Of a DNA stretch of 64,000 nucleotides, positions 1-64,000 are shown one piece after another. Each line of letters opens with the position of its first letter. Position 1 is the first letter of the stretch. The DNA comes from Candidatus Poribacteria bacterium (GTDB taxonomy: Bacteria > Poribacteria > WGA-4E > WGA-3G), in assembly GCA_022828145.1 (NCBI GenBank), contig JAJEJA010000093.1, forward strand, positions 1-64,000, in the 5' to 3' direction. Both the position numbers and the translations under genes were made by a program. A model generated the notes under the pieces. It was not told the origin of the DNA. It did no database searches and worked only from the letters and a program-made list of their open reading frames with translations.

Positions 1-200
1 TGTCAAACACGGATTGCTACGCGTGACAGGGTTTGACACAAGAGGCGGACTGAACCTAAGTGAAATTTCAAGTGGTAAGCGGGTTGTTAGAGGAGCGAAA
101 TATGAGAGTTTTCGCATCCTCACAAAACTAAACTTTCAATATAGATAGGAGCGGGCATTCCCCACCGAGCTAAAGCTGCGGTGTCCCCTGCCCGTATAAT
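1..200. other. Structured non-coding stretch, possible RNA or leader
   Basis: No gene is visible here. Several inverted repeats are: positions 1-8 pair with 31-38; a stem of 90-94/117-121 continued by 95-100/110-115 closes an 8-10 nt loop; and 152-157 pairs with 189-194 around an inner stem 163-167/179-183 with tetraloop TAAA at 171-174. The last hairpin ends 9 bases before the ATG of the next gene. A Shine-Dalgarno-like AGGAG (147-151) sits on its far side, so it is not at normal spacing. The element may continue to the left of the window. It does not match RNase P RNA, tmRNA or SRP RNA by eye. It could be an RNA gene, a leader or another hairpin repeat. Confidence 0.3.
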
Positions 201-203
201 TTG

Positions 204-947
204 ATGGCTAACGAATCTTTACGACAGCAGCTCGCTTGGTTGTATGAACTACAGGAACATGATCGAGAGTTGTTGTCTTTCCACAAGCAGCTACAAACAA
301 TTCCAAAACAGATTGCACAGTTAGAAGCAAGTGTTACGAAATACAAAGTTGAGATTACAGCAAAGACCGAGGAACTCGGTGAAATTGAAAAAAACTTGCG
401 ATCACTTAACGCGAAGCTGGAAATGAATGAAGTCCAAAAAGAAAAATATAGGAATGAACAACGTACTGTAACTACCAATAAGGAATATGCCGCACTTGAA
501 AATCAGATAGAATTCCTTGATAAACAGGATGGGGAAACCGAAGAAGAAATATTAGAATTAATGGAAATGGTTGACCAATATCAAGATGAATTAACAGAGC
601 TCGAATCCAAGGCTGTTAGCGAAGACCAGAAAACGGCTGAGAGAACGAAGGCATATCGTGAAGAACAGAAGAATCTGAAAGCAAACATTGAACAGAAAAT
701 GGAACAGCGGAAAGAATATTTTCCGAAGATTGAAAAAGATCTCTCAACACAGTATCAACGATGGATGGAAAAAAGGAAATCAGACTTTGTTGCCTTAGGA
801 AGAAATGGTACTTGCGGTAGTTGTCGTCTCACAATACAACCGCAGAATCTAAAAGAAGCACAGAAATATGAAAAATTGGTATATTGTACCAGCTGCAAAC
901 GTCTATTGTATGTTGAACCGGAGTCCTCTGATATACCCTATCCGTAG
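204..947 (+). CDS. C4-type zinc ribbon / coiled-coil protein (DUF164 family)
   Basis: The protein (247 aa from ATG 204) has a long charged heptad-rich coiled coil (about residues 10-190) followed by a C-terminal zinc ribbon with two CxxC pairs, CGSC and CTSC, about 25 residues apart. This is the layout and usual length of the zf-RING_7/DUF164 family, proposed to bind nucleic acid or the ribosome. A TTG at 201 is in frame, but ATG 204 is the better start. No good Shine-Dalgarno is at normal distance, and a strong hairpin precedes the gene. In many bacteria this family is encoded next to nif3 or rnpB; neither is recognised here. Confidence 0.85.
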   Translation: MANESLRQQLAWLYELQEHDRELLSFHKQLQTIPKQIAQLEASVTKYKVEITAKTEELGEIEKNLRSLNAKLEMNEVQKEKYRNEQRTVTTNKEYAALENQIEFLDKQDGETEEEILELMEMVDQYQDELTELESKAVSEDQKTAERTKAYREEQKNLKANIEQKMEQRKEYFPKIEKDLSTQYQRWMEKRKSDFVALGRNGTCGSCRLTIQPQNLKEAQKYEKLVYCTSCKRLLYVEPESSDIPYP

Positions 948-949
948 TG

Positions 950-1081
950 GTCTGTCCAAGTTAAACTTGTAGGTTGGGTAGAGCAAAGCGCCAATAAAAT
1001 ATTAACTGGCAACATAATAGACACAATCCTTACGTGTTGGGTTTCGTTCCTCAACCCAACCTACATATTTAGTCTGGACTA
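950..1081. repeat. Hairpin repeat family B, copy 1
   Basis: An inverted repeat GTAGGTTGGGT...ACCCAACCTAC spans 969-1064 and is extended outward by imperfect arms (GTCCAAGTTAAA at left, TTTAGTCTGGAC at right). The interior GCCAATAAAATATTAACTGGC is shared with the copy at 21858-21960. It lies between two co-directional genes and has no coding potential, so it is a MITE-like interspersed element. Confidence 0.75.
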
Positions 1082-1104
1082 TTCATTAGAATAATGCTTT
1101 TCCC

Positions 1105-1878
1105 GTGACAGTTAAATTATATCAACCCATTCAAGAATTATCGGATACAGGTATTGTCCATGCAGGAATCAGTATGCGTAAAGGCGGATTCAGCAAGGCA
1201 CTGTATTCCTCCCTTAATTTAGCCTTCCATGTAGGAGACGATCCTACTGTAGTTTCTCAGAATCAGAGACTTTTCTCATCTGAAACAAAGATAAAAAATC
1301 TCAGATACTGTCAACAAGTTCATAGTGATGTTGTCTGCCATGCAGATAGTGTTCCATTTTCAGCGTGGATTCAAGAGAATCTCAACGTGAATCCTATGAT
1401 TGGTGATGCTCTGATTTCCAATCGTCAAGGTGAGACTTTAGGTATCTTTACAGCAGACTGTGTGCCGATCTTCATTTTAGACACAGCAACTCCTGCAATT
1501 GGCATTGCACATGCAGGCTGGCGCGGAACTATTGCACGAATTGCAGCGAAGACCATTACTGCAATGAATACTACATTCGGTTCTGATGCCAAGAATTGTA
1601 GAATCCATTTGGGTGCATCAATACAAAAGTGCTGCTATACTGTCAGCACAGAATTAGTCAATCAGTTTACTGACAATTTTGGCAGCGATGTAAAGCTTGG
1701 GGATCGCCTCTGTTTACATACAGCCAACATCAAGCAGTTATGTGACATAGGAATACAACCAGAGTCGATTTTTACATCACCCTACTGTACTTCCTGTAAT
1801 ACGGATCTGTTCTATTCCTATCGTGCTGAAGGGGGGCAGACAGGAAGGATGCTGTCATTTATTCAACTCATACAGTGA
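1105..1878 (+). CDS. pgeF: PgeF/YfiH family (laccase-domain) protein
   Basis: This 257-aa protein fits the multicopper-polyphenol-oxidase/YfiH family, which acts as a purine nucleoside phosphorylase/adenosine deaminase and, in E. coli, as peptidoglycan editing factor PgeF. The family active-site residues are visible: H73 (QQVHS), C119 (TADCVP) and H136 in the HAGWRGT motif. The start is GTG 1105; the ATG at 1094 hits a stop at once. The next gene begins close behind, so the two are probably co-transcribed. The exact substrate cannot be told from sequence. Confidence 0.88.
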   Translation: MTVKLYQPIQELSDTGIVHAGISMRKGGFSKALYSSLNLAFHVGDDPTVVSQNQRLFSSETKIKNLRYCQQVHSDVVCHADSVPFSAWIQENLNVNPMIGDALISNRQGETLGIFTADCVPIFILDTATPAIGIAHAGWRGTIARIAAKTITAMNTTFGSDAKNCRIHLGASIQKCCYTVSTELVNQFTDNFGSDVKLGDRLCLHTANIKQLCDIGIQPESIFTSPYCTSCNTDLFYSYRAEGGQTGRMLSFIQLIQ

Positions 1879-1892
1879 ATTGGAGAGATAAA

Positions 1893-2645
1893 ATGGATAT
1901 ACGATTAACTGACAAAGTTGCGGTTATTACAGGCGCATCGACCGGAATCGGTGCAGCAACTGCCATAACTTATGCCAAAGCAGGTGCCAAGGTTGTTCTT
2001 GCAGACATCAATGAACAGGATGGGCATGAGACACTAAAAGTTATTGAAAAAGATAACGGCACAGCAATTTACTGCTCAACCGACGTTACTTCAGAGAGTG
2101 CCGTAACGAAACTCATGCAAACTACAGATGACACTTATGGACAGATAAACATTTTAGTGACCTGTGCTGGTGTCTTGCAGGGACCCAATGTCCAGATAGA
2201 AGACTTTGAGGAGTCAATCTTTGATACTGTTATTGATGTCAATCTAAAGGGAACATTCTTTGCAATAAAACATGCTGTGCCGATAATGTCAAGGAGTGGC
2301 GGAGGTGTTATTCTGTGTATCGCTTCCGGGGCAGGTGTGCGTGGTGGCAGTTCATCTGTCGCTTACGCGTCAAGTAAAGGTGGTGTAAACGGTTTAGTGA
2401 TGACTGTAGAGAATCAGGTAAGATCACATAATATTCGGATGCACACGATCTGTCCAGGGGGTCTCGCAACACCATTGAAATTAGGTCAGATCGCCGAATC
2501 TGCGAGGCTCTCAGGAAGTGATCCTGATGCTGCTGTTGCTAATGCATTAAAATCACTCGGTGATCCTGCAGGTGTCGCACGCGTCCTTACTTTCCTCGCA
2601 TCTGATGAAGGTTCTTATATGCGTGGACAGATATTTACAAGATAG
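1893..2645 (+). CDS. Short-chain dehydrogenase/reductase (SDR), short C-terminus
   Basis: A classical SDR of 250 aa. TGASTGIG (13-20) binds the NAD(P) cofactor, NVLTCAG-like CAGV follows, and YASSK (about 155-159) gives the catalytic Tyr and Lys. ATG 1893 is chosen over GTG 1875 because it is preceded by TGGAGAG at 1881-1887. Classical SDRs usually end with GQ.(I/F)..DGG...; here the chain stops at GQIFTR, so the last several residues are missing. That end lies inside a 34-bp repeat (2635-2668) that recurs at 5520-5553. The substrate is unknown. Confidence 0.85.
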   Translation: MDIRLTDKVAVITGASTGIGAATAITYAKAGAKVVLADINEQDGHETLKVIEKDNGTAIYCSTDVTSESAVTKLMQTTDDTYGQINILVTCAGVLQGPNVQIEDFEESIFDTVIDVNLKGTFFAIKHAVPIMSRSGGGVILCIASGAGVRGGSSSVAYASSKGGVNGLVMTVENQVRSHNIRMHTICPGGLATPLKLGQIAESARLSGSDPDAAVANALKSLGDPAGVARVLTFLASDEGSYMRGQIFTR

Positions 2646-2668
2646 ATGAAAACTAATATGTGTTATCA
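2635..2668. repeat. 34-bp direct repeat, left copy of R-M island
   Basis: This sequence begins TTACAAGATAGATG and ends GTGTTATCA. It recurs in the same orientation at 5520-5553 with two mismatches. The left copy contains the SDR stop codon; the right copy contains the stop codon of the convergent sugar transferase. Together they bracket the restriction-modification genes. Confidence 0.75.
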
Positions 2669-2682
2669 ACTATTAAAGAGAC

Positions 2683-2699
2683 GGCACTCGGAGAGTGCC
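2683..2699. repeat. Short palindromic element GGCACTC...GAGTGCC
   Basis: A perfect inverted repeat GGCACTC-GGA-GAGTGCC, 38 bases after the SDR stop. It could be a weak terminator stem (no T-run follows) or a dispersed hairpin. The rest of 2700-2884 shows nothing. Confidence 0.4.
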
Positions 2700-2884
2700 T
2701 ACTACTATTAGAGCTTATGAAATCCCAAAATTGACACTTGTAGTGACAATAACTTTACGCACCCGTTTTCTATGGTTCCTTCGTCCCTCCATTGTTACAG
2801 AACCTAAATACGGGGCGAAGCACGGGGCCTCATCAGACAAGTATATTATGAATTAGGTTGTAGTATCAATCACATCAAAGATGG

Positions 2885-3334
2885 TTATTTATCAGGAATT
2901 GGAACGGAAAGAGAATCCTCAGGTTTGCAAGCATAGATGGGAGTTCCATCCTCACGTTTTCCGATAATCCGATGATGATAACGTGATTGTTTTTCTTCTT
3001 CTATAACGCTTGTCTTATCGCAAGTATAATAAATGTGACCACAAGCATCACATTTTGCACGATGTTCAGGATAGGTCGGAGGAGGCACGGCCGAATCATC
3101 AGATACAGTTGCAACAGCAGTAAAAGTCTCAATACAGTTATAAATGCCGACGCCGCAGTTAGGACATGGGACTGTGTGGTCGTCTGGATTATTTACCTTT
3201 ACCCCACATCCGGCGCGGCAGGGGTGTGGACTGTGGTTTCTCACGATTATAAAAGAAACAATGACGGTACACACAACAACAAAACCGATCAATATCATTT
3301 CATTCTTGCTGGGTAATAAACTTTTCATATTCAT
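2885..3334 (-). CDS. Membrane-anchored Cys-rich (zinc-ribbon-like) hypothetical protein
   Basis: I do not recognise the family. The 149-aa protein has one N-terminal membrane segment (about residues 13-31, ILIGFVVVCTVIVSFII) and then a soluble part with paired cysteines: CRAGC, CPNCG, a later single Cys, CDACGHIYYTC and a final Cys. Such pairs normally hold zinc in ribbons, suggesting two stacked zinc ribbons in the periplasm or cytoplasm depending on topology. It lies inside the segment bracketed by 34-bp repeats together with the restriction-modification genes but is separated from them by about 280 bp. Confidence 0.6.
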   Translation of the reverse strand: MNMKSLLPSKNEMILIGFVVVCTVIVSFIIVRNHSPHPCRAGCGVKVNNPDDHTVPCPNCGVGIYNCIETFTAVATVSDDSAVPPPTYPEHRAKCDACGHIYYTCDKTSVIEEEKQSRYHHRIIGKREDGTPIYACKPEDSLSVPIPDK

Positions 3335-3616
3335 TCTAAATATTTTTGCTTTTTAACTTCTATTCTATTTTCAAACTCATGTTATAAAAAGCTGCAGTAG
3401 TTTGTCAACTGTTTTTATGCAGTTGATTCCCGGTATGTTGCTTTTGATGGGGATGTCTTTTCTCTTCGGCGTTTTCACGGATGGCTTTATTCTTATCTCG
3501 CTGTGTTATTTATACCAACAGGGATATATCAAAGAATGTGTTGTGGGACATTCTGAACATCTTTTATTGCATATTGTATGGCATTGATCATACAAAACAT
3601 ATCATTCTTCAATAGT
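3335..3616. other. Intergenic stretch with a solo family-A element end
   Basis: No convincing gene is seen. Positions 3373-3384 (AAACTCATGTTA) resemble the right end of the family-A inverted-repeat elements and are repeated in the same orientation at 5511-5522 on the other side of the restriction-modification genes. A 61-codon plus-strand frame (3402-3587) has a hydrophobic stretch but no ribosome binding site. Confidence 0.4.
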
Positions 3617-4204
3617 TCATTCATCTTCTTGAATTTCAAACACAACACCATCCCTTTTCTTTTCATAAAAGATCATTTTTACATTTATGGATTCAGATAG
3701 AAACGGCATTGTGTGATACGTACTTGGTTTGATGGAATATGCATCTTCACCTACGTAACCATCAATACCTTGGGATTCTTCAGAAGGTTCTGCTAGACGA
3801 TAATCACAACCCTTTATTTCTGACAACTTTCGCAAAATTGCTTCCTGAAACCTAAGACCTGTGTATGTTTTAACAAGTACCAGATCTTCAACCCACGCTC
3901 TAACCATTTCACGGTCAATTTTGATGAATGCATCTTTAAGGTTTTCTAACATCGTTATTATTTTTTCAGTAGCTTCATCAATCGCATTCGGATATCTTTC
4001 TTGATACCATTGAACCCATTCGTCAAAGGTTCGCCCTGGAAATTCTTGGATCAAATCAGTCATTTGTCCAACATTCTTTGGGCGCGTCGCTTGTGAATTT
4101 TGATTAGCAAGATTCATTATTTGCGTCGTATACTTTGGAAATTCGCATGTTGGTGCTTTAATTACATACTCTTGAATCTCATCGTTACTCAGTTTTATTT
4201 TCAT
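3617..4204 (-). CDS. Type II restriction endonuclease, MjaI family
   Basis: A 195-aa protein resembling MjaI-type restriction enzymes (RE_MjaI). The C-terminal half has GIDGYVGEDAYSIKP (146-160), where D148 and K159 fit the PD-(D/E)XK metal-binding core, with E121 as a possible extra acid. It lies 24 bp downstream of a DNA methyltransferase in the same orientation, as expected for an R-M pair. By family analogy the target is CTAG; this is inferred, not seen. Length is normal and there are no frame breaks. Confidence 0.75.
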   Translation of the reverse strand: MKIKLSNDEIQEYVIKAPTCEFPKYTTQIMNLANQNSQATRPKNVGQMTDLIQEFPGRTFDEWVQWYQERYPNAIDEATEKIITMLENLKDAFIKIDREMVRAWVEDLVLVKTYTGLRFQEAILRKLSEIKGCDYRLAEPSEESQGIDGYVGEDAYSIKPSTYHTMPFLSESINVKMIFYEKKRDGVVFEIQEDE

Positions 4205-4228
4205 ACGCTGCCTTCTGACAATTTCAAC

Positions 4229-5368
4229 TCATTGCCTATCAAAAATATTCGGTTGATTTTGGCTTTTAATTGATTTCATCTTCTCTTTAGTTACAGTTAG
4301 GGCATAGTCATCAAAAACTAATGGACCTGGTTCTGGTGAATATAAGACATCAAAAATATTGCTTTTATTCGTTTGAACTTCTTTTAGGAAATTCACAATT
4401 AGATGTTGTTCTTGGTTTGTCACTACCGGACATCCGTAATGTTTATTTTTATATTTCAAGGGTCTTGAACTTTGGAGACGATCATTGACAAACTCAAAAT
4501 GTCTTATTATTCTGTTATGTATATAATCATTTGAAAATTGAACAATATCATAAGCAATTGGTTCTATTGACTGTCTAAAACTCTCATCAATTTCAACACC
4601 GATACTATTTCGTCCCGATGCCATCGCCGCAGCAGTTGTTGTGCCCGTCCCCAAAAACGGGTCTAATATTACATCATTTTTTGCTGAATACATATTTATA
4701 AGTCTATAAGCTAATTCAAAAGGATATGCCCCGCTTCTATCCCTTGATGTTTTAATGAGTTTCTGTGTAGTTCCCTTAAGATCAAACCAAATATCTGAAT
4801 ACCAGACGTTCCTTTCTTCCCAAAACAACGCGCTTTCGCGTCTATTTTGTTTTTCTTTTTCTGAATTAAATGTCCTTTTAGAACCTTTTCTGACTATCAG
4901 AATATATTCATGTTCTAAAGTAACATAAGCACCTGCGGGGAGCATCCCCGATCCCATGAACTTGTTAGGGGTGTTCGCTTGTTTTCGCCAGAGGATATCA
5001 GGTAGTGCTAAAAACCCTATCTTTAATAGATAGGTCAAGACCCTTGCGTGATTCGGATACAAACAAAAATTACCTTTTACTGTCCTCGTTGCATCACCTA
5101 TGTTAATACATGCAAATCTGCCGTTTTTTAAAACTCTAAAGACTTCATCCCAGACAGAATCGAGAATATCGTGCATTAACGCGTAAGCCTGATTTCCACT
5201 TCCGCTTGTTAACGCATCTTGGATGTCTGGATTCTGATTGCCAAACATTTCATCCCACATCGCAATCATAGGATAAGGTGGCGAGGTGACGACAAGGTCA
5301 ACGCTTTCTGATGGAATTTCCTTCAAGTCACGTGAATCTTGAAAAAGGATCTTATGTGTAGTTCTCAT
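4229..5368 (-). CDS. DNA methyltransferase (N4-cytosine/N6-adenine class), R-M partner
   Basis: A 379-aa amino-methyltransferase. Motif IV TSPPYP (28-33) comes first, as in beta-class enzymes, and the SAM-binding DPFLGTGTT follows at about residue 240. The SPPY form is typical of N4-cytosine enzymes such as M.MjaI. It should protect the host DNA from the adjacent nuclease. It is transcribed before the endonuclease gene. No clear Shine-Dalgarno precedes the ATG at 5368, and no controller (C) protein gene is visible. Confidence 0.85.
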   Translation of the reverse strand: MRTTHKILFQDSRDLKEIPSESVDLVVTSPPYPMIAMWDEMFGNQNPDIQDALTSGSGNQAYALMHDILDSVWDEVFRVLKNGRFACINIGDATRTVKGNFCLYPNHARVLTYLLKIGFLALPDILWRKQANTPNKFMGSGMLPAGAYVTLEHEYILIVRKGSKRTFNSEKEKQNRRESALFWEERNVWYSDIWFDLKGTTQKLIKTSRDRSGAYPFELAYRLINMYSAKNDVILDPFLGTGTTTAAAMASGRNSIGVEIDESFRQSIEPIAYDIVQFSNDYIHNRIIRHFEFVNDRLQSSRPLKYKNKHYGCPVVTNQEQHLIVNFLKEVQTNKSNIFDVLYSPEPGPLVFDDYALTVTKEKMKSIKSQNQPNIFDRQ

Positions 5369-5510
5369 AGAAGTTTTTACCTACAAGTTGTCTTTGATTT
5401 GTTTAGTAAGGATAGCATGGTAATGGGGTTATGTCAAGGGAAGGAACTACAGGACAGAGTGATTATGAGCGACAACTTGAGGAAATTTACGATTGGCCTA
5501 ACCCCTTTTC

Positions 5511-5553
5511 AAACTCACGTTACAAGATAGATGGAAACTAATACGTGTTATCA
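5511..5553. repeat. Solo family-A end plus 34-bp direct repeat, right copy
   Basis: AAACTCACGTTA (5511-5522) is the right terminal sequence of the family-A elements. It runs directly into the right copy (5520-5553) of the 34-bp repeat seen at 2635-2668. The repeat contributes the last codons and stop of the sugar transferase gene. Confidence 0.7.
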
Positions 5554-6191
5554 TCCCAAAAGACTTTGAAGGTTCGTAGTAGTATCTTGAAGTCATTCCA
5601 TAAAGATAGGTTATCAATATACTCTAAATCAACAGGAATACCTTCACGTATCGTCCCACGTCTACGTGGACTCAGCTGCCACAAGCCTGTCATTCCAGGT
5701 CTAACAAGATGACGTTGGTTCTCCCATTCCTCATATTCATCAGCAAGAAATGGCATTTCTGGACGAGGTCCGACAAGACTCATTTCACCTTTAATTACGT
5801 TAAACAGCTGTGGTAATTCATCTAAACTGGTCTTTCGTATCCATTTTCCTATTGAAGTGATACGTACATCATCAGTTGAATCAGGTTTCTCTGAATAAGA
5901 TGGCGTATCAATATGGAGACTTCTGAATTTATGTATGACAAAGAGTCTATTGTTTATGCCGACTCGTTTGTGTGAGAAAAACACAGGGCCGCGTGAAGAG
6001 AGTTTTATCAATACGGCTATAATTAGCATCAAAGGTGAGAATATCAGAATTAAGAACAAGGATGCAACAAAATCCAATAGATATTTTCCTCTCTTTGCAT
6101 AAAAGGAGTTAAGCCTATCAACTGAATTCTGTCCTGCTGTGTCGTTCATATATGAGAGATCAGGTTTTGTAATGATATATTTAGCAGGCAT
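5538..6191 (-). CDS. Undecaprenyl-phosphate sugar phosphotransferase (PglC/WcaJ C-terminal type)
   Basis: A 217-aa bacterial sugar transferase with only the catalytic domain. It has an N-terminal membrane segment (about 37-63, LLDFVASLFLILIFSPLMLI), the KFRS stretch, TSLDELPQLFNVIKGEMSLVGPRP and a C-terminal RPGMTGLWQ. These enzymes transfer a sugar-1-phosphate to undecaprenyl phosphate, the first membrane step of capsule or O-antigen synthesis. It is the last gene of the polysaccharide locus in transcription order. Its final residues DNTY lie within the 34-bp repeat. Confidence 0.92.
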   Translation of the reverse strand: MPAKYIITKPDLSYMNDTAGQNSVDRLNSFYAKRGKYLLDFVASLFLILIFSPLMLIIAVLIKLSSRGPVFFSHKRVGINNRLFVIHKFRSLHIDTPSYSEKPDSTDDVRITSIGKWIRKTSLDELPQLFNVIKGEMSLVGPRPEMPFLADEYEEWENQRHLVRPGMTGLWQLSPRRRGTIREGIPVDLEYIDNLSLWNDFKILLRTFKVFWDDNTY

Positions 6192-6232
6192 ATTGCTTGC
6201 TTCCTAATTTGTTTTCGAATCTGTAAATTACA

Positions 6233-7351
6233 TCATTTTTTTTGTAAATCAGTGAATACATCTATGTACTGTTCAGCGATGTGGTCCCAATTAAAACGTT
6301 TATGTATCTGTTCCGTTGCACGTTGACGAAAATCTTCAACTTTTTCTAAATTCTGTTCTAAAGATTCAATCTGATTTTTGAGGGATTCAGCAGTTTTGTC
6401 AAAGAGTACACCGTATTTTCCCCCTTCCAAAACTTCGTAGTTGAAGGGTGTGTTGAGTGCGAGGATGCAGTTAGAAAATCCTAAAGCTTTCAGAATTGAT
6501 GGGTTGATTCCACCGAACTGATGTCCATGAATATAAGCGAAACAGTGATGATGTAGTTCCTTGATATGCTCAGAGCTGTCAATATGCCCGAGAAAAAGCA
6601 CATTTTCATTTGCCATACTTTTCAATTTATCCAAGAATTCATTCTCCATTTTGTTCCCTCTATAGTCTGCCCCGCCAGCAATAGCAAGTTTCTTCTCGCT
6701 ATTAGAAGTTACAAAAGCTTCCATAATCAGGTCAGCATTATTGTCAGGCACAAGACGACTTGCGATCAGATAATAATCTCTGGACTGTAGACCATATTCC
6801 TCAAGAACTTCAGGATGTTCGGAGGGTTCAATATTTGCACCGTAAGCGATATAGGTTGTCTCTGCCCCTAAATCTTCGAGGTAGAGCCGTTTCATCTCTT
6901 CAGCATCGGTAATCACCAGCGGAAATGCTGAAGTTGCCATCTTGGCAGCCCATTTGAAATAGACTGCCCCTATACCTTTCCATTTCGGTCTTAACCACTC
7001 CATGCCATCAACATTGATGACCGCCTTCTTTCCAAATATCCTGAAGAACCAACCGAACGGACCGTTACCTGCATTCCAAACAAAAACTATATCGGATGGA
7101 GAAAAAGATGCATGAATAGACGCAAAGAAACTATGACTAAGGGTGCTAAATATCTTATGTTCAATACTCGGTAGGTAGATAAGTTTTATACCCTTCCATT
7201 CCGAAGGTCTTTCCTTGAAAAACCCCTTTCTACAGTAGACGATCACTTCATGTCCAGCTTCAACCCATCGTGGTGCAAGCTCCCCCATCACTGTCTCAGA
7301 ACCGCTATAAGTAGCGGGAAGTCCTCTAATGCCTAACACTCTAATCTTCAT
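6233..7351 (-). CDS. Glycosyltransferase, GT4-like with DUF1972 N-terminus
   Basis: This 372-aa protein starts MKIRVLGIRGLPATYSGSET, typical of the DUF1972 glycosyltransferases (rhamnosyl/other sugar transferases of capsule loci). The C-terminal half has the GT-B nucleotide-sugar fold, with HGHQFGGINPSILKALG at the usual position of the EX7E region; the first acid of that motif is not obvious. It lies 41 bp upstream of the initiating sugar transferase and is probably co-transcribed. Donor and acceptor cannot be told. Confidence 0.88.
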   Translation of the reverse strand: MKIRVLGIRGLPATYSGSETVMGELAPRWVEAGHEVIVYCRKGFFKERPSEWKGIKLIYLPSIEHKIFSTLSHSFFASIHASFSPSDIVFVWNAGNGPFGWFFRIFGKKAVINVDGMEWLRPKWKGIGAVYFKWAAKMATSAFPLVITDAEEMKRLYLEDLGAETTYIAYGANIEPSEHPEVLEEYGLQSRDYYLIASRLVPDNNADLIMEAFVTSNSEKKLAIAGGADYRGNKMENEFLDKLKSMANENVLFLGHIDSSEHIKELHHHCFAYIHGHQFGGINPSILKALGFSNCILALNTPFNYEVLEGGKYGVLFDKTAESLKNQIESLEQNLEKVEDFRQRATEQIHKRFNWDHIAEQYIDVFTDLQKK

Positions 7352-7490
7352 GTAAAATCCTTCAATCTGTGATAAACCTACATGATCAGTTTTAGTATTG
7401 CTATTCCGATTAGCAACCTATCTGAAAACACTCATTAGATACACAATAAGAACGAAATATTCATTTAAACCTACGTTTGCTGACAAGCGA

Positions 7491-9131
7491 CTAAAAACGA
7501 TAAAGAGCTTTTGCTTCTATCTCATTTCCCGATTCATTCATATCCGCTATATTATCAACATTTCTTCGCCAGATGCGTGACCATTCTCCATAGATTGAAT
7601 ATCGACCCATATCGACCCAGTTAAACCCCAACCTTAGACGGTGTTCAGTCTCAGTAATTCCAGAAAGTGGTATCCATACATCATCAGCAGGTGCTTCGGG
7701 GGGATGGTTTAACGTTACATCTCCTTCCCCATGCCTTTCAAGTTCATATCCGAAAACGGTTTCAAGTTTATCGGTAAAACGTCTACGAAACTCTATCCAA
7801 AGACTGTCTGCATCAGAACCGATGTGATGTCCAATGACCGAAGTGAAGTGTCTGTAGACATTATACGGATTAACATGCGTATATGCATATTGGTTAACAA
7901 ATGCGTATTCTACATTCACATCGGTATCCTGTAAGCCGAATGGGTCAGTAATATAGATACCGCCAAGTACTCCAAATTTAGTATCCCAATGCTTAAAACT
8001 TGCGGCAGGATTTCCATCGTCTACCATCAATTCACCGTATATCTCAAAATTATTGAATGGACGTAAGCGGAGGTCAACGCTTGCCAAAATGTTGTCTCCA
8101 CTTCCCGGTACACGGCTATCACCACGGGCAATTGTCTGTTCGCTGATGAGGTAAATACTAACAGGATTCAGATAACTCGGTTCAAATCTATTCCCAAAGA
8201 CGACGACTTCAGATAAACCGATACCGAATCTATTCCAGAAATAACCTTCAATTCTGTGTCCAGAAATATATTTCTCGTTGATATCCACTGAGATGTCTTC
8301 CAAAATACCGGTAAATGCTGTATATGTTACATTTTTGTATGTTGCCTGTAATTTCAGCATATCCATTGCATTTGGATCAGCAGAGAGCATTAGATTACCG
8401 TGATAGCCGGGGCCCCATTGTATATTATCTTGTCCAAACTGCATTTGGAACCATGGCAGTTTAAACTTGAGATAACTATTCACAGCCGTTCTGTTTTTGA
8501 GTTGTCCCTCCAATTGTCTATATTTTGACTCATCTTTAAAGAGATCGTCAAAAATATCACCATATAGGAATCTGTATGCCATGTCTGTTGTAAAAGCGAA
8601 ACTCTCCTCAACCTGTCCATATAATTGAGGGTAAAGTGTTGTGATATGCATGTTTCCTTCAACAGGAGGCAATTCAGAGGCATTATCAACTAATCTTGTG
8701 ATTATTCGCTGTTCAGCACGCAAATCAAACGAGAAACGGTAAGTAGATTCATCTGTGAGTGTCAACAGATGTAACCTACGATTCGGAGGCTCCTCCGTAC
8801 CCGCTTCAGCATAAAATGACATCAGTGTTTTTAATCGTTTTTGGTCATTGCTACTCAGCGTCACTTCACCTCTGTCCAGTTTTTGTGAAACTTCCAGCAG
8901 CAAAGAGGCAACCTGTTTTCTTGAATACGGTAGAGTCCCTCGCGATATACCTGACACTACACGTTTATTAAGTAAACGATGAATAAAGTTGTAGGTTTCA
9001 GTATTGAAGTCTGATATGTCTGGGTTTAGGGGAACATTTATGAGTGATGCTGCTTCTGCAGATGAAAAAGAACAGAATTGTGCAACTATGCAGCATACAA
9101 CAACGATACGATAGATATTTACACTTGGCAT
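7491..9131 (-). CDS. Wzi-like capsule assembly outer-membrane protein
   Basis: A 546-aa predicted outer-membrane beta-barrel of the Wzi family. It has a Sec signal peptide (cut after about residue 27, SSAEA) and an NIQWGPGYHGNLMLS segment typical of Wzi (FGQDNIQWGPG), followed by repeated alternating-polarity strands to a terminal aromatic (ALYRF). Wzi proteins help capsule attach to or assemble on the cell surface. The start is ATG 9131, preceded by AGAGGAAG. A longer frame reaches 9293, but its 54 extra codons fall in the inverted-repeat element at 9158-9278 and are not likely translated. Confidence 0.82.
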   Translation of the reverse strand: MPSVNIYRIVVVCCIVAQFCSFSSAEAASLINVPLNPDISDFNTETYNFIHRLLNKRVVSGISRGTLPYSRKQVASLLLEVSQKLDRGEVTLSSNDQKRLKTLMSFYAEAGTEEPPNRRLHLLTLTDESTYRFSFDLRAEQRIITRLVDNASELPPVEGNMHITTLYPQLYGQVEESFAFTTDMAYRFLYGDIFDDLFKDESKYRQLEGQLKNRTAVNSYLKFKLPWFQMQFGQDNIQWGPGYHGNLMLSADPNAMDMLKLQATYKNVTYTAFTGILEDISVDINEKYISGHRIEGYFWNRFGIGLSEVVVFGNRFEPSYLNPVSIYLISEQTIARGDSRVPGSGDNILASVDLRLRPFNNFEIYGELMVDDGNPAASFKHWDTKFGVLGGIYITDPFGLQDTDVNVEYAFVNQYAYTHVNPYNVYRHFTSVIGHHIGSDADSLWIEFRRRFTDKLETVFGYELERHGEGDVTLNHPPEAPADDVWIPLSGITETEHRLRLGFNWVDMGRYSIYGEWSRIWRRNVDNIADMNESGNEIEAKALYRF

Positions 9132-9157
9132 GTTTTTCTTCCTCTGAAAAATAGTTA

Positions 9158-9278
9158 AACGTGAGTTTGATAAATCAAATTTTCGTATTCGAGAGGCGTG
9201 AATTGTAGCACAAACTTTCAGTTTGTGGCACATCTTCGCAAACTGGAAAGTTTGCGCTACATTTATCAAACTCACGTT
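9158..9278. mobile_element. MITE-like inverted-repeat element, family A, copy 1
   Basis: The termini AACGTGAGTTTGATAAAT and ATTTATCAAACTCACGTT form the same inverted repeat as in copies at 53279-53430 and 55538-55688. The interior is different: an arm GCACAAACTTTCAGTTTG pairs imperfectly with CAAACTGGAAAGTTTGCGC. Flanking direct repeats TAGTTAA (9152-9158 and 9278-9284) look like a target duplication. There is no transposase, so it would move only in trans. Confidence 0.8.
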
Positions 9279-9295
9279 AGTTAAACATCTCACTT

Positions 9296-11341
9296 TTATT
9301 TTACAACTGTCATTTGTCGGATTGCTTTTGCTCTACCAGTGTTGAGACTATAAAAATAGACCCCGCTTGCGACAGGTTCACCAGCAGCATTACGTCCATA
9401 CCAATATGCTGCCATTTCTTTGCTCCTGTAGCTGCCTGCGTTTTGAAAACCGATTTTAAGTTCTCTGATAGTTTCACCTTTCAGATTATAGATTTTGATG
9501 TCCACCTTTGCATCTTGTGCTAAATCGTAAGGTATCCACGTCTCTGGGTTGAATGGATTGGGATAATTCTGTAAAAGTGCTGTTTTTGCGGGATTTATAG
9601 TATCAAAGAGTGCTTCCAACTTAGCTATCCCATTACGAAAAACTTCTGAACCGTCATCTACTTTCCGTGCCTCAATAAGCCATTCTGAAATAGTGTCAAC
9701 ATGCTCGGGTAAAACGGATAAGCGTGTTGGCGGAGCGGATACTATGCAAGACTCTCCTAAATGTGCTGCAATGAGAAGCAAGTCAATGATGTCAATCTTT
9801 CCATCTTTGTTCACATCTGCTTTTGGATATTGCGAGGTTGGTGCAGCAAAGTTGTTTGAGACAAGAATTAGGTCCTGTATATCCACAATACCATTGTTAT
9901 CAATATCCCATAGCAGCTTATTTGGAAGTGGAACATAGGATGTAATATCAGGCAATGCTGCCTTCCAACCAGCGTGAAGTCTTTCGTTGAGTTGTGCGAC
10001 AAGTTCTCTGTTTTCTGGTTGATTGACTATGTTGACAGATTCAGCCGGATCTGTGTCGTAATCATATAGTTCACTTCTTTTGCTGTTTTCCCATAAACTA
10101 TATCGATATCTGGTTGTACGAATGGAGGATCTCTTGGAGTAAGTTTTACCACCAATTTCGCTAAAAACTGCTGTTTTCCAGGGATACGTTGGTTGTTCAA
10201 TGACAGGTACGAAACTAAAACCTTCCACTTGTGTGGGAATAGACAGTTGACATAGGTCACACAATGATGGAAAAATGTCAACAAGTTCAACGAGAGCATC
10301 TGTTCTATTCGGTTGCTGTCCTGGAACACTGACAATCAGAGGTGATCGAAGAGCAACATCAAAGAGTGTAGCTTTCCCCCAGTTGTCCTGTTCACCTAAA
10401 TGGAAGCTGTGGTCACTTGTAAAAGCGATAACCGTGTTTTGAGAAAGACCAAGCGTATCAAGATGTTGCAGAACTCGTCCAACCTGTGCATCCATGTAAC
10501 TTGTTGATGCAGCATAACCATGCAGGAGTTCTACCGTTTTCATTTTAGAAATTCGCCTATTTCCGGTCGGAATATCCGCATAGTCTCTAAGGTCATTGCT
10601 GGAATGTGGGTTAATGGATGAAATATCTTGAAAGGTGTCAGTGTCATATAGATCATAATACTTTTTAGGCACCCTGTAAGGAAGATGTGGATTATGAAAT
10701 CCGATAGCAAGGAAAAACGTCTGGTTTTTAACCTGCGACAGAGCTTTAATAGAAGCACTTGCGATTTTTCCATCCAATAGTTCGTCATCCTCAACATCAA
10801 GTGCCTGCCACGAAGGTGTCGTTGTTCTGTCAATTCTCGTTTCCTGAGACCAAATTGGGACGCTCCAGGAGAGTTTATCACCCCATTTGTCGACGTGGGC
10901 AATTTTACCTATTGATCGCGTATGATACCCCTGGGATTTGAAATGTTGTGGTAGTGTTAATACTTCTGGGAATATCTCATGCCATCCAATGTCATTTGCA
11001 TCTACACCTGTCGTCTCTGGACGCAATCCGGTCATCATAGAAACACGAGATGGATTACAGAGTGGATATTGGCAATATGCCCGGTTGAAAAGCGTGCCTC
11101 GTGCTGCTAAGGCATCAATGTTCGGCGTATGCATCTCTGAATGCCCATAGCAACCAAGCAGTGGGCGCAAGTCATCAGCAATGATTAATAGCACATTGTA
11201 ACATCCAGGGGTTTCTGCCTTAAGATTTGGTAACAGATGTGTCGTAAATGCTGCAGCAGCACCCACCTTCATACCTGTAGAAAGAAATTCTCTTCGTGTA
11301 AAACGTTGTGGTAATACATTCTGGTTCATATTATTTTTCAT
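9296..11341 (-). CDS. Tat-exported sulfatase with dockerin and FlgD-like tail (1 of 5)
   Basis: A 681-aa arylsulfatase-fold enzyme, closest by eye to iduronate-2-sulfatase. A twin-arginine signal (RREFL, R16-R17) is followed by the metal-binding ADDLRP (D56-D57) and the formylglycine motif C95-N-P-S-R99; C95 should be oxidised to formylglycine. The later metal site reads SDHSFHLGE rather than the GDHGFHLGE of most of its neighbours. After the catalytic domain come two Ca-binding dockerin-type repeats (about 478-530), a helical linker (about 540-590) and a YPNPFNPETW tail (592-681). It would hydrolyse sulfate esters outside the cytoplasm. It is last in the five-gene array, 3 bp after its neighbour; substrate unknown. 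Confidence 0.92.
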   Translation of the reverse strand: MKNNMNQNVLPQRFTRREFLSTGMKVGAAAAFTTHLLPNLKAETPGCYNVLLIIADDLRPLLGCYGHSEMHTPNIDALAARGTLFNRAYCQYPLCNPSRVSMMTGLRPETTGVDANDIGWHEIFPEVLTLPQHFKSQGYHTRSIGKIAHVDKWGDKLSWSVPIWSQETRIDRTTTPSWQALDVEDDELLDGKIASASIKALSQVKNQTFFLAIGFHNPHLPYRVPKKYYDLYDTDTFQDISSINPHSSNDLRDYADIPTGNRRISKMKTVELLHGYAASTSYMDAQVGRVLQHLDTLGLSQNTVIAFTSDHSFHLGEQDNWGKATLFDVALRSPLIVSVPGQQPNRTDALVELVDIFPSLCDLCQLSIPTQVEGFSFVPVIEQPTYPWKTAVFSEIGGKTYSKRSSIRTTRYRYSLWENSKRSELYDYDTDPAESVNIVNQPENRELVAQLNERLHAGWKAALPDITSYVPLPNKLLWDIDNNGIVDIQDLILVSNNFAAPTSQYPKADVNKDGKIDIIDLLLIAAHLGESCIVSAPPTRLSVLPEHVDTISEWLIEARKVDDGSEVFRNGIAKLEALFDTINPAKTALLQNYPNPFNPETWIPYDLAQDAKVDIKIYNLKGETIRELKIGFQNAGSYRSKEMAAYWYGRNAAGEPVASGVYFYSLNTGRAKAIRQMTVVK

Positions 11342-11344
11342 ATT

Positions 11345-13372
11345 TTATTTTACAATTGTCATGCGACGTGTTGCGATTAAATTATCAGCAATAAGCGTAC
11401 AAAAATAGACTCCGCTTGCGACAAGTTCACCAGCAGCATTACGTCCATCCCAATATGCTGCCGATTCTCTGCTCCTGTAGCTGCCTGCGTTTTGAAAACC
11501 TATATTGAGTTCTCTGATAGTTTTACCTTTCAGATTATAGATTTTAATGTTCACCTTTGCATCTTGTGCTAAATCGTAAGGTATCCACGTCTCTGGATTG
11601 AATGGGTTGGGATAATTTGGCAAAAGTGCTGTTTTTGCGGGAAGCACGGAATTAAGCATGACTTCCAAGTTTGCGATTCCTGTGCGAAAAACATCGGAAC
11701 CATTATCTATCTGGTATGCTTCAGTAAGCCATTCTGAAATAGTGTCAACATGGTCGGGTAAAACGGATAAAGATACTTTTGGTGCTGGTGTGATAGAAGA
11801 TTCTCCTAAATGCGCTGCTATTATGAGTAAATCGATGATATTAACCCTTCCATCCTTATTCACATCTACTTTGTCATTTTCGAGAGGTGCTGTTCCAAAA
11901 CTATTTGAAGCAAGGATAAGGTCTTGTATATCAACAATCCCATCACTGTTTACATCCCAAGGAATTATACTTACGGGTATCGGTGGATTCTTTTCACCAT
12001 TTGGCACTTCGTTTTTCCAACCTGAACGAAGTCGTTGTCTTAGATGTTGAAGAAGCTCTGAATATTCAGGAAAATCTGCAACATTTATAGTTTCGTTTGG
12101 GTCAACGCTATAATCGTATAGTTCATACCCGAATTTTCCGAGCGGTCCCCATTCAGTATACCGGTATCTATCGGTCCGTAGCGAATATGATTTGGAACCC
12201 CTACGGCTCAGAAAACTAATTGCCCCGGTTTTCCAAGGTGTATTAGGTTCTTCTATTACAGGGATGAGACTCAAGCCTTCTAACTGATTGGATATCGGTA
12301 ATTCACATGCATCACACAGGGTAGGATAGATATCTACAAGTTCTGTAAGTGCATCAGTTTGAGCTGGTTGCTGCCCTGGAACACTGATAATCAACGGTGA
12401 ACGCGTAGCAATCTCAAAAAGTGTGTTCTTCCGCCAAGTACCGTGTTCTCCCAGATGAAAACCGTGGTCCCCACAAAATACGATAACTGTTTTTTCAGTT
12501 AGTCCCAGATCATCTAACTGCCTTAGGACTCGACCGACTTGTGCGTCCATGTAACTCGTTGAAGCTGCGTAAGCTCGAATGAGTTCTAAGGTTTTCTGAT
12601 CAGAAATGGGTTCGTCGCCAGATGGTATGTCTCGATATATTCTAAACCAGTCAATACTGTTTTCTGCATAAGCTGGTGCATGCTGAGGATAGGTAGAAGT
12701 AGTGGGTAAATTGAAAGTATCTTCATTATATAAATCAAAGTACTTTCGCGGTGCGTAAAACGGTAAATGAGGTTTGTCAAATCCGAGAGCTAAAAAGAAC
12801 AGTTCATCCTTTATCTCAGCAAGGAGGTTCTCAGATTTTCTTGCGGTTATCCCATCATTCAGTTCATCGTCAGACACCTCAAGTGCTATCCATGAAGGTT
12901 TTCCGGCATAAGAGGTGGATGCAGGATAGTGCTTGATTTTACCAATTGAATATGTATTATACCCTTGTTCCATAAAGTAGTGCGGTATGTCCACAGCATC
13001 AGGAACAGTATGTTCATAGTCAGCGGCGTTGTTGTGCACCTTCGTCGTCTCGGGACGTAATCCTGTTAGTATAGATGCGCGAGACGGGTTACATAGTGGA
13101 TATTGACAATAAGCCCGATTGAAAAGCGTTCCCCGTTCTGCTAACCTATCAATATTTGGGGTGTGCATTTCTTCAATGCCGTAACAACCAAGCATTGGAC
13201 GCAAATCATCTACAATCATGAACAGAACATTGTATCTGTTCTCACTATGTGCCTTTAGACGCGGCAGCAAACCGGTTGTAAATGTGGCAGCACCGATTTT
13301 CAAACCGGTGTTAAGGAAACTGCGGCGAGTCATGGAACGCGAACTTGCGTTTCGCTGTGAATCTTCTTGCAT
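11345..13372 (-). CDS. Tat-exported sulfatase with dockerin and FlgD-like tail (2 of 5)
   Basis: A 675-aa paralogue with the same order: Tat signal (R16-R17, RRSFL), VDDLRP (D55-D56), formylglycine motif C94-N-P-S-R, GDHGFHLGE metal site, two dockerin repeats (DVNSDGIVDIQDL and DVNKDGRVNIIDL), helical linker and YPNPFNPETW tail. Its tail is nearly identical to that of the gene at 9296-11341, so these two look like the most recent duplication. The loop between the formylglycine site and the first metal-site region differs from the other copies, which may mean a different sugar specificity. It is separated from the upstream copy by 12 bp. Confidence 0.92.
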   Translation of the reverse strand: MQEDSQRNASSRSMTRRSFLNTGLKIGAATFTTGLLPRLKAHSENRYNVLFMIVDDLRPMLGCYGIEEMHTPNIDRLAERGTLFNRAYCQYPLCNPSRASILTGLRPETTKVHNNAADYEHTVPDAVDIPHYFMEQGYNTYSIGKIKHYPASTSYAGKPSWIALEVSDDELNDGITARKSENLLAEIKDELFFLALGFDKPHLPFYAPRKYFDLYNEDTFNLPTTSTYPQHAPAYAENSIDWFRIYRDIPSGDEPISDQKTLELIRAYAASTSYMDAQVGRVLRQLDDLGLTEKTVIVFCGDHGFHLGEHGTWRKNTLFEIATRSPLIISVPGQQPAQTDALTELVDIYPTLCDACELPISNQLEGLSLIPVIEEPNTPWKTGAISFLSRRGSKSYSLRTDRYRYTEWGPLGKFGYELYDYSVDPNETINVADFPEYSELLQHLRQRLRSGWKNEVPNGEKNPPIPVSIIPWDVNSDGIVDIQDLILASNSFGTAPLENDKVDVNKDGRVNIIDLLIIAAHLGESSITPAPKVSLSVLPDHVDTISEWLTEAYQIDNGSDVFRTGIANLEVMLNSVLPAKTALLPNYPNPFNPETWIPYDLAQDAKVNIKIYNLKGKTIRELNIGFQNAGSYRSRESAAYWDGRNAAGELVASGVYFCTLIADNLIATRRMTIVK

Positions 13373-13384
13373 CTGTTGTCTCTC

Positions 13385-15436
13385 CTATTTCCGTATTAAC
13401 ATCTTTCGGGTAGTGGTGAAATCTCCCGCAATCAGTGTATAGAAATAGACTCCACTGGAGACAGGTTCACCTATTGAATTACGACCATCCCAATGCCCCG
13501 CACGCGAAGGCGTACGATAGCTACCAGCAGTCTGAAATCCTATCCTATACTGGCGAATTAATTCACCGTGCACATTGTGGATATGGATACTGACATCAAC
13601 GTCTTGTTCTAAGTCATACGGTATCCAGGTTTCAGGATTAAACGGATTCGGAAAATTGGGTAGGAGTCTGGTTTCGTTTGGAACAACTGAATTGATCAAC
13701 ATCTCTAAGTTCTTAATAGCTTTGTGATAGATAGGAGAAGCATCCTTGATTTTATGGGCATCATGGATCCATTCTTCAACACGGTCTATATGTTGATCTG
13801 CTATGGAAATAGTCCTTGGAGCACCTGTCTGAGAAGATTCTCCTAAATGCGCGGCAACGATTAGTAGATCTATAATATTTACGTTACCATCTTCATTAAC
13901 ATCAATTTTAGGGTTGTCAGGGGACTCGATTCCGAAACTGTTAGATATGAGTAAAAGGTCTTCAATATCAACAATACCATCACTGTTGATATCCCAAGGT
14001 AATATCTTAGGAGGAACATTTCGTGTAGGTATATTCTCGGGTAATGCTTCTTGCCAACCTGCACGTAGTCTTTCACTGAGCAGTTCGACTTGTTCAGCAT
14101 AGGTAGGATCATCCACCACGTTTACTTCAGAGTACGGGTCAGTTCTATAGTCATATAGTTCTTTATACCTTCCTTCTTCACAGTATCTGAATTCGTCGGT
14201 TCGGATAGTCCGTTTGTTCTTTCGTTGACTAAAGGCTGCAGTTTTCCATGGGATTTCGGGGTCGTCTATTACTGGCATCATGCTCAGTCCTTCCAATTCA
14301 GGTAGGATCGGAATTTGACATGCATCGCATAGAGTTGGAAATACGTCAACAAGTTCTACCAGTGCATCTGTGTTTTTGCCCGCCTCCAGTTGTCCAGGAA
14401 TACTTACAATCAAAGGTGAATGTAGTGTTGCTTCATAGACGATGTTTTTTCCCCAGTTCTCATTCTCTCCGAGATTATATCCATGGTCACCGCAGAAGAC
14501 TATAACCGTGTTATTTGTCAGTCCAAGTACATCAAGCTTATTTAAGACAAGACCTATTTGCGCGTCCACATAGCTTATTGTAGCAGCGTATGCCCGGATC
14601 AGTTCTAACATCTTGCTATAGGGTATCGGTTCCCTATTTGATGGTATATCTGCGAAGGGTCGCACCTCATTCCAGAATGGCGGGTTAATATCAATAGGTG
14701 TTTCTCTTGATGTGAATGGAATGTTAATGGATGTGTTTTCATATAAATCGAAGTACTTTCTTGGTGCTCGTAAAGGGAGATGCGGTTTATAAAATCCAAC
14801 CGTTAAAAAGAATGGATTGTTCTTAATCTGATCCAACACTTGAGCGGCACGTATTGCTGTTTTACCATCTCTAAATGCGTCATCTTCAACATCAAAAGCC
14901 TCCCATGATAGTGTTGTTTCATCAAATCGCGGCCATAAGGGTCTCCATGACGGGACGCTCCATGAATACATATCATCTTGGAAGTCAGGAATATGAGCAA
15001 CTTTTCCGATGGATTGTGTATGATAACCGTTATCTTTAAAATGTTGCGGGAGCGTAACGACATCTGGGACTGTTTCACGAAAAAAAGTTCTATTTTCAGA
15101 TATACGTGTGGTATCAGGTCTTAGTCCTGTCATGACCGTCGTTCGCGAAGGACTACAGAGCGGAAATTGACAATAGGCACTGTTAAAAACCGTGCCTCTT
15201 TCAGCTATACTGTCAATATTGGGGGTATGCATCTCTGTGTGTCCATAACAACCTAATAGAGGTCGTAAGTCATCTACCATAAAAAACAGTACATTGTATG
15301 GCGTGCTTGACGCAACGTTTAGAGCGGGTAAAAGACTTGTAGTGAATGCTGCTGCACCTGTTTTCAAACTTTTTGAAATGAAATCACGACGGCTAAATGT
15401 ACGGGCGAATACACCGTGAAGTTTGGTATCTTCCAT
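13385..15436 (-). CDS. Tat-exported sulfatase with dockerin and FlgD-like tail (3 of 5)
   Basis: A 683-aa paralogue: Tat signal R16-R17 (RRDFI), VDDLRP, formylglycine motif C94-S-P-S-R (Ser at the second place instead of Asn), GDHGYNLGE metal site, two dockerin repeats, helical linker, and a tail starting FPNPFNPETW. Its tail resembles that of the gene at 17493-19673 (both have RLLPNFPNPFNP and GRNSIGEPVSSG), suggesting pairwise duplication within the array. It lies 11 bp downstream of the fourth copy. Maturation needs a formylglycine-generating enzyme or anSME, neither of which is in this window. Confidence 0.92.
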   Translation of the reverse strand: MEDTKLHGVFARTFSRRDFISKSLKTGAAAFTTSLLPALNVASSTPYNVLFFMVDDLRPLLGCYGHTEMHTPNIDSIAERGTVFNSAYCQFPLCSPSRTTVMTGLRPDTTRISENRTFFRETVPDVVTLPQHFKDNGYHTQSIGKVAHIPDFQDDMYSWSVPSWRPLWPRFDETTLSWEAFDVEDDAFRDGKTAIRAAQVLDQIKNNPFFLTVGFYKPHLPLRAPRKYFDLYENTSINIPFTSRETPIDINPPFWNEVRPFADIPSNREPIPYSKMLELIRAYAATISYVDAQIGLVLNKLDVLGLTNNTVIVFCGDHGYNLGENENWGKNIVYEATLHSPLIVSIPGQLEAGKNTDALVELVDVFPTLCDACQIPILPELEGLSMMPVIDDPEIPWKTAAFSQRKNKRTIRTDEFRYCEEGRYKELYDYRTDPYSEVNVVDDPTYAEQVELLSERLRAGWQEALPENIPTRNVPPKILPWDINSDGIVDIEDLLLISNSFGIESPDNPKIDVNEDGNVNIIDLLIVAAHLGESSQTGAPRTISIADQHIDRVEEWIHDAHKIKDASPIYHKAIKNLEMLINSVVPNETRLLPNFPNPFNPETWIPYDLEQDVDVSIHIHNVHGELIRQYRIGFQTAGSYRTPSRAGHWDGRNSIGEPVSSGVYFYTLIAGDFTTTRKMLIRK

Positions 15437-15447
15437 CTGGCACCTTT

Positions 15448-17484
15448 CTATTTTGTAATGACCATTTTACGGGTTAATATATTCTGTCCAGTGTCAAAAG
15501 AATAAAAATAGACTCCACTGGAAACCTGTTCACCGTAGGCATTGCGTCCATCCCAATAGGCTGCACGGGAACGCGATCTATATTTTCCAGGTCTCTGAAA
15601 TCCCACGTTGAGATGGCGAATAGAGTCTCCTTTTAAATTATGGATGTAGATATTAACATCTGAACCTATCGCTAAATCATACGGAATCCAAGTTTCAGGA
15701 TTAAATGGATTCGGATAGTTGGGTAGTAGCGTGTTTGCTTTGGGTTTCGTAAGATTGATTAATGTATCTAATGTAGCAATACCTTTCCGAATTACATCAG
15801 AGGTGTCCTCAATCGTCTGTACTTTAATTAACCATTTCTCAATCATAACGATATGTTCAGGAAGTATATTAAACGGGGTTGGACTATTGAATGTTGATGA
15901 TTCCCCATAATGTGCTGCAACAAGAAGCAGGTCAAGAATATCAATAAGTCCATCTTGGTTAATGTCTGCATTTAAGTGTTCAGGTAACTTTGAGCCAAAA
16001 TTCTCTGAGACAAGTAGCAGGTCTTGCATATCAACTAATCCATCTTTGTTAATATCCCAAGGTAATGTTTGGGATGTGTTTGATTGTCTCAGGTGTAAAG
16101 GCAAAGCTTCTTCCCATCCTGCTTTTAGCTGTTGTCCTAAGGACGCGACGAGTTCTTCATTTTCCGATGAATATGCAATATTGACATTTTCACTAGGATC
16201 AACATCATGATCGTAAAGACTCTTCGTAAGTGAATCATAGGAACCTGTTTCTGTGTATCGATACTGTTCAGTGTGAATTGAGAAGGTATACCCAACGTCA
16301 ACTTCGCTAAACGCTGCGGTCTTCCATGGAGTTGTTGGTTCTTCAATGACAGGTCCCATACTTATACCTTCCAGTTCATCGGGTACGGGGAGTTTGCATA
16401 GATGACATAACGTTGGAAAGATATCAACGAGTTCAACGATTGCTTCGGTTCTCACACCGACAGGGTGTTGTCCCGGAAAGCTGACGATCAGAGGCGAACG
16501 CACCGATACATCAAAAGGGGTCCTTTTTGCGAACGTTCCATTCTCTCCAAGGTGAAATCCGTGATCTCCACAGAAAACGATGACTGTATTTTCTGTTAAC
16601 CCAAGCGCGTCTACTTGTTTTAAGATACTTCCAAACTGTGCATCCATATAACTTGTTGATGCAGCATATCCTCGGATCAACTCTAATGATTTCTCTTTAG
16701 AAATTTTTCCGCCTTCTGCAGGTATATCCGAATACACCCGCATTTCATGTTGAGGGGTTAATACGACATCAGGCACGTTTTCAATGACTGGAGAATTATA
16801 TAACTCGTAATACTTAGTTGGGACATTAAAAGGCAAATGGGGTTTGTAGAAACCGACTGCTAAGAAAAACTGCTGGTCACGGACTTGATCTAACACATCC
16901 ATCGTATACGATGCCACCATACCGTCCCTTAATTCACCATCAGAAACATCAAGCGAATTCCAAGATGTAGTGTATAGATTAAATCTATTTCTGGGTGACC
17001 AAGTTGGAACGCTCCAAGAAAGATTATCGACAAATGGTCCATGCATAATTTTACCTATTGAACGTGTATGATAACCGTGCGATTTGAAATACTGTGGCAG
17101 CGATACAACATCTGGGACTGACCTACGATAGTGTGTAAAGTTATCCTGGACACCTATTGTCTCAGGTCGTAAACCGGTCAATATGGAAGCCCGTGATGGA
17201 TTGCATAATGGGAATTGGCAATAAGCTCGGTTAAAGACTGTTCCTCTCTGTGCGAGTTTATCAATGTTAGGCGTATGCATCTTTGCGTGCCCATAACACC
17301 CTAACAAAGGTCGTAAATCATCAACTATGATAAAGAGAACATTATATTGCCCCTGTGCCTTTGCAGAGAGATTAGGTAAAAGTGCGGTCGTAAAAGCTGC
17401 AGCGCCTGCCTTCAAACTTGTTGATAGAAAATCGCGTCTGCTACAAGCTTGTGAGAGCGTTCCCGTTTCTTGAATTTTCTTCAT
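15448..17484 (-). CDS. Tat-exported sulfatase with dockerin and FlgD-like tail (4 of 5)
   Basis: A 678-aa paralogue: Tat signal R16-R17 (RRDFL), VDDLRP, formylglycine motif C94-N-P-S-R, GDHGFHLGE, dockerin repeats (DINKDGLVDMQDL and DINQDGLIDILDL), helical linker and YPNPFNPETW tail. The tail has its own variants (DLAIGSDVNIYIHN), so it is not simply a recent copy of a neighbour. It lies 8 bp downstream of the fifth copy, in one operon with the rest. Confidence 0.92.
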   Translation of the reverse strand: MKKIQETGTLSQACSRRDFLSTSLKAGAAAFTTALLPNLSAKAQGQYNVLFIIVDDLRPLLGCYGHAKMHTPNIDKLAQRGTVFNRAYCQFPLCNPSRASILTGLRPETIGVQDNFTHYRRSVPDVVSLPQYFKSHGYHTRSIGKIMHGPFVDNLSWSVPTWSPRNRFNLYTTSWNSLDVSDGELRDGMVASYTMDVLDQVRDQQFFLAVGFYKPHLPFNVPTKYYELYNSPVIENVPDVVLTPQHEMRVYSDIPAEGGKISKEKSLELIRGYAASTSYMDAQFGSILKQVDALGLTENTVIVFCGDHGFHLGENGTFAKRTPFDVSVRSPLIVSFPGQHPVGVRTEAIVELVDIFPTLCHLCKLPVPDELEGISMGPVIEEPTTPWKTAAFSEVDVGYTFSIHTEQYRYTETGSYDSLTKSLYDHDVDPSENVNIAYSSENEELVASLGQQLKAGWEEALPLHLRQSNTSQTLPWDINKDGLVDMQDLLLVSENFGSKLPEHLNADINQDGLIDILDLLLVAAHYGESSTFNSPTPFNILPEHIVMIEKWLIKVQTIEDTSDVIRKGIATLDTLINLTKPKANTLLPNYPNPFNPETWIPYDLAIGSDVNIYIHNLKGDSIRHLNVGFQRPGKYRSRSRAAYWDGRNAYGEQVSSGVYFYSFDTGQNILTRKMVITK

Positions 17485-17492
17485 TTAGACCT

Positions 17493-19673
17493 CTATTTCA
17501 TTATCAGCATCTTGCGTGTTGCCGTTTTCCCATCCGCTTTAAATGTATAGAAATAGATTCCACTGGAGACAGGTTCACCGATTGAATTGCGACCATTCCA
17601 GTGTGCTGCGCGCGAACGACTACGATAACTTCCAGCAGTTTGAAATCCCATTCTCAGATGTTGAATTAATTCACCTTTCAAGTTGCGGATGTAGATATTG
17701 ACATCAGCATCTTTCCCTAAGTCATAGGGAATCCAAGTGTCAGGATTAAACGGATTTGGAAAATTGGGTAGGAGTCTGGTTTCATTTGGCTTGGTTTTTT
17801 TTGGATCATAAGAATCTATTAACTGTTCTAAATTAGTTATACCTTTGCGATAAATAGGAGAAGTTTCCTTGATATTATGTGCATCGTTGATCCATTGTTG
17901 AACTCGGTTTAAGTGCTGAGCTGTTATGGAGATAGACTTTGGAGCCCCTGTATGAGAAGATTCACCTAAATGTGCAGCGACGATTAGCAGATCTATAATA
18001 TCTACGTTGCCATCTTTATTTACATCAACTTTAGGGTTGTCAATTGTCATTGATCCAAAACTGTTTGAGATTAATAAAAGGTCTTCAATATCAACCATTC
18101 CGTTCTCGTCAATATCCCAAGGTAGTCTATTTTTAGTTAATGAGAGCGTTTGTTCTAATTTAGTTGATGTAGCTTGCCAACCCGCTTGTAGTTGTTTATG
18201 CAATTGAGATACGAGTTCTGCATTTTCTGGTAGATACGCAACATTAATGGTTTCATTAGGATCATTCTGATAATCATAAAGTTCAGTTGCGAGTTCAGCA
18301 AATTTCTCACCATTTTTGTTATATGCCCCCCATTCGCTATATCTGTAGCGATCCGAACGCAGCGAATATCCATCCACAGTATCTTCGTCTGCCAGTTCAA
18401 CACCGGTCATATCTGCTAATGATTGTTTTTTATACCAAATTTGTCTGGGTCTGCGTCTAACTTGACTAAATGTTGCTGATTTCCATTGTTGTTCAGGTTC
18501 TTCTATTAAAGGCAGCATACTTGAACCTTCAAGTTCTTCGGGGATAGAGAGGTTGCAAGCATCACACAGTGTGGGAAAAACATCAACGAGTTCAACCATA
18601 GCATCTGTTGTTCCTCCGATATTTGTTTGTTCTGGCATATTGACGATCAGAGGTGTAAGTAACCCGACCTCAAATATTGTTCCTTTTTCCCACTTCGCAT
18701 GTTCACCGAGGTGATATCCGTGATCACCCATCAGAACGACTACTGTTTTCTTATTAAGTTCTAACTTTTCAAGTTGATCAAGGATTAATCCTATCTGTGC
18801 ATCAACATAACTTGTACATGCTGCATAAGCATGTATGTATTCCAATACCACTTTGTCTTCGTACTTTGTAGGGTCTGCCTCAAGCGCGTAAAGCGGTGCA
18901 TTTTTTGGTAGTGAATCAGTCTTCGGGAAAGAAAAATCATGAGTTGAATAAAGATCATAATACTTGCGAGGCGCCCGATAAGGCACATGCGGTTTATCAA
19001 AGCCGACCCCGAGAAAAAAAGGTCTGTCCTTTAATATAGATAACTCTTTTACCGCTTCCCGAGCCGTTTGTCCGTCTCTAAGTTCATCATCCGCTACATC
19101 AAGTATCTTCCACTGTGAAGGTCTTGCCCAATAATCGTGAGACTCATACGGTAATCTCCAGTTAGCCTTACTCCAAGAAACATTAGTAGTCCAAGCATAC
19201 CCTCCGTGGACAATTTTACCGATAGAGTGTGTATAATATCCGTTTTCTTTAAAGTGTTGCGGAATTGTGACACCCGGTAAAGTATCTTCGGTACTTGATG
19301 GATTATCTTTAATCGCTGTTGTATTAGGACGCAGCCCGGTCAGAAGTGAAGAACGTGATGGACCGCATAATGGAAAATTGCAGTAAGCTCTATTGAATAC
19401 CGTACCTCTTGCTGCTAACCTGTCAATATTTGGTGTATGCATCTCTGAGTGTCCATAACAACCTAACATTGGACGGAGATCGTCTATCATAATAAATAGG
19501 ACATTATAGGGTGTGTTAGATGTAGCGTTTAGAGAGGGTATAAGACTTGTCGTAAAGGCTGCAGTACCTGCTTTCAAACTTGTAGATAAAAACTCTCTTC
19601 GAGTAAAAGAACGTGCTTTTGAAGTTAGTTTGAGATTGTGATGTTGGGCTGTGATGTTGGGGTCTTTTTTCAT
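17493..19673 (-). CDS. Tat-exported sulfatase with dockerin and FlgD-like tail (5 of 5)
   Basis: The longest copy (726 aa) and first transcribed. Tat signal R25-R26 (RREFL), IDDLRP, formylglycine motif C103-G-P-S-R, MGDHGYHLGE metal site, dockerin repeats, helical linker and an FPNPFNPDTW tail. It carries an insertion in the C-terminal subdomain (about 430-470, VRRRPRQIWYKKQSLADM...) that the other four lack, near where sulfatases shape their substrate pocket. It starts 59 bp after the end of a sulfotransferase gene, which ties the array to the glycan-sulfation genes. Confidence 0.92.
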   Translation of the reverse strand: MKKDPNITAQHHNLKLTSKARSFTRREFLSTSLKAGTAAFTTSLIPSLNATSNTPYNVLFIMIDDLRPMLGCYGHSEMHTPNIDRLAARGTVFNRAYCNFPLCGPSRSSLLTGLRPNTTAIKDNPSSTEDTLPGVTIPQHFKENGYYTHSIGKIVHGGYAWTTNVSWSKANWRLPYESHDYWARPSQWKILDVADDELRDGQTAREAVKELSILKDRPFFLGVGFDKPHVPYRAPRKYYDLYSTHDFSFPKTDSLPKNAPLYALEADPTKYEDKVVLEYIHAYAACTSYVDAQIGLILDQLEKLELNKKTVVVLMGDHGYHLGEHAKWEKGTIFEVGLLTPLIVNMPEQTNIGGTTDAMVELVDVFPTLCDACNLSIPEELEGSSMLPLIEEPEQQWKSATFSQVRRRPRQIWYKKQSLADMTGVELADEDTVDGYSLRSDRYRYSEWGAYNKNGEKFAELATELYDYQNDPNETINVAYLPENAELVSQLHKQLQAGWQATSTKLEQTLSLTKNRLPWDIDENGMVDIEDLLLISNSFGSMTIDNPKVDVNKDGNVDIIDLLIVAAHLGESSHTGAPKSISITAQHLNRVQQWINDAHNIKETSPIYRKGITNLEQLIDSYDPKKTKPNETRLLPNFPNPFNPDTWIPYDLGKDADVNIYIRNLKGELIQHLRMGFQTAGSYRSRSRAAHWNGRNSIGEPVSSGIYFYTFKADGKTATRKMLIMK

Positions 19674-19732
19674 AATGTTCCGGTATTTTTTATTTTGGAT
19701 GTCTAATCGGAAACCTCAATTGAGAAGACTAC

Positions 19733-20734
19733 CTAACTATTATATCCTAATCTTGCCATCGTGTCATTAAAAATTGGTGCAATGTTATGATGTACACTGA
19801 ATTGGTTTCTGGGTGGAATAGTGTGTAACGTTTGTCGTGCATAATCCAGAAAAGTTCTATCAAGTTGCAAATCACAAAAATCACATAGAGGTGGCAGGAT
19901 TTCATCAGGTTTTGATGTAAGCTCCTCAAATCTCACAGGATATATACAATCTGAAGTTATATCTAATAACCGCAGTCCTTCGCGCATTGTTACCACCCAT
20001 TCAATAGCAGCTCGGTCCAAGTGCTGGTCAAAATCTCTTTTTTCTGTAATTATCTCTTTCAAATCATCGTCTGTGGCGACCAACTGTTCTACTAATAATC
20101 TCCATTTACGGTTATCTATCCCCCACCAATCATGTGTTTCACCCTTCAATTGGATCCCGAGTCGTTTGGACCATGCAGCTATGGATTGACACGTATCCCA
20201 TCCATTTCGAATGAGAAAAATGAACTTTGCATCAGGAAACAGTGTTTGCACAAAACCGATTCTAAAAATCAATTCAGGATATTTGTCAACGATTCTATGT
20301 GCGCGTGTTGTAGACAAGTAAGCGCCAAAGAGTTGTTTCGCGCTTTGACACATTTCGTCAGTAGCGTCTTTTGAAGAGAGTCTATAAACACCTTCAATAT
20401 CACTATAACTACCGATGATGTCCTCTCTTGGGTGAATCGTGTGCCACAGTGCCTTCGGTTCATTTAGATAACCGACATCCCGATGCATTGAGAGAACCGT
20501 GCCAAGGGCTGTTGTCCCACTACGCCCCGTTCCTATGATAAAAATAGGCTTTTTTACGGGTCTGAATTTTCGTTTACTGGTTGCGATTCTTCTCAAGAAA
20601 GAGAGAACAAGCGGATTTATCCAACGTCCTTTTGTCGTTGCCGGTCGTCCTTCAAAGAAGAAGTAGCTAATCAAACGAGGGATAACTTTCTTTGGACGTG
20701 TTCTGATGTATTTTATATTTAGCTGCGCAATCAT
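19733..20734 (-). CDS. Sulfotransferase, P-loop family
   Basis: A 333-aa sulfotransferase using PAPS as donor. The 5'-phosphosulfate-binding loop is IIGTGRSGTTALGTVLSMH (about 66-84), and the 3'-phosphate region is AKFIFLIRNGWDTCQS, with R and S in the usual places. No signal peptide is seen, so it acts in the cytoplasm, presumably on lipid-linked glycan intermediates. It sits between another sulfotransferase and the first sulfatase. The acceptor is unknown. Confidence 0.88.
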   Translation of the reverse strand: MIAQLNIKYIRTRPKKVIPRLISYFFFEGRPATTKGRWINPLVLSFLRRIATSKRKFRPVKKPIFIIGTGRSGTTALGTVLSMHRDVGYLNEPKALWHTIHPREDIIGSYSDIEGVYRLSSKDATDEMCQSAKQLFGAYLSTTRAHRIVDKYPELIFRIGFVQTLFPDAKFIFLIRNGWDTCQSIAAWSKRLGIQLKGETHDWWGIDNRKWRLLVEQLVATDDDLKEIITEKRDFDQHLDRAAIEWVVTMREGLRLLDITSDCIYPVRFEELTSKPDEILPPLCDFCDLQLDRTFLDYARQTLHTIPPRNQFSVHHNIAPIFNDTMARLGYNS

Positions 20735-20792
20735 GTCTTACGTGTGAGCCTGTATTACATGTGAGAATGTGTCAAAATCATAAGTTGAATTA

Positions 20793-21803
20793 TCATAAAC
20801 GTCTTTTTAATGTTTCACGGATATTTTTGATACGGTTGAGGTTAAATAGAAAAGCAGCAATTGATTTTAGTGGAAATGAGACTATATTCAAGAGAAGATA
20901 GAAAATACTCGGTTGGATTATTACCGGTTGATAGTTGTGTTTTCTCATTAATGAACCGTTTACTTTTTGACTGATATAGAGTTCGGATGAATTGAGTTTA
21001 CCTTCTTTCCTATTCTTATCATTCCAGTTTCCCGCACGGTTGGGGTTTATTCCGAGGTTATCAGGTGTATCTGCGTTTACAGAGGACCCTACCTGAGGCA
21101 CTTTGAGTAAGGATTGACAGTAATCAATACCTACAAAATCACAGATACGGGAAACTGTGTCTTCAGGAGCATCGAGGAGTTTTTCGAAATAGATAGATAT
21201 GACATTGTCATGTTCCGAGAACTTATCAGCGGCGGAAACTGCGGTCTGCCAAATTCTACTAATTGTAATCGGATGGTAGTTCAACCAATCGCGAAAACTT
21301 TCTTTTAAAGGTAAGTTTGTTCCGCCGAGAAAACGGCGTTTCCATTTCCGTTTTTTTGACAATAGCACATCACGCGGGTCACGAATCATGTTTATTATTT
21401 TCACCTGTGGATAGGACTTGAGTATCTCATCAATATAAAATACATTGCGTGGCGTTTGGTCACAAGGTATAGAATACCCGTTCCGTGATGCCTCAAAACG
21501 TAAGAATTCAGAAAACAGAACTACTGGAGAAATTGGATAACCTGTAATAGTTTGACAGAATAGTCCTGCCTCCTCAAGAAATCGCTGATGTCCACCATGC
21601 ATGCGATAACCTTCACGTTGTATGCAGAATAGTTTTGCAGCCAATTCTGTTGCTTCTGATATATTTAATTCGGTTGAAGATGCGGGTGACCATAACTGTC
21701 CGAAAAAATGCAGTTCTCCAAATGTAAACACATCATCGTGATTACCTAATATCCGTCCCATCATAGTTGTACCACTACGACTATTACCGACTACAAACAG
21801 CAT
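20793..21803 (-). CDS. Sulfotransferase, P-loop family
   Basis: A 336-aa sulfotransferase with the 5'-PSB loop VVGNSRSGTTMMGRILGNH almost at the N-terminus and a 3'-PB region VKIINMIRDPRDVLLSKKR. A hydrophobic stretch near the C-terminus (FYLLLNIVSFPLKSIAAFLF) may attach it to the membrane. It is 58 bp upstream of the next sulfotransferase gene and probably shares its transcript. A hairpin repeat (21858-21960) separates it from the operon upstream. Confidence 0.88.
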   Translation of the reverse strand: MLFVVGNSRSGTTMMGRILGNHDDVFTFGELHFFGQLWSPASSTELNISEATELAAKLFCIQREGYRMHGGHQRFLEEAGLFCQTITGYPISPVVLFSEFLRFEASRNGYSIPCDQTPRNVFYIDEILKSYPQVKIINMIRDPRDVLLSKKRKWKRRFLGGTNLPLKESFRDWLNYHPITISRIWQTAVSAADKFSEHDNVISIYFEKLLDAPEDTVSRICDFVGIDYCQSLLKVPQVGSSVNADTPDNLGINPNRAGNWNDKNRKEGKLNSSELYISQKVNGSLMRKHNYQPVIIQPSIFYLLLNIVSFPLKSIAAFLFNLNRIKNIRETLKRRL

Positions 21804-21857
21804 TTTCTCCAGTTTTCCTTTCTGATACCATTTCTAAATGAATAAATAGCATTATTA

Positions 21858-21960
21858 CGTAGGTCGGGTAGAGCGAAGTGCCAATAAATTATTAACTGGC
21901 GACATGTAGTTTATATAAAGTCTTCTCTGTCGGGTTTCGCTTCGCTCTACCCGACCTACG
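21858..21960. repeat. Hairpin repeat family B, copy 2
   Basis: CGTAGGTCGGGTAGAGCGAAG at the left pairs with CTTCGCTCTACCCGACCTACG at the right. The interior (CCAATAAATTATTAACTGGCGACAT) matches the copy at 969-1064. It lies inside the polysaccharide locus, between the glycosidase operon and the next sulfotransferase, and could act as a terminator-like or mRNA-stabilising hairpin. Confidence 0.8.
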
Positions 21961-21998
21961 AAAAGACAATAATGATAATTGATCAATTAGATTTGGTA

Positions 21999-23609
21999 TT
22001 ATTTTCTTACCTCAAGTATACCGAAACTGTTTTTTGGAATTATGATTTTTTTGATATTACCTTTCCATTCTTGAATCTTAACTTCAATCTTGCCTGATCC
22101 CTCCATCTCAGCATTACCACCATTAGTTGCTTTGAGATTCTCATTCGCTACATAGCGATAAGTTGCCTCTGTTTTCAGGTGTTTTTCATCAATATAGAAG
22201 ATCGGTGAAATATCACTGCTCATACGATTGCTGACCATAATGAAGTAAGTGTTTTTGTTACCCATCACTCTTATCTGAATAGCAGACATCATTTTACCTT
22301 TATAGTCTAACTCCCCCTCAAGCATCTGAACGTTCTCTTGTGAAACGTCAAAGAGTGTTTCTGCTCTATCCATCACTTCACCTATTAGCTGGAAGGTATA
22401 AAATACGGTACGGCGGATAGTGTCTCCATAGTCTGATTTTGGTTCACCGCCATATTTCCAGAATGTTCTTTGTGAAATCGGTGTAATTTTGGAAAAAACA
22501 GGGAATCCTTTACCGAAGCCAGCTATGACATGAAAGTTCGCGTGTGTAATTTTTGGAATACTCAGTATTTTCATGAAAAAGTCTCCGACATACATGGCGT
22601 GTAGTTGGGTGTTGGCGACTCTATTTGCAGGATTTGCTATATTCCATTCTGTAACCCACATCTCTTTGTTGGGAAACAGTTCTTCGTAGTATTCCATTGC
22701 TTCATCAATGCCAAAATGTATCCATCCGAAAAGATAGGCTTTCATCTTCTCTATTTCTATATCCTTCACGGCTTTATATGCATAGACATGCACTGAGAAT
22801 GCATCATACCAGTCATTAGAACCAGAAGTGTTTTCCGCCAGTCCTTCGTCCCACTTGCGTTGTGGTGTTGCTAACACGAATCCTTCTTTATGAAAAGCAA
22901 CAGGTGAAGCGCACACAGATAACTTTATATTAGGATCAACTGCTTTCATAGCCAATGCGTGTTCCTTGGCTGTTTGCATATAGGTTTGAACTGTAGGGAA
23001 TCTGTTTAGGTAGTGAGGCAGATAGTGTTCGTTGCCAAGTTCCCACTGACGAATGTTATACCCCATCTCTTTTGCATAACGAACCCATGCTGCACTTTTT
23101 TCTGGAGAACCTGTCCACACATTAACCATAATGATAGGTTTTATATTTAGGTCATTGCACAGCTTCATGAAATTGTCAAAAGAGATGATTCCATTACGTT
23201 TCTTTTTCAATTTATTGAAATTCCCTCTGTTCCGCTTATTTAGTTGTGTGCTGAGGGTGGTGTTCATTTCATCTTCATAGAAACCTGAAATATCCCAGTG
23301 ATAAAAGTTACCTACTGTTCCTCCTGGAAAACGGAGGTTTGATGGATTGAGTGATTCTGTTAATGCTATGAAGTCTTTATCCAAGTATCCATAATCTCCA
23401 CTCATCATATTTGTATTGAAACCGTAGAGGTCTTTACGCAAAGGTACTGCAGATTCAGTATCAATATATATTTGAACACTATCTACGTCAGAGCGTTTTC
23501 TGCTACATTCTAAATTTAGCATCATTAGGAGCACAACACTTGTAGCGAGTGCAAAGCATATCAGTATATTTCTTATTAAATTGGAATTCAAGATCGTTTG
23601 TAAATTCAT
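21999..23609 (-). CDS. Glycoside hydrolase, clan GH-A (arabinofuranosidase/GH39/GH79-like)
   Basis: A 536-aa protein with an N-terminal signal anchor (about 13-31) and a TIM-barrel glycosidase. The catalytic pair of retaining clan GH-A enzymes is visible: acid/base Glu in WELGNE and nucleophile Glu in WVTEWN. LRFPGG near the start and a C-terminal beta-sandwich fit GH51/GH39/GH79-type alpha-L-arabinofuranosidases, iduronidases or glucuronidases; which one cannot be told. It follows the polymerase gene by 10 bp, an unusual place for a glycosidase, suggesting it trims or releases the polymer made by this locus. Confidence 0.8.
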   Translation of the reverse strand: MNLQTILNSNLIRNILICFALATSVVLLMMLNLECSRKRSDVDSVQIYIDTESAVPLRKDLYGFNTNMMSGDYGYLDKDFIALTESLNPSNLRFPGGTVGNFYHWDISGFYEDEMNTTLSTQLNKRNRGNFNKLKKKRNGIISFDNFMKLCNDLNIKPIIMVNVWTGSPEKSAAWVRYAKEMGYNIRQWELGNEHYLPHYLNRFPTVQTYMQTAKEHALAMKAVDPNIKLSVCASPVAFHKEGFVLATPQRKWDEGLAENTSGSNDWYDAFSVHVYAYKAVKDIEIEKMKAYLFGWIHFGIDEAMEYYEELFPNKEMWVTEWNIANPANRVANTQLHAMYVGDFFMKILSIPKITHANFHVIAGFGKGFPVFSKITPISQRTFWKYGGEPKSDYGDTIRRTVFYTFQLIGEVMDRAETLFDVSQENVQMLEGELDYKGKMMSAIQIRVMGNKNTYFIMVSNRMSSDISPIFYIDEKHLKTEATYRYVANENLKATNGGNAEMEGSGKIEVKIQEWKGNIKKIIIPKNSFGILEVRK

Positions 23610-23619
23610 AGGGGTAAAC

Positions 23620-24969
23620 TCATAAGGTAATTTTTATCGGTTCATAAGTCTGTATTGCTGTATCGCTTACGAACATAATGCCAGCACACATCCAAAAATA
23701 GAAGCCGTATCCCCTGAATTCAAGGGTTCTATTGAAAAAGAGAAGGAAGACTGTAACGACAACCAGACAAAGCATCACCAGAGCCATCTCTTTAGTTATT
23801 CTGTTAGCAGCTTGTTTATATAACCTTAATGATGCGATAAACAGTCGGTAAAATATGAATGCAAACAGACCTAATCCTAAAACACCATAAAAGCATAAAA
23901 TAGCAACCCAATAGACATCTTTAAAACCCTTCTTACTTAGGACTTTAAAGAGAAAAGAACGTTTACTCTTGTTCAGTCTATCAATAGTGGTGTTCTGGTC
24001 AGCACCATACCCTAAAATAGGTTTATTTGCAAGGACAGTAGGCACATTCCCCAGGATAGCGCCGAGTCGTTGCTTCTGTGCAACCTTAACGTAAGATCCT
24101 GAAAATACACCTGTTACATTCCCTACAAGGCCAACTCTTGCTTTGCGTGGATTGACGTATTCCAGTTGGAACGGATTTACTATTGCCAATAATACACCAA
24201 AGACCAACAATACCGCAAGTGATAAACGTAGCGTTTTTTTCCAACCGTATTGAAAGAAAAACCATACAACACAAGCGAGCAGTGCTGAAAATGTTGCTGC
24301 ACGAGAATATGACCTTGCTATGAACATTAACAACACACCAATAGCGAGTAGATTCAGGTATTCCAGACGTTTGACTCGTGACAGAAAGATCACTAATACA
24401 ACGATCATAAAGACACCATATATAACTGTATCCCCTAAAGTGCCGTATATACTGCCAATCTCCCTACCAATTTCAAGCAATCTATATTCTTTAGTAAATC
24501 CTGCAACCTCAAGGGTGGACTCACGCGGCAAAAAGAGATCGTATATTGTAGGACCGCCAAACCACTGTATCATTCCGATTCCAATTTGTACTACGCCAAT
24601 ACACAATATTATTTTAATGAGTGTATCAATACGTTGTTTGGATAACGGAGAATTCACAATCAGATAGAATAGGACGATGTAACGCGCAAGTGGACGAATA
24701 TTGTATAAACTCCCCACCAGCGGGGAACGATTTATCACCATTGAGAGAAAGACGACGAGGTAGAAGCCAATAATGGGGAAATCAATAGGTGTTTTAACAA
24801 AAGGAATACCTTTATAGAGTTTGTTTAATACAAGTTTACCAAATGCTACATAGATGAATATCTCACCCAAGAATCTAAAATAAGAGTAAACTGAATCACT
24901 AACTGGAAGAAATTTCAGTACAAACTCTTCAAATGCAAAGTATCCGGTGAGGAAATAGATTATACCCAT
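23620..24969 (-). CDS. O-antigen polymerase/ligase-like membrane protein (Wzy type)
   Basis: A 449-aa integral membrane protein with about ten to twelve hydrophobic segments and a large extracytoplasmic loop (about 270-345) before the last group of helices, as in Wzy polymerases and WaaL ligases. The loop-adjacent stretch PILGYGADQNTT resembles the conserved G.G....of that family. It would join repeat units on the periplasmic side of the inner membrane. It sits between a sulfotransferase and the glycosidase with gaps of about 10 bp, so it belongs to the same operon. Confidence 0.82.
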   Translation of the reverse strand: MGIIYFLTGYFAFEEFVLKFLPVSDSVYSYFRFLGEIFIYVAFGKLVLNKLYKGIPFVKTPIDFPIIGFYLVVFLSMVINRSPLVGSLYNIRPLARYIVLFYLIVNSPLSKQRIDTLIKIILCIGVVQIGIGMIQWFGGPTIYDLFLPRESTLEVAGFTKEYRLLEIGREIGSIYGTLGDTVIYGVFMIVVLVIFLSRVKRLEYLNLLAIGVLLMFIARSYSRAATFSALLACVVWFFFQYGWKKTLRLSLAVLLVFGVLLAIVNPFQLEYVNPRKARVGLVGNVTGVFSGSYVKVAQKQRLGAILGNVPTVLANKPILGYGADQNTTIDRLNKSKRSFLFKVLSKKGFKDVYWVAILCFYGVLGLGLFAFIFYRLFIASLRLYKQAANRITKEMALVMLCLVVVTVFLLFFNRTLEFRGYGFYFWMCAGIMFVSDTAIQTYEPIKITL

Positions 24970-24978
24970 ACTAAACTA

Positions 24979-25875
24979 TTATTCCCACTGCGATAAATCC
25001 TGACCTATTAGCTGCGCAAGCTGAGTATTATAGGGTGCAAAGTATTCTGCTAATGTTTGCTGTGTCTGAGGATTTATAGGTGGCGGTGAAAAAGGTTTGT
25101 TGTTAATGTCTAAAACCGCTTTTCTGATTCTGTAAGCCGCCGAATCAGGAACCAATTTTCGAATTGCCCGCCGCAACGGATTTCGTGATGCGAGAAATTG
25201 TGTGAACAGAAAACTAAATGATTCTGAACGTGCCATGGATGCTTGATTGTGTTTTTCTTCCACCAACGGTTCAAATTCAGTGCTTACACCAATGAGGTCA
25301 AATAACTTTTGGCACACGTTTTCTGCATCCACTCTCAATTCATCTATCAAGATGCAGTGAACCTGTTTTACATCAAACATTGAAATAATGGACTCTATGT
25401 GCATAACATAAGAACTGTTTAATTTGTAAGCGCACTGTCTCCATTTAAACCAATCTTCAGTTAATCGGTCTTCTTCTGCTTCAAGTGCCACCTCGAATGT
25501 TTTGATGTTCTCCCAACCTCTACGACGTGCCCACCAATATGCTGAGTATGCACGCGAAACGGGTTCACGCAAGAGGATCACAAGATGAATATCAGGATTA
25601 TGTTCATGAATGCGTTGCATTCTATCTTTCGAACACATAACCATCACGTTCTTTGCAATCAGTATCTTATCTGGAGGACATTTTGAGAAGTATTTTGCGT
25701 AAGCGCGCTCATATCCTTTTTCATATTCATGGTCTTGAAGAAAATATGTCATCTCCGGTTGAGGATGGGTGTAGATATCCGGATGTTGTGCTAAGTATTG
25801 CAATAGTGATGAAGTGCCTGACTTTTGAGCACCAACAATCATCAATTTAATGAGTGGTTTTTCTTTACTATTCAT
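24979..25875 (-). CDS. Sulfotransferase, heparan/NDST-like
   Basis: A 298-aa sulfotransferase with 5'-PSB loop VGAQKSGTSSLLQYLAQHPDI (K16-S17-G18-T19 region) and 3'-PB stretch IHLVILLREPVSRAYSAYW. The AQKSGT..L..L..HP form is typical of the branch that includes heparan sulfate N-/O-sulfotransferases. It is cytoplasmic by the lack of a signal peptide. It lies 9 bp from both neighbours, another sulfotransferase and the polymerase. Confidence 0.9.
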   Translation of the reverse strand: MNSKEKPLIKLMIVGAQKSGTSSLLQYLAQHPDIYTHPQPEMTYFLQDHEYEKGYERAYAKYFSKCPPDKILIAKNVMVMCSKDRMQRIHEHNPDIHLVILLREPVSRAYSAYWWARRRGWENIKTFEVALEAEEDRLTEDWFKWRQCAYKLNSSYVMHIESIISMFDVKQVHCILIDELRVDAENVCQKLFDLIGVSTEFEPLVEEKHNQASMARSESFSFLFTQFLASRNPLRRAIRKLVPDSAAYRIRKAVLDINNKPFSPPPINPQTQQTLAEYFAPYNTQLAQLIGQDLSQWE

Positions 25876-25884
25876 TCGTAATAC

Positions 25885-26862
25885 CTATTCAAAAGGTTGC
25901 CATGGGGGTTTCCTACCAATTAACTCGCTCAGATCATCAACATCCGCTCTGAAATACGCAATTAACTGACTACGGGTTTTATCCGATATGGAAACAGCGT
26001 CCTCAGACTGAGTATTTAAATGCAGATATAAAGGTTCTATCGCTTTTTTCATTGCACGTAAAGGTTCATGTATTATAGGTTTATTGTGTGTCCACTTCCG
26101 AACTTTGTATCTTAACGTTCTATATCTGTTATGTACCCCAGAATTCCGCATCGTTTCAGTTCGATTTGTAACCTTAAATGTGTAATCCTTATAGAAATCA
26201 GATTCAATCCCAGCAAATTTACAAATGTTAGTAAGCACGTTTAATGGGTTCTCTGCAAGTTCCTCAAAAAACAACGTATATATTCGCTGTTCACCAATTA
26301 TTTGATAATACCGTTTCAGATAACCACTATAGCAGCCCTGCTGAAGTGCCTGCATATACTGGGGAACGTTAGAAGGGTTTGCCTCACGAATTGAATCACG
26401 TTGTTCTGTATCAGAAAGTAAACTTTTAGCATAATCATCAAAGTTAAGACTCTTCGGCAGCCTTCCAATCTGAATTGCAAACCGATACCACGAAACTAAT
26501 CTTGAAATAGGATCTCGAAGACTGAAGATTAATTTTGCATTTGGTAAGAACGTCGCAATTCTCTCAAGTGCATAAGAACAGTAGAGATAATCTGGTGTAG
26601 ACTCAAGTCTTATCTGATTTTCATCACAATCTGTAAACAACTGATTGTATTCTTCCGCATCCGCTTTAAATCTGAATTTTGAGGGTAACGGATAGTCAGA
26701 GTCAAGAAAGAACCGTGTCTCCTTGAACGACGCCGCACAGATTGTTGGATGGTCAGCCAGATAAGAGAATAGAGACGTTGTTGCGGCTTTTGTTGTCCCA
26801 CCCACAATCAGATATTGATAGTCCCTGACAGATTTTTTTGAATCGGTATTTTTTTCAGTCAT
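25885..26862 (-). CDS. Sulfotransferase, P-loop family
   Basis: A 325-aa sulfotransferase. The 5'-PSB loop is VGGTTKAATTSLFSYLADHP (AATT instead of SGTT), and the 3'-PB region AKLIFSLRDPISRLVSWYRF is canonical. The TTKAATTS variant occurs in active relatives, so activity is likely. It is directly downstream of the flippase gene (5 bp) and in the same operon as the next sulfotransferase. Confidence 0.88.
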   Translation of the reverse strand: MTEKNTDSKKSVRDYQYLIVGGTTKAATTSLFSYLADHPTICAASFKETRFFLDSDYPLPSKFRFKADAEEYNQLFTDCDENQIRLESTPDYLYCSYALERIATFLPNAKLIFSLRDPISRLVSWYRFAIQIGRLPKSLNFDDYAKSLLSDTEQRDSIREANPSNVPQYMQALQQGCYSGYLKRYYQIIGEQRIYTLFFEELAENPLNVLTNICKFAGIESDFYKDYTFKVTNRTETMRNSGVHNRYRTLRYKVRKWTHNKPIIHEPLRAMKKAIEPLYLHLNTQSEDAVSISDKTRSQLIAYFRADVDDLSELIGRKPPWQPFE

Positions 26863-26867
26863 TTATA

Positions 26868-28259
26868 TCATCTCTGTCCAGTATTACCAGAGTAAGTCCC
26901 TCTTACAAAGAAAACGCCGGTTTTGCTCAGAAGAAAGACCAGATTACCTGCGGCAAGGAAAGCAGTTATAGAGATCGTTAACGCTATACCGTTGAGTCCC
27001 CAAACAGACAAAAGCACTAAAGCAATAAGCAAGTTCAAGACAGCCATCGTCACCATATTTCTGAAAACCAATCCGTATTCCTTCTGTGCATAGAGACCTG
27101 CATTTAATACTGGGATCATGCAAGAAAAGACTGTTCCTAAACTCAACCACATCAGGAGTTTTCCAATTTGCTCTACAGCCATCGGATTAAATTTCTCACC
27201 ACTAAATAGGAGCTGAGCAATTCTTGATGCGCTAAACAGAAGAATGATGAATAGTGGAATAGCAATATATATCACCCAACGGAGCTTGCGTAAGAGAGTC
27301 TGTTTTAGTTTTTTAAGGTCTTTCTCAATGCTGTCAGTTGTCATTTCTGGCAATCCAGTAGTTGCTATACTAATCCCTATCAGTGACTGGATCGCAGAAA
27401 AAACACGAAATGCACTGTTGTATAATGTAATAGCCCCTTTTCCTAGTCTTCCAACCAATAGGATCTCAACTATTATCCTGGCAGTCAACTGTCGGATTGC
27501 AAAACCTATTGTTGGGAGAGAAATTGCATCTTTGAGAGAACGTAGCGCATCAAAAGAGATCCAAGAAAACCTATATCTGTATCCTGTGCGATACATGCCA
27601 AAACACAGCCATACAAAGTATACGAAAAATCCCCCTGCATAAGCAATAGATACAGAATATACTAACTGTCCTGTATTTGTCCAATAAAGAAGAGCTATGA
27701 TTGCCAACAAAGGGGGAAGCGTATTTCGGAATGCGACTGTCTTGAAATGTTTCTGACTATTTAGAAACGCCCCGAGTATTGTACTACCAGATCCGAAGAT
27801 TACTAATGGTGCACTCCATCGTAATAACGTTGCCATTTCTGTCTGAGCCAAAACAGTTCTACTTGAGAGTAATAATTCTGCTATCAACGTTGACAACGTT
27901 GTAAGGAGCACCATCAAGCCTACTCCCACACAGAGTGAAAAGTTTATGATTCCACTTGTAAAACGTTGAAAATCGACTTTGTCTCTCGCTTTTTCTTCGC
28001 TGATAAAGAGAGGAACAAGACTAAATTTTGCTCCTTCACGGAAAACAATGTCAACTATTAGAACAACCTTTAATGCTGCAATGAGTGCATCCGCAGATTC
28101 ACTGACATCAAGTTGCCAAGGAATTAAGATATGAAAAATGAGACTCAAACACATCCCTGAAAAAGTAATTAACATTACCCAAGGTGTAGGTTTATGTTTC
28201 AATATTTCGGCAATTTTTCTCAACTTTTTAGGTGAGTCTTCCTCGCAAGTCTGATTCAA
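26868..28259 (-). CDS. MurJ/MviN-like lipid-linked oligosaccharide flippase
   Basis: A 463-aa membrane protein with about 12-14 hydrophobic segments. FREGAKFSLVPLFISEE near residue 75 and LRWSAPLVIFGSGSTILGAFLNSQKHF near residue 165 match the MurJ/MviN signature regions. In this setting it probably flips the undecaprenyl-linked repeat unit (Wzx role) rather than lipid II. It lies 25 bp after the nucleotidyltransferase gene and 5 bp before a sulfotransferase. Confidence 0.85.
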   Translation of the reverse strand: MNQTCEEDSPKKLRKIAEILKHKPTPWVMLITFSGMCLSLIFHILIPWQLDVSESADALIAALKVVLIVDIVFREGAKFSLVPLFISEEKARDKVDFQRFTSGIINFSLCVGVGLMVLLTTLSTLIAELLLSSRTVLAQTEMATLLRWSAPLVIFGSGSTILGAFLNSQKHFKTVAFRNTLPPLLAIIALLYWTNTGQLVYSVSIAYAGGFFVYFVWLCFGMYRTGYRYRFSWISFDALRSLKDAISLPTIGFAIRQLTARIIVEILLVGRLGKGAITLYNSAFRVFSAIQSLIGISIATTGLPEMTTDSIEKDLKKLKQTLLRKLRWVIYIAIPLFIILLFSASRIAQLLFSGEKFNPMAVEQIGKLLMWLSLGTVFSCMIPVLNAGLYAQKEYGLVFRNMVTMAVLNLLIALVLLSVWGLNGIALTISITAFLAAGNLVFLLSKTGVFFVRGTYSGNTGQR

Positions 28260-28284
28260 ACGTTATTCTCTCTCAAATTCTCTA

Positions 28285-28686
28285 TTATCCATTGAGAATT
28301 TTTTTTACGATATCAGTAGTATGGATATAATCCGTATATACTGTTTGAACTGGCGTATTAACACCTAACTCTTCAAGAATTTCTCTGAGCCTCGCGTTAC
28401 CATCAGCTCCTTCAACACATACATCCGGGGATACTTGAGCAACTAAATCCAGTTGAGACTCCAGAGAGAATACCTCAACTTTATCTACATGTTTACATGC
28501 GTCTAAAAGTGCTATTCGGTGTTCAAGTGGATAGATCGGTCTATTTTCCCCTTTGACGCGACGTACTGTATCATCCTCAGCAACACCGACAATAAGATAA
28601 TCTCCACAAGCGGCCGATGCTTCCAAAAATTTGAGATGTCCGTAGTGAAATAGGTCGAAACATCCCGTAACCAAAACAGTTTTCAC
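28285..28686 (-). CDS. Cytidylyltransferase-like nucleotidyltransferase (TagD/HldE-C type)
   Basis: A 133-aa single-domain nucleotidyltransferase with GCFDLFHYGHLKFL (GxFD and HxGH motif), the usual N-terminal signature, and ENRPIYPLEHRIALL in place of the RTxGISTT region. Family members make CDP-glycerol, CDP-ethanolamine or ADP-heptose. It starts at GTG 28686, sharing GTGA with the stop of the kinase gene upstream, so the pair is translationally coupled. The joint product is probably an activated sugar or polyol used by this locus. Confidence 0.85.
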   Translation of the reverse strand: MKTVLVTGCFDLFHYGHLKFLEASAACGDYLIVGVAEDDTVRRVKGENRPIYPLEHRIALLDACKHVDKVEVFSLESQLDLVAQVSPDVCVEGADGNARLREILEELGVNTPVQTVYTDYIHTTDIVKKILNG

Positions 28687-29678
28687 TTATGTAGCTCCAA
28701 TGCTCTGAATGCGTATCTTGCTGTCTGTCTGTGCTGGTATACTTCCGCTTCTGGCGGAGCTATAAAGTGATATGGACTATTTAATCTATCCAGTTCAGGA
28801 GCAAGTTTTTCTCCATATCCTCCAATAACATAGATTTCTGATTTTTCGGGGACTCGCATCCGTTTGTAGATTGAGATTATATAATTCATATCAGCAAGCG
28901 TAATTGGATTGGAGACTTTTTTTACGACCTGTTTGTGATAACCTCCATTTGCAGTAATAGTCCATCTAATACCTGCCCTTTTCTCTTGTTCTCTTGGTAT
29001 AAATGCTATTTCTGGATGACTAATAACCACCCATGTACCTGCAATAATAATCGGTCTGGGGTCAAATACTGAGATACAACTGTGATCGTGTCCGCCAGCA
29101 AAAACAGCAATTCCTTTTTCTGTATTTCCTACAATGGTAGCGGAACTCATAAATTCTGTAGAAAAGGGTAAAGGTTCACATTTATGTTTTTTAAGTAATT
29201 CCACAAACCATTGTCGCTGAGAAACGTTTAACATACCGCTATTCCCCGCGTGTGTCAAATCCCACCTATCTATCTCAGTTCTGGCGAGTCTTGAAGCAAT
29301 ATAGGTTGACACGGGTAATGCTGGTCCATCAGAATAAGAGGGAAAAGTAAGAAGTGACTGGAAGGCTGACCCGATATCCCGCTTGACATCCGTAGGTGTA
29401 CCTGTTTGTGCATAGTTGTTATCTATGAGCGCCTCACGGTTGTGTGTCGGTTCGTAGATGATATTGTTATATACAACACCTTCTCCAAAGCTAAGCGGGA
29501 ATATCGCTTGATAGGTGTGCTTATCAAATTCAGAAATTACTTTTCTCACACCTGTCTCAAGCGTTTCAGGTGAAGATATGTCGGTTTCCACTTTAAATTC
29601 CGCAAGGATATTTAATGTATCATTGAATAGGTAACCTTTTGTAAATGAACAACCGATGTCAAGGATTAGTATTTGCAT
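28683..29678 (-). CDS. FGGY-type carbohydrate kinase-like protein
   Basis: A 331-aa ASKHA-fold protein starting QILILDIGCSFTKGYLF, a phosphate-1-like motif, with FAGGHDHSC in the middle and GGYGE at the C-terminal adenosine site, as in FGGY sugar kinases. It is shorter than usual FGGY kinases (about 450-500 aa), mainly through a compact C-terminal half. It overlaps the nucleotidyltransferase by 4 bp. Together they suggest phosphorylation of a sugar or polyol followed by nucleotidyl transfer; the substrate is unknown. Confidence 0.75.
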   Translation of the reverse strand: MQILILDIGCSFTKGYLFNDTLNILAEFKVETDISSPETLETGVRKVISEFDKHTYQAIFPLSFGEGVVYNNIIYEPTHNREALIDNNYAQTGTPTDVKRDIGSAFQSLLTFPSYSDGPALPVSTYIASRLARTEIDRWDLTHAGNSGMLNVSQRQWFVELLKKHKCEPLPFSTEFMSSATIVGNTEKGIAVFAGGHDHSCISVFDPRPIIIAGTWVVISHPEIAFIPREQEKRAGIRWTITANGGYHKQVVKKVSNPITLADMNYIISIYKRMRVPEKSEIYVIGGYGEKLAPELDRLNSPYHFIAPPEAEVYQHRQTARYAFRALELHK

Positions 29679-29687
29679 TGAAAATAC

Positions 29688-32345
29688 CTATTTAAGGATA
29701 ACCATTCTTCTGGTCTTTTTGAAAGAGGGTGTTATTAGTTCATAAATATAGACGCCGTTTGCGACTGTTTCACCAGCGTCATTTCGTCCATCCCAATGTG
29801 CTGCTCGGTCCCGCGTGAGATAATAACCAGTCTCTTGATGACCAGAAAAGACTGTTCTTATCACTTTACCAGCAGTATTATATATCCGAATTGTGATTTC
29901 TGCATTTTCCGAGAGTTGATAAGGTATCCATGTTTCTGGATTAAATGGATTTGGATAGTTTGGCAACAGTTTTGTTAACATAGGACCCTCAGCAGGCATT
30001 AACAGTTTCTCTATAAACTTCTTTACTAATGTCTTATGTGTATTATTACCTGACAATTCTTCAATTTTCTCGTAGAATGAATAGAGCATCGCTATTTCAA
30101 CATCAGAGAGTGCCGAACTAATTTTGGACAACGTGTTTGTATTGTTGTCTAAGGATGGTGCTGCATTAGTTTGTTGTTCTTCAATCCACTTAATCACTGC
30201 AACGACATCTTCCAAGTCCACTTTCCCATCTCTGTTAATATCGTACTGAGATTTCCAAAGTAGTTTTGTATCGAAATGTGCAACGATAGTAAGTAGATCG
30301 AGTATATCTACTTTTCCATCTAAATTAACATCAGCAGAGGGTGTTTTTGTATCGCCTTTTTCAACGACATGTAATACTTGGTTCACTGATATGTCGTTGA
30401 GTACCTGTAAGATACCGCTTGGCCAATAGATGATTAATTCACTTACCTTCTCATTCTGTGCAAGGCCAAAATGAATACGTTTTTGATCTTGTTGTGCCCA
30501 ATGAATGCCCCCGTTACGTTCACGGAGTTGTGATTTACCATCAGGTGTAGTAGCCAGAATCCTTGCTCCAATACCATCCCTGTTTGATTTAGTTCCTTCT
30601 AAATCAATCTGAATCCAATTGTTTCCGCTTCCCATATTCTGGTAAAGCTGATCAGGTCCATTGTTAAATGGATAAACGCCTCTACCATTGGTAACAAAGA
30701 GGTCGAGGTATCCATCCAAATCGTAATCTCCCATGGTAACACTCATTCCTCTTCCCTCTGTATTTGCTTCCGCACCCCCTGCTCCGGGTACTTGAATGAA
30801 AGAGCCATTGCCCTGATTCTCATAGAGTTGGTTAGGTAAGTTTCCTGCACTGCTTGAACACACTATATACATGTCTATATCCATATCATTGTCAAAATCT
30901 CCTGCTGCAACGGAGCGTGCACTAACTGCCTTCGGAAATTGTATCATCTGAAAATTGTTATAAGGTGTTGTAATACAAAGAATGGCATTCGGGTCGTAAG
31001 AGATATCATAAATAGAGAAATTAATTGCCTCTACCTCTATAATGGGGTTTTTTGAAGATATGAGTGCTTCAAAACCTGTCCAAATTGTATCAAGAGGGGG
31101 TATTGTGTTGTATAGCACTGTCCATCTGTTTACATCGGGGTCATATCCTACATAAGTTCTCCAATTTTCCTTTTCTGGTCGATCTGCTAATCCTATTACT
31201 CTCGGGTCAGAGGGATCAAGCAAGGCAGTAAAGGAAGATACATTTCGCTGTCGATCTATTGGAATATAGTCGCCATCAAACGCGTATACATTGTGGGCAT
31301 CTTTTCCAATTACCAAGTGCTTGAGTTGAGACGCCCAATCCGAATGAATCTCGAACTTAACGACTCCATCCGTCTTAAAACTTAACCCTTTCTCTCCCTT
31401 GTTAACAATGACATAAACTCTTATTTTATAAGGATAAGATTCTGGTGGAGGGGGTTCATTTGAAGGCCGTATCTTTTCTGCTTCAGAAGTGTCAATAAAG
31501 GGACGATTAACACCGCGTACCAAAAAACCATCAGGAAGTAAATCACCATTGAAATCGGCAAAGGTTGCGTCAAGGACATTATAAATCTTTGGGAAATTAA
31601 GGGTGGATAATTCATTTAACGTAGGAGTAGAGGCATCATATATATATAAAGGATAAGGATTGTGTCCTACGAAGAGTTCCATTACACCATCACCTGTAAC
31701 ATCTGAAAGTTGAGCTAAGGAGGTGTTCTCTTTAATGTGATAACCTGCTTGAGAATTGACATTTTCAAATCCTCCTGCCATCTGTTTAAAGACTGTTGAG
31801 GTAATGAGAGAACCTGTTTGGTCCGTTCGAGTTGTCCCGGTAACAATCAAATCGAGTAGACCGTCCCTGTTCCAATCAAACCAGAGTGGAGTTCTACCTC
31901 TGAGTAACGGCATGTCAATCCCAAATTCAACTGCGCGTTCAATTAGTTTTCCATTTTCATTTACATAGAAATGATTATCATGTACAGGATTTGTAGGGTT
32001 AACCCCACCGCCGCCGCCGCATAAAACTATTAGGTCTTGGTCACCGTCATTGTCAAAATCTGCCCATGCCACCCCATGCGTGTCCGCAAAAGGGTATGCA
32101 TCCCATACTTCATCAATAATATCTGTGAAAGTTCCATTTTGATTATTACGGTAAAGGCTCGGTTTGTGCTTATGGTTTGTTGCCCATAAATCGAGGTACC
32201 CATCTCCATCAAAATCACCCCAAGCATTTCCCCAGCTTTCACCGATGCGCGTGATACCTGCTTGATGTGAGACATCTTGAAATTGTATGTCGCTCCATGC
32301 TGAAGATGCTGAACAGAAAACCAATAAAAGCACTAAACTCCGCAT
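29688..32345 (-). CDS. FG-GAP/ASPIC-UnbV surface protein with dockerin and FlgD-like tail
   Basis: An 885-aa exported protein with a Sec signal (LLLVFCSASSAWS). FG-GAP/VCBS Ca-binding blades recur (DFDGDGYLDLW, DFDNDGDQDLI, DYDLDGYLDLF) and form a beta-propeller. An ASPIC/UnbV domain (about 575-660, with IYWPSG) follows, then two dockerin repeats (DVNLDGKVDILDL, DINRDGKVDLEDV), a helical linker and the YPNPFNPETW tail shared with the sulfatases. AAGGAG precedes ATG 32345. It heads the tight operon down to 21999 and is probably an extracellular glycan-binding or scaffold protein; its role is unknown. Confidence 0.85.
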   Translation of the reverse strand: MRSLVLLLVFCSASSAWSDIQFQDVSHQAGITRIGESWGNAWGDFDGDGYLDLWATNHKHKPSLYRNNQNGTFTDIIDEVWDAYPFADTHGVAWADFDNDGDQDLIVLCGGGGGVNPTNPVHDNHFYVNENGKLIERAVEFGIDMPLLRGRTPLWFDWNRDGLLDLIVTGTTRTDQTGSLITSTVFKQMAGGFENVNSQAGYHIKENTSLAQLSDVTGDGVMELFVGHNPYPLYIYDASTPTLNELSTLNFPKIYNVLDATFADFNGDLLPDGFLVRGVNRPFIDTSEAEKIRPSNEPPPPESYPYKIRVYVIVNKGEKGLSFKTDGVVKFEIHSDWASQLKHLVIGKDAHNVYAFDGDYIPIDRQRNVSSFTALLDPSDPRVIGLADRPEKENWRTYVGYDPDVNRWTVLYNTIPPLDTIWTGFEALISSKNPIIEVEAINFSIYDISYDPNAILCITTPYNNFQMIQFPKAVSARSVAAGDFDNDMDIDMYIVCSSSAGNLPNQLYENQGNGSFIQVPGAGGAEANTEGRGMSVTMGDYDLDGYLDLFVTNGRGVYPFNNGPDQLYQNMGSGNNWIQIDLEGTKSNRDGIGARILATTPDGKSQLRERNGGIHWAQQDQKRIHFGLAQNEKVSELIIYWPSGILQVLNDISVNQVLHVVEKGDTKTPSADVNLDGKVDILDLLTIVAHFDTKLLWKSQYDINRDGKVDLEDVVAVIKWIEEQQTNAAPSLDNNTNTLSKISSALSDVEIAMLYSFYEKIEELSGNNTHKTLVKKFIEKLLMPAEGPMLTKLLPNYPNPFNPETWIPYQLSENAEITIRIYNTAGKVIRTVFSGHQETGYYLTRDRAAHWDGRNDAGETVANGVYIYELITPSFKKTRRMVILK

Positions 32346-32379
32346 TTTTTCTCCTTACCTCCTTGTTTGAGATTTAATG

Positions 32380-34458
32380 TCACCTCAGGATGAGCATTTT
32401 ACCAGTGGATTTAAAATCATCTGCAATAAAAACATAAAAATAAACCCCGCTCGTGGCGATCTCTCCAATCCTGTTCCTACCATCCCAATATGCAGCTTGA
32501 GATTTGTCTTGATACACACCTGGTGACAACTGTCCCATCGTTAAAGTCCTTAAGTGTTTCCCATTCGCAGTATAGATAGAAATGGTAACCTTTGCAGGCT
32601 TCGCTAATTGAAAAGGGATCCACGTCTCAGGATTAAATGGATTTGGATAGTTTGGTAACAGCGATGTTACTTTCGGTAGTGTATCCCCTGAATGTAGTAA
32701 CGTCATTAAGTGTTCTAAAACAACAACACCACTTTTCAAGTAGGTATCCTCTATATTTAACTGTTTAGCAAGTTGTATCCATTGTGTAAGGTTTTCTGAT
32801 GTCAAGTAATAGGATTCAACTGACCCCTTCTTGAGCGTAGGGGCAGCAATTCCAGACCCTATTTCTGATGCGACAATGAGCAGGTCTATTATGTTGATTT
32901 CTCCATCTCTATTGACATCTGGATAGATGTTCATCTGTTCTAAAGCATTAAAGTCGGTATTATCAAAGTTTCTGGCAATCAAGACGAGGTCTGTTATATC
33001 TACAACATTATCTCGGTTAACATCTGGTTTGTTGTAATGAGGCACCGGTTTCAGATCTGACGGTGGTTCTGTCTGATTATCGGAATCGTATTCCATTAGA
33101 TTTTCTATTATGCCATCAATCGGTGAAAAATCAAAGATATGGTTCTCGCTTAGATCAAGGATTTGGAGATTTATCATGTTTTTAAGCGGGTACACATCTG
33201 TGATCATGTTATCGTGTAGATCTAAATCTACCAGCTTTCTTAAGTTTCTGAGCGGGAATACATCTGTTATTTTATTTCCATCAAGATCCAATACTTCCAA
33301 GTTTGTCAAATCTTGAAGGGGATATAGATCAGATATGTCGTTGTCATCAAGATCTAAGTCGATCAAATTTGTCAGTTCTTTCAGGTGTGATATATCATCA
33401 ATTTGGTTGTTGTGAAGATCTAAAATCGTCAATTGTTTCAAGTCTCTAAGAATTGATATATCTGATACATTGTTTCCATCAAGATCCAATATTTCCAGAT
33501 GAAACAATTTCCTGAGAGGTGTGATATCTGTTATTTCATTACCATCAAGATCCAATTCAACAAGATATGGGATATCTTCAATAAAAGAGATATCCGAAAT
33601 TTGATTGTCGTCTATATCTAATTTCCTCAATTCAATTAGATGTCTTAGCGGGGTGCCATCCAATATCATGTTATCGTGGGCGTCCAGTATTATCATCTTT
33701 GTCATATAGATCAGAGGTGACACATCGGTTATCTGAGTAGTGTCAATATCCAACGAATACATGTTTATCATACCTTCTAATGCAGAAATATCTAAAAGTG
33801 GATTGTCAGATGCATCTAAATGTTCCATATTGGTTAGGTTCTTGAGTGGACTCACATCTGTTATCCGGGTACTATCAAAATCCAAATATGTCAGATTCGT
33901 CAAATTTCTTAATGGAGACAGATCTTCAATTGAGGTGTTTTCAAAATCAAGGAGCGTTAAGTTCTTCAGATTACTAAGTGGAGACAAATCTGATAGATTA
34001 TAATTAAATTCAGCAGTTAGATGTTTCAAGTTTATCAGTCCGCTTAAAGGTGACAGATCCGTAATATGGTTGCCTCTAAGAGATAACCACGTGAGCTTTG
34101 TTAAGTCTTTGAGAGGGGTTAAATTAGATATCCAGTTGAGACCAAGTTCTAACTCTGTCAAATTGACAGCATACTCAAGACCGCTTATATTGTTGATACC
34201 AGCTCTAAAAGCATCAAACGTTTCTAAACTTGCCATTTCTGCTTGCGTAATTTCTGTCCCAGCTTGTTTATCTAATGCAGTCTCAAGTGCGGTACGAAGA
34301 CCATGGTCTGGAATGTGGACAGTTTGTGCAGACGCAATCGGATACGAAATAAAAGACAGTATACACGCGACAAATGTCATACGGATGGTGTGTATAAATA
34401 AAGAGGTATGATCTGGGAAGGTTGCACCCGTTGATTGAGAGGATATGAGAAACATCAT
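32380..34458 (-). CDS. Leucine-rich-repeat surface protein with dockerin and FlgD-like tail
   Basis: A 692-aa exported protein. After a signal region come about 16 tandem 22-residue SDS22/internalin-type LRRs (about 85-440, pattern LxxLDLdxNxItDlxPL), a Ca-binding dockerin pair (DVNRDNVVDITDL, DVNRDGEINIIDL), a helical linker and the YPNPFNPETW tail. The start is uncertain: ATG 34458, or the internal ATG 34380, which begins a compact signal peptide (MTFVACILSFISYPIASA). The LRR solenoid should be a protein- or glycan-binding surface. It is 34 bp upstream of the UnbV gene. Confidence 0.87.
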   Translation of the reverse strand: MMFLISSQSTGATFPDHTSLFIHTIRMTFVACILSFISYPIASAQTVHIPDHGLRTALETALDKQAGTEITQAEMASLETFDAFRAGINNISGLEYAVNLTELELGLNWISNLTPLKDLTKLTWLSLRGNHITDLSPLSGLINLKHLTAEFNYNLSDLSPLSNLKNLTLLDFENTSIEDLSPLRNLTNLTYLDFDSTRITDVSPLKNLTNMEHLDASDNPLLDISALEGMINMYSLDIDTTQITDVSPLIYMTKMIILDAHDNMILDGTPLRHLIELRKLDIDDNQISDISFIEDIPYLVELDLDGNEITDITPLRKLFHLEILDLDGNNVSDISILRDLKQLTILDLHNNQIDDISHLKELTNLIDLDLDDNDISDLYPLQDLTNLEVLDLDGNKITDVFPLRNLRKLVDLDLHDNMITDVYPLKNMINLQILDLSENHIFDFSPIDGIIENLMEYDSDNQTEPPSDLKPVPHYNKPDVNRDNVVDITDLVLIARNFDNTDFNALEQMNIYPDVNRDGEINIIDLLIVASEIGSGIAAPTLKKGSVESYYLTSENLTQWIQLAKQLNIEDTYLKSGVVVLEHLMTLLHSGDTLPKVTSLLPNYPNPFNPETWIPFQLAKPAKVTISIYTANGKHLRTLTMGQLSPGVYQDKSQAAYWDGRNRIGEIATSGVYFYVFIADDFKSTGKMLILR

Positions 34459-34596
34459 TAGATTTTAAGATCCTTAGTAAAAGAAAAAAATAAAATGGGA
34501 AGACTACAAGAAATAGAAGAATGAACGAAAAGTTGCCTATCTTCCAAACTTTCAGCCTTCCAAATTACATAGGAACTGGATTTTCAGATTAGGCTT

Positions 34597-35247
34597 CTAT
34601 TCAACGCTATTTTCGGTACCAGGCGTAGCATCTACGACTTGAAATTCACCAGTACCATTCGGCAAGCGTCCATAAGAAATGTCTGTTTCCTGTTCTCCAA
34701 AAACAACATGATCCAACACTGTAATTCCATCTGTATCTACAAGCAGTGCCATTTCACCACCTTTAGATAGTTTAATGTCGGCATGCAAGCCCGGAGTATC
34801 ATCTAAATCCTCATCTAACCACACAATTAAATATCCATTTGCTGGAATCTCAATGTCATCAGGGAATTGCCATTTAGTCGGTTCTTCCTCGTCGTCGCTC
34901 AGATACATACCGGAAATTGAAATTGGATTGTCAGTGCGATTGTATAACTCAAGCCAATCATCATAGTCTCCTTGGGGATCAGCGATGATATTGTCGTTAT
35001 CTGCCATCAATTCATTTATAACTACGGCAGAACCTTCCAGCATATCTATATCCTCTTCAGCCTTACCTGTATCCCCCATTCCCATGTTGTCTGTGTCATC
35101 AGTGCTTCCTTCACTGTCATCAGTGCTTCCTGTGCTGTCGTCTGCGTTTTGATCACCAGATCGCAACACATCTGAAGTATACTCACACGATACGATGACA
35201 AAACAACACAGCAGTATCGTGATTAATTTTAACTGAATTTTTATCAA
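34597..35247 (-). CDS. Lipoprotein with lamin-tail (LTD) domain
   Basis: A 216-aa lipoprotein with lipobox VIVSC (Cys21). A low-complexity acidic linker with DDSTGSTDD/DDSEGSTDD repeats (about 33-65) leads to a lamin-tail domain (about 75-210), recognised by VINELMADN, DWLELYN and the GYLIVWLDED strand. LTDs in secreted bacterial proteins are often linked to surface nucleases or adhesins, but no catalytic domain is present here. It is alone, flanked by gaps of about 100-140 bp, and its role is unknown. Confidence 0.82.
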   Translation of the reverse strand: MIKIQLKLITILLCCFVIVSCEYTSDVLRSGDQNADDSTGSTDDSEGSTDDTDNMGMGDTGKAEEDIDMLEGSAVVINELMADNDNIIADPQGDYDDWLELYNRTDNPISISGMYLSDDEEEPTKWQFPDDIEIPANGYLIVWLDEDLDDTPGLHADIKLSKGGEMALLVDTDGITVLDHVVFGEQETDISYGRLPNGTGEFQVVDATPGTENSVE

Positions 35248-35345
35248 CTGAATTCTCCTTTACGTTTAAAGGTTATGCGTTATATAACGAAATTAAAATA
35301 ACTTGTCAGAATTGTAAAAAATATGTGTCTGAAGTAATTATTCAG

Positions 35346-35957
35346 TTAATCCGAATGTCCTAACATATTAATTTTTAATATTACATTGTTGTCCAGCTTA
35401 AACTTGGTTGCTAACAGCTCTCCTGGCACTTGCACACACATAAGACTCGGATCTTTAATCGCTTTAAGTCTATTACCGATACTCAATCTTGGCACATCTT
35501 CACACACCATGATTCCAGGCGTTGCACACAGTGAAGAATACATCTTAAAGAATTTAACCTGTTGACTGTGGGAATGTTCAGCGTCATCAATCAGAAGATG
35601 ATACGGTCCGTGTTCAGCAGCAGCTCGTAATCCGTTTTCTGTGTAAGCATCAACGTTCAGAAAAACACCTTTTTCACCTAAATCTTCTTGAATTGGACTT
35701 ACATCAAGTCCCACAATTTTTTCTACGAACGGCATCTTAGCGAAAGCGTGTCCACTCCCTTCACCAAACATAGTAACACCTAATTCCAAAACGCGTATAG
35801 GTTGCATCCCGTTTTGAAAAAGAAGTGAGGCTATCACCCAATCGTATAGGTTAGCGTAATTGTGTCGAATTCCGGTTTTGTCTGAATTAGATTCAGAAAA
35901 ATATACTGAGGGGGGTTTTTCTGAAAAACAATCTACCAAAGACTTTTCTACAGACAT
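35346..35957 (-). CDS. Class I SAM-dependent methyltransferase-like protein
   Basis: A 203-aa protein with a Rossmann-type SAM-binding start, RVLELGVTMFGEGSGHAF, then IVGLDVSP (acidic strand-2 loop) and LLIDDAEHSHSQQ, as in the cephalosporin-hydroxylase/glycan methyltransferase group that occurs in polysaccharide loci. The motif-I glycines are altered (GVTMFGEG), so activity is not certain. It may methylate a sugar of the glycan. The next sequence upstream is an Rpn remnant. Confidence 0.6.
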   Translation of the reverse strand: MSVEKSLVDCFSEKPPSVYFSESNSDKTGIRHNYANLYDWVIASLLFQNGMQPIRVLELGVTMFGEGSGHAFAKMPFVEKIVGLDVSPIQEDLGEKGVFLNVDAYTENGLRAAAEHGPYHLLIDDAEHSHSQQVKFFKMYSSLCATPGIMVCEDVPRLSIGNRLKAIKDPSLMCVQVPGELLATKFKLDNNVILKINMLGHSD

Positions 35958-36037
35958 ATTGTATCATGTCTCCTTCTCATGTAGCACAATCTGGAAAAAT
36001 GTGCATCTGTTCAAAGCGATATATGGGTTGGTATATA

Positions 36038-36418
36038 CTACTTACCGTTCTTTGAAAAGTCAATGTCCTCAAATGTTTCTGCGGTAAGGACCTGGTCAAA
36101 CAGTTCATCAAGGTGAACAAGGTCATCTATAGCCGAAATCTCATTGAGAACAGTGTCTGACTTTTCCGCGAACCGATACTGTACTATTTTGAGAACGTCT
36201 GTCCGTTTCTCGTTGATTCTACCTTGTTCAAGTCCTTCAGCTTTTCCTTGTTCAAGTGCTTCAGCTTTTCCTTCTTGAAGAAGGGCTTCTATACCAGTCA
36301 TAATAATACTTTCAACCTCCTCATTTTCTGTATGCGTATTTATCATTCTAAGCAAGGAGGTTTGCTCGCTTGCATTCCGTTCAAAATATATGTTAGCAGA
36401 AACTGATGGAAATGTCAA
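36038..36418 (-). pseudogene. Truncated Rpn-family nuclease/transposase-like gene (C-terminal remnant)
   Basis: The last 62 codons are nearly identical to the end of the Rpn-type gene at 41454-42347 (RINEKRTDVLKIVQYRFAEK... to DFSKNGK), and the 50 bp downstream also match (35990-36037 versus 41404-41453). The N-terminal nuclease domain with the acidic/EAQ motif is absent. Before the shared end sits a Gln/Glu-rich repeat (EALEQGKAEGLEQG). An intact 126-codon frame exists, but the catalytic part is lost. Confidence 0.7.
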
Positions 36419-36445
36419 TGGAATAGTTTCTATCTTTTGTGTCTA

Positions 36446-37648
36446 TTACAATAACCTTTGATACACATTCATAATTTTTTCATAGTGAATGTCAGCATTA
36501 AACTCGGTTTCCACTTTTTTTCGGGCTGCTTTTCCCATTTCAATCGCTTCTGTTTTATTTTCGGACATCCATAGTAAACGGTCACGTAATTGCTCAGGTT
36601 CTTTAGGCGGTACAAGAAATCCATTAACCTCATTGTCAATTAATTCTGGAATTCCCCCAATCGTCGTGCCAATGACAGGTTTACCATAGGCAAAGGATTC
36701 CAAAATAGACATAGGGCAGTTTTCATACCATTCTGATGGTAGAACTGTGCATAGACTATTCAGAATTAAATCACGGAGTTCATCTCCACTTTTAAAACCT
36801 AAGAGATGGATATGTTCGCATGCGTTTTCATCCAGCATCTTCTGAACTTCAGGCGTAGCTTCACCTTCACCTGCGATATAGAGAGGAATATGTTTGAGTG
36901 GCATTGCAGCCTCTATCAAAGACAGTATCCCCTTGCTTCTATCTATCCTTCCGAAGTAAAGCACGTAATCTCCTCCAGCGTAATTCGCTGGAAAATCTGA
37001 TACATCTGTAAAGTTATGAACTGTAGAGATCTTATCTTTTGGTACCCCCATCTGTATCATCTTTTTTCGGTGAAAATTTGACACAGAAATAAAGTGATCA
37101 AACTTATCAACTGAGCCGAGAAGCCGTGATACATAGGATTCTGTAACACTCAACGCAGTCCGGGACAATTTACCTCTATTGCACCGCTTCGGTAGTGCGC
37201 GTATAAAGTGTTTACCTGCACACGCTTCGCAAATCTGTTCGCTTGTTAAATGCGTTGCTACTGGACACGTTAATTTATAATCGTGAAGTGTCTGAATAAG
37301 CGGGATTCCTGCTTTTTTAACGCTACTTAGTATTGAAGCAGTTAACTTGCCATGGTAGATATGAAAATGTGCAATATCCACAGTTGTATTTTCTAATAAA
37401 CGTCGAATTGATTTAACCGCATCTCGAGAATAAACAAAACGTAGAAGATCAAGCGGTCCAGGATTTTCAAAATCCGCACCCCGTGGAAAATACTGCTCCC
37501 ATTCTGTAGGTTCATTCTTTGGACTCGCAGCAGTAAATGGAATAACGTTGTGCCCATGTTTTCGCAGCAGTTCTCCCAAAGTGAAAAAATATCTGTCAGA
37601 CCCCCCCCGAACATAATGATTCTGAGAGATTTTCAGAACTGTCAACAT
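36446..37648 (-). CDS. Glycosyltransferase family 4
   Basis: A 400-aa GT-B enzyme. The N-terminal acceptor domain begins VLKISQNHYVRGGSDRYF and includes LHDYKLTCPV, seen in capsule GT4 enzymes. The C-terminal donor domain has FGRIDRSKGI, GEGEATPE and the retaining-GT4 EX7E motif in PSEWYENCPMSILESFAYG. It is cytoplasmic and adds a sugar to the growing lipid-linked unit. Its neighbours are the Rpn remnant downstream and the beta-helix lipoprotein 6 bp upstream. Donor sugar unknown. Confidence 0.9.
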   Translation of the reverse strand: MLTVLKISQNHYVRGGSDRYFFTLGELLRKHGHNVIPFTAASPKNEPTEWEQYFPRGADFENPGPLDLLRFVYSRDAVKSIRRLLENTTVDIAHFHIYHGKLTASILSSVKKAGIPLIQTLHDYKLTCPVATHLTSEQICEACAGKHFIRALPKRCNRGKLSRTALSVTESYVSRLLGSVDKFDHFISVSNFHRKKMIQMGVPKDKISTVHNFTDVSDFPANYAGGDYVLYFGRIDRSKGILSLIEAAMPLKHIPLYIAGEGEATPEVQKMLDENACEHIHLLGFKSGDELRDLILNSLCTVLPSEWYENCPMSILESFAYGKPVIGTTIGGIPELIDNEVNGFLVPPKEPEQLRDRLLWMSENKTEAIEMGKAARKKVETEFNADIHYEKIMNVYQRLL

Positions 37649-37654
37649 AATTCA

Positions 37655-38548
37655 TCACTCCCGAAAACCAGCGTCCTCAAGACGGAATTGAGAAATCGGT
37701 TGATATGTGACTGTACCGAGGACTTTCGCTATAATATCTGTATCCTTAACATCAAGAATGACCTTGTCAATTTCGTCTTGAATGACCGTACCCCACCAGT
37801 TGTTAGAGATGTTATAGTCAAATTTTACATTGAGCCTGAATCCGTAATTATTCCGCTCAAAATTATTGTATTCAATAATGGACTGTACATTTTCACACCA
37901 AATACCGACATCATTGTTCGTAAAGTTATTATACTCAATACGTGGACGGTTCTGTCTGCCGAGGGTATAAATACCAACTTCATTATCGTGAATGTCATTA
38001 TATTGGATTTTAGAGTTACTACCGTCTAACGTAATTGCTGTCTTATTATTTTGGAACACACAATCAATTACAGTTGGTGAAGCCGTATCTATATCAAGCG
38101 CACTATCAGCATATTCAATCACTGCGCCTCTCACAAAACTATCTATATCGTGGGTGTGATCATAAAGAATACCTATCCAATCTCCAGAATCAGGGTTGGA
38201 TTTGTCGGACGTTAGTGTTACCCACTCATCTAACACAACTTCTGATATAGGCGTACCGATTTTCAATGTTCCCCTAACTTTGATCTGAGCATCTCGCCCA
38301 AATTCTACGGTAGTTCCAGGTAGTATCTCAAGTATCACATCAGGTGGGATCTCTAAAACACCCTCAACCTTATACACCTTGTCTGCAGACCAAGTGGTAT
38401 CTTCAGAAAGAACAGAGTCTACAATATCAACGACAGAATCCTTATCTGTTCCGTTCACAGCATTGGGTGAATCTTCACAACCGCAAAAAGCATAGCAGAA
38501 ACAGAGAAAAAATGTAAATGTAACTATTTTAAAAATTTGTAATTTCAT
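37655..38548 (-). CDS. Lipoprotein with right-handed beta-helix (PbH1/NosD-like) repeats
   Basis: A 297-aa lipoprotein with lipobox FCGC (Cys24) after a hydrophobic signal. An N-terminal beta-rich part (VYKVEGVLEIPPDVILEILPGTTVE) is followed by repeated N-rich coils of about 22 residues (IQYNDIHDNEVGIYT, IEYNNFTNNDVGIWC, IEYNNFERNNYGFRL), the mark of parallel beta-helix proteins that bind or cleave polysaccharides. It ends shortly after NNWWGT, a frequent NosD-type end motif. It is 6 bp upstream of the GT4 gene. Confidence 0.82.
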   Translation of the reverse strand: MKLQIFKIVTFTFFLCFCYAFCGCEDSPNAVNGTDKDSVVDIVDSVLSEDTTWSADKVYKVEGVLEIPPDVILEILPGTTVEFGRDAQIKVRGTLKIGTPISEVVLDEWVTLTSDKSNPDSGDWIGILYDHTHDIDSFVRGAVIEYADSALDIDTASPTVIDCVFQNNKTAITLDGSNSKIQYNDIHDNEVGIYTLGRQNRPRIEYNNFTNNDVGIWCENVQSIIEYNNFERNNYGFRLNVKFDYNISNNWWGTVIQDEIDKVILDVKDTDIIAKVLGTVTYQPISQFRLEDAGFRE

Positions 38549-38594
38549 ATTGAAAGTTTGTTGTAATTAGAATGGTTAATCTTCATTTAGGATT

Positions 38595-41159
38595 CTATAG
38601 TCTCGGATCAACTGTTTCGCTTTCAAGTGCTAAAACACCAAACACACATTCATGGACTTTGGATAAGGGTTCATAGTTAACAAAACGTTCTAATGCTTCA
38701 ACACCCAATGCAAACTCCCGTATAGCCAATGAGCGTTTTTTAGATAGACCTCTGGATTTGAGTCGTTCTAAATTATGGCGTAAAGTGTATTCAGGTCCAT
38801 AGATGATACGCAGGTATTCACGTCCTCTACATTTGACAGCGGGTTGCACTATCCCTCGCTTACCTTTAGCAACGAAATCGTAAGGTTTTATGACAATGCC
38901 TTCACCACCACTTTCAGTGAGCTTTTCCCACTGTTGTGTAGCATCCGTTTCGCTTATAGGGTCAGACAGGTCAACTGTGTCATAAGATGTTGCAAACAGT
39001 AGATCATTATCATCATTTTGAGACAGTTTTTTAAGCATCTCCATGTGCCACTGATGGTCTTTATCAAAATAGACTTTACCTTCGGTCGCTAACAGATGAA
39101 AAGGCGCAAGTTTCAGATCCGTGATAGTTTTTACTTGCCAACAGTACCGTCTATAGGCTTCAGTATATCCTTTGACAGATGCTGCGCGTTCCTGAAACAC
39201 ATCCAGCATTTTCTTCACACTTACACCGCGTTGCTCAGTGGACATCAACGATGTAATTGCCTCGTCAACAGCAACCTGAGCAGATGCTGCAACCGGTGCA
39301 TATTGCTGTCGTAATAACTCCTGTGCTTTAACTGACCACGGCATTAACTCACAATCAAGACATAACCAATCTGTATTCAAGGATTCCCATAATCCCGCTT
39401 TATCAGCTGCATTCTTCACGCGTGTCAACAGTTCTGTTTCCACAGAGACATCGTCAAAAAATGGTCTACCGGTGCGTGTGTAGCAAGTGCCAATTGTCTC
39501 TACAGAAATACCGAATCGTTTCTTAGCAGATTCTGTATCCCGACAGACGACAACGATTGCCCGTGAACCCATGTGTTTCTCTTGCCAAATTACTTTTGAT
39601 ACACCTTGATTACGATAGTATGTAAATGCTTCTGTTGGATGTTCAAGTAGATCAGCCGCTTTTGACGTTTCACAGGGTGACATCGTCGGTGGCAGATAGA
39701 TTAACCACTTCGGGTCGACGGCGAAACGACTCATCACCTCAAGTGCGTTGACAGTATTCTCTTCACGAATGGTTACATTGTGGTTGAGACGGGTACTGAT
39801 AATACGTTTTCCAATGACATCATTTATGTTTAGAATACCGTCATCAATATGTTTTTGTGTGGCAGACGTTCTGCTTGATTCATCAATTAGCGGTTTGGCA
39901 GGTTCATAATAGGTGCTGTGCGCGGGAACAGATTCAAGTTCTCTTTCAGGATATCGCAATGCCGTCAAATGCCCTCCAAAAACGCAGCCTGTATCAACAT
40001 TGATGGTGCGATTAATCCATTGCGGTTCTGGAACCGGTGTATGTCCATATACAACAGTTGCCGTTCCTCTATATTCTTCTGCCCAATTAAGCCGTTCAGG
40101 CAGACCGAATTCATCTGTTTCTCCTGTCGTTTCACCGTAGAGTGCAAACTCTCTAACACGTCCGGATGCTCTACCTTGCATCTCCTGCTTCATACCAGCA
40201 TGTGCCACGACCAACTTTGCATCATCAAGAACATAATGACTGATTAAGCCCTCAATAAAATCAGCAACCTGTGACCTAAATTCTTCCGATTCTTTTTCTA
40301 ATTGAGACATAGATTCTGCTAATCCGTGGGTCCTATTAACATTCTTACCGCGTAATGCTCTGGCAAGTTTTACATCATGATTTCCCGGAACACAGATCGC
40401 AACACCGTTCTTGTGCATATCCATTACTATTCGCAGCACTTCAGCAACCTTTGGACCTCGGTCTACATAATCGCCAACAAAAACGACTTTCCTACCATCT
40501 GGATGGGAAATAGACATCTTCCCATCAGTCTCTATTCTAATATCATATCCTAAATTTTGTAGTAATTCAAGAAGTTCATCATAACAACCGTGTATATCCC
40601 CAATAATGTCAAAAGGACCGTGTTCATCTGTTCGGTTAGTCCATAGTTGTTGGCGTTCTATCCTCGCAGATTCCACTTGCTCTGGTGAGGAAAGGACATA
40701 GACGAAGTTTCTGAAACCTTCGCGTTTTAGACCACGCAACGACCTTCTGAGTTGACTGATCTGTCTGCGAATTACATCGGGTCTTATATCTCTGTCAGGT
40801 CTTCCTTCGTTTCGTTCTTGACAAATTTTGGATGGTAGATTAAAAACAATGGCAGCTGTCAGGTAATGATATTTTCGTGCTAATGCTTGTAAAGTTTTGC
40901 GTGCATCTGCTTGCACATTTGTAGCATCAATAACAGTCAGTTTTCCTGCTGACAGTCGTTTAGCAGCGATGAAGTGTAGGACATCAAACGCGTCTTTTGT
41001 TGCCGCTTGATCGGTCTCATCGTCAGAAACAATACCTCTACAGAAATCTGAAGATAGAATTTCTGTCGGTTTAAAATGTTGTTGTGCAAAAGTCGACTTT
41101 CCAGAACCTGAAGGACCGATGAGAATTACAAGTGATGGATCAGGGATATTGATATGCAT
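38595..41159 (-). CDS. pnkp: Polynucleotide kinase-phosphatase-ligase (bacterial Pnkp, RNA repair)
   Basis: An 854-aa RNA end-healing and sealing enzyme with three domains: 5'-OH kinase (Walker A GPSGSGKS, K21), metallophosphatase removing 2',3'-cyclic and 3' phosphates (DIHGCYD with D188 and H190, GDYVDRGP, GNHD), and adenylyltransferase/ligase (KHMGSR with nucleophile K528). Length and K21 match the Clostridium thermocellum enzyme (from memory). Bacterial Pnkp needs Hen1 to ligate and yields 2'-O-methylated, cleavage-resistant RNA. hen1 is upstream, but an Rpn cassette lies between them. Confidence 0.95.
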   Translation of the reverse strand: MHINIPDPSLVILIGPSGSGKSTFAQQHFKPTEILSSDFCRGIVSDDETDQAATKDAFDVLHFIAAKRLSAGKLTVIDATNVQADARKTLQALARKYHYLTAAIVFNLPSKICQERNEGRPDRDIRPDVIRRQISQLRRSLRGLKREGFRNFVYVLSSPEQVESARIERQQLWTNRTDEHGPFDIIGDIHGCYDELLELLQNLGYDIRIETDGKMSISHPDGRKVVFVGDYVDRGPKVAEVLRIVMDMHKNGVAICVPGNHDVKLARALRGKNVNRTHGLAESMSQLEKESEEFRSQVADFIEGLISHYVLDDAKLVVAHAGMKQEMQGRASGRVREFALYGETTGETDEFGLPERLNWAEEYRGTATVVYGHTPVPEPQWINRTINVDTGCVFGGHLTALRYPERELESVPAHSTYYEPAKPLIDESSRTSATQKHIDDGILNINDVIGKRIISTRLNHNVTIREENTVNALEVMSRFAVDPKWLIYLPPTMSPCETSKAADLLEHPTEAFTYYRNQGVSKVIWQEKHMGSRAIVVVCRDTESAKKRFGISVETIGTCYTRTGRPFFDDVSVETELLTRVKNAADKAGLWESLNTDWLCLDCELMPWSVKAQELLRQQYAPVAASAQVAVDEAITSLMSTEQRGVSVKKMLDVFQERAASVKGYTEAYRRYCWQVKTITDLKLAPFHLLATEGKVYFDKDHQWHMEMLKKLSQNDDNDLLFATSYDTVDLSDPISETDATQQWEKLTESGGEGIVIKPYDFVAKGKRGIVQPAVKCRGREYLRIIYGPEYTLRHNLERLKSRGLSKKRSLAIREFALGVEALERFVNYEPLSKVHECVFGVLALESETVDPRL

Positions 41160-41195
41160 AGAGGTATCGTCCGCACCAATTGAATATATAAAAGC

Positions 41196-41261
41196 GAGTT
41201 GCTTTTCTGATATTCAAGCTTATCTGATTATTGTATCAGAATCTGTCAGATAAAGCAACTC
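41196..41261. repeat. 66-bp inverted repeat upstream of pnkp
   Basis: GAGTTGCTTT (41196-41205) pairs perfectly with AAAGCAACTC (41252-41261), and inner parts (TCTGATA / TATCAGA and TCTGTCAGA) can extend the stem. It sits 37 bp before the pnkp start codon. It may be a terminator/attenuator for transcription from the Rpn gene or a small mobile hairpin. Confidence 0.6.
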
Positions 41262-41279
41262 CGATTAAGGGTGGGGGTG

Positions 41280-41407
41280 TGTAAAGTTTTTGCACTCTTA
41301 TTGTCAGAATCGCGGATTACGCGGAGGACACCCCAGTTAACATAGCTGGCACAAAAGGGGTTTCTGGAGCATTATATGACTTTGATCGGCTACAAAGAAG
41401 CACAATA
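41280..41407. repeat. Direct repeat flanking the Rpn cassette, downstream copy
   Basis: Blocks TGTAAAGT, GAATCGCGGA, GGAGGACACC, GGAGCATTATATGACT and GGCTACAAAGAAGCACAAT occur in the same order and orientation at 42405-42503 on the other side of the Rpn gene. This copy has about 28 extra bases in the middle. Confidence 0.7.
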
Positions 41408-41453
41408 TGGCAGAATGTGCTTCTGTTCAAGGTGATATATGGATTGGTATTTA

Positions 41454-42347
41454 TTACTTACCGTTCTTTGAAAAGTCAATGTCCTCAAACGTTTCTGCGG
41501 TGAGGACTTGGTCAAACAGATCATCAAGGTGGGCAAGGTCATCTATAGCCGAAATCTCATTGAGAACAGTGTCTGACTTCTCAGCAAACCGATACTGTAC
41601 TATTTTGAGAACGTCTGTACGTTTCTCGTTGATTCTACCTTCTTCAATCCCTTGTTGTCTGCCGCGTTGTATCACGGCTTCGTAAACAGGTGATTCTCTC
41701 ATAAGTGCCTCCAGTTTACCATCCTGAAAAAATTCAGATGGATGAATTAAACCCCCAAATACAGAGAGGGCATATAATAACGTACCCCGGGTACGGCTGT
41801 CTACCGGTGCAGCCTTCGTCGTTTCTATACACCTCTCAATCCATGCTTTAGGTGTGGTACCTGTAGGGGGTCTCATCAAAGGTGTAAATGGTAACAAACC
41901 AACATTACCCGGATCCAAATATGACTCGCCTTCTAACTCGTAGACCCTAATCACATTATACGTAAACCGCAACCCTCCGATGCCTTCATCTCCATACGTA
42001 TAATGTCCGGGGTCATTTTGTCCCGCAGGGGGTCGGAGGTAGAAGACCGTGGAATAGACGTTCATCTCATACTGGTGGACGAGATAACTTACATACGCCA
42101 GCATCCGTAGTGGCATCGGTTTATCCCGACTCTCCTCAGTTTGTGCTTCTATATGTAGGATTGCCTCTTCATCTCTATCAGGCAGCGAGACACGAAACGT
42201 CAGATCACTGTGATGTAACTTCACCGTAGGTTGCTCAGTGTTCAGAGAGTCCCTCACTATCACTTGTTCTGTAGTTAGAGCCACCGCTGCAAGTTGGTTG
42301 GGCGAGTATTCTCCTAAATGTTTGAATAGTTCATCATAATGTTCCAT
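41454..42347 (-). CDS. Rpn-family recombination-promoting nuclease / PD-(D/E)XK transposase-like protein
   Basis: A 297-aa protein of the Rpn/YhgA-like (PD-(D/E)XK nuclease family transposase) group. The N-terminal nuclease region has DLTFRVSLPD (acidic residue) followed by EAILHIEAQTE, where the E-x-Q stands in for the usual E-x-K. A C-terminal tail EGRINEKRTDVLKIVQYRF ends with a short helical region. Such proteins cut DNA and promote recA-independent recombination. It lies between hen1 and pnkp, flanked by imperfect direct repeats. The C-terminal end recurs at 36038-36418. Confidence 0.82.
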   Translation of the reverse strand: MEHYDELFKHLGEYSPNQLAAVALTTEQVIVRDSLNTEQPTVKLHHSDLTFRVSLPDRDEEAILHIEAQTEESRDKPMPLRMLAYVSYLVHQYEMNVYSTVFYLRPPAGQNDPGHYTYGDEGIGGLRFTYNVIRVYELEGESYLDPGNVGLLPFTPLMRPPTGTTPKAWIERCIETTKAAPVDSRTRGTLLYALSVFGGLIHPSEFFQDGKLEALMRESPVYEAVIQRGRQQGIEEGRINEKRTDVLKIVQYRFAEKSDTVLNEISAIDDLAHLDDLFDQVLTAETFEDIDFSKNGK

Positions 42348-42404
42348 GATGAGTATTATACACTATATTAAGGAAAATATCAAGGAGATGCTTTGCGAGG
42401 GGTA

Positions 42405-42503
42405 TGTAAATATTTTGTCACTCTATTTGTCTGAATCGCGGAGGACACGGGAGGTTTTTCTGGAACATTATATGACTCTGATTGGCTACAAAGAAGCACA
42501 ATC
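42405..42503. repeat. Direct repeat flanking the Rpn cassette, upstream copy
   Basis: This is the partner of 41280-41407: TGTAAATATTTTGTCACTCT, GAATCGCGGAGGACAC, GGAACATTATATGACTC and GGCTACAAAGAAGCACAATC. It runs into the 30/31-bp tandem repeats. The rest of 42348-42404 shows nothing. Confidence 0.7.
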
Positions 42504-42577
42504 AAGGATGAATGTGCTACAAAGAAGCACAATCTAACAGAATGTGCTACAAAGAAGCACAATCAAGGATGAATGTG
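42486..42577. repeat. Three tandem 30/31-bp repeats (family C)
   Basis: Units start at 42486, 42517 and 42547. Each reads CTACAAAGAAGCACAATC, then 6-7 variable bases (AAGGAT or TAACA), then GAATGTG. GTGCT and AGCAC inside the unit form a small hairpin. Related units lie at 41390-41420, 46845-46883 (opposite strand) and 62733-62790 (opposite strand). Confidence 0.85.
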
Positions 42578-42629
42578 CTACATCTGTTGAAGATTTCTTA
42601 TAAGTTATCAAGCAGTAACAATTTGATCC

Positions 42630-44024
42630 TCATACAGATTGCGCTTCAAACACTGCCATCTGTGTAGGCGCACCTATGTTTTCTTCGGTTTCTCCTATTG
42701 GGTAAAACTTAACACTATAACTGAAACGATCAGATACTTTAGAACCCCATGATTCAAACTCTTCACGGGTCCACTCAAAACGGTGATCCCTATGGCGTAA
42801 CTTACCAACTGGTAGATTCTCAAACTGGACATTATATTCTACATTTGGTGTTGTCAATACAACTATTTGGGGACGCGCATATTCAAACAATACCCTTTCG
42901 AAAGATGTAAGTCGTCCTATATCCAAATGCTCAATTACTTCAATTACAGCAGCTGCCTCATAGCCTTGCAAGCGATCGTCTCTGTAGCAGAGCGAACCTT
43001 GCATCAACGTTATACGTTCCGTCTGTCTGTCTGGCAACCTATCTAAACGCAACCTCTGATGTGCTATTTTCAGTGTTTGATGCGAAACATCGATGCCGAC
43101 TATCTCTTCAAACTGTTTATCTGCCATCAGTTTACGTAAGAGTTTCCCTTCACCACAACCTAAATCCAGAACGCGTTTTGCCCCTGACTGTTTCATGAGC
43201 TCTACTGCTTTCGTGAGACGAAGTTCGTTTAGTCCAATCCTCTTTTCAATCTTCTCTTCCTCCTGAATTACGTCAATCTCCTCCTCATCCGTATCACCGA
43301 AATGCCTCAATACGTGCTGGGTTAATTTTCGTTGATGTTTAAGGTAACGACTGACGATCTGTTCCTGCTCTGGATGTTCAGAAAGCCAACCTTCTCCATG
43401 TTTCAATAGTTTTTCGATTTCTGCATCAGCAACCCAATAGTGTTTCTCATCGTCAAGCACGGGGATAAGTACATAGAGATGTGATAGCAGTTCGCTGAGA
43501 CAACATGTTTTCTCAAGCGTAACACTATAATAGCGACTCTCTCCCCACTCAGGAAATTGAGAATCTAACTGGTATCGGTGTGTATCAACCCGATAACCGA
43601 GTGGTTCAAAGAGTTTTCGTAGGAATCTTTCACCCCCACGACACGGTAAGGTAGGCAACTTTACTGTCAGAGGTATAGTCGTTTTCACAAGTTCGGGACG
43701 GTCTTTACATTTTCCAGATAAAGCAGTACCAAAAACCTTAGCAATAGCAACACTCATGAAGGATGAAGCAACATACGGACGGTCATTAACATATTCCGCT
43801 AATGTAAGACTATCTCTACTTCGACTGTACTGTCTTCGCACAAGTCCAACTGAATCAATTTCAAGCAATAGACACACAGTACATCTCTCAGGAGATGCTT
43901 CAGGATAGAATACATGTGCTTGTCCAAAGGCAACATCAAAGGATTGTAACCTATCTGGATGTTTGTGCAGCAAGAATCCAAGGTCTGTTGCGGGGGAATG
44001 TGTTGTGGAGATTGTCAGAAGCAT
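42630..44024 (-). CDS. hen1: Hen1 3'-terminal RNA ribose 2'-O-methyltransferase
   Basis: A 464-aa protein: an N-terminal domain beginning MLLTISTTHSPATDLGFLLHK, typical of bacterial Hen1 and needed to activate Pnkp ligase, and a C-terminal SAM methyltransferase (VLDLGCGEGKLL, 285-296). The Mn-binding residues E362, E365, H366 (EVIEH) and H414 (HRDHRFEW) match, at a constant offset of four, the E366/E369/H370/H418 set recalled for C. thermocellum Hen1. It marks the 3' terminal 2'-OH at breaks before sealing. It is the first gene of the minus-strand block. Confidence 0.95.
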   Translation of the reverse strand: MLLTISTTHSPATDLGFLLHKHPDRLQSFDVAFGQAHVFYPEASPERCTVCLLLEIDSVGLVRRQYSRSRDSLTLAEYVNDRPYVASSFMSVAIAKVFGTALSGKCKDRPELVKTTIPLTVKLPTLPCRGGERFLRKLFEPLGYRVDTHRYQLDSQFPEWGESRYYSVTLEKTCCLSELLSHLYVLIPVLDDEKHYWVADAEIEKLLKHGEGWLSEHPEQEQIVSRYLKHQRKLTQHVLRHFGDTDEEEIDVIQEEEKIEKRIGLNELRLTKAVELMKQSGAKRVLDLGCGEGKLLRKLMADKQFEEIVGIDVSHQTLKIAHQRLRLDRLPDRQTERITLMQGSLCYRDDRLQGYEAAAVIEVIEHLDIGRLTSFERVLFEYARPQIVVLTTPNVEYNVQFENLPVGKLRHRDHRFEWTREEFESWGSKVSDRFSYSVKFYPIGETEENIGAPTQMAVFEAQSV

Positions 44025-44082
44025 GTCAAGGCATCTTTATTTTTTGAGTATTAGATGATTCGGTTTCAATTATATCTGTTGA

Positions 44083-44098
44083 TTGACACTTCTGTCAA
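44083..44098. promoter_or_regulatory. Perfect 16-bp palindrome between hen1 and sod
   Basis: TTGACACTTCTGTCAA has 6-bp perfect arms around CTTC. It lies in the 171-bp divergent region between hen1 (-) and the superoxide dismutase gene (+), a natural place for an operator. No regulator gene is adjacent, so function is only suggested. Confidence 0.3.
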
Positions 44099-44134
44099 GT
44101 TTATTGTAGTGAGAGTATTAAGAAAAAAACCTGC

Positions 44135-44164
44135 TTGACATATATAGTCAAAATTTGCTAAAAT
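44135..44164 (+). promoter_or_regulatory. Sigma-70-like promoter of the superoxide dismutase gene
   Basis: TTGACA at 44135-44140 and TAAAAT at 44159-44164, separated by 18 bp, with the sod ATG 32 bp downstream and a GAGGAGA ribosome binding site at 44184-44190. Confidence 0.6.
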
Positions 44165-44195
44165 TTAGAACAAATCGACACGTTGAGGAGAACTT

Positions 44196-44909
44196 ATGAA
44201 CCGTAGAAACTTTTTAATTTCAGGAAGCACAGCATTAGCAGGAGTTTTACTAACTGCCAATCCATTACGATTGTACGCTAATGCTGACGACGCACATGAA
44301 TATAAACTTCCGAAATTACCGTATAAGTACGATGCACTTGAACCGCATATTGACAAACGCACGATGGAGATTCATTATAGCAAACACCATCAAGGTTATG
44401 TCAATAAACTCAACGCTGCAATAGCAGATTACCACGATTTATCTGAAATGTCTATTGAGAATTTGCTACGCAATATTGAAAAAGTGCCGATGAAAATACG
44501 GCAAGCAGTCATCAATAGCGGTGGCGGACATGCTAACCATACCCTGTTCTGGAACACCATGATTTCTGATGGCACGGAACTTTCAGGTAAAGTTGCCGAA
44601 GCACTTCAAACAACCTTCGGATCACTCAAGAGTGCCAAAGAGAAATTTGCTACTACAGCAAAAACACACTTCGGGTCTGGGTGGGCTTGGCTTGTCGTTG
44701 ATGACAAGAAAAAGCTGCAGATTTACGCAACGAAGAATCAGGACAGTCCTTTGATGGAAGGACATACACCCCTCCTCGGACTTGATGTTTGGGAACATGC
44801 ATATTACCTAAAATACCAGAACAAACGTGGTGATTATGTTGATGCATGGAACAACGTTGTCAATTGGAAACAGGTTAACCTCAATTACGTTGAAGCAATG
44901 AAAGCGTAG
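44196..44909 (+). CDS. Fe/Mn superoxide dismutase with Tat-like signal
   Basis: A 237-aa iron/manganese superoxide dismutase. The metal ligands are H60 (IHYSKHH), H115 (GGHANHTLFW), D197 and H201 (LDVWEHAYYL). Unlike the usual cytoplasmic enzyme it has about 30 extra N-terminal residues with NRRNFLISGS and a hydrophobic core, a twin-arginine signal, so it should act outside the cytoplasm. It has a good promoter and ribosome binding site. The following molybdoenzyme gene begins 9 bp later and also carries a Tat signal. Confidence 0.92.
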   Translation: MNRRNFLISGSTALAGVLLTANPLRLYANADDAHEYKLPKLPYKYDALEPHIDKRTMEIHYSKHHQGYVNKLNAAIADYHDLSEMSIENLLRNIEKVPMKIRQAVINSGGGHANHTLFWNTMISDGTELSGKVAEALQTTFGSLKSAKEKFATTAKTHFGSGWAWLVVDDKKKLQIYATKNQDSPLMEGHTPLLGLDVWEHAYYLKYQNKRGDYVDAWNNVVNWKQVNLNYVEAMKA

Positions 44910-44918
44910 GTGGTGACA

Positions 44919-46058
44919 ATGGATCGTAGAGATTTTATACGTATGAGTGGGTTGTCGCTGACCGGTTTCCTGCTAAGTCCGTGGGGTGTTTCAGCATTTC
45001 CTAAACGTGAGAACGAGGAACTGATTCCTTTCCTTGATCAACAACCAGCAAAAAGCGGTCTACTTGATTGGAGCACTTTAGACTCATTCATTACACCAAA
45101 CGATGAATTTTTTAATGTTTCACATTACAATAAACCTGTCATTGATCAAGATACTTGGCAATTGGAGATCAGCGGATTAGTTGATAATCCGATGATGCTA
45201 ACGATTGATGACATTAAAGCCCGTCCAAAGCAGGACGTTATCTTTACGTTAGAATGTTCAGGCAATCACGGATTTCCAACATTTACTGGTGCAATTGGGA
45301 ATGCCAAATGGGCTGGAACGCCACTTGCTCCTATTCTCAAGGAAGCAGGCATTAAAGCGGATGGTATTGAAGTCATATTTTTCGGACATGACTCTGGCGT
45401 AGAGAAACGACGAGGTAATGATATGCCGCAGAACTTTGCCCGCAGCATGTCCGTGGAAGATGCCTTAGAAGAAACGAATATTCTCTGCTATGAGATGAAC
45501 GGTGAACCCTTACCACAACCAAACGGTGCCCCCCTACGACTTATTGCTCCTGGGTGGTACGGTATCGCATGTGTCAAATGGCTAAAACGTATTGAAATCC
45601 GAGATACTCGCCTTATGAACAGATTCATGGGACGTGACTATGTTACGATACGAGAGGAGAAACGACCCGATGGAGAATCTGTTTGGATGGAGACATCTGT
45701 CGGTAGGACAAAACTGAAGTCCTTGCCCGCCAAAGTTACCCGCATTGGTGACGAATATCGCATTTACGGTGCAGCTTGGGGGGCTCCCATCAAAAAGGTT
45801 GAAGTCCGAATTGACGATGCGCCTTGGCAAGAGGCAACACTCGATCCTGTAGAAGATGATGCCAATTCTACCAAATGGGCATGGAAAATTTGGCACCTCA
45901 ACTGGAGTAATCCACCTAAAGGGGAACACACCATTGTCTCAAGAGCAATTGATACTAAAGGGAACATACAACCCGCGGGGGATTCCGATTACATCACAAA
46001 AAAACGAACCTATTGGGAAAGTAACGGACAGGTTGTTCGTAAAATCCGTATTGAATAG
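44919..46058 (+). CDS. Sulfite-oxidase-like molybdopterin-dependent oxidoreductase, Tat-exported
   Basis: A 379-aa protein with a Tat signal (DRRDFIRMSGLS), a molybdopterin domain containing the Mo-ligand Cys in FTLECSGNHGFP and GAIGNAKWAGTPL, and the C-terminal Mo-co dimerisation domain (about 260-370). This is the SorA/sulfite oxidase fold; sulfite or another small oxyanion or sulfoxide is the likely substrate in the periplasm. No heme domain is fused. ATG 44919 is chosen over GTG 44910 because GTAGGTGG precedes it at suitable spacing and the Tat motif follows at once. It is probably co-transcribed with sod. Confidence 0.88.
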   Translation: MDRRDFIRMSGLSLTGFLLSPWGVSAFPKRENEELIPFLDQQPAKSGLLDWSTLDSFITPNDEFFNVSHYNKPVIDQDTWQLEISGLVDNPMMLTIDDIKARPKQDVIFTLECSGNHGFPTFTGAIGNAKWAGTPLAPILKEAGIKADGIEVIFFGHDSGVEKRRGNDMPQNFARSMSVEDALEETNILCYEMNGEPLPQPNGAPLRLIAPGWYGIACVKWLKRIEIRDTRLMNRFMGRDYVTIREEKRPDGESVWMETSVGRTKLKSLPAKVTRIGDEYRIYGAAWGAPIKKVEVRIDDAPWQEATLDPVEDDANSTKWAWKIWHLNWSNPPKGEHTIVSRAIDTKGNIQPAGDSDYITKKRTYWESNGQVVRKIRIE

Positions 46059-46067
46059 GAGACGCAA

Positions 46068-46838
46068 TTGATCAACATTACCGATGAACAGAAACAGTTG
46101 TACCGTGATGAAGGCTATTTCATTTTGGAGAACGTAATTCCAGACAATCTCTTGGAGTTGCTACGAGGTGAGTGTGGCACCTTCATTCGTCAGATGGAGG
46201 CACGGATGGACAAGGAAAACCAAGAGGTTATTGGACTAAATCACAGAAACAAACGTTATTTTGTCTCCAACTGCTTTAGACAACAACCCAAACTGCGTGA
46301 ATTCCTATTCAGCGACCTCATGGCAGATATCTGCCGTGCAACACTGGGTGACACATCATATCTTTTTTGGGAACAGTATGTCGTCAAAGGGGCAGAAGCA
46401 GGTATGAAGTTTAGTTGGCATCAGGATTCCGGTTATGTCGGTTATCCTGATCATAAACCTTACCTAACCTGTTGGTGTGCTCTTGATGATATGTCTGAAG
46501 AAAACGGCACAGTCTATGTTATGCCGTATTCACAAATCGGCATCCGTTCATGGGTTAAGCATATACGAGAAGAAGGCAGCAACGATCTGGTAGGATACTT
46601 CGGACCGGAGAAGGGAGTTCCTGCCATCGTTCCTGCTGGCAGCATTGTAGTATTCACGAGCATCAATTTCCACAGTAGTGGAACAAATACGACCGACACA
46701 ATGCGACGAGCTTACCTTGCACAGTATTCTGCTGAACCTTTGTTATCTCATGATGGGAGTCGTTTGTGGGGTAACGCTGAACCTTTATTAAGGGACGGGA
46801 AGTCTGTTGTGGGAGAACCTCCGCCGCAGGTTTCTTAG
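46068..46838 (+). CDS. Phytanoyl-CoA dioxygenase (PhyH) family, Fe(II)/2-oxoglutarate oxygenase
   Basis: A 256-aa cytoplasmic oxygenase with a complete iron site: H118-x-D120 in SWHQDSGY and distal H202 in INFHSSGTN, plus an arginine (R213 or R214) to bind 2-oxoglutarate. It starts at TTG 46068, 7 bp after TAGGAG-like AATAGGAGA; no in-frame ATG lies nearby upstream. It is 9 bp after the molybdoenzyme gene, hence the same operon. Substrate unknown; PhyH proteins are greatly expanded in this kind of organism. Confidence 0.88.
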   Translation: MINITDEQKQLYRDEGYFILENVIPDNLLELLRGECGTFIRQMEARMDKENQEVIGLNHRNKRYFVSNCFRQQPKLREFLFSDLMADICRATLGDTSYLFWEQYVVKGAEAGMKFSWHQDSGYVGYPDHKPYLTCWCALDDMSEENGTVYVMPYSQIGIRSWVKHIREEGSNDLVGYFGPEKGVPAIVPAGSIVVFTSINFHSSGTNTTDTMRRAYLAQYSAEPLLSHDGSRLWGNAEPLLRDGKSVVGEPPPQVS

Positions 46839-47155
46839 TTATTCTTCTGTAGCACATTCATCCTTGATTGTGCTTCTTCTACAACCACCTTATGCGTCAA
46901 TTTAAGGTTATTCCCAGGTCGGTAGGTTCGGTTTCCTAACCGAACCGGATCCTTCGCTATAACCTTTGCTGATTCATAATCAGCTCTATTCTCCTCCCAT
47001 TCTCTTCTCTTCTTCTCCAATTCATTTTGTTCCTCGACAGCGTCAGGATTTGGAACGATAATTAAAATAGAAGCTTCTAATCTCTTAGCTGTTACAAATA
47101 CAGCAACAAAAAACACAATAAATGAAATAATGATCGGGAATTTTATCTTATTCAT
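46835..47155 (-). CDS. Small membrane protein with repeat-derived C-terminus
   Basis: The family is not recognised. The 106-aa frame has one N-terminal membrane segment (about 6-23), then a charged helix (EEQNELEKKRREWEENRADYESAK). The last part is built from dispersed repeats: DPVRLGNRTYRPG comes from a GGTTCGG...CCGAACC palindrome (46925-46946), and VVVEEAQSRMNVLQKNN comes from the family-C repeat (46845-46883). The frame overlaps the stop of the PhyH gene on the other strand by 4 bp. The original stop may have been lost to the repeats. Confidence 0.5.
   Translation of the reverse strand: MNKIKFPIIISFIVFFVAVFVTAKRLEASILIIVPNPDAVEEQNELEKKRREWEENRADYESAKVIAKDPVRLGNRTYRPGNNLKLTHKVVVEEAQSRMNVLQKNN
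46845..46883. repeat. Family-C repeat, solo unit (opposite strand)
   Basis: TGTAGCACATTCATCCTTGA at 46849 on, followed by TTGTGCTTCTTCTACA, is the reverse complement of the unit found at 42486-42577. It forms the C-terminal codons of the small membrane protein. Confidence 0.75.
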
Positions 47156-47174
47156 AATCTCTCTCCTTTAGTAG

Positions 47175-47924
47175 TTATCTTTTGTGTAGTTCAAAAAGAT
47201 GTGGAACACCCATACGTTTATAAAACGATTTTAAAGCTTGATTACGAAGATTTGTCCGTTCTCCTTCAGTGTATTGAGGACCATAATACCCATATCCAAA
47301 AGGGACAGGAACTTCACGTTGGGCAGAATTAACAAGTGTTTGTATCTTATCGTCAATACGGTGCATCTCACCAATGTCGCCCTCGCGTATTACTTCTTTC
47401 CTTTCAGCTATTAGTTGTTTATACCTTTCCAATTCTGAAATCGTTGGTGCAAACCCAACCTCAAACCTATAATGTGATATAAGAATTGTTCCTTCATAAT
47501 GTCGTAAGACATTCCCATGATTATCAAAGGTATGCTGATAAGAACCATCAGGTGAAGGAGGTTCTCCCCATTTCGCAATATACTTTGCAAGTTGTTGTTC
47601 ACGATTGGCTTTATTCATTGCATCAATTTCTGCTTCAGAAAGTACAACTTTTTCCGAAGAACTATCCGTTTTACCTGCATTTAAATCATCCAAGTCGCTG
47701 GATTCTTGAAGTGGTATTTCCTCTTCTGTTGAAACCATCGGATCAGGTGATGGGTTATTCTCCGCAGTCTTTCCTTGCTCGATCTGATTTGCCAGTTCTG
47801 CTGCGCCCTCTAACTGGTCGTTCAGCTCGCTATTTTCTGCAACCTCGTGCTGAATAACAAACACGGCTGCAGTTCCGAGTAAAAGAATGAGGAGAGCGAC
47901 TCCCCAATACATTTTACGTTTCAT
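47175..47924 (-). CDS. Membrane-anchored hypothetical protein
   Basis: I do not recognise the family. The 249-aa protein has an N-terminal membrane anchor (about 6-24, YWGVALLILLLGTAAVFVI), a Glu/Asp/Ser-rich linker (about 30-85), and a soluble region with WGEPPSPDGSYQHTFDNHGNVLRHYEG and a helical C-terminus (EVIREGDIGEMHRIDDKIQTL). It lies 19 bp upstream of the next small membrane protein; both have an N-terminal anchor and acidic linker, so they may work as a pair. Confidence in the frame is good; no function is assigned. Confidence 0.65.
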   Translation of the reverse strand: MKRKMYWGVALLILLLGTAAVFVIQHEVAENSELNDQLEGAAELANQIEQGKTAENNPSPDPMVSTEEEIPLQESSDLDDLNAGKTDSSSEKVVLSEAEIDAMNKANREQQLAKYIAKWGEPPSPDGSYQHTFDNHGNVLRHYEGTILISHYRFEVGFAPTISELERYKQLIAERKEVIREGDIGEMHRIDDKIQTLVNSAQREVPVPFGYGYYGPQYTEGERTNLRNQALKSFYKRMGVPHLFELHKR

Positions 47925-48408
47925 TAGTTTTCTCCTTAATAAAGAGTTATCTTTCCGCTGTATAGCGAAAAGGTTGTCATTAACATGTTAAAATTTGAGA
48001 TGGACTTTGTAGCCTTGCCTCCTGTTATGCTTCATTGATTATATCATGAAGCAGGTTAATTGTTTAGACAGACTACAGAAATTGGCAGGTAAAAGAGAAA
48101 GTATTGCAATCCCTGTAGAGGTTGCTGGTCTCTACTACCTATTGACTAAATGCCAATATCGGTGTATGATGGAAACCAGCACTGTCGTAACTATTCTTAC
48201 GTCAGCGGCTTGACACTGTCTGTGCATTATCTTAGCACCTCCGACGTAATTCACCTAAAATAAATCAGTAAAATTCTCATGAAACTCTAACGACTATTTC
48301 ATTAAGAACTCATAGCGAGTAACATCTAAGAATTTTATATTAATACTTACATAAAATACTTGGTCATGATTTTCCAAACAAAGGTATTTGAATACCCTTT
48401 ATAATTAA

Positions 48409-48800
48409 AGACACAGGTTTCGACCTTAAAAGGGTGCAAGTGAAGAAAAAACTTCATCTAAAATATTAGTCAAAATGGGTAAAAACGAAAGAATCCGTGA
48501 AAATTACTCAAATTGAGTTTCTCTAATAGTTCATTCAATTGATTTTCAACAAGTATGTAATTTGATCGTATTTTCCCCTTCAATACTTAAGACACAATTT
48601 TATACCCCAAAAGGTGCATAAAATGATGCATAAAACGTAAAAAAATGAAATTTTTATGAAATTTCAGTTAAAACGGGGCAAAAAACGAAAGAATCCGTGA
48701 AAAATGCTCAAATTGAGCTCCTCAGATAATTCATCAATAGATGTTTAACAAGTATGGAATTTAAACACACTTTTATTCTTCAAAACATAAGGCACAGTTT
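48409..48800. repeat. Long imperfect tandem repeat, non-coding (about 180-200 bp unit)
   Basis: Units start AGACACAG at 48409, AGACACAA at 48590 and AGGCACAG at 48790. Conserved blocks inside are CGAAAGAATCCGTGAAAA (48487 and 48686), CTCAAATTGAG just after, and CAACAAGTATG/TAACAAGTATG. The two complete units differ by an insertion of about 18 bp in the second. CTCAAATTGAG is itself a palindrome. Very AT-rich, no open frames. Confidence 0.7.
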
Positions 48801-48963
48801 TGGATTGTTTGGTAAGTGATCTTTTTTAGGAAGGTAAGGATACCAAAAGCTGCTCCAGGAAGTGGATGCCTCATTGTAAGGTGATTTCTTCCATATCAAT
48901 GCGTTGAGCAAGAATAAGTCCCCGCTGCAGGTCTGCCTTTTTAATGCTACTCTCTTGTAGATA

Positions 48964-49000
48964 CTCCAGACTAAATAAGTAGGCCGGGTAGAGGAACGAA
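48964..49000. repeat. Half copy of hairpin family B
   Basis: CCAGACTAAATAAGTAGG followed by CCGGGTAGAGGAACGAAACCCGAC is the reverse complement of the right half of the element at 950-1081, including its outer arm. The other half is absent. Confidence 0.65.
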
Positions 49001-49182
49001 ACCCGACAAATGCCAAAAGCGCATGCTGAGTTTCCAAATCTTGTCAGTTATTCTCGGTTCGTACAGCTCAAAAAGAGGTGCTGGAACTCTTGACGATGAA
49101 GAATCCCAACAATTCAGAAAGTGCATCCATTGATGTGTAATTGCAAATGTGAAGATCTACACTTCCTATCATTTAAACCACA

Positions 49183-50541
49183 ATGGAGTTATTAATGCCA
49201 TACATCTCAATCTGTTCTGCTGTCTTTTCTGCTGTACTTGACAATAGGAATGAGAAACCCAATATTAATGTTGATTTAGAGAGAGAATACCAATTAACCA
49301 AACAGCAAGTTAAGGATATAAACACCTGCACACAGAACCTAAAAGCGATCGGAGAAGCCTTACATGCTTATGAAAACTGTAATGGGTGTTTTCCAGAATG
49401 GCTATCCGAGCTTTACCCGAAATACTTGACAGAAACTGATTTCTTGGTTTGTCCTTCAGACGAAGACAATGGTGTACCAATCCTACCTTACGACACTGAT
49501 CCAAATCTTCCAGTGAGTTACACCTATGATTGCACGCCTGAATACTATGAACAGTGGCTAAAACGGGAACGACACGTCTACGATGGTGCAAATCCTATTG
49601 TTCAATGTGCAAATCACAAATATCCTAACTCAGATTCAAGTCTATATATAAACTTAAGCTTCTCCAATTCTATATATGTTTCAGATGGTGATTGGAAAAA
49701 ACAACCAATTAGTGTCTTTGGCAGTCTTGAAGCAGCTATATCAGGACTTGAAAGAGCATTAGGGATTGTTCCTGAAGATCCAGCGTTCTTCTATCTCTAT
49801 CCTCAACTTCAACGTCTCTATCTGCAAGCAGACAAGGTTCAAGCGGCTGAAAGCCTAATTGATAGGTTCAAATCAGTTATGAAACCACATGATGAGAACA
49901 TCATGCGGTTCAGGGACTATTGGACGTATATAGAAATGCTTAAAATTAGTGGTAAGCATGAGAAGGCACTGAAACTTCTACTGCACCTTGAAGAGACCGA
50001 GAAAGAGAATCCGTTTAGAACAAGTGTTTTCAGAGAAATTGCAATGATCCATGAAGAGATAGGTAATGCCGAACTTGCAGATGCGTACTATAACAAAGCA
50101 GATTCAAGACTGGCAATGATCGGAAAACCCGCACCTGATTTTTCAGTAACAGATGTTGATGGTAACACGATTTCACTCAAAGATTTCCGTGGTAAAGTTT
50201 TGCTGCTCGATTTCTGGTCTACTACCTGCGGTCCGTGTATTGGAGAGATGCCTAACGTCAGAAAGGTCTACGATGAATTCAATTCTATGGGATTTGAAGT
50301 CATCGGAATTAGTCTTGACGAGGATGAAGAACGGTTGTATGACTTCCTTAGTACATGCAACCTTCCTTGGAAGCAGGTATTCATAGGTGAAGGGTGGGAA
50401 ACACCTATCCGCAAATTATATAAAGTAAGAGGGATTCCATCTCCATGGCTAATTGACAAAGAGGGACATGTCATCTCTTATAAAGCACGTGGAAATGAGT
50501 TAAGACGATTGGTTTCAGAAACCGTAGGAAAAAATACCTGA
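49183..50541 (+). CDS. Pseudopilin-like / TPR / TlpA thioredoxin fusion protein
   Basis: A 452-aa three-part protein. Residues about 45-135 resemble the soluble part of DUF1559/type II pseudopilin-like proteins (NLKAIGEALHAYENCNGCFP, FLVCPSDEDNG), but the usual N-terminal prepilin helix is missing. Residues about 180-305 look like TPR-type helical pairs. Residues about 315-450 are a TlpA-like thioredoxin fold with active site CGPC in WSTTCGPCIGEMP and a cis-Pro in GIPSPWLID. The fold is normally extracytoplasmic, yet the signal is weak (YISICSAVFSAV), so a 5' truncation is possible. It follows the gene-poor repeat region. Confidence 0.7.
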   Translation: MELLMPYISICSAVFSAVLDNRNEKPNINVDLEREYQLTKQQVKDINTCTQNLKAIGEALHAYENCNGCFPEWLSELYPKYLTETDFLVCPSDEDNGVPILPYDTDPNLPVSYTYDCTPEYYEQWLKRERHVYDGANPIVQCANHKYPNSDSSLYINLSFSNSIYVSDGDWKKQPISVFGSLEAAISGLERALGIVPEDPAFFYLYPQLQRLYLQADKVQAAESLIDRFKSVMKPHDENIMRFRDYWTYIEMLKISGKHEKALKLLLHLEETEKENPFRTSVFREIAMIHEEIGNAELADAYYNKADSRLAMIGKPAPDFSVTDVDGNTISLKDFRGKVLLLDFWSTTCGPCIGEMPNVRKVYDEFNSMGFEVIGISLDEDEERLYDFLSTCNLPWKQVFIGEGWETPIRKLYKVRGIPSPWLIDKEGHVISYKARGNELRRLVSETVGKNT

Positions 50542-50561
50542 ATAGGCAGAATAACAGTATA

Positions 50562-51755
50562 CTATAATTGAGATTGTTCAAATATGGATTCCTGTCCTAC
50601 ATCTATACTAACAGACACTAAGAACTCACGGATCGCATCCGTATCCACTGTAACGCCAAGTCCTGGCAGTTCCTTCACTCGGACGAATCCATCATCGTCA
50701 ATTGGATATGGGTTCGAAACAAGAGATTGTGATAATTGTGAACCCGCAGCGGGATACTCTAATAGCTCAAAAGCTGGGTTTGTCACAAAGACGTGGAGTG
50801 CAGCAGACAGACTTAGATGACTCTTGAATGTATGGTTCACATACTGGATATCGTGTGTTTCCGCAAGTTCTCTCACTTGAAATGATGGCATGATACCACC
50901 AATTCTCCCAGTGTCAATCTGTATATACTGGATCCCACCATTTACGACCAAGTCTTCTGCCATACGATATGTACTGCAACCTTCACCCGCTGCAATAGGG
51001 ATACCCGGATGCGATGAAGTCAGTTTATAATATTCTCTAATTGCATCGGGTGCAAGGGGTTCTTCCAACCAAACAAGAGAAAATTCTAAAAATGCTGCAG
51101 CACGTTGATAGGCTAATTCGAATGACGTGCCATACGCTACTCCCGCATCGACCATAAGCTGTGCATCTTCACCCATACCTTCACGTGCTGCTTTTACCAG
51201 CGCAATATCGTAATCCTCATCGAATTGCCCTATAGGGCCCCATCCAAATTTTACAGCACGATAACCTTGCTTTTTCAATTCAGTTGCTATGTTATACGTG
51301 TCTTCTGGGGTATCACCAAAGAGTACTGAAGCATAAGGTAATTTTGGATGGGGTATATCTGGGGTGTCTGTCATATCCGCAAGGATACTGTATATAGGTT
51401 GCTCTAAATGTTTACCCAGTATGTCCCATAGTGCAATTTCTGCACCACTATATGCATGTTGTATCTGTTGAATGTCCAACGCATTTCGTAGCACTTTATC
51501 ACGCAATCTGATAATATCATCTGGACCATCAAGTGTCTCACCAATCAGTGATGTGTTGATGTTGATGATATTGCCATGCGACATAGGACAACAGTAAACA
51601 GCTATACTTACCAACGGTGATGCATCACATTCCCCCCATCCTTCAATACCAGAATCGGTACGAATTCTGATTAAAAGCGTATCTTGTGTCCCATCTGCGG
51701 CAGTTGATATGTCCGGCATCCTCAGATAGAACGGATCAACAGAAATTATCTTCAT
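50562..51755 (-). CDS. Mandelate racemase/muconate lactonizing enzyme family (enolase superfamily)
   Basis: A 397-aa enzyme with the enolase-superfamily barrel. The first base region AVKFGWG keeps one Lys; metal ligands lie in MVDAG (Asp), WLEEPL (Glu) and AAGEG (Glu), with DTGRIGG and the late His in NHTFKSHLS. This is consistent with an acid-sugar dehydratase or racemase. The start is set at ATG 51755, where the family N-terminus (MKIISVDPFYLR) begins; a longer frame starts at 51809 and would overlap the upstream gene. The substrate is not determinable. Confidence 0.85.
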   Translation of the reverse strand: MKIISVDPFYLRMPDISTAADGTQDTLLIRIRTDSGIEGWGECDASPLVSIAVYCCPMSHGNIININTSLIGETLDGPDDIIRLRDKVLRNALDIQQIQHAYSGAEIALWDILGKHLEQPIYSILADMTDTPDIPHPKLPYASVLFGDTPEDTYNIATELKKQGYRAVKFGWGPIGQFDEDYDIALVKAAREGMGEDAQLMVDAGVAYGTSFELAYQRAAAFLEFSLVWLEEPLAPDAIREYYKLTSSHPGIPIAAGEGCSTYRMAEDLVVNGGIQYIQIDTGRIGGIMPSFQVRELAETHDIQYVNHTFKSHLSLSAALHVFVTNPAFELLEYPAAGSQLSQSLVSNPYPIDDDGFVRVKELPGLGVTVDTDAIREFLVSVSIDVGQESIFEQSQL

Positions 51756-51777
51756 GGCAATATTATTCAGATATAAA

Positions 51778-52260
51778 TTAGTCAGCTGCTTCAATATCTT
51801 CAGATTCAATCTGTTCTGAAACTTGTTCTCGTTCTTTTACTGATACAGCGATTGCACGCATCACAGAAATAGCGAACCAACTAACTAATCCTACGGCAGC
51901 ACCTGCACAAACGGCAATCGCTGCGCCTCTCGGAGAAGTAAACTCATCTAAAGTCTCTTGATCAACGGAACATTTAAGAGTGTTGATGTTCTTTATCGCA
52001 ACACTACGCGAGTCACCATGTTCCACATATTCCACAGAGGGCGGCTCCTCCGTCTCAAGAGAAACATTAGCATTCCATTGACCTGTATCTACATCAACAC
52101 TACGTTGTCCAGATTCACCCACCCAACTCGCTTTAATTCCTTTAACCCCTTCATCGTCTCGAATAGGTTCTACCCGAGTGCTCGAAAGTGCACGCGCAAG
52201 AAAATTGAGTGTGATATCCTTAGATTTTGTTAGTGCAATGCGAAGTTTCTTACTATCCAT
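51778..52260 (-). CDS. Small single-pass membrane protein, unknown
   Basis: A 160-aa protein of no recognised family. A soluble N-terminal part (MDSKKLRIALTKSKDITL..., with DVDTGQWNANVSLET) is followed by one membrane segment (about 113-135, GAAIAVCAGAAVGLVSWFA) and an acidic tail (EQVSEQIESEDIEAAD). The start is ATG 52260, 5 bp after a strong TAGGAGG; the frame extends further upstream without support. It lies 22 bp upstream of the enolase-superfamily gene. Confidence 0.65.
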   Translation of the reverse strand: MDSKKLRIALTKSKDITLNFLARALSSTRVEPIRDDEGVKGIKASWVGESGQRSVDVDTGQWNANVSLETEEPPSVEYVEHGDSRSVAIKNINTLKCSVDQETLDEFTSPRGAAIAVCAGAAVGLVSWFAISVMRAIAVSVKEREQVSEQIESEDIEAAD

Positions 52261-52385
52261 GTCTAACCTCCTAAAAATCATTAGCAGCACGATTACTTTT
52301 GACAAAAACCACTTTATCAATTAAAATGTATGATAACGTCAAATGTATATTATAGTGGATTCTACAATTAACTTTACATCTGAGT

Positions 52386-52450
52386 TGTAGGAGGGAACTC
52401 CGATTCCCGACTATTGGGGGTTATGTCGCGATTCGGAGATCGCTCCTACA
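52386..52450. repeat. Hairpin repeat TGTAGGAG...CTCCTACA
   Basis: TGTAGGAGGGAACTCCGATT at the left pairs imperfectly with ATTCGGAGATCGCTCCTACA at the right, around CCCGAC...GTCGCG. It lies in the divergent region between the small membrane protein and bioD. The rest of 52261-52542 is AT-rich without other structure. Confidence 0.7.
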
Positions 52451-52518
52451 GAATATATGTAAACTTATTTACATAATTTACTATATATCATTAAACGTTG
52501 ATATACCACTTATGTTAA

Positions 52519-53271
<753 letters not shown>

Positions 53272-53278
53272 TTAACTA

Positions 53279-53430
53279 ACGTGAGTTTGATAAATCAGAA
53301 CAAATAACTTACGTAGGTTGGGTTGAGGCACGAAACCCAACATTTTGACCCATTATAGGGCAATACCTGTCGGGTTTCGTTCCTCAACCCAACCTACAAT
53401 GAATATTGCATTTAATTATCAAACTCACGT
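53279..53430. mobile_element. MITE-like inverted-repeat element, family A, copy 2
   Basis: Ends ACGTGAGTTTGATAAATCAG and TTAATTATCAAACTCACGT form the terminal inverted repeat. The core is a family-B-like hairpin (GTAGGTTGGGTTGAGG...CCTCAACCCAACCTAC). Flanking TAACTA on both sides fits a target duplication. It is nearly the same as 55538-55688 and begins 8 bp after the bioD stop. Confidence 0.85.
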
Positions 53431-53463
53431 TAACTAAACTTTATGTAATTGATCAATACCTTT

Positions 53464-53495
53464 TATCCTGAAAATCCTATAATCCTGATAATCTT
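53464..53495. repeat. Short AATCCTG-type tandem repeat
   Basis: About four 8-9-bp units: TATCCTGAA, AATCCTATA, ATCCTGATA, ATCTTGGTT, just upstream of the nucleotidyltransferase gene. A low-complexity repeat of unknown role that may hold or disturb promoter spacing. Confidence 0.5.
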
Positions 53496-53518
53496 GGTTC
53501 AGACTTAACAGTAATATT

Positions 53519-54889
53519 ATGAAGAATGCAATTATCTTAGCGGCAGGAGTGGGTCGCAAAGTTTGGCCCTATGGAGAATTTCGGCAGAAATGCACAATTC
53601 CTGTCGCAAATAAACCGATAATTCGACGTTTAGTTGAAAACCTCATTGAAGTCGGGTGTTCAAGAATCATTGTCGTTGTTGGACACTATGCACAACAGGT
53701 CCGTGGCGCAGTTGCAGATTTTCCCAATGTTGAATTCGTCACGCAGCACCCTCTTGAAGGAACAGCTCATGCAGTCTTGGCTGCATCGGACAAACTCAAT
53801 AATGAAGATTTTCTTGTTGTTTACGGAGATATTGTAACCACACCTCAAAACTTTCGTAACATAGTAAAGGCGTTTAGTATCCAAAATGCACATGCCGCAG
53901 CATTAATTCAACCGTTAGTTGATGAGGATGCATCCAATTGGATCTGTGTGAAAACCAGAGAAGATTGTGTGACTATGATTGAAGGACACCCACGAGGGGG
54001 TTTGCATCGCTTGTGCGGGATATACGCTTTTAAGGCTGATTCAATACGGTACCTCTTTAGAAATACCGGTATTGTAACACAAGTGCCAGTAGGAGGCATG
54101 CCACCACCAGAATCTGAAGTTGCCCAATCCCTGCAACTCATGATCAATGATAATATTGATGTGTTGGCAGTCGAAGCTGTAGACTTTTTGGTTGATGTTG
54201 ATAAACCCTGGCATGTGTTAGAAGCGAATGGTAGGTTAGTAGATTATCTCTCAAGGCAGATTGACGAAGATCAGATCGCTGATGGGGCTGAAGTCTCTGA
54301 TGCAGCAGATATACATGGTAAACTGGTTTTAGGTGAAAACACTGAAATTGGTCCGCGGGTTACCGTAAATGGTAATCTAATTGCCGGGGCAAATAACAGG
54401 ATAACCAACGGTGCAATTCTGAAAGGTAACACTTTCATCGGAGATCAGTGTCGTATCAGTGATTATTGTGAAATTAAAACCAGCACAATCGGTAACAGAT
54501 GCATCGTAGGGCACGGGGCAGAAATGTCCGGTGTTCTCTTTGATAAAGTGTATCTGTATCACTATTGCGAAATGTCTGGAGTCTTTGGTTCAGCTACAGA
54601 CATAGGAGCTGCAACAGTTTGTGGAACACTCAGGTTCGATGACCGTGATACACACATTCAGGTAAATGGACGATACGAAGCGCCTGCCTACGGTGCTAAC
54701 GCCACTTACATGGGAGATTATTGTAGGACAGGTGTCAACGCAATAATTATGCCGGGTAGACGCATCGGATCATATAGTATCGTTGGACCAGGTGTGATTC
54801 TTTACGAAGATGTCCCAAGCAAAACCATCATTACTGTAAAACAAGAACTCATAAAAAGACCTTGGGGCCCTGAAAAGTATGGGTGGTGA
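53519..54889 (+). CDS. GlmU-like sugar-1-phosphate nucleotidylyltransferase / acyltransferase
   Basis: A 456-aa two-domain protein. The N-terminal nucleotidyltransferase begins AIILAAGVGRKVWPYGEFRQKCTIPV (the LAAGxGxR...K pattern, with QK for the usual PK), with VVYGDIVT as the metal-site strand. The C-terminal part (about 255-445) is a left-handed beta-helix with hexapeptide repeats (ENTEIG, GNLIAG, GNTFIG, NRCIVG), ending RRIGSYSIVGPGVILYED. It probably makes a UDP- or dTDP-sugar such as UDP-GlcNAc for cell-wall or glycan synthesis. The C-terminal acetyltransferase site cannot be verified by eye. Confidence 0.85.
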   Translation: MKNAIILAAGVGRKVWPYGEFRQKCTIPVANKPIIRRLVENLIEVGCSRIIVVVGHYAQQVRGAVADFPNVEFVTQHPLEGTAHAVLAASDKLNNEDFLVVYGDIVTTPQNFRNIVKAFSIQNAHAAALIQPLVDEDASNWICVKTREDCVTMIEGHPRGGLHRLCGIYAFKADSIRYLFRNTGIVTQVPVGGMPPPESEVAQSLQLMINDNIDVLAVEAVDFLVDVDKPWHVLEANGRLVDYLSRQIDEDQIADGAEVSDAADIHGKLVLGENTEIGPRVTVNGNLIAGANNRITNGAILKGNTFIGDQCRISDYCEIKTSTIGNRCIVGHGAEMSGVLFDKVYLYHYCEMSGVFGSATDIGAATVCGTLRFDDRDTHIQVNGRYEAPAYGANATYMGDYCRTGVNAIIMPGRRIGSYSIVGPGVILYEDVPSKTIITVKQELIKRPWGPEKYGW

Positions 54890-54925
54890 TAACAAAAGGG
54901 AATAAGAGAGACGGGTTCAGTTTAG

Positions 54926-55312
54926 TTAACCTGCAAGTAACTCCTTCAGTAATGTGGTGAGTTCAGCGTTACCTTCTGCAAGTTCAAAAGCACGTTTCTT
55001 TTTCTCTTCTAATGAATCTGTATCATTGTCATTTGAACCAGGCTCCCAAAGAACTTCAAGGTCTTTAGGATTTAAACGGTCATACGTAACCTTCACAAGA
55101 GAGTACGGATAGTTTTCTGGAATCAGGACGATCCAATCAATAGTTTCACCACGTTCTGAATATTTCCTATCAACAGTTAGGTTGGAATCCTGGTATGGCA
55201 CATTTTTCTTAACCCACTGTTTCCGATCAAACACGTCAACTTCAAAAGTGCCTACTTCAAGCCAATTTCGTCCTGCTCCATTAGGTTTCGTCGTAACTTC
55301 AATTCGTTTCAT
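54926..55312 (-). CDS. Hypothetical protein
   Basis: The family is not recognised. This is a 128-aa soluble protein with a beta-rich first two thirds (EVTTKPNGAGRNWLEVGTFEVDVFD..., IDWIVLIPENYPYSLVKVTYD) and a charged helical tail (DSLEEKKKRAFELAEGNAELTTLLKELL). It is convergent with the GlmU-like gene (37 bp between stops) and divergent from larA. Composition and length suggest a real gene. Confidence 0.6.
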   Translation of the reverse strand: MKRIEVTTKPNGAGRNWLEVGTFEVDVFDRKQWVKKNVPYQDSNLTVDRKYSERGETIDWIVLIPENYPYSLVKVTYDRLNPKDLEVLWEPGSNDNDTDSLEEKKKRAFELAEGNAELTTLLKELLAG

Positions 55313-55462
55313 ATCTATATATCCCGGTTGTAGTCCAGTTGTAGCCAGTTTTAGAATTGTGGAACGTTATCGTCAACTTTCAGTCCTGTTTGCATTGTAT
55401 GTGAGAATTCTATCACAAAAAAGTGGATTTTTCAAGTCAATGCTTAACCTAAACTGATAAAT

Positions 55463-55491
55463 TTGACATATATTTCAGAATGTGTTACACT
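55463..55491 (+). promoter_or_regulatory. Sigma-70-like promoter upstream of larA, interrupted by a mobile element downstream
   Basis: TTGACA at 55463-55468 and TACACT at 55486-55491 with 17-bp spacing. The family-A element at 55538-55688 lies between this promoter and the larA start, so the transcript would carry a 151-nt hairpin in its leader. Confidence 0.6.
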
Positions 55492-55537
55492 GAAAACAGT
55501 AAAGAAGTTGCTAAACTTAACATATTGCAATAGATTA

Positions 55538-55688
55538 ACGTGAGTTTGATAAATCAGAACAAATAACTACGTAGGTTGGGTTGAGAAACGAAACTCAACA
55601 TCTTGATCCATTATAGGGCAATACCTGTCGGGTTTCGTGCCTCTACCCGACCTACAACGCATATTGCATTTAATTATCAAACTCACGT
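55538..55688. mobile_element. MITE-like inverted-repeat element, family A, copy 3
   Basis: Ends ACGTGAGTTTGATAAATCAG and TTAATTATCAAACTCACGT are identical to those of 53279-53430. The core is nearly the same but one arm has changed to CTACCCGACCTAC, so the central stem now has mismatches. Flanking TAGATTA on both sides (55531-55537 and 55690-55696) fits a target duplication. Confidence 0.87.
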
Positions 55689-55717
55689 TTAGATTACATA
55701 GAAATTTAGGAAGTTTC

Positions 55718-57001
55718 ATGATGCAAGTAGAAATGCGATACGGTTATGGCACAGTTGCTATAGACATCCTTGATAAGAACCTGGTAGGTGTTCTTGATAC
55801 AACTGAAACTGTGCCAATAGCCAATCCAGAAGAAGCAATTTGCGATGCCATATCAAAACCAATTGCATCAGATGCATTAGCAGATATTGCAGCAAGTCGT
55901 GAAACAGCATGCATAGTTATCTCTGATATAACCCGTCCTGTTCCTAATAAAGTGATTCTTCCCCCGATTTTGGAGACTCTTGAACAGGCAGGCATTTCAC
56001 AAGAGAAAATAACAATTCTCATAGCAACAGGAATTCATCGTCCCAACGAAGGTAAAGAACTTGAGGAAATGGTTGGGCGTTCAATAATGAACACCTATCG
56101 TATCGTCAATCATTTCTCTCAAAAACCGGAAACACATACATTTCTCGGTGAGACCCATAAGGGAACACCCGTATACATTGATAAGACATACCTCAATGCC
56201 GACCTTAAAATAGTTACAGGTCTGATTGAACCACATTTAATGGCTGGATATTCTGGAGGGAGAAAAGCAATCTGTCCAGGACTTGCATCAATAGAAACCA
56301 TGAAGGTGATGCACGGACCGGAATTGATGGAACACCCCAAATCCGCTGTAGGTATAATGGATGGGAATCCATTTCACAACGAAGCAACCGAAATTGCCAA
56401 AATGGCAGGTGTAGATTTCAATTTAAACGTCTCCATAGACAAGAACCGTCAAATTACAGGAATTTTTGCTGGAGATATCGTTGAATCGCACAGAGTCGGT
56501 ACAAAATTTGTTGAACAAAACGCTAAAACTACAATTCCGCAACCCGTAGATGCAGTAGTCGTCTCCAGTGCAGGATATCCATTAGATACTACATTTTATC
56601 AAGCCATAAAAGGGTTACTGACTGCTTTTGAAATAGTAAAGCAAGGTGGTACTATTTTGCTTGTTGCAGCTTGCAGTGAAGGGATTGGCAGCAAACCTTT
56701 TACGGATCTACTGCTAAAAACCGATGACCTAACAGTTTTTGTTAAAGGACTATACAATCCAGCGAATTTTGTTATCGATCAATGGCAGTTGGAGGAATTA
56801 GCAAAAGTCGCGCGTAAAGCTGATATTATGTTCTATACTGACGGAATTCCATATCAACAACTCGCAAAACTTTTCGTTCACCCGTTACGGAACCCACAAG
56901 ATGGAATTGAGGAAATACGCAAACGGTATGGAGACGAAGCAACTATAGCTGCCATACCAGAAGGCCCCTATGTTCTCGCTAAGATAGAAAATAACAAATA
57001 G
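55718..57001 (+). CDS. larA: LarA-type nickel-pincer racemase (lactate racemase family)
   Basis: A 427-aa DUF2088 protein. Residues H107 (ATGIHRP), H173 (GLIEPHLMAG), K183 (GGRKAICPG) and H199 (KVMHGP) match the recalled L. plantarum LarA ligands H108, H174, K184 and H200. K183 carries the pincer cofactor. The start is ATG 55718 (TTAGGAAG 5 bp upstream); a longer frame enters the family-A element. larB, larC and larE, which build the cofactor, are not in this window. The substrate may be lactate or another 2-hydroxy acid. Confidence 0.9.
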   Translation: MMQVEMRYGYGTVAIDILDKNLVGVLDTTETVPIANPEEAICDAISKPIASDALADIAASRETACIVISDITRPVPNKVILPPILETLEQAGISQEKITILIATGIHRPNEGKELEEMVGRSIMNTYRIVNHFSQKPETHTFLGETHKGTPVYIDKTYLNADLKIVTGLIEPHLMAGYSGGRKAICPGLASIETMKVMHGPELMEHPKSAVGIMDGNPFHNEATEIAKMAGVDFNLNVSIDKNRQITGIFAGDIVESHRVGTKFVEQNAKTTIPQPVDAVVVSSAGYPLDTTFYQAIKGLLTAFEIVKQGGTILLVAACSEGIGSKPFTDLLLKTDDLTVFVKGLYNPANFVIDQWQLEELAKVARKADIMFYTDGIPYQQLAKLFVHPLRNPQDGIEEIRKRYGDEATIAAIPEGPYVLAKIENNK

Positions 57002-57084
57002 TAAACATACACAGGTCTAATCCGTCTTACATTTTACACATTTTATATTATCCAAGGGATAATTTGATTGAAGAGTCGTAATTA

Positions 57085-57756
57085 ATGGATAACGCAATCG
57101 TAAAACTTAGAGGATATAAGGATGGTTTGCATCTAATTATCAATCCGAAAGTCTCTCTCAATGAAGTGGAAACAGCAATTCATGAACTATTAAGTGAGAT
57201 GAATCAGTCTTTATCTGGAACTTCTATACAAATTGATATGATGACAACACCCTTAACATCTGATGATCTAAAAGAATTAGAAACACATCTAACAAAATCG
57301 TATGATCTTGTTGTGAGTGGTGTTAACGTTTTGGATGAAAAGGATGAATCTCCAATTCTTGCTGCCCCAACAACACACAGTATATCTCAAGAATTATCTT
57401 TAGACACACCAACGCATGTTGAAAATGCTCAGGTCGTCCGGCAGACGATTCGATCAGGACAAACAACAGCGTGTCTGACGGGGAGTATTATCTTATATGG
57501 AGATGTCAATCCTGGTGGCGAAGTAATTGCCTCTGGCGATATAGTCGTCCTCGGTGCTTTGCGTGGAAGCGCACACGCAGGCGCAAATGGGAGCCTCTCA
57601 TCAGTTATTATCGCTATGGATTTGGTGCCTTTACAACTTCAAATTGGAACCTATGTAAATAGACCGCCACTCGTTCAGAAACCGAGAGGATACCCAGAGA
57701 TTGCACGGGTCGGCGCCGAAGGCATTATCATCGTAGAGGAATTCATCAAATTTTAA
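57085..57756 (+). CDS. minC: Septum site-determining protein MinC
   Basis: A 223-aa FtsZ-polymerisation inhibitor. The C-terminal beta-helix domain (about 115-220) has RSGQ, GSIILYGDVNPGGEVIASGDIVVLGALRGSAHAG and a late ARVG, the standard MinC signature; the N-terminal domain is less conserved. It leads a minCDE operon, 18 bp before minD. MinD recruits it to the membrane, and MinE clears it from mid-cell. Confidence 0.94.
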   Translation: MDNAIVKLRGYKDGLHLIINPKVSLNEVETAIHELLSEMNQSLSGTSIQIDMMTTPLTSDDLKELETHLTKSYDLVVSGVNVLDEKDESPILAAPTTHSISQELSLDTPTHVENAQVVRQTIRSGQTTACLTGSIILYGDVNPGGEVIASGDIVVLGALRGSAHAGANGSLSSVIIAMDLVPLQLQIGTYVNRPPLVQKPRGYPEIARVGAEGIIIVEEFIKF

Positions 57757-57774
57757 GACAAGGAAGGCTTAAAT

Positions 57775-58569
57775 ATGGGTAAGGTAATCGTAATTACTTC
57801 TGGAAAAGGGGGAGTCGGGAAAACTACATCAACTGCAAACCTCGGTACAGCATTAGCTATGATCGAAAAAACAGTTGTCATCGTTGATGCAGATGTTGGG
57901 TTACGAAACCTTGATGTCGTGATGGGGTTAGAGAGCCGAGTCGTTTATACTTCTATGGATGTCATAGAAAAACGGTGCGAACTTTCTAAAGCACTTGTAA
58001 AAGACAGACGTGTAGAAAACCTTATGCTACTCGCTGCATCTCAAAGAAACAGAAAAGACGATATCAGACCAGAACAGATGCAGGATATATGTGAGAAACT
58101 TAAAGAGGAATATGATTTTGTTCTTATAGACTCACCAGCTGGAATAGAACAGGGGTTTCACAACGCTGCTGCTGGGGCAGATGAAGCGATAATTGTTACA
58201 ACGCCAGATCTTTCGGCAATTCGCGATGCTGACAGAATCATCGGACTGCTACAAAATGAAGGAATTGAACCGATAAATCTGGTAATAAACCGCTTGTCCG
58301 CCACACTTGTCCGAAAAGGAAATATGATCAGTAAAAACGATGTATTAGATATACTCAACATCGATCTTATCGGGGTAATTCCTGAAGATACAGGCGTCAT
58401 CGCTTCAACAAATCGGGGTGTACCGCTCGTGCATACTGACAGATCCCCTGGGGCTGAAGCATACATGCGAATCGCACGGAGAATGATAGGGCAAAGAGTA
58501 CCGATCCCAGATATGCGAGAAGATAGCTTTCTGGATCAAATCGCAAACTGGTTCTCAAGAAATAAATAA
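57775..58569 (+). CDS. minD: Septum site-determining ATPase MinD
   Basis: A 264-aa ParA/MinD-type ATPase. The deviant Walker A GKGGVGKT (about 10-17), DADVGLRNLD and the Walker B LIDSPAGIE are present. The C-terminal helix DSFLDQIANWFSRNK is an amphipathic membrane-targeting sequence, as in E. coli MinD. It is preceded by AGGAAGG and followed 9 bp later by minE. Confidence 0.97.
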   Translation: MGKVIVITSGKGGVGKTTSTANLGTALAMIEKTVVIVDADVGLRNLDVVMGLESRVVYTSMDVIEKRCELSKALVKDRRVENLMLLAASQRNRKDDIRPEQMQDICEKLKEEYDFVLIDSPAGIEQGFHNAAAGADEAIIVTTPDLSAIRDADRIIGLLQNEGIEPINLVINRLSATLVRKGNMISKNDVLDILNIDLIGVIPEDTGVIASTNRGVPLVHTDRSPGAEAYMRIARRMIGQRVPIPDMREDSFLDQIANWFSRNK

Positions 58570-58578
58570 GAGGAAAAT

Positions 58579-58836
58579 ATGGATTTTAGAAGCTTATTCA
58601 CACGCAAATCAAAATCAAGTTCTATTGCTACACAACGCTTACAACTGATCCTCACTCAAGACCGATTTGAAGTGAGTGAAGATTCAATGAAAAAACTTCA
58701 GATAGAATTGACTGAAGTTTTAGCAAAGTACTTTGAATTTACAATGAACTCAGTCAGCATGTCAATAAAACGAGAAGGCAACTCTTATGTATTGATGGCA
58801 GATTTTCCTTACAGTAAGACCAACAAAATTCGTTAA
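58579..58836 (+). CDS. minE: Cell division topological factor MinE
   Basis: An 85-aa protein in the right position and size. An N-terminal amphipathic segment (MDFRSLFTRK) is followed by ATQRLQLILTQDR, the MinD-interacting helix/strand, and a C-terminal beta-rich part (MSIKREGNSYVLMADFPY). It stimulates MinD ATP hydrolysis. It ends the operon. Confidence 0.93.
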   Translation: MDFRSLFTRKSKSSSIATQRLQLILTQDRFEVSEDSMKKLQIELTEVLAKYFEFTMNSVSMSIKREGNSYVLMADFPYSKTNKIR

Positions 58837-58889
58837 TTGTCCTTTATATCTTTTTGAATACTTACTTAACGAGATACATGCCTATTGAA

Positions 58890-59690
58890 TTAGAGTATTA
58901 ATTCAGATATCGCTTCTGCAACACCATTCGCATCATTACTTGACGTAATGTAATCCGCGCAGTCTCTAATTGGTTGGACACCGTTTTTCATTGCAATACC
59001 GAAGCCTGCTGTCTTAATCAGACTCTCATCGTTATAACTATCACCAAATGCGACTGTCTCTTTGATAGGTATATTCAACTGTTTTACAAGTGCTGTCAAC
59101 GCGCTACCTTTTGAAACATCGGGATTCATGAATTCTATGTACTCAGGCTGAGTCTGTGTTACATAGAGTTTTCTTGAATATGTAGATTTGAAATGTGCTA
59201 AAAGGCTCTGAAGTTTCTCCGGTGGATGTATAATCAGTAACTTTGTCGGTTTTTCACCAGATAACTTCTGCAAATCACCAACCGCTGTAGCCGAAACACC
59301 TGTTCTAACTTCATACAACTCACTCCATTTATTTCTGTTTGCCACATAAAGTTCATCATTCAGACAAAAATTAAGGTGCAAATCCTGCTCTTTACAGTCT
59401 CTGATAATTGCAGCTGCGTATTCTGCAGGTACAGGTGTATGGTATAAAACGCTATCTGTAACAGCATGCTTCACCATGCCACCGTTATAGGAAATAATGG
59501 GGTTTTCCAATCCGATGAGATCGCTGATCGGCTTCATGGATTGGTGCATCCTCCCTGACACTAAGATCACAAGTATTTCGTTTGCAATAAGTTGATGCAA
59601 CGCCTTCAGATTCTCACCTGAAACTTCGTGATTGCTATTCAACAACGTTCCATCTAAATCAAAGGCTGCCAAACGACACGGTATTTTCAT
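58890..59690 (-). CDS. HAD-family Cof-type hydrolase
   Basis: A 266-aa HAD phosphatase of subclass IIB. The nucleophile is in FDLDGTLL (about 10-17), VSGR is motif II, a Lys lies in KGSALTALV, and GDSYNDESL is motif IV. These cytoplasmic enzymes dephosphorylate sugar phosphates or flavin/pyridoxal phosphates. It lies 36 bp downstream of the ABC ATPase gene and may be co-transcribed; no substrate is assigned. Confidence 0.9.
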   Translation of the reverse strand: MKIPCRLAAFDLDGTLLNSNHEVSGENLKALHQLIANEILVILVSGRMHQSMKPISDLIGLENPIISYNGGMVKHAVTDSVLYHTPVPAEYAAAIIRDCKEQDLHLNFCLNDELYVANRNKWSELYEVRTGVSATAVGDLQKLSGEKPTKLLIIHPPEKLQSLLAHFKSTYSRKLYVTQTQPEYIEFMNPDVSKGSALTALVKQLNIPIKETVAFGDSYNDESLIKTAGFGIAMKNGVQPIRDCADYITSSNDANGVAEAISELIL

Positions 59691-59726
59691 ATTTTAAACC
59701 CTATCTCAATGAAATGTAATTAACAT

Positions 59727-60845
59727 TTACCAGATTCCCATTTCTGTATCACGGTCAAATAGGTGCATCTGTTCATCATCAAAGTCCAACCATACCTTCT
59801 CACCAATATCTACTTTGAAAGTTGGATGTGTTCTGACTCGCAATACTATCGATTCCTGTGTTTCAGGATGTATTCCAAGACTGAGATCAAGGATGTTAAC
59901 TGCTCCGAGTGGTTCAATTAAGTGAACATCTGATACAATTTTCCTACCAACAGCTTCTCTTGACACCCTTACATGCTCAGGTCTAACACCTAAGACATAT
60001 CCATTCTTCTCTTTAATCGCGTTTAACTTCGACTTTTGCTCATGTGAGAGATCTAAAACCGCATCGGTATGATCAATCTGTAGGACTGTGTTTCCCTGAT
60101 CTGATGTTAACTGTGCATCCAGTAGATTCATTGATGGCATCCCCATAAAACCCGCAACAAATAGGCTTTTCGGTCTGTTGTACACTTCATAAGGTGTTCC
60201 GACCTGTTGTAATACACCTTGATGCATAACAACGATTCTATCTGCAAGGGACATAGCTTCTACCTGATCATGCGTTACAAAGATCGTCGTCGCGCCTATT
60301 TCGTGATGAAGATGTTTGATTTCCGCACGTGTATCAATACGAAGTTTGGCATCCAAATTCGCCATCGGTTCATCAAGGAGATAGACCTTAGGTTGACGAA
60401 CCATTGCCCGACCAAGTGCGACACGCTGCATTTCACCGCCACTGAGTACACCCGGTTTCCTATCTAATATCTCAGTAATCTGCAGTATCTGTGCTACTTT
60501 TCTGACCCGAACATCTATTTCAGGTTTAGCAACTTTTACGGCTTTTAGTGGAAAAGCGATGTTCTCATAGACAGTCAAATGCGGATAAAGCGCATAGAAC
60601 TGAAACACAAACGCAATATCTCGGTCTGCAGGAGACATATCGTTTACGCGATGTTCATCTATAAGGATATCACCAATTTCTGGATGTTCTAAACCAGCGA
60701 TAAGTCGTAATGTTGTTGTTTTTCCGCAACCTGACGGTCCAAGAAAAACAACAAACTCCTTATCCTGTATCTCTAAGTTAAAGTCCCTGACTGCAAAGAC
60801 ATTACCGAAACGTTTTACAATGTTCTTAAGTTGAATATGTGCCAT
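59727..60845 (-). CDS. Sugar ABC transporter ATP-binding protein (UgpC/MsmK/MalK type)
   Basis: A 372-aa ATPase: Walker A GPSGCGKTT, Q-loop FQFYALYPH, signature LSGGEMQRVALGRA, Walker B VYLLDEPMANLD, switch His in FVTHDQ. The C-terminal OB/TOBE domain (about 240-370) is typical of the carbohydrate CUT1 class. No permease or binding protein gene is adjacent, so it may serve one or several transporters elsewhere, as MsmK does. Confidence 0.92.
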   Translation of the reverse strand: MAHIQLKNIVKRFGNVFAVRDFNLEIQDKEFVVFLGPSGCGKTTTLRLIAGLEHPEIGDILIDEHRVNDMSPADRDIAFVFQFYALYPHLTVYENIAFPLKAVKVAKPEIDVRVRKVAQILQITEILDRKPGVLSGGEMQRVALGRAMVRQPKVYLLDEPMANLDAKLRIDTRAEIKHLHHEIGATTIFVTHDQVEAMSLADRIVVMHQGVLQQVGTPYEVYNRPKSLFVAGFMGMPSMNLLDAQLTSDQGNTVLQIDHTDAVLDLSHEQKSKLNAIKEKNGYVLGVRPEHVRVSREAVGRKIVSDVHLIEPLGAVNILDLSLGIHPETQESIVLRVRTHPTFKVDIGEKVWLDFDDEQMHLFDRDTEMGIW

Positions 60846-60863
60846 AAGGTGATCTAAAGTGAA

Positions 60864-61664
60864 TTACGGACTATGATCAGTATCTACTGGAGTCTCATCG
60901 TTTTCTAAGAAGCGATCAATTGTATTACGAGTTGCTGGACTTGTTCTGAAGTCTGCAATCCAGGGCTGTCGGAAATATGCCTGTTTCTCTCTTGGAAGAC
61001 CATTAAGGACTACCGGTGGAATACGTAGACGATGCCAATGTGTAGCAAGATGAGAATAGGCATTAAGCACTGCAATACGTGGCGTCTCACGTTGCCACAC
61101 TGGGCCCGCATGACATAAGTTCTCAGTAAAAAAGATTGCACTACCAGCAGGACACTCGTAAGTCATGAGGTACGGACTGCGTTTCCCATCCTCTAACGAC
61201 ATGTGGTCAGGATGCATCTGAAAATTTGATTTGTGGCTTCCTACAATAAAGTGTGTTGCACCATCGTTCTTGGAAATATCTGTCATCTCAAAAACGACGC
61301 GCACCATACCAGCATGAATCCTACCATTGTGCACTCGGTAACCGAAGATTGGATCACCTTGACGCGGACCACCACCGTGTAATCCACCGTGTTCTTGACC
61401 TTTCTTACGCCAGACAGAAAATGTGCTTTCCATACGGATGTCTGGACCTATAATTTCGTGTAATACATCAATCACTTTTGGATGATCTATAAGTACATTG
61501 CACGCACCACCAGGAACTGCCCTATGTTCTGGAGGAAGTGATTCTCGATCATTACGAATTCTATCAAGTTGGTCAACAATTGCATCTACTTCATCTTTGC
61601 TGAGAATTGCAGGACGAACTAAAAAACCTGTTAGGTCAAACCTAAATTTTTCTTCATCAGTCAT
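60864..61664 (-). CDS. PhyH-like protein with an H-G-G iron site
   Basis: A 266-aa phytanoyl-CoA-dioxygenase-like fold. The second half has RVVFEMTDISKNDGATHFIVGSHK, distal H185 in NLCHAGP and R196 in TPRIAV. Where the family has H-x-D, this protein has GLHGGGP (H96-G-G98) and, just before it, EHGG (H92), so the iron-binding carboxylate is not visible. A missing carboxylate occurs in Fe/2OG halogenases, but also in inactive relatives. It sits between the ABC ATPase gene and the PEP-hydrolase-family gene. Confidence 0.78.
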   Translation of the reverse strand: MTDEEKFRFDLTGFLVRPAILSKDEVDAIVDQLDRIRNDRESLPPEHRAVPGGACNVLIDHPKVIDVLHEIIGPDIRMESTFSVWRKKGQEHGGLHGGGPRQGDPIFGYRVHNGRIHAGMVRVVFEMTDISKNDGATHFIVGSHKSNFQMHPDHMSLEDGKRSPYLMTYECPAGSAIFFTENLCHAGPVWQRETPRIAVLNAYSHLATHWHRLRIPPVVLNGLPREKQAYFRQPWIADFRTSPATRNTIDRFLENDETPVDTDHSP

Positions 61665-61724
61665 AATACTGTCTCCTTTGCAGTAAACCTAAAAGTGTCA
61701 ATTCTTCACACATTATCTAAAAAT

Positions 61725-62552
61725 TTATATACGTATTTTCTTGAATTCCGCAATCTGCGCCGTGATAGCCAGTTCTGTCGGAAGACGTTCTGCACTTGAT
61801 GCCCCATAGAAACCGACGACACCCGCTGTATTATCCAGGACATACTTGGCATCTTCTGGCTCAGCAATAGGACCTCCGTGACAGATAACAAGGATTTCAG
61901 GGTTCACACCCTTAGCCGCGTCGTGAATAGCTTGCACACGTTTTGCTGCATCTTCAAGAGTGAATGCAGTTTTGGCTCCGATAGAACCTTTTGTCGTCAA
62001 ACCCATGTGTGCAACAAGTATATCTGCCCCAGCATCTGCCATCTGTTCCGCTTCAGTTTCATTGAAGGCATAAGGGGTCGTCAATAGATTCATCTCATGT
62101 GCTTTTCGTATCATCTCCACCTCTGGACCGTACCCCATATCGGTCTCTTCAAGGAGTTGTCTGAAAGTGCCATCAATCAGTCCAACCGTAGGAAAGTTCT
62201 GCACACCAGAAAACCCGATAGCATCAACCTGACTGAGAAAGATATCCATCAGACGGAAAGGATCAGTTCCACAGACACCCGCTAATACGGGGGTATTCTT
62301 CACTACTGGCAGCACTTCACTTGCCATCTCTACAACGATCTCATTAGCGTCTCCATAAGGCATCATGCCAGCGAGAGACCCTCTTCCTGCCATTCGGAAT
62401 CTTCCCGAATTGTAGATGATAATAAGATCAATCCCACCTGCTTCTTCACATTTAGCAGAGATACCTGTTCCTGCACCTGCGCCAATGATAGGTTTGCCAG
62501 CATCAATGTTGGATCGTAAAGTATTTAAAATATCTTCGCGCTTGAATTTCAT
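61725..62552 (-). CDS. Phosphoenolpyruvate hydrolase-family TIM-barrel protein
   Basis: A 275-aa barrel protein with the conserved blocks [44 protein letters not shown] and GVCGTDPFR, of the PEP_hydrolase/TM1459-like family found in marine and soil bacteria. True activity of the family is poorly known. It is 60 bp upstream of the PhyH-like gene. Length is normal. Confidence 0.85.
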
Positions 62553-62905
62553 TTTATTTCCTTTTCTGACTTCTAATTACTTGAGAAATTAATTTTTGAA
62601 TTATATCATATCCTCATCTGATTGTCATGTTTTTTATACAATTATAGCAGATAAGAATTGACATAGATTGAGTTAACATGGTATTCTAACTAAATGATGA
62701 GAATGTAGCGGCTGTTTTACAAAGGACGCGGGTCTTTGTAGCACATTCTGTTAGATTGTGTGTCTTTGTAGCACATTCTGTTAGATTGTGCCACATAAAA
62801 CGCAAACAAGCATTTTGCGCTACCAATACGGATCTCACGCCAATTATAGAAAGAGTGAATTAACTAATGTTACTGACCCATTCTAAGAATGAAAGGAAAA
62901 AAGTC
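62553..62905. other. Intergenic region with family-C repeats
   Basis: No gene is seen in these 353 bp. 62733-62790 holds two tandem family-C units (below). The remainder is AT-rich, and nothing resembles a strong promoter for the lipoprotein gene. Confidence 0.5.
62733..62790. repeat. Two tandem family-C units (opposite strand)
   Basis: Two 30-bp units, TCTTTGTAGCACATTCTGTT followed by AGATTGTG(TG), are the reverse complement of the middle unit of 42486-42577. They lie about 115 bp upstream of a lipoprotein gene. Confidence 0.85.
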
Positions 62906-63535
62906 ATGAAACCAATTTTTAGACCCCTATTTATAATCGTTACAACATTATGTTTAGTTTCCTTTATCGGTTGTGGCGGAGATGATGAAGAAGAAATGAA
63001 AGATGACAGTGTTGAGTTTGAGGCAGTTGACACTACTTGGCAAGTTGTTTCAATTAACGGTCTTGCGTTTGAACAACTCTTCAAACCAGCAGAACCAGTA
63101 GAATTTGAAACTGATTTTATGCTCGGTGGAAACAGTTGGACTTTTGGTACTGATGGTTCATTCACAGGTACTTTGAAGTTTATACTCACAGAAAAATACC
63201 CTGAACCTGTTTCTTCAATGACGCAGGAAATCGATATCAATTCAGCAGGGGATTACACTGTAGAAGGAACAACACTGACAATCACAAAACATGATCTGAC
63301 AATTGATGTAGATGTAACACTTGAACCTAAAGAAGTGTGGGAACAGCAAATTGTAGGAAAAACAGTAGAAGAATTAGAAGACGATTTGGCAGCAGAGACC
63401 AAATTAGGATTTAGTCCTACTGCTACAACTGCTTTATTTAGGGAGGGAACGGAATTCACGTGGAGGGATGAAGAAGATACCTTAACGTTATCCACTCTTA
63501 CGCAAACAATCGTGTTACAACGCGCTGCTGAATAG
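62906..63535 (+). CDS. Lipoprotein, lipocalin-like/META-like domain, unknown
   Basis: A 209-aa lipoprotein. The signal peptide ends in the lipobox SFIGC (Cys near residue 21), followed by an acidic linker GGDDEEEMKDDS. The remainder has the alternating strands of a small beta-barrel (TWQVVSINGL..., NSWTFGTDGSFTGTLKFIL, DYTVEGTTLTITKHDLTI, TEFTWRDEEDTLTLS) that resembles lipocalin-like proteins. The start is ATG 62906, preceded by GAAAGGAAA; a frame opening at 62867 is unsupported. No neighbour suggests a function. Confidence 0.75.
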   Translation: MKPIFRPLFIIVTTLCLVSFIGCGGDDEEEMKDDSVEFEAVDTTWQVVSINGLAFEQLFKPAEPVEFETDFMLGGNSWTFGTDGSFTGTLKFILTEKYPEPVSSMTQEIDINSAGDYTVEGTTLTITKHDLTIDVDVTLEPKEVWEQQIVGKTVEELEDDLAAETKLGFSPTATTALFREGTEFTWRDEEDTLTLSTLTQTIVLQRAAE

Positions 63536-63572
63536 AGAGTATACCTTATGCAGATTAAAGCGACTCATAGCG

Positions 63573-63600
63573 AAAGGCGCGATTTTCTAATCGTACCTTT
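63573..63600. repeat. Short hairpin after the lipoprotein gene
   Basis: AAAGGCGCGATT and AATCGTACCTTT pair at 10 of 12 positions around TTCT. It is 37 bp after the lipoprotein stop with no T-run, so it may be a dispersed repeat rather than a terminator. Confidence 0.4.
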
Positions 63601-63701
63601 CTACAACATACAGGACAAATTCCACCAGAGAGCGTTGGAGATGTTTTACCAAAAGGCTGCCTTCAACAAACCTGATTAGAAAGCAGGGAGAATGTCTCAA
63701 C

Positions 63702-64000
63702 CTAATTGAATAAATCAAGTGGAAATAATGTAGGTGGACAATTCCCAGGTGCAATTACTGGCATCTTATTGTCAAAGTGTAGGTAAAAATAGTTTGTATC
63801 TTCAAAAACGTGAACAGCTTTATTTATGGACCAAAGAGTTTCAAAGTCACGACCTAAAGAGAAAAAACGGTAAAGATTGCCGATAAACTTCTCTCGATCG
63901 TTTCGGTGTGTAAAGTAAAGTGTATATTCCCGTGAAGATCCTTCTGGGTTTGGTGAAGGTAGTTCTGGGTTAAAGATTGTATTTGAATATTGGCAATTTG
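63702..64000 (-). CDS. 3' end of an unidentified gene (continues beyond the window)
   Basis: An open frame on the minus strand enters from the right edge and runs 98 codons to TAG at 63702-63704. The visible part includes NPELPSPNPEGSSREYTLYF, EKFIGNLYRFFSLGRDFETL and VIAPGNCPPTLFPLDLFN at the C-terminus. The family is not recognised. The composition is protein-like and the start lies outside the window. Confidence 0.6.
   Translation of the reverse strand, partial: NCQYSNTIFNPELPSPNPEGSSREYTLYFTHRNDREKFIGNLYRFFSLGRDFETLWSINKAVHVFEDTNYFYLHFDNKMPVIAPGNCPPTLFPLDLFN

Follow-up and report, generated by a model that had tools for sequence, protein, structure and literature searches.

The window, by which we mean the whole 64,000-nucleotide stretch of Candidatus Poribacteria contig JAJEJA010000093.1 that was analysed, carries a minus-strand open reading frame that runs from an ATG at 61664 to 60864 and encodes a protein of 266 amino acids. 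A Shine-Dalgarno-like AAAGGAG (61673–61679) precedes the ATG, and the plus-strand reading of 60864–61664 is interrupted by stops; the original prediction was silent on strand. The product is a PhyH-family (PF05721) Fe/2OG oxygenase, scoring 40.9 bits against a curated cut-off of 22, and belongs to a HygX-like clade that lacks the Asp of the usual iron motif. The proximal motif is not the typical H-x-D/E, which HygX and the halogenases also lack, and instead reads H96-G97-G98 (codons at 61371–61379, minus strand, as are all codons given here). The protein contains two HGG triplets, at residues 92–94 and 96–98. The distal iron ligand His185 (61110–61112), Arg196 at the 2OG-binding position (61077–61079) and the RVVFEMTD...GSHK core, whose G142-S143-H144-K145 is encoded at 61230–61241, are all retained, just as had been claimed along with the LHGGG that stands in place of H-x-D. 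Glu181 (61122–61124), which precedes the distal His by four residues, is the proposed replacement carboxylate. The contrast drawn earlier with another PhyH gene of the window (46068–46838, plus strand), which lies outside the system described here, also holds: its product reads W-H-Q-D, with a normal H118-Q119-D120 (46419–46427).

Read along the minus strand, the PEP_hydrolase-like gene comes first, followed by PhyH, the gene for a sugar-type ABC ATPase and that for a Cof HAD phosphatase. The upstream neighbour encodes a PEP_hydrolase-like TIM-barrel protein (PF09370; 61725–62552), which is found on the same strand in 14 of 81 neighbourhoods, a set that includes the window and several loci too short to show neighbours. 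Downstream lie genes for a MalK/UgpC-like ABC transporter ATPase (59727–60845) and a Cof-type HAD phosphatase (58890–59690), each present in 11 of the 81. Some homologues adjoin a sulfatase, a UxuA-like TIM barrel, a Gfo/Idh/MocA oxidoreductase and a phosphodiesterase, others a xylose-isomerase-like protein and DUF1611, and one PEP_hydrolase locus (L023) has an altronate/galactarate dehydratase upstream. These neighbours weakly suggest a role in sugar or sugar-acid breakdown. Our guess, by analogy with HygX and from the neighbours, is that the substrate might be a compound of the sugar or sugar-acid type; HygX acts on an aminoglycoside, which agrees with this idea. In one close relative (L001, 3877–4884) a gene for an RRXRR protein (PF14239) sits between the PEP_hydrolase-like and PhyH genes.

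Promoter and terminator scans gave about what shuffled sequences give (12 promoter sites against a mean of 10.7; one terminator against 2.2). One promoter-like site matching at 11 of 12 positions (62628–62600, minus strand), to which we attach no weight, precedes the PEP_hydrolase-like gene. A phage origin was considered and rejected: the best PHROGs match reached only E 0.082, and the best 50 of 157 viral-structure matches at E 0.001 or better were remote (9–17% identity). Among these 50, the matches with telling names were mostly PhyH or 2OG proteins. The host is probably a sponge symbiont.

Elsewhere the window holds five consecutive sulfatase genes (7491–20734, minus strand; products of about 680–730 amino acids, two with detected dockerin-type domains) together with genes for a sulfotransferase and a Wzi-like protein. 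An RNA-repair pair, Pnkp (kinase, phosphatase, ligase) and Hen1, occupies 38595–44024 (minus strand) with one ORF lacking a Pfam match between the two. A Fe/Mn superoxide dismutase, a molybdopterin oxidoreductase and the H-Q-D PhyH follow in a row at 44196–46838 (plus strand), and a LarA-family nickel-pincer racemase, which matches seven NCBIfam models but reaches the cut-off of none, is encoded at 55637–57001 (plus strand).

The conservation of the altered motif was assessed in a subfamily of 81 sequences, comprising the window protein and 80 of the 120 homologues found. These 80 are 73–95% identical to it over the best segment, and their records come from four phyla: Poribacteria (most), Gemmatimonadetes/Gemmatimonadaceae, Latescibacterota/Latescibacteria and Zixiibacteriota. 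His96, Gly97, Gly98, Glu181, His185 and Arg196 are each present in 81 of 81. The alignment called for in the original prediction thus finds H-G-G invariant, a constancy far beyond chance. Since His96 never varies while residue 92 is His in only 76 of the 81, we take His96 as the ligand position, and the first triplet (92–94) is ruled out as the iron motif. The constancy of H-G-G, Glu181, His185 and Arg196 across phyla argues for an active enzyme. The window protein is very probably a working Fe/2OG oxygenase.

Searching the host genome with PF05721 gave 87 matches, to which a search with the A1 profile added one, for a total of 88 PhyH proteins. High PhyH numbers in Poribacteria have already been published (in a section of Kamke 2014, PMC3909097), and one Poribacteria PhyH, according to a passage of the PHYHD1 paper (PMC12709175), complements growth on 2′-O-methylcytidine. 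By alignment the acid of H-x-D/E is absent in 18 of the 88. An Asp or Glu stands at position −4 from the distal His in 16 of these 18, as opposed to four of the 70 with H-x-D/E; one of those four is itself a clade member, and the other 66 have no acid there. When all columns with at most 30% gaps were scanned in eight residue classes, that of Glu181 ranked first for association with loss of the H-x-D acid (Fisher p 4.6e-12), and other clade-marking columns reached 3e-9 or weaker. The two Asp-less proteins without an acid at −4 are a pair on contig C94, encoded near 17–18 kb (L166). They read H-S-H, fall outside the HygX-like clade and possibly have a three-His site.

A quick tree unites 16 of the 18 Asp-less host proteins with two host H-x-D proteins, five orthologues and HygX in a group of 24 rows (SH-aLRT 99), HygX being a long branch within it. 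The H-R-G protein C17_55537 is also a long branch. In a second quick tree of 45 hand-picked rows HygX sits beside the H-x-D outgroup with weak support (77) and C17_55537 does so with moderate support (83), so that the clade membership of both is tentative. When up to 150 candidates per genome were scored with the clade profile A2, each of the genomes behind eight non-Poribacteria loci yielded between 26 and 89 matches at E 1e-10, which indicates that the clade is large. From these eight genomes 74 distinct Asp-less sequences were inspected, and some of the remaining matches may be ordinary PhyH proteins.

The relation between the two acids was followed in 288 distinct sequences, deduplicated on residues 41–200 and in part hand-picked from the matches listed. 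The clade profile at E 1e-15 was passed by 264 and failed by the other 24, which were dropped; five N-terminal domains of two-domain proteins, which lack the His ligands (one is cut by the region end), were also dropped, leaving 259 sequences with both His. Among these, 31 have the usual Asp or Glu and 228 are Asp-less, the latter being drawn from the subfamily homologue loci (88), genomes G013–G020 (74), G001–G012 (49) and G000 (16), plus HygX. An acid at −4 or −5 was found in 227 of the 228 Asp-less members. At −4 it is Glu in 211 and Asp in nine (220 together), and seven carry Asp at −5 in sequences of the MDGGCTH type; the sole member with neither is L193_2339. The third residue of the proximal motif varies (G, S, A, N, V, H and others), and the −4/−5 acid hardly does. 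Arg occupies the position of Arg196 in 228 of 228, rows without both His having been set aside beforehand. Eight of the 31 Asp/Glu-containing members have Glu at −4, seven of them of a HAD/HSD-YGA type that possesses both acids and one reading HGE; the other 23 have no acid there.

Clustering at 50% identity left 47 representatives, among which an acid at −4 occurs in 32 of 35 that are Asp-less (three have none at −4) as against one of 12 that contain Asp (11 have none). Because 18 of the 19 sequences behind the selecting profile have the acid, the sample leans towards it. The association of the acid with loss of Asp partly reflects shared ancestry, the acid being mostly tied to one clade. In the second quick tree an H-R-D group without the acid (five rows, 98) joins L193_2339, which has no acid at −4/−5 (87); together they are sister to a group of the H-A-S/H-A-A type with Glu (99), inside the Asp-less group with the acid (99 and 95). 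Within one nested subgroup H-R-D thus seems to have been restored and Glu lost, which on this topology would be one exchange of acids, not many. Most sequences of the H-R-D subgroup carry Thr in place of this Glu.

Three columns are acidic in more than 90% of the 228 Asp-less members, namely those of Asp10, Asp129 and Glu181. Asp10 (1.0 in Asp-less against 0.94 in Asp-containing members) and Asp129 (0.93 against 0.90) are about equally frequent when Asp is present, whereas the acidic fraction at Glu181 falls from 1.0 to 0.26; only Glu181 therefore fits the role of a replacement. The columns of Glu79, Asp60 and Asp134 are acidic less consistently (0.82, 0.63 and 0.83) and were rejected as well.

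Related loci show other arrangements of PhyH genes. In five loci of about 10.8 kb (L066, L067, L070, L072 and L074), two or three HGG-type PhyH genes stand in tandem beside H-I-D and H-Q-D PhyH genes, with up to six PhyH genes per locus. Five further loci (L286–L290) encode two-domain PhyH fusions in open frames of 584–608 amino acids. In these the N-terminal copy lacks the His ligands (in L286 its first motif lies outside the coverage) and the C-terminal copy reads H-D-G, H-D-A or H-G-G, with Asp at −5.

The closest solved relative of the window protein by both sequence and fold is HygX, which reads LHGG...NEALMH. By sequence index its two iron-site His are His102 and His206 and the Glu at −4 is Glu202, with a possible shift of one in the numbering of the PDB entries. 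The single-sequence alignment pairs its HGG with residues 92–94, and the profile alignment pairs LHGG with LHGG at 95–98. The A2 profile, which has no HygX among its members, matches HygX at 5.3e-28 and the next family, EctD, at 2.2e-14, a lead of 14 orders of magnitude. Two AlphaFold2 models of the window protein (mean pLDDT 75.4 and 81.2) have the predicted fold of a PhyH barrel, and HygX is the top structural match of each. In the first fold comparison HygX scored Z 18.6 against 16.5 for the next match, and in the second Z 21.1 (2.5 Å over 194 residues) against 19.9 for the next non-HygX entry, a small margin. In the model with pLDDT 81.2, strand 93–96 ends at His96, and strand 175–180 is followed by a loop (181–184), after which His185 opens the next strand; this would place Glu181 in the turn that leads straight into the distal His. 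Residues 100–118, the loop after HGG, are below pLDDT 50 in that model.

From these data we propose that His96, His185 and Glu181 (H-x-G...E-x3-H) complete the iron site, or that Glu181 at least lies beside it, in the loop directly before the His185 strand. Cupins bind metals at HxH(x)3-4E sites, a precedent that makes the spacing of the proposed site plausible. The usual Asp position would be cleared, which might make room for a substrate that is bulky or resembles a sugar, and instead of halogenating, the enzyme would carry out a conventional C-H oxidation driven by 2OG, either hydroxylation or oxidative cyclisation. Whether Glu181 acts as the replacement carboxylate by coordinating the iron directly seems to us an evenly balanced question, and we give the same even weight to the combined reading of an active Fe/2OG oxygenase of the PhyH superfamily with its carboxylate relocated to Glu181. 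An acid supplied from elsewhere, one of several explanations offered in the original prediction, is the best supported of these, given its presence in 227 of 228 Asp-less members, the Fisher p of 4.6e-12 and its absence from the H-R-D subgroup. Against relocation stand the acid at −4 alongside a normal Asp (four of 70 host paralogues and the HAD/HSD-YGA subgroup) and the lack of either acid in L193_2339 and the two H-S-H paralogues.

That −4 acid beside a normal Asp would be less surprising if the enzyme used two His ligands, with water in the third position and Glu181 only in the second sphere, holding the water, a His or the substrate. AspH, with an HXG...H motif, hydroxylates with two His alone, and the Asp-to-Gly variant of FIH retains some activity (both in passages of PMC10947486). 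If water alone filled the site, however, it would not be obvious why 227 of 228 members keep an acid at −4 or −5, or why it was lost where Asp returned; we regard a site of this kind as rather unlikely, though it is the chief rival. A decayed or repurposed protein that has lost iron binding is far less credible. Its motif is altered, and the N-terminal copies of two-domain relatives have indeed lost the His ligands, but His96, His185 and Arg196 are fixed in all 81 subfamily sequences at 73–95% identity across four phyla. Arg196 is likewise fixed in the 228 members of the wider Asp-less set (preselected for both His), and HygX has been crystallised with iron and with nickel plus 2OG. The loss of metal binding suggested earlier is accordingly disfavoured.

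The suggestion that chloride or bromide takes up the empty Asp position, as in the Fe/2OG halogenases, fares little better. The HXG/A motif has been used for halogenase mining (excerpt of a 2026 preprint, PMC12871659), the H-G-G of the window protein conforms to it, and Poribacteria mostly inhabit marine sponges (section of PMC3909097), where halide is plentiful. The same preprint, in the part consulted, nevertheless cautions against false positives from HXA/G. In SyrB2 and CytC3 the first motif is HQA and Ser stands at −4 (our alignments show STLMH and SNTMH), where the clade has Glu or Asp and the window protein Glu181. Neither the chlorinating-enzyme model TIGR01762 nor HalD (PF23169) matches the window protein up to E 1. 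The TIGR01762 cut-off is exceeded in none of 84 genomes of the phylum, with weaker matches (E 1e-20) in 64 of them when up to 24 candidates were scored per genome; the weaker match in the host genome, at C59:119780, is an H-Q-D protein. Replacing Asp by Ala or Gly in the prolyl hydroxylase P4H gave an inactive enzyme and no halogenation (passage of PMC2767507), and HygX, with the same HGG motif, belongs to an oxidative-cyclisation pathway, as a review passage states. Taken together, the Ser at −4 in SyrB2 and CytC3, the missing TIGR01762 and HalD matches and the HGG of HygX make halide binding improbable.

Returning to the relocated carboxylate, we suggest, with slightly less than even confidence, that an iron site of the form H-x-G...(E/D)-x3-H is used by a very large PhyH clade, in which the acid would have left the proximal loop for the turn preceding the distal His and, in at least one lineage, returned. 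The host genome would contribute 18 members to the clade, and genomes of Gemmatimonadota, Latescibacterota and Zixibacteria probably tens each. The 2OG oxygenases are recognised by H-x-D...H, and H-x-G/A serves as a halogenase signature; here an abundant and well conserved clade breaks the first of these. If our reading is true, the second picks the clade up wrongly, and HXG-based mining, to which it could contribute false positives, would mislabel many of its enzymes as halogenases. A simple sequence rule, an acid at −4 or −5 from the distal His, would then separate the two. The members also combine the two acids in every way (Glu alone, both, Asp alone, or neither), a natural series for probing the mobility of the third ligand. 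In a search that covered mainly open-access literature we found neither the motif nor an expansion beyond Poribacteria described, and as far as that search shows the breadth of the clade and the acid rule are undescribed. The window protein itself is a member of the HygX-like kind; the size of the clade and the acid rule are the noteworthy part.

Among known systems, HygX of hygromycin B biosynthesis in Streptomyces hygroscopicus is the nearest. It shares with the window protein the PhyH barrel, LHGG and Glu at −4 from the distal His, at 22–24% identity in fold alignments. The two differ in setting: HygX serves the synthesis of an aminoglycoside antibiotic, while the window gene has catabolic-looking neighbours and many paralogues. 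The titles of the HygX entries in the PDB (4XC9, 4XCA, 4XCB and 4ZPI) name complexes with iron, with nickel and 2OG, and with hygromycin B. To our knowledge it is the only member of the clade to have been characterised or to have a solved structure, and its authors, McCulloch and colleagues in 2015, reportedly described variation in metal coordination. The ordinary PhyH enzymes EctD, PHYH and PHYHD1 share the family and the barrel, but keep the H-x-D that the window protein lacks. SyrB2 and CytC3, whose substrates sit on carrier proteins, can be linked by sequence to both PhyH and the clade profile and have a first motif without Asp, as does the window protein; they differ from it in having HQA and Ser in place of HGG and Glu, and the chlorinating-enzyme model does not match it. 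AspH, which is of a different family from PhyH, resembles the window protein in its HXG...H motif and hydroxylates without a protein carboxylate.
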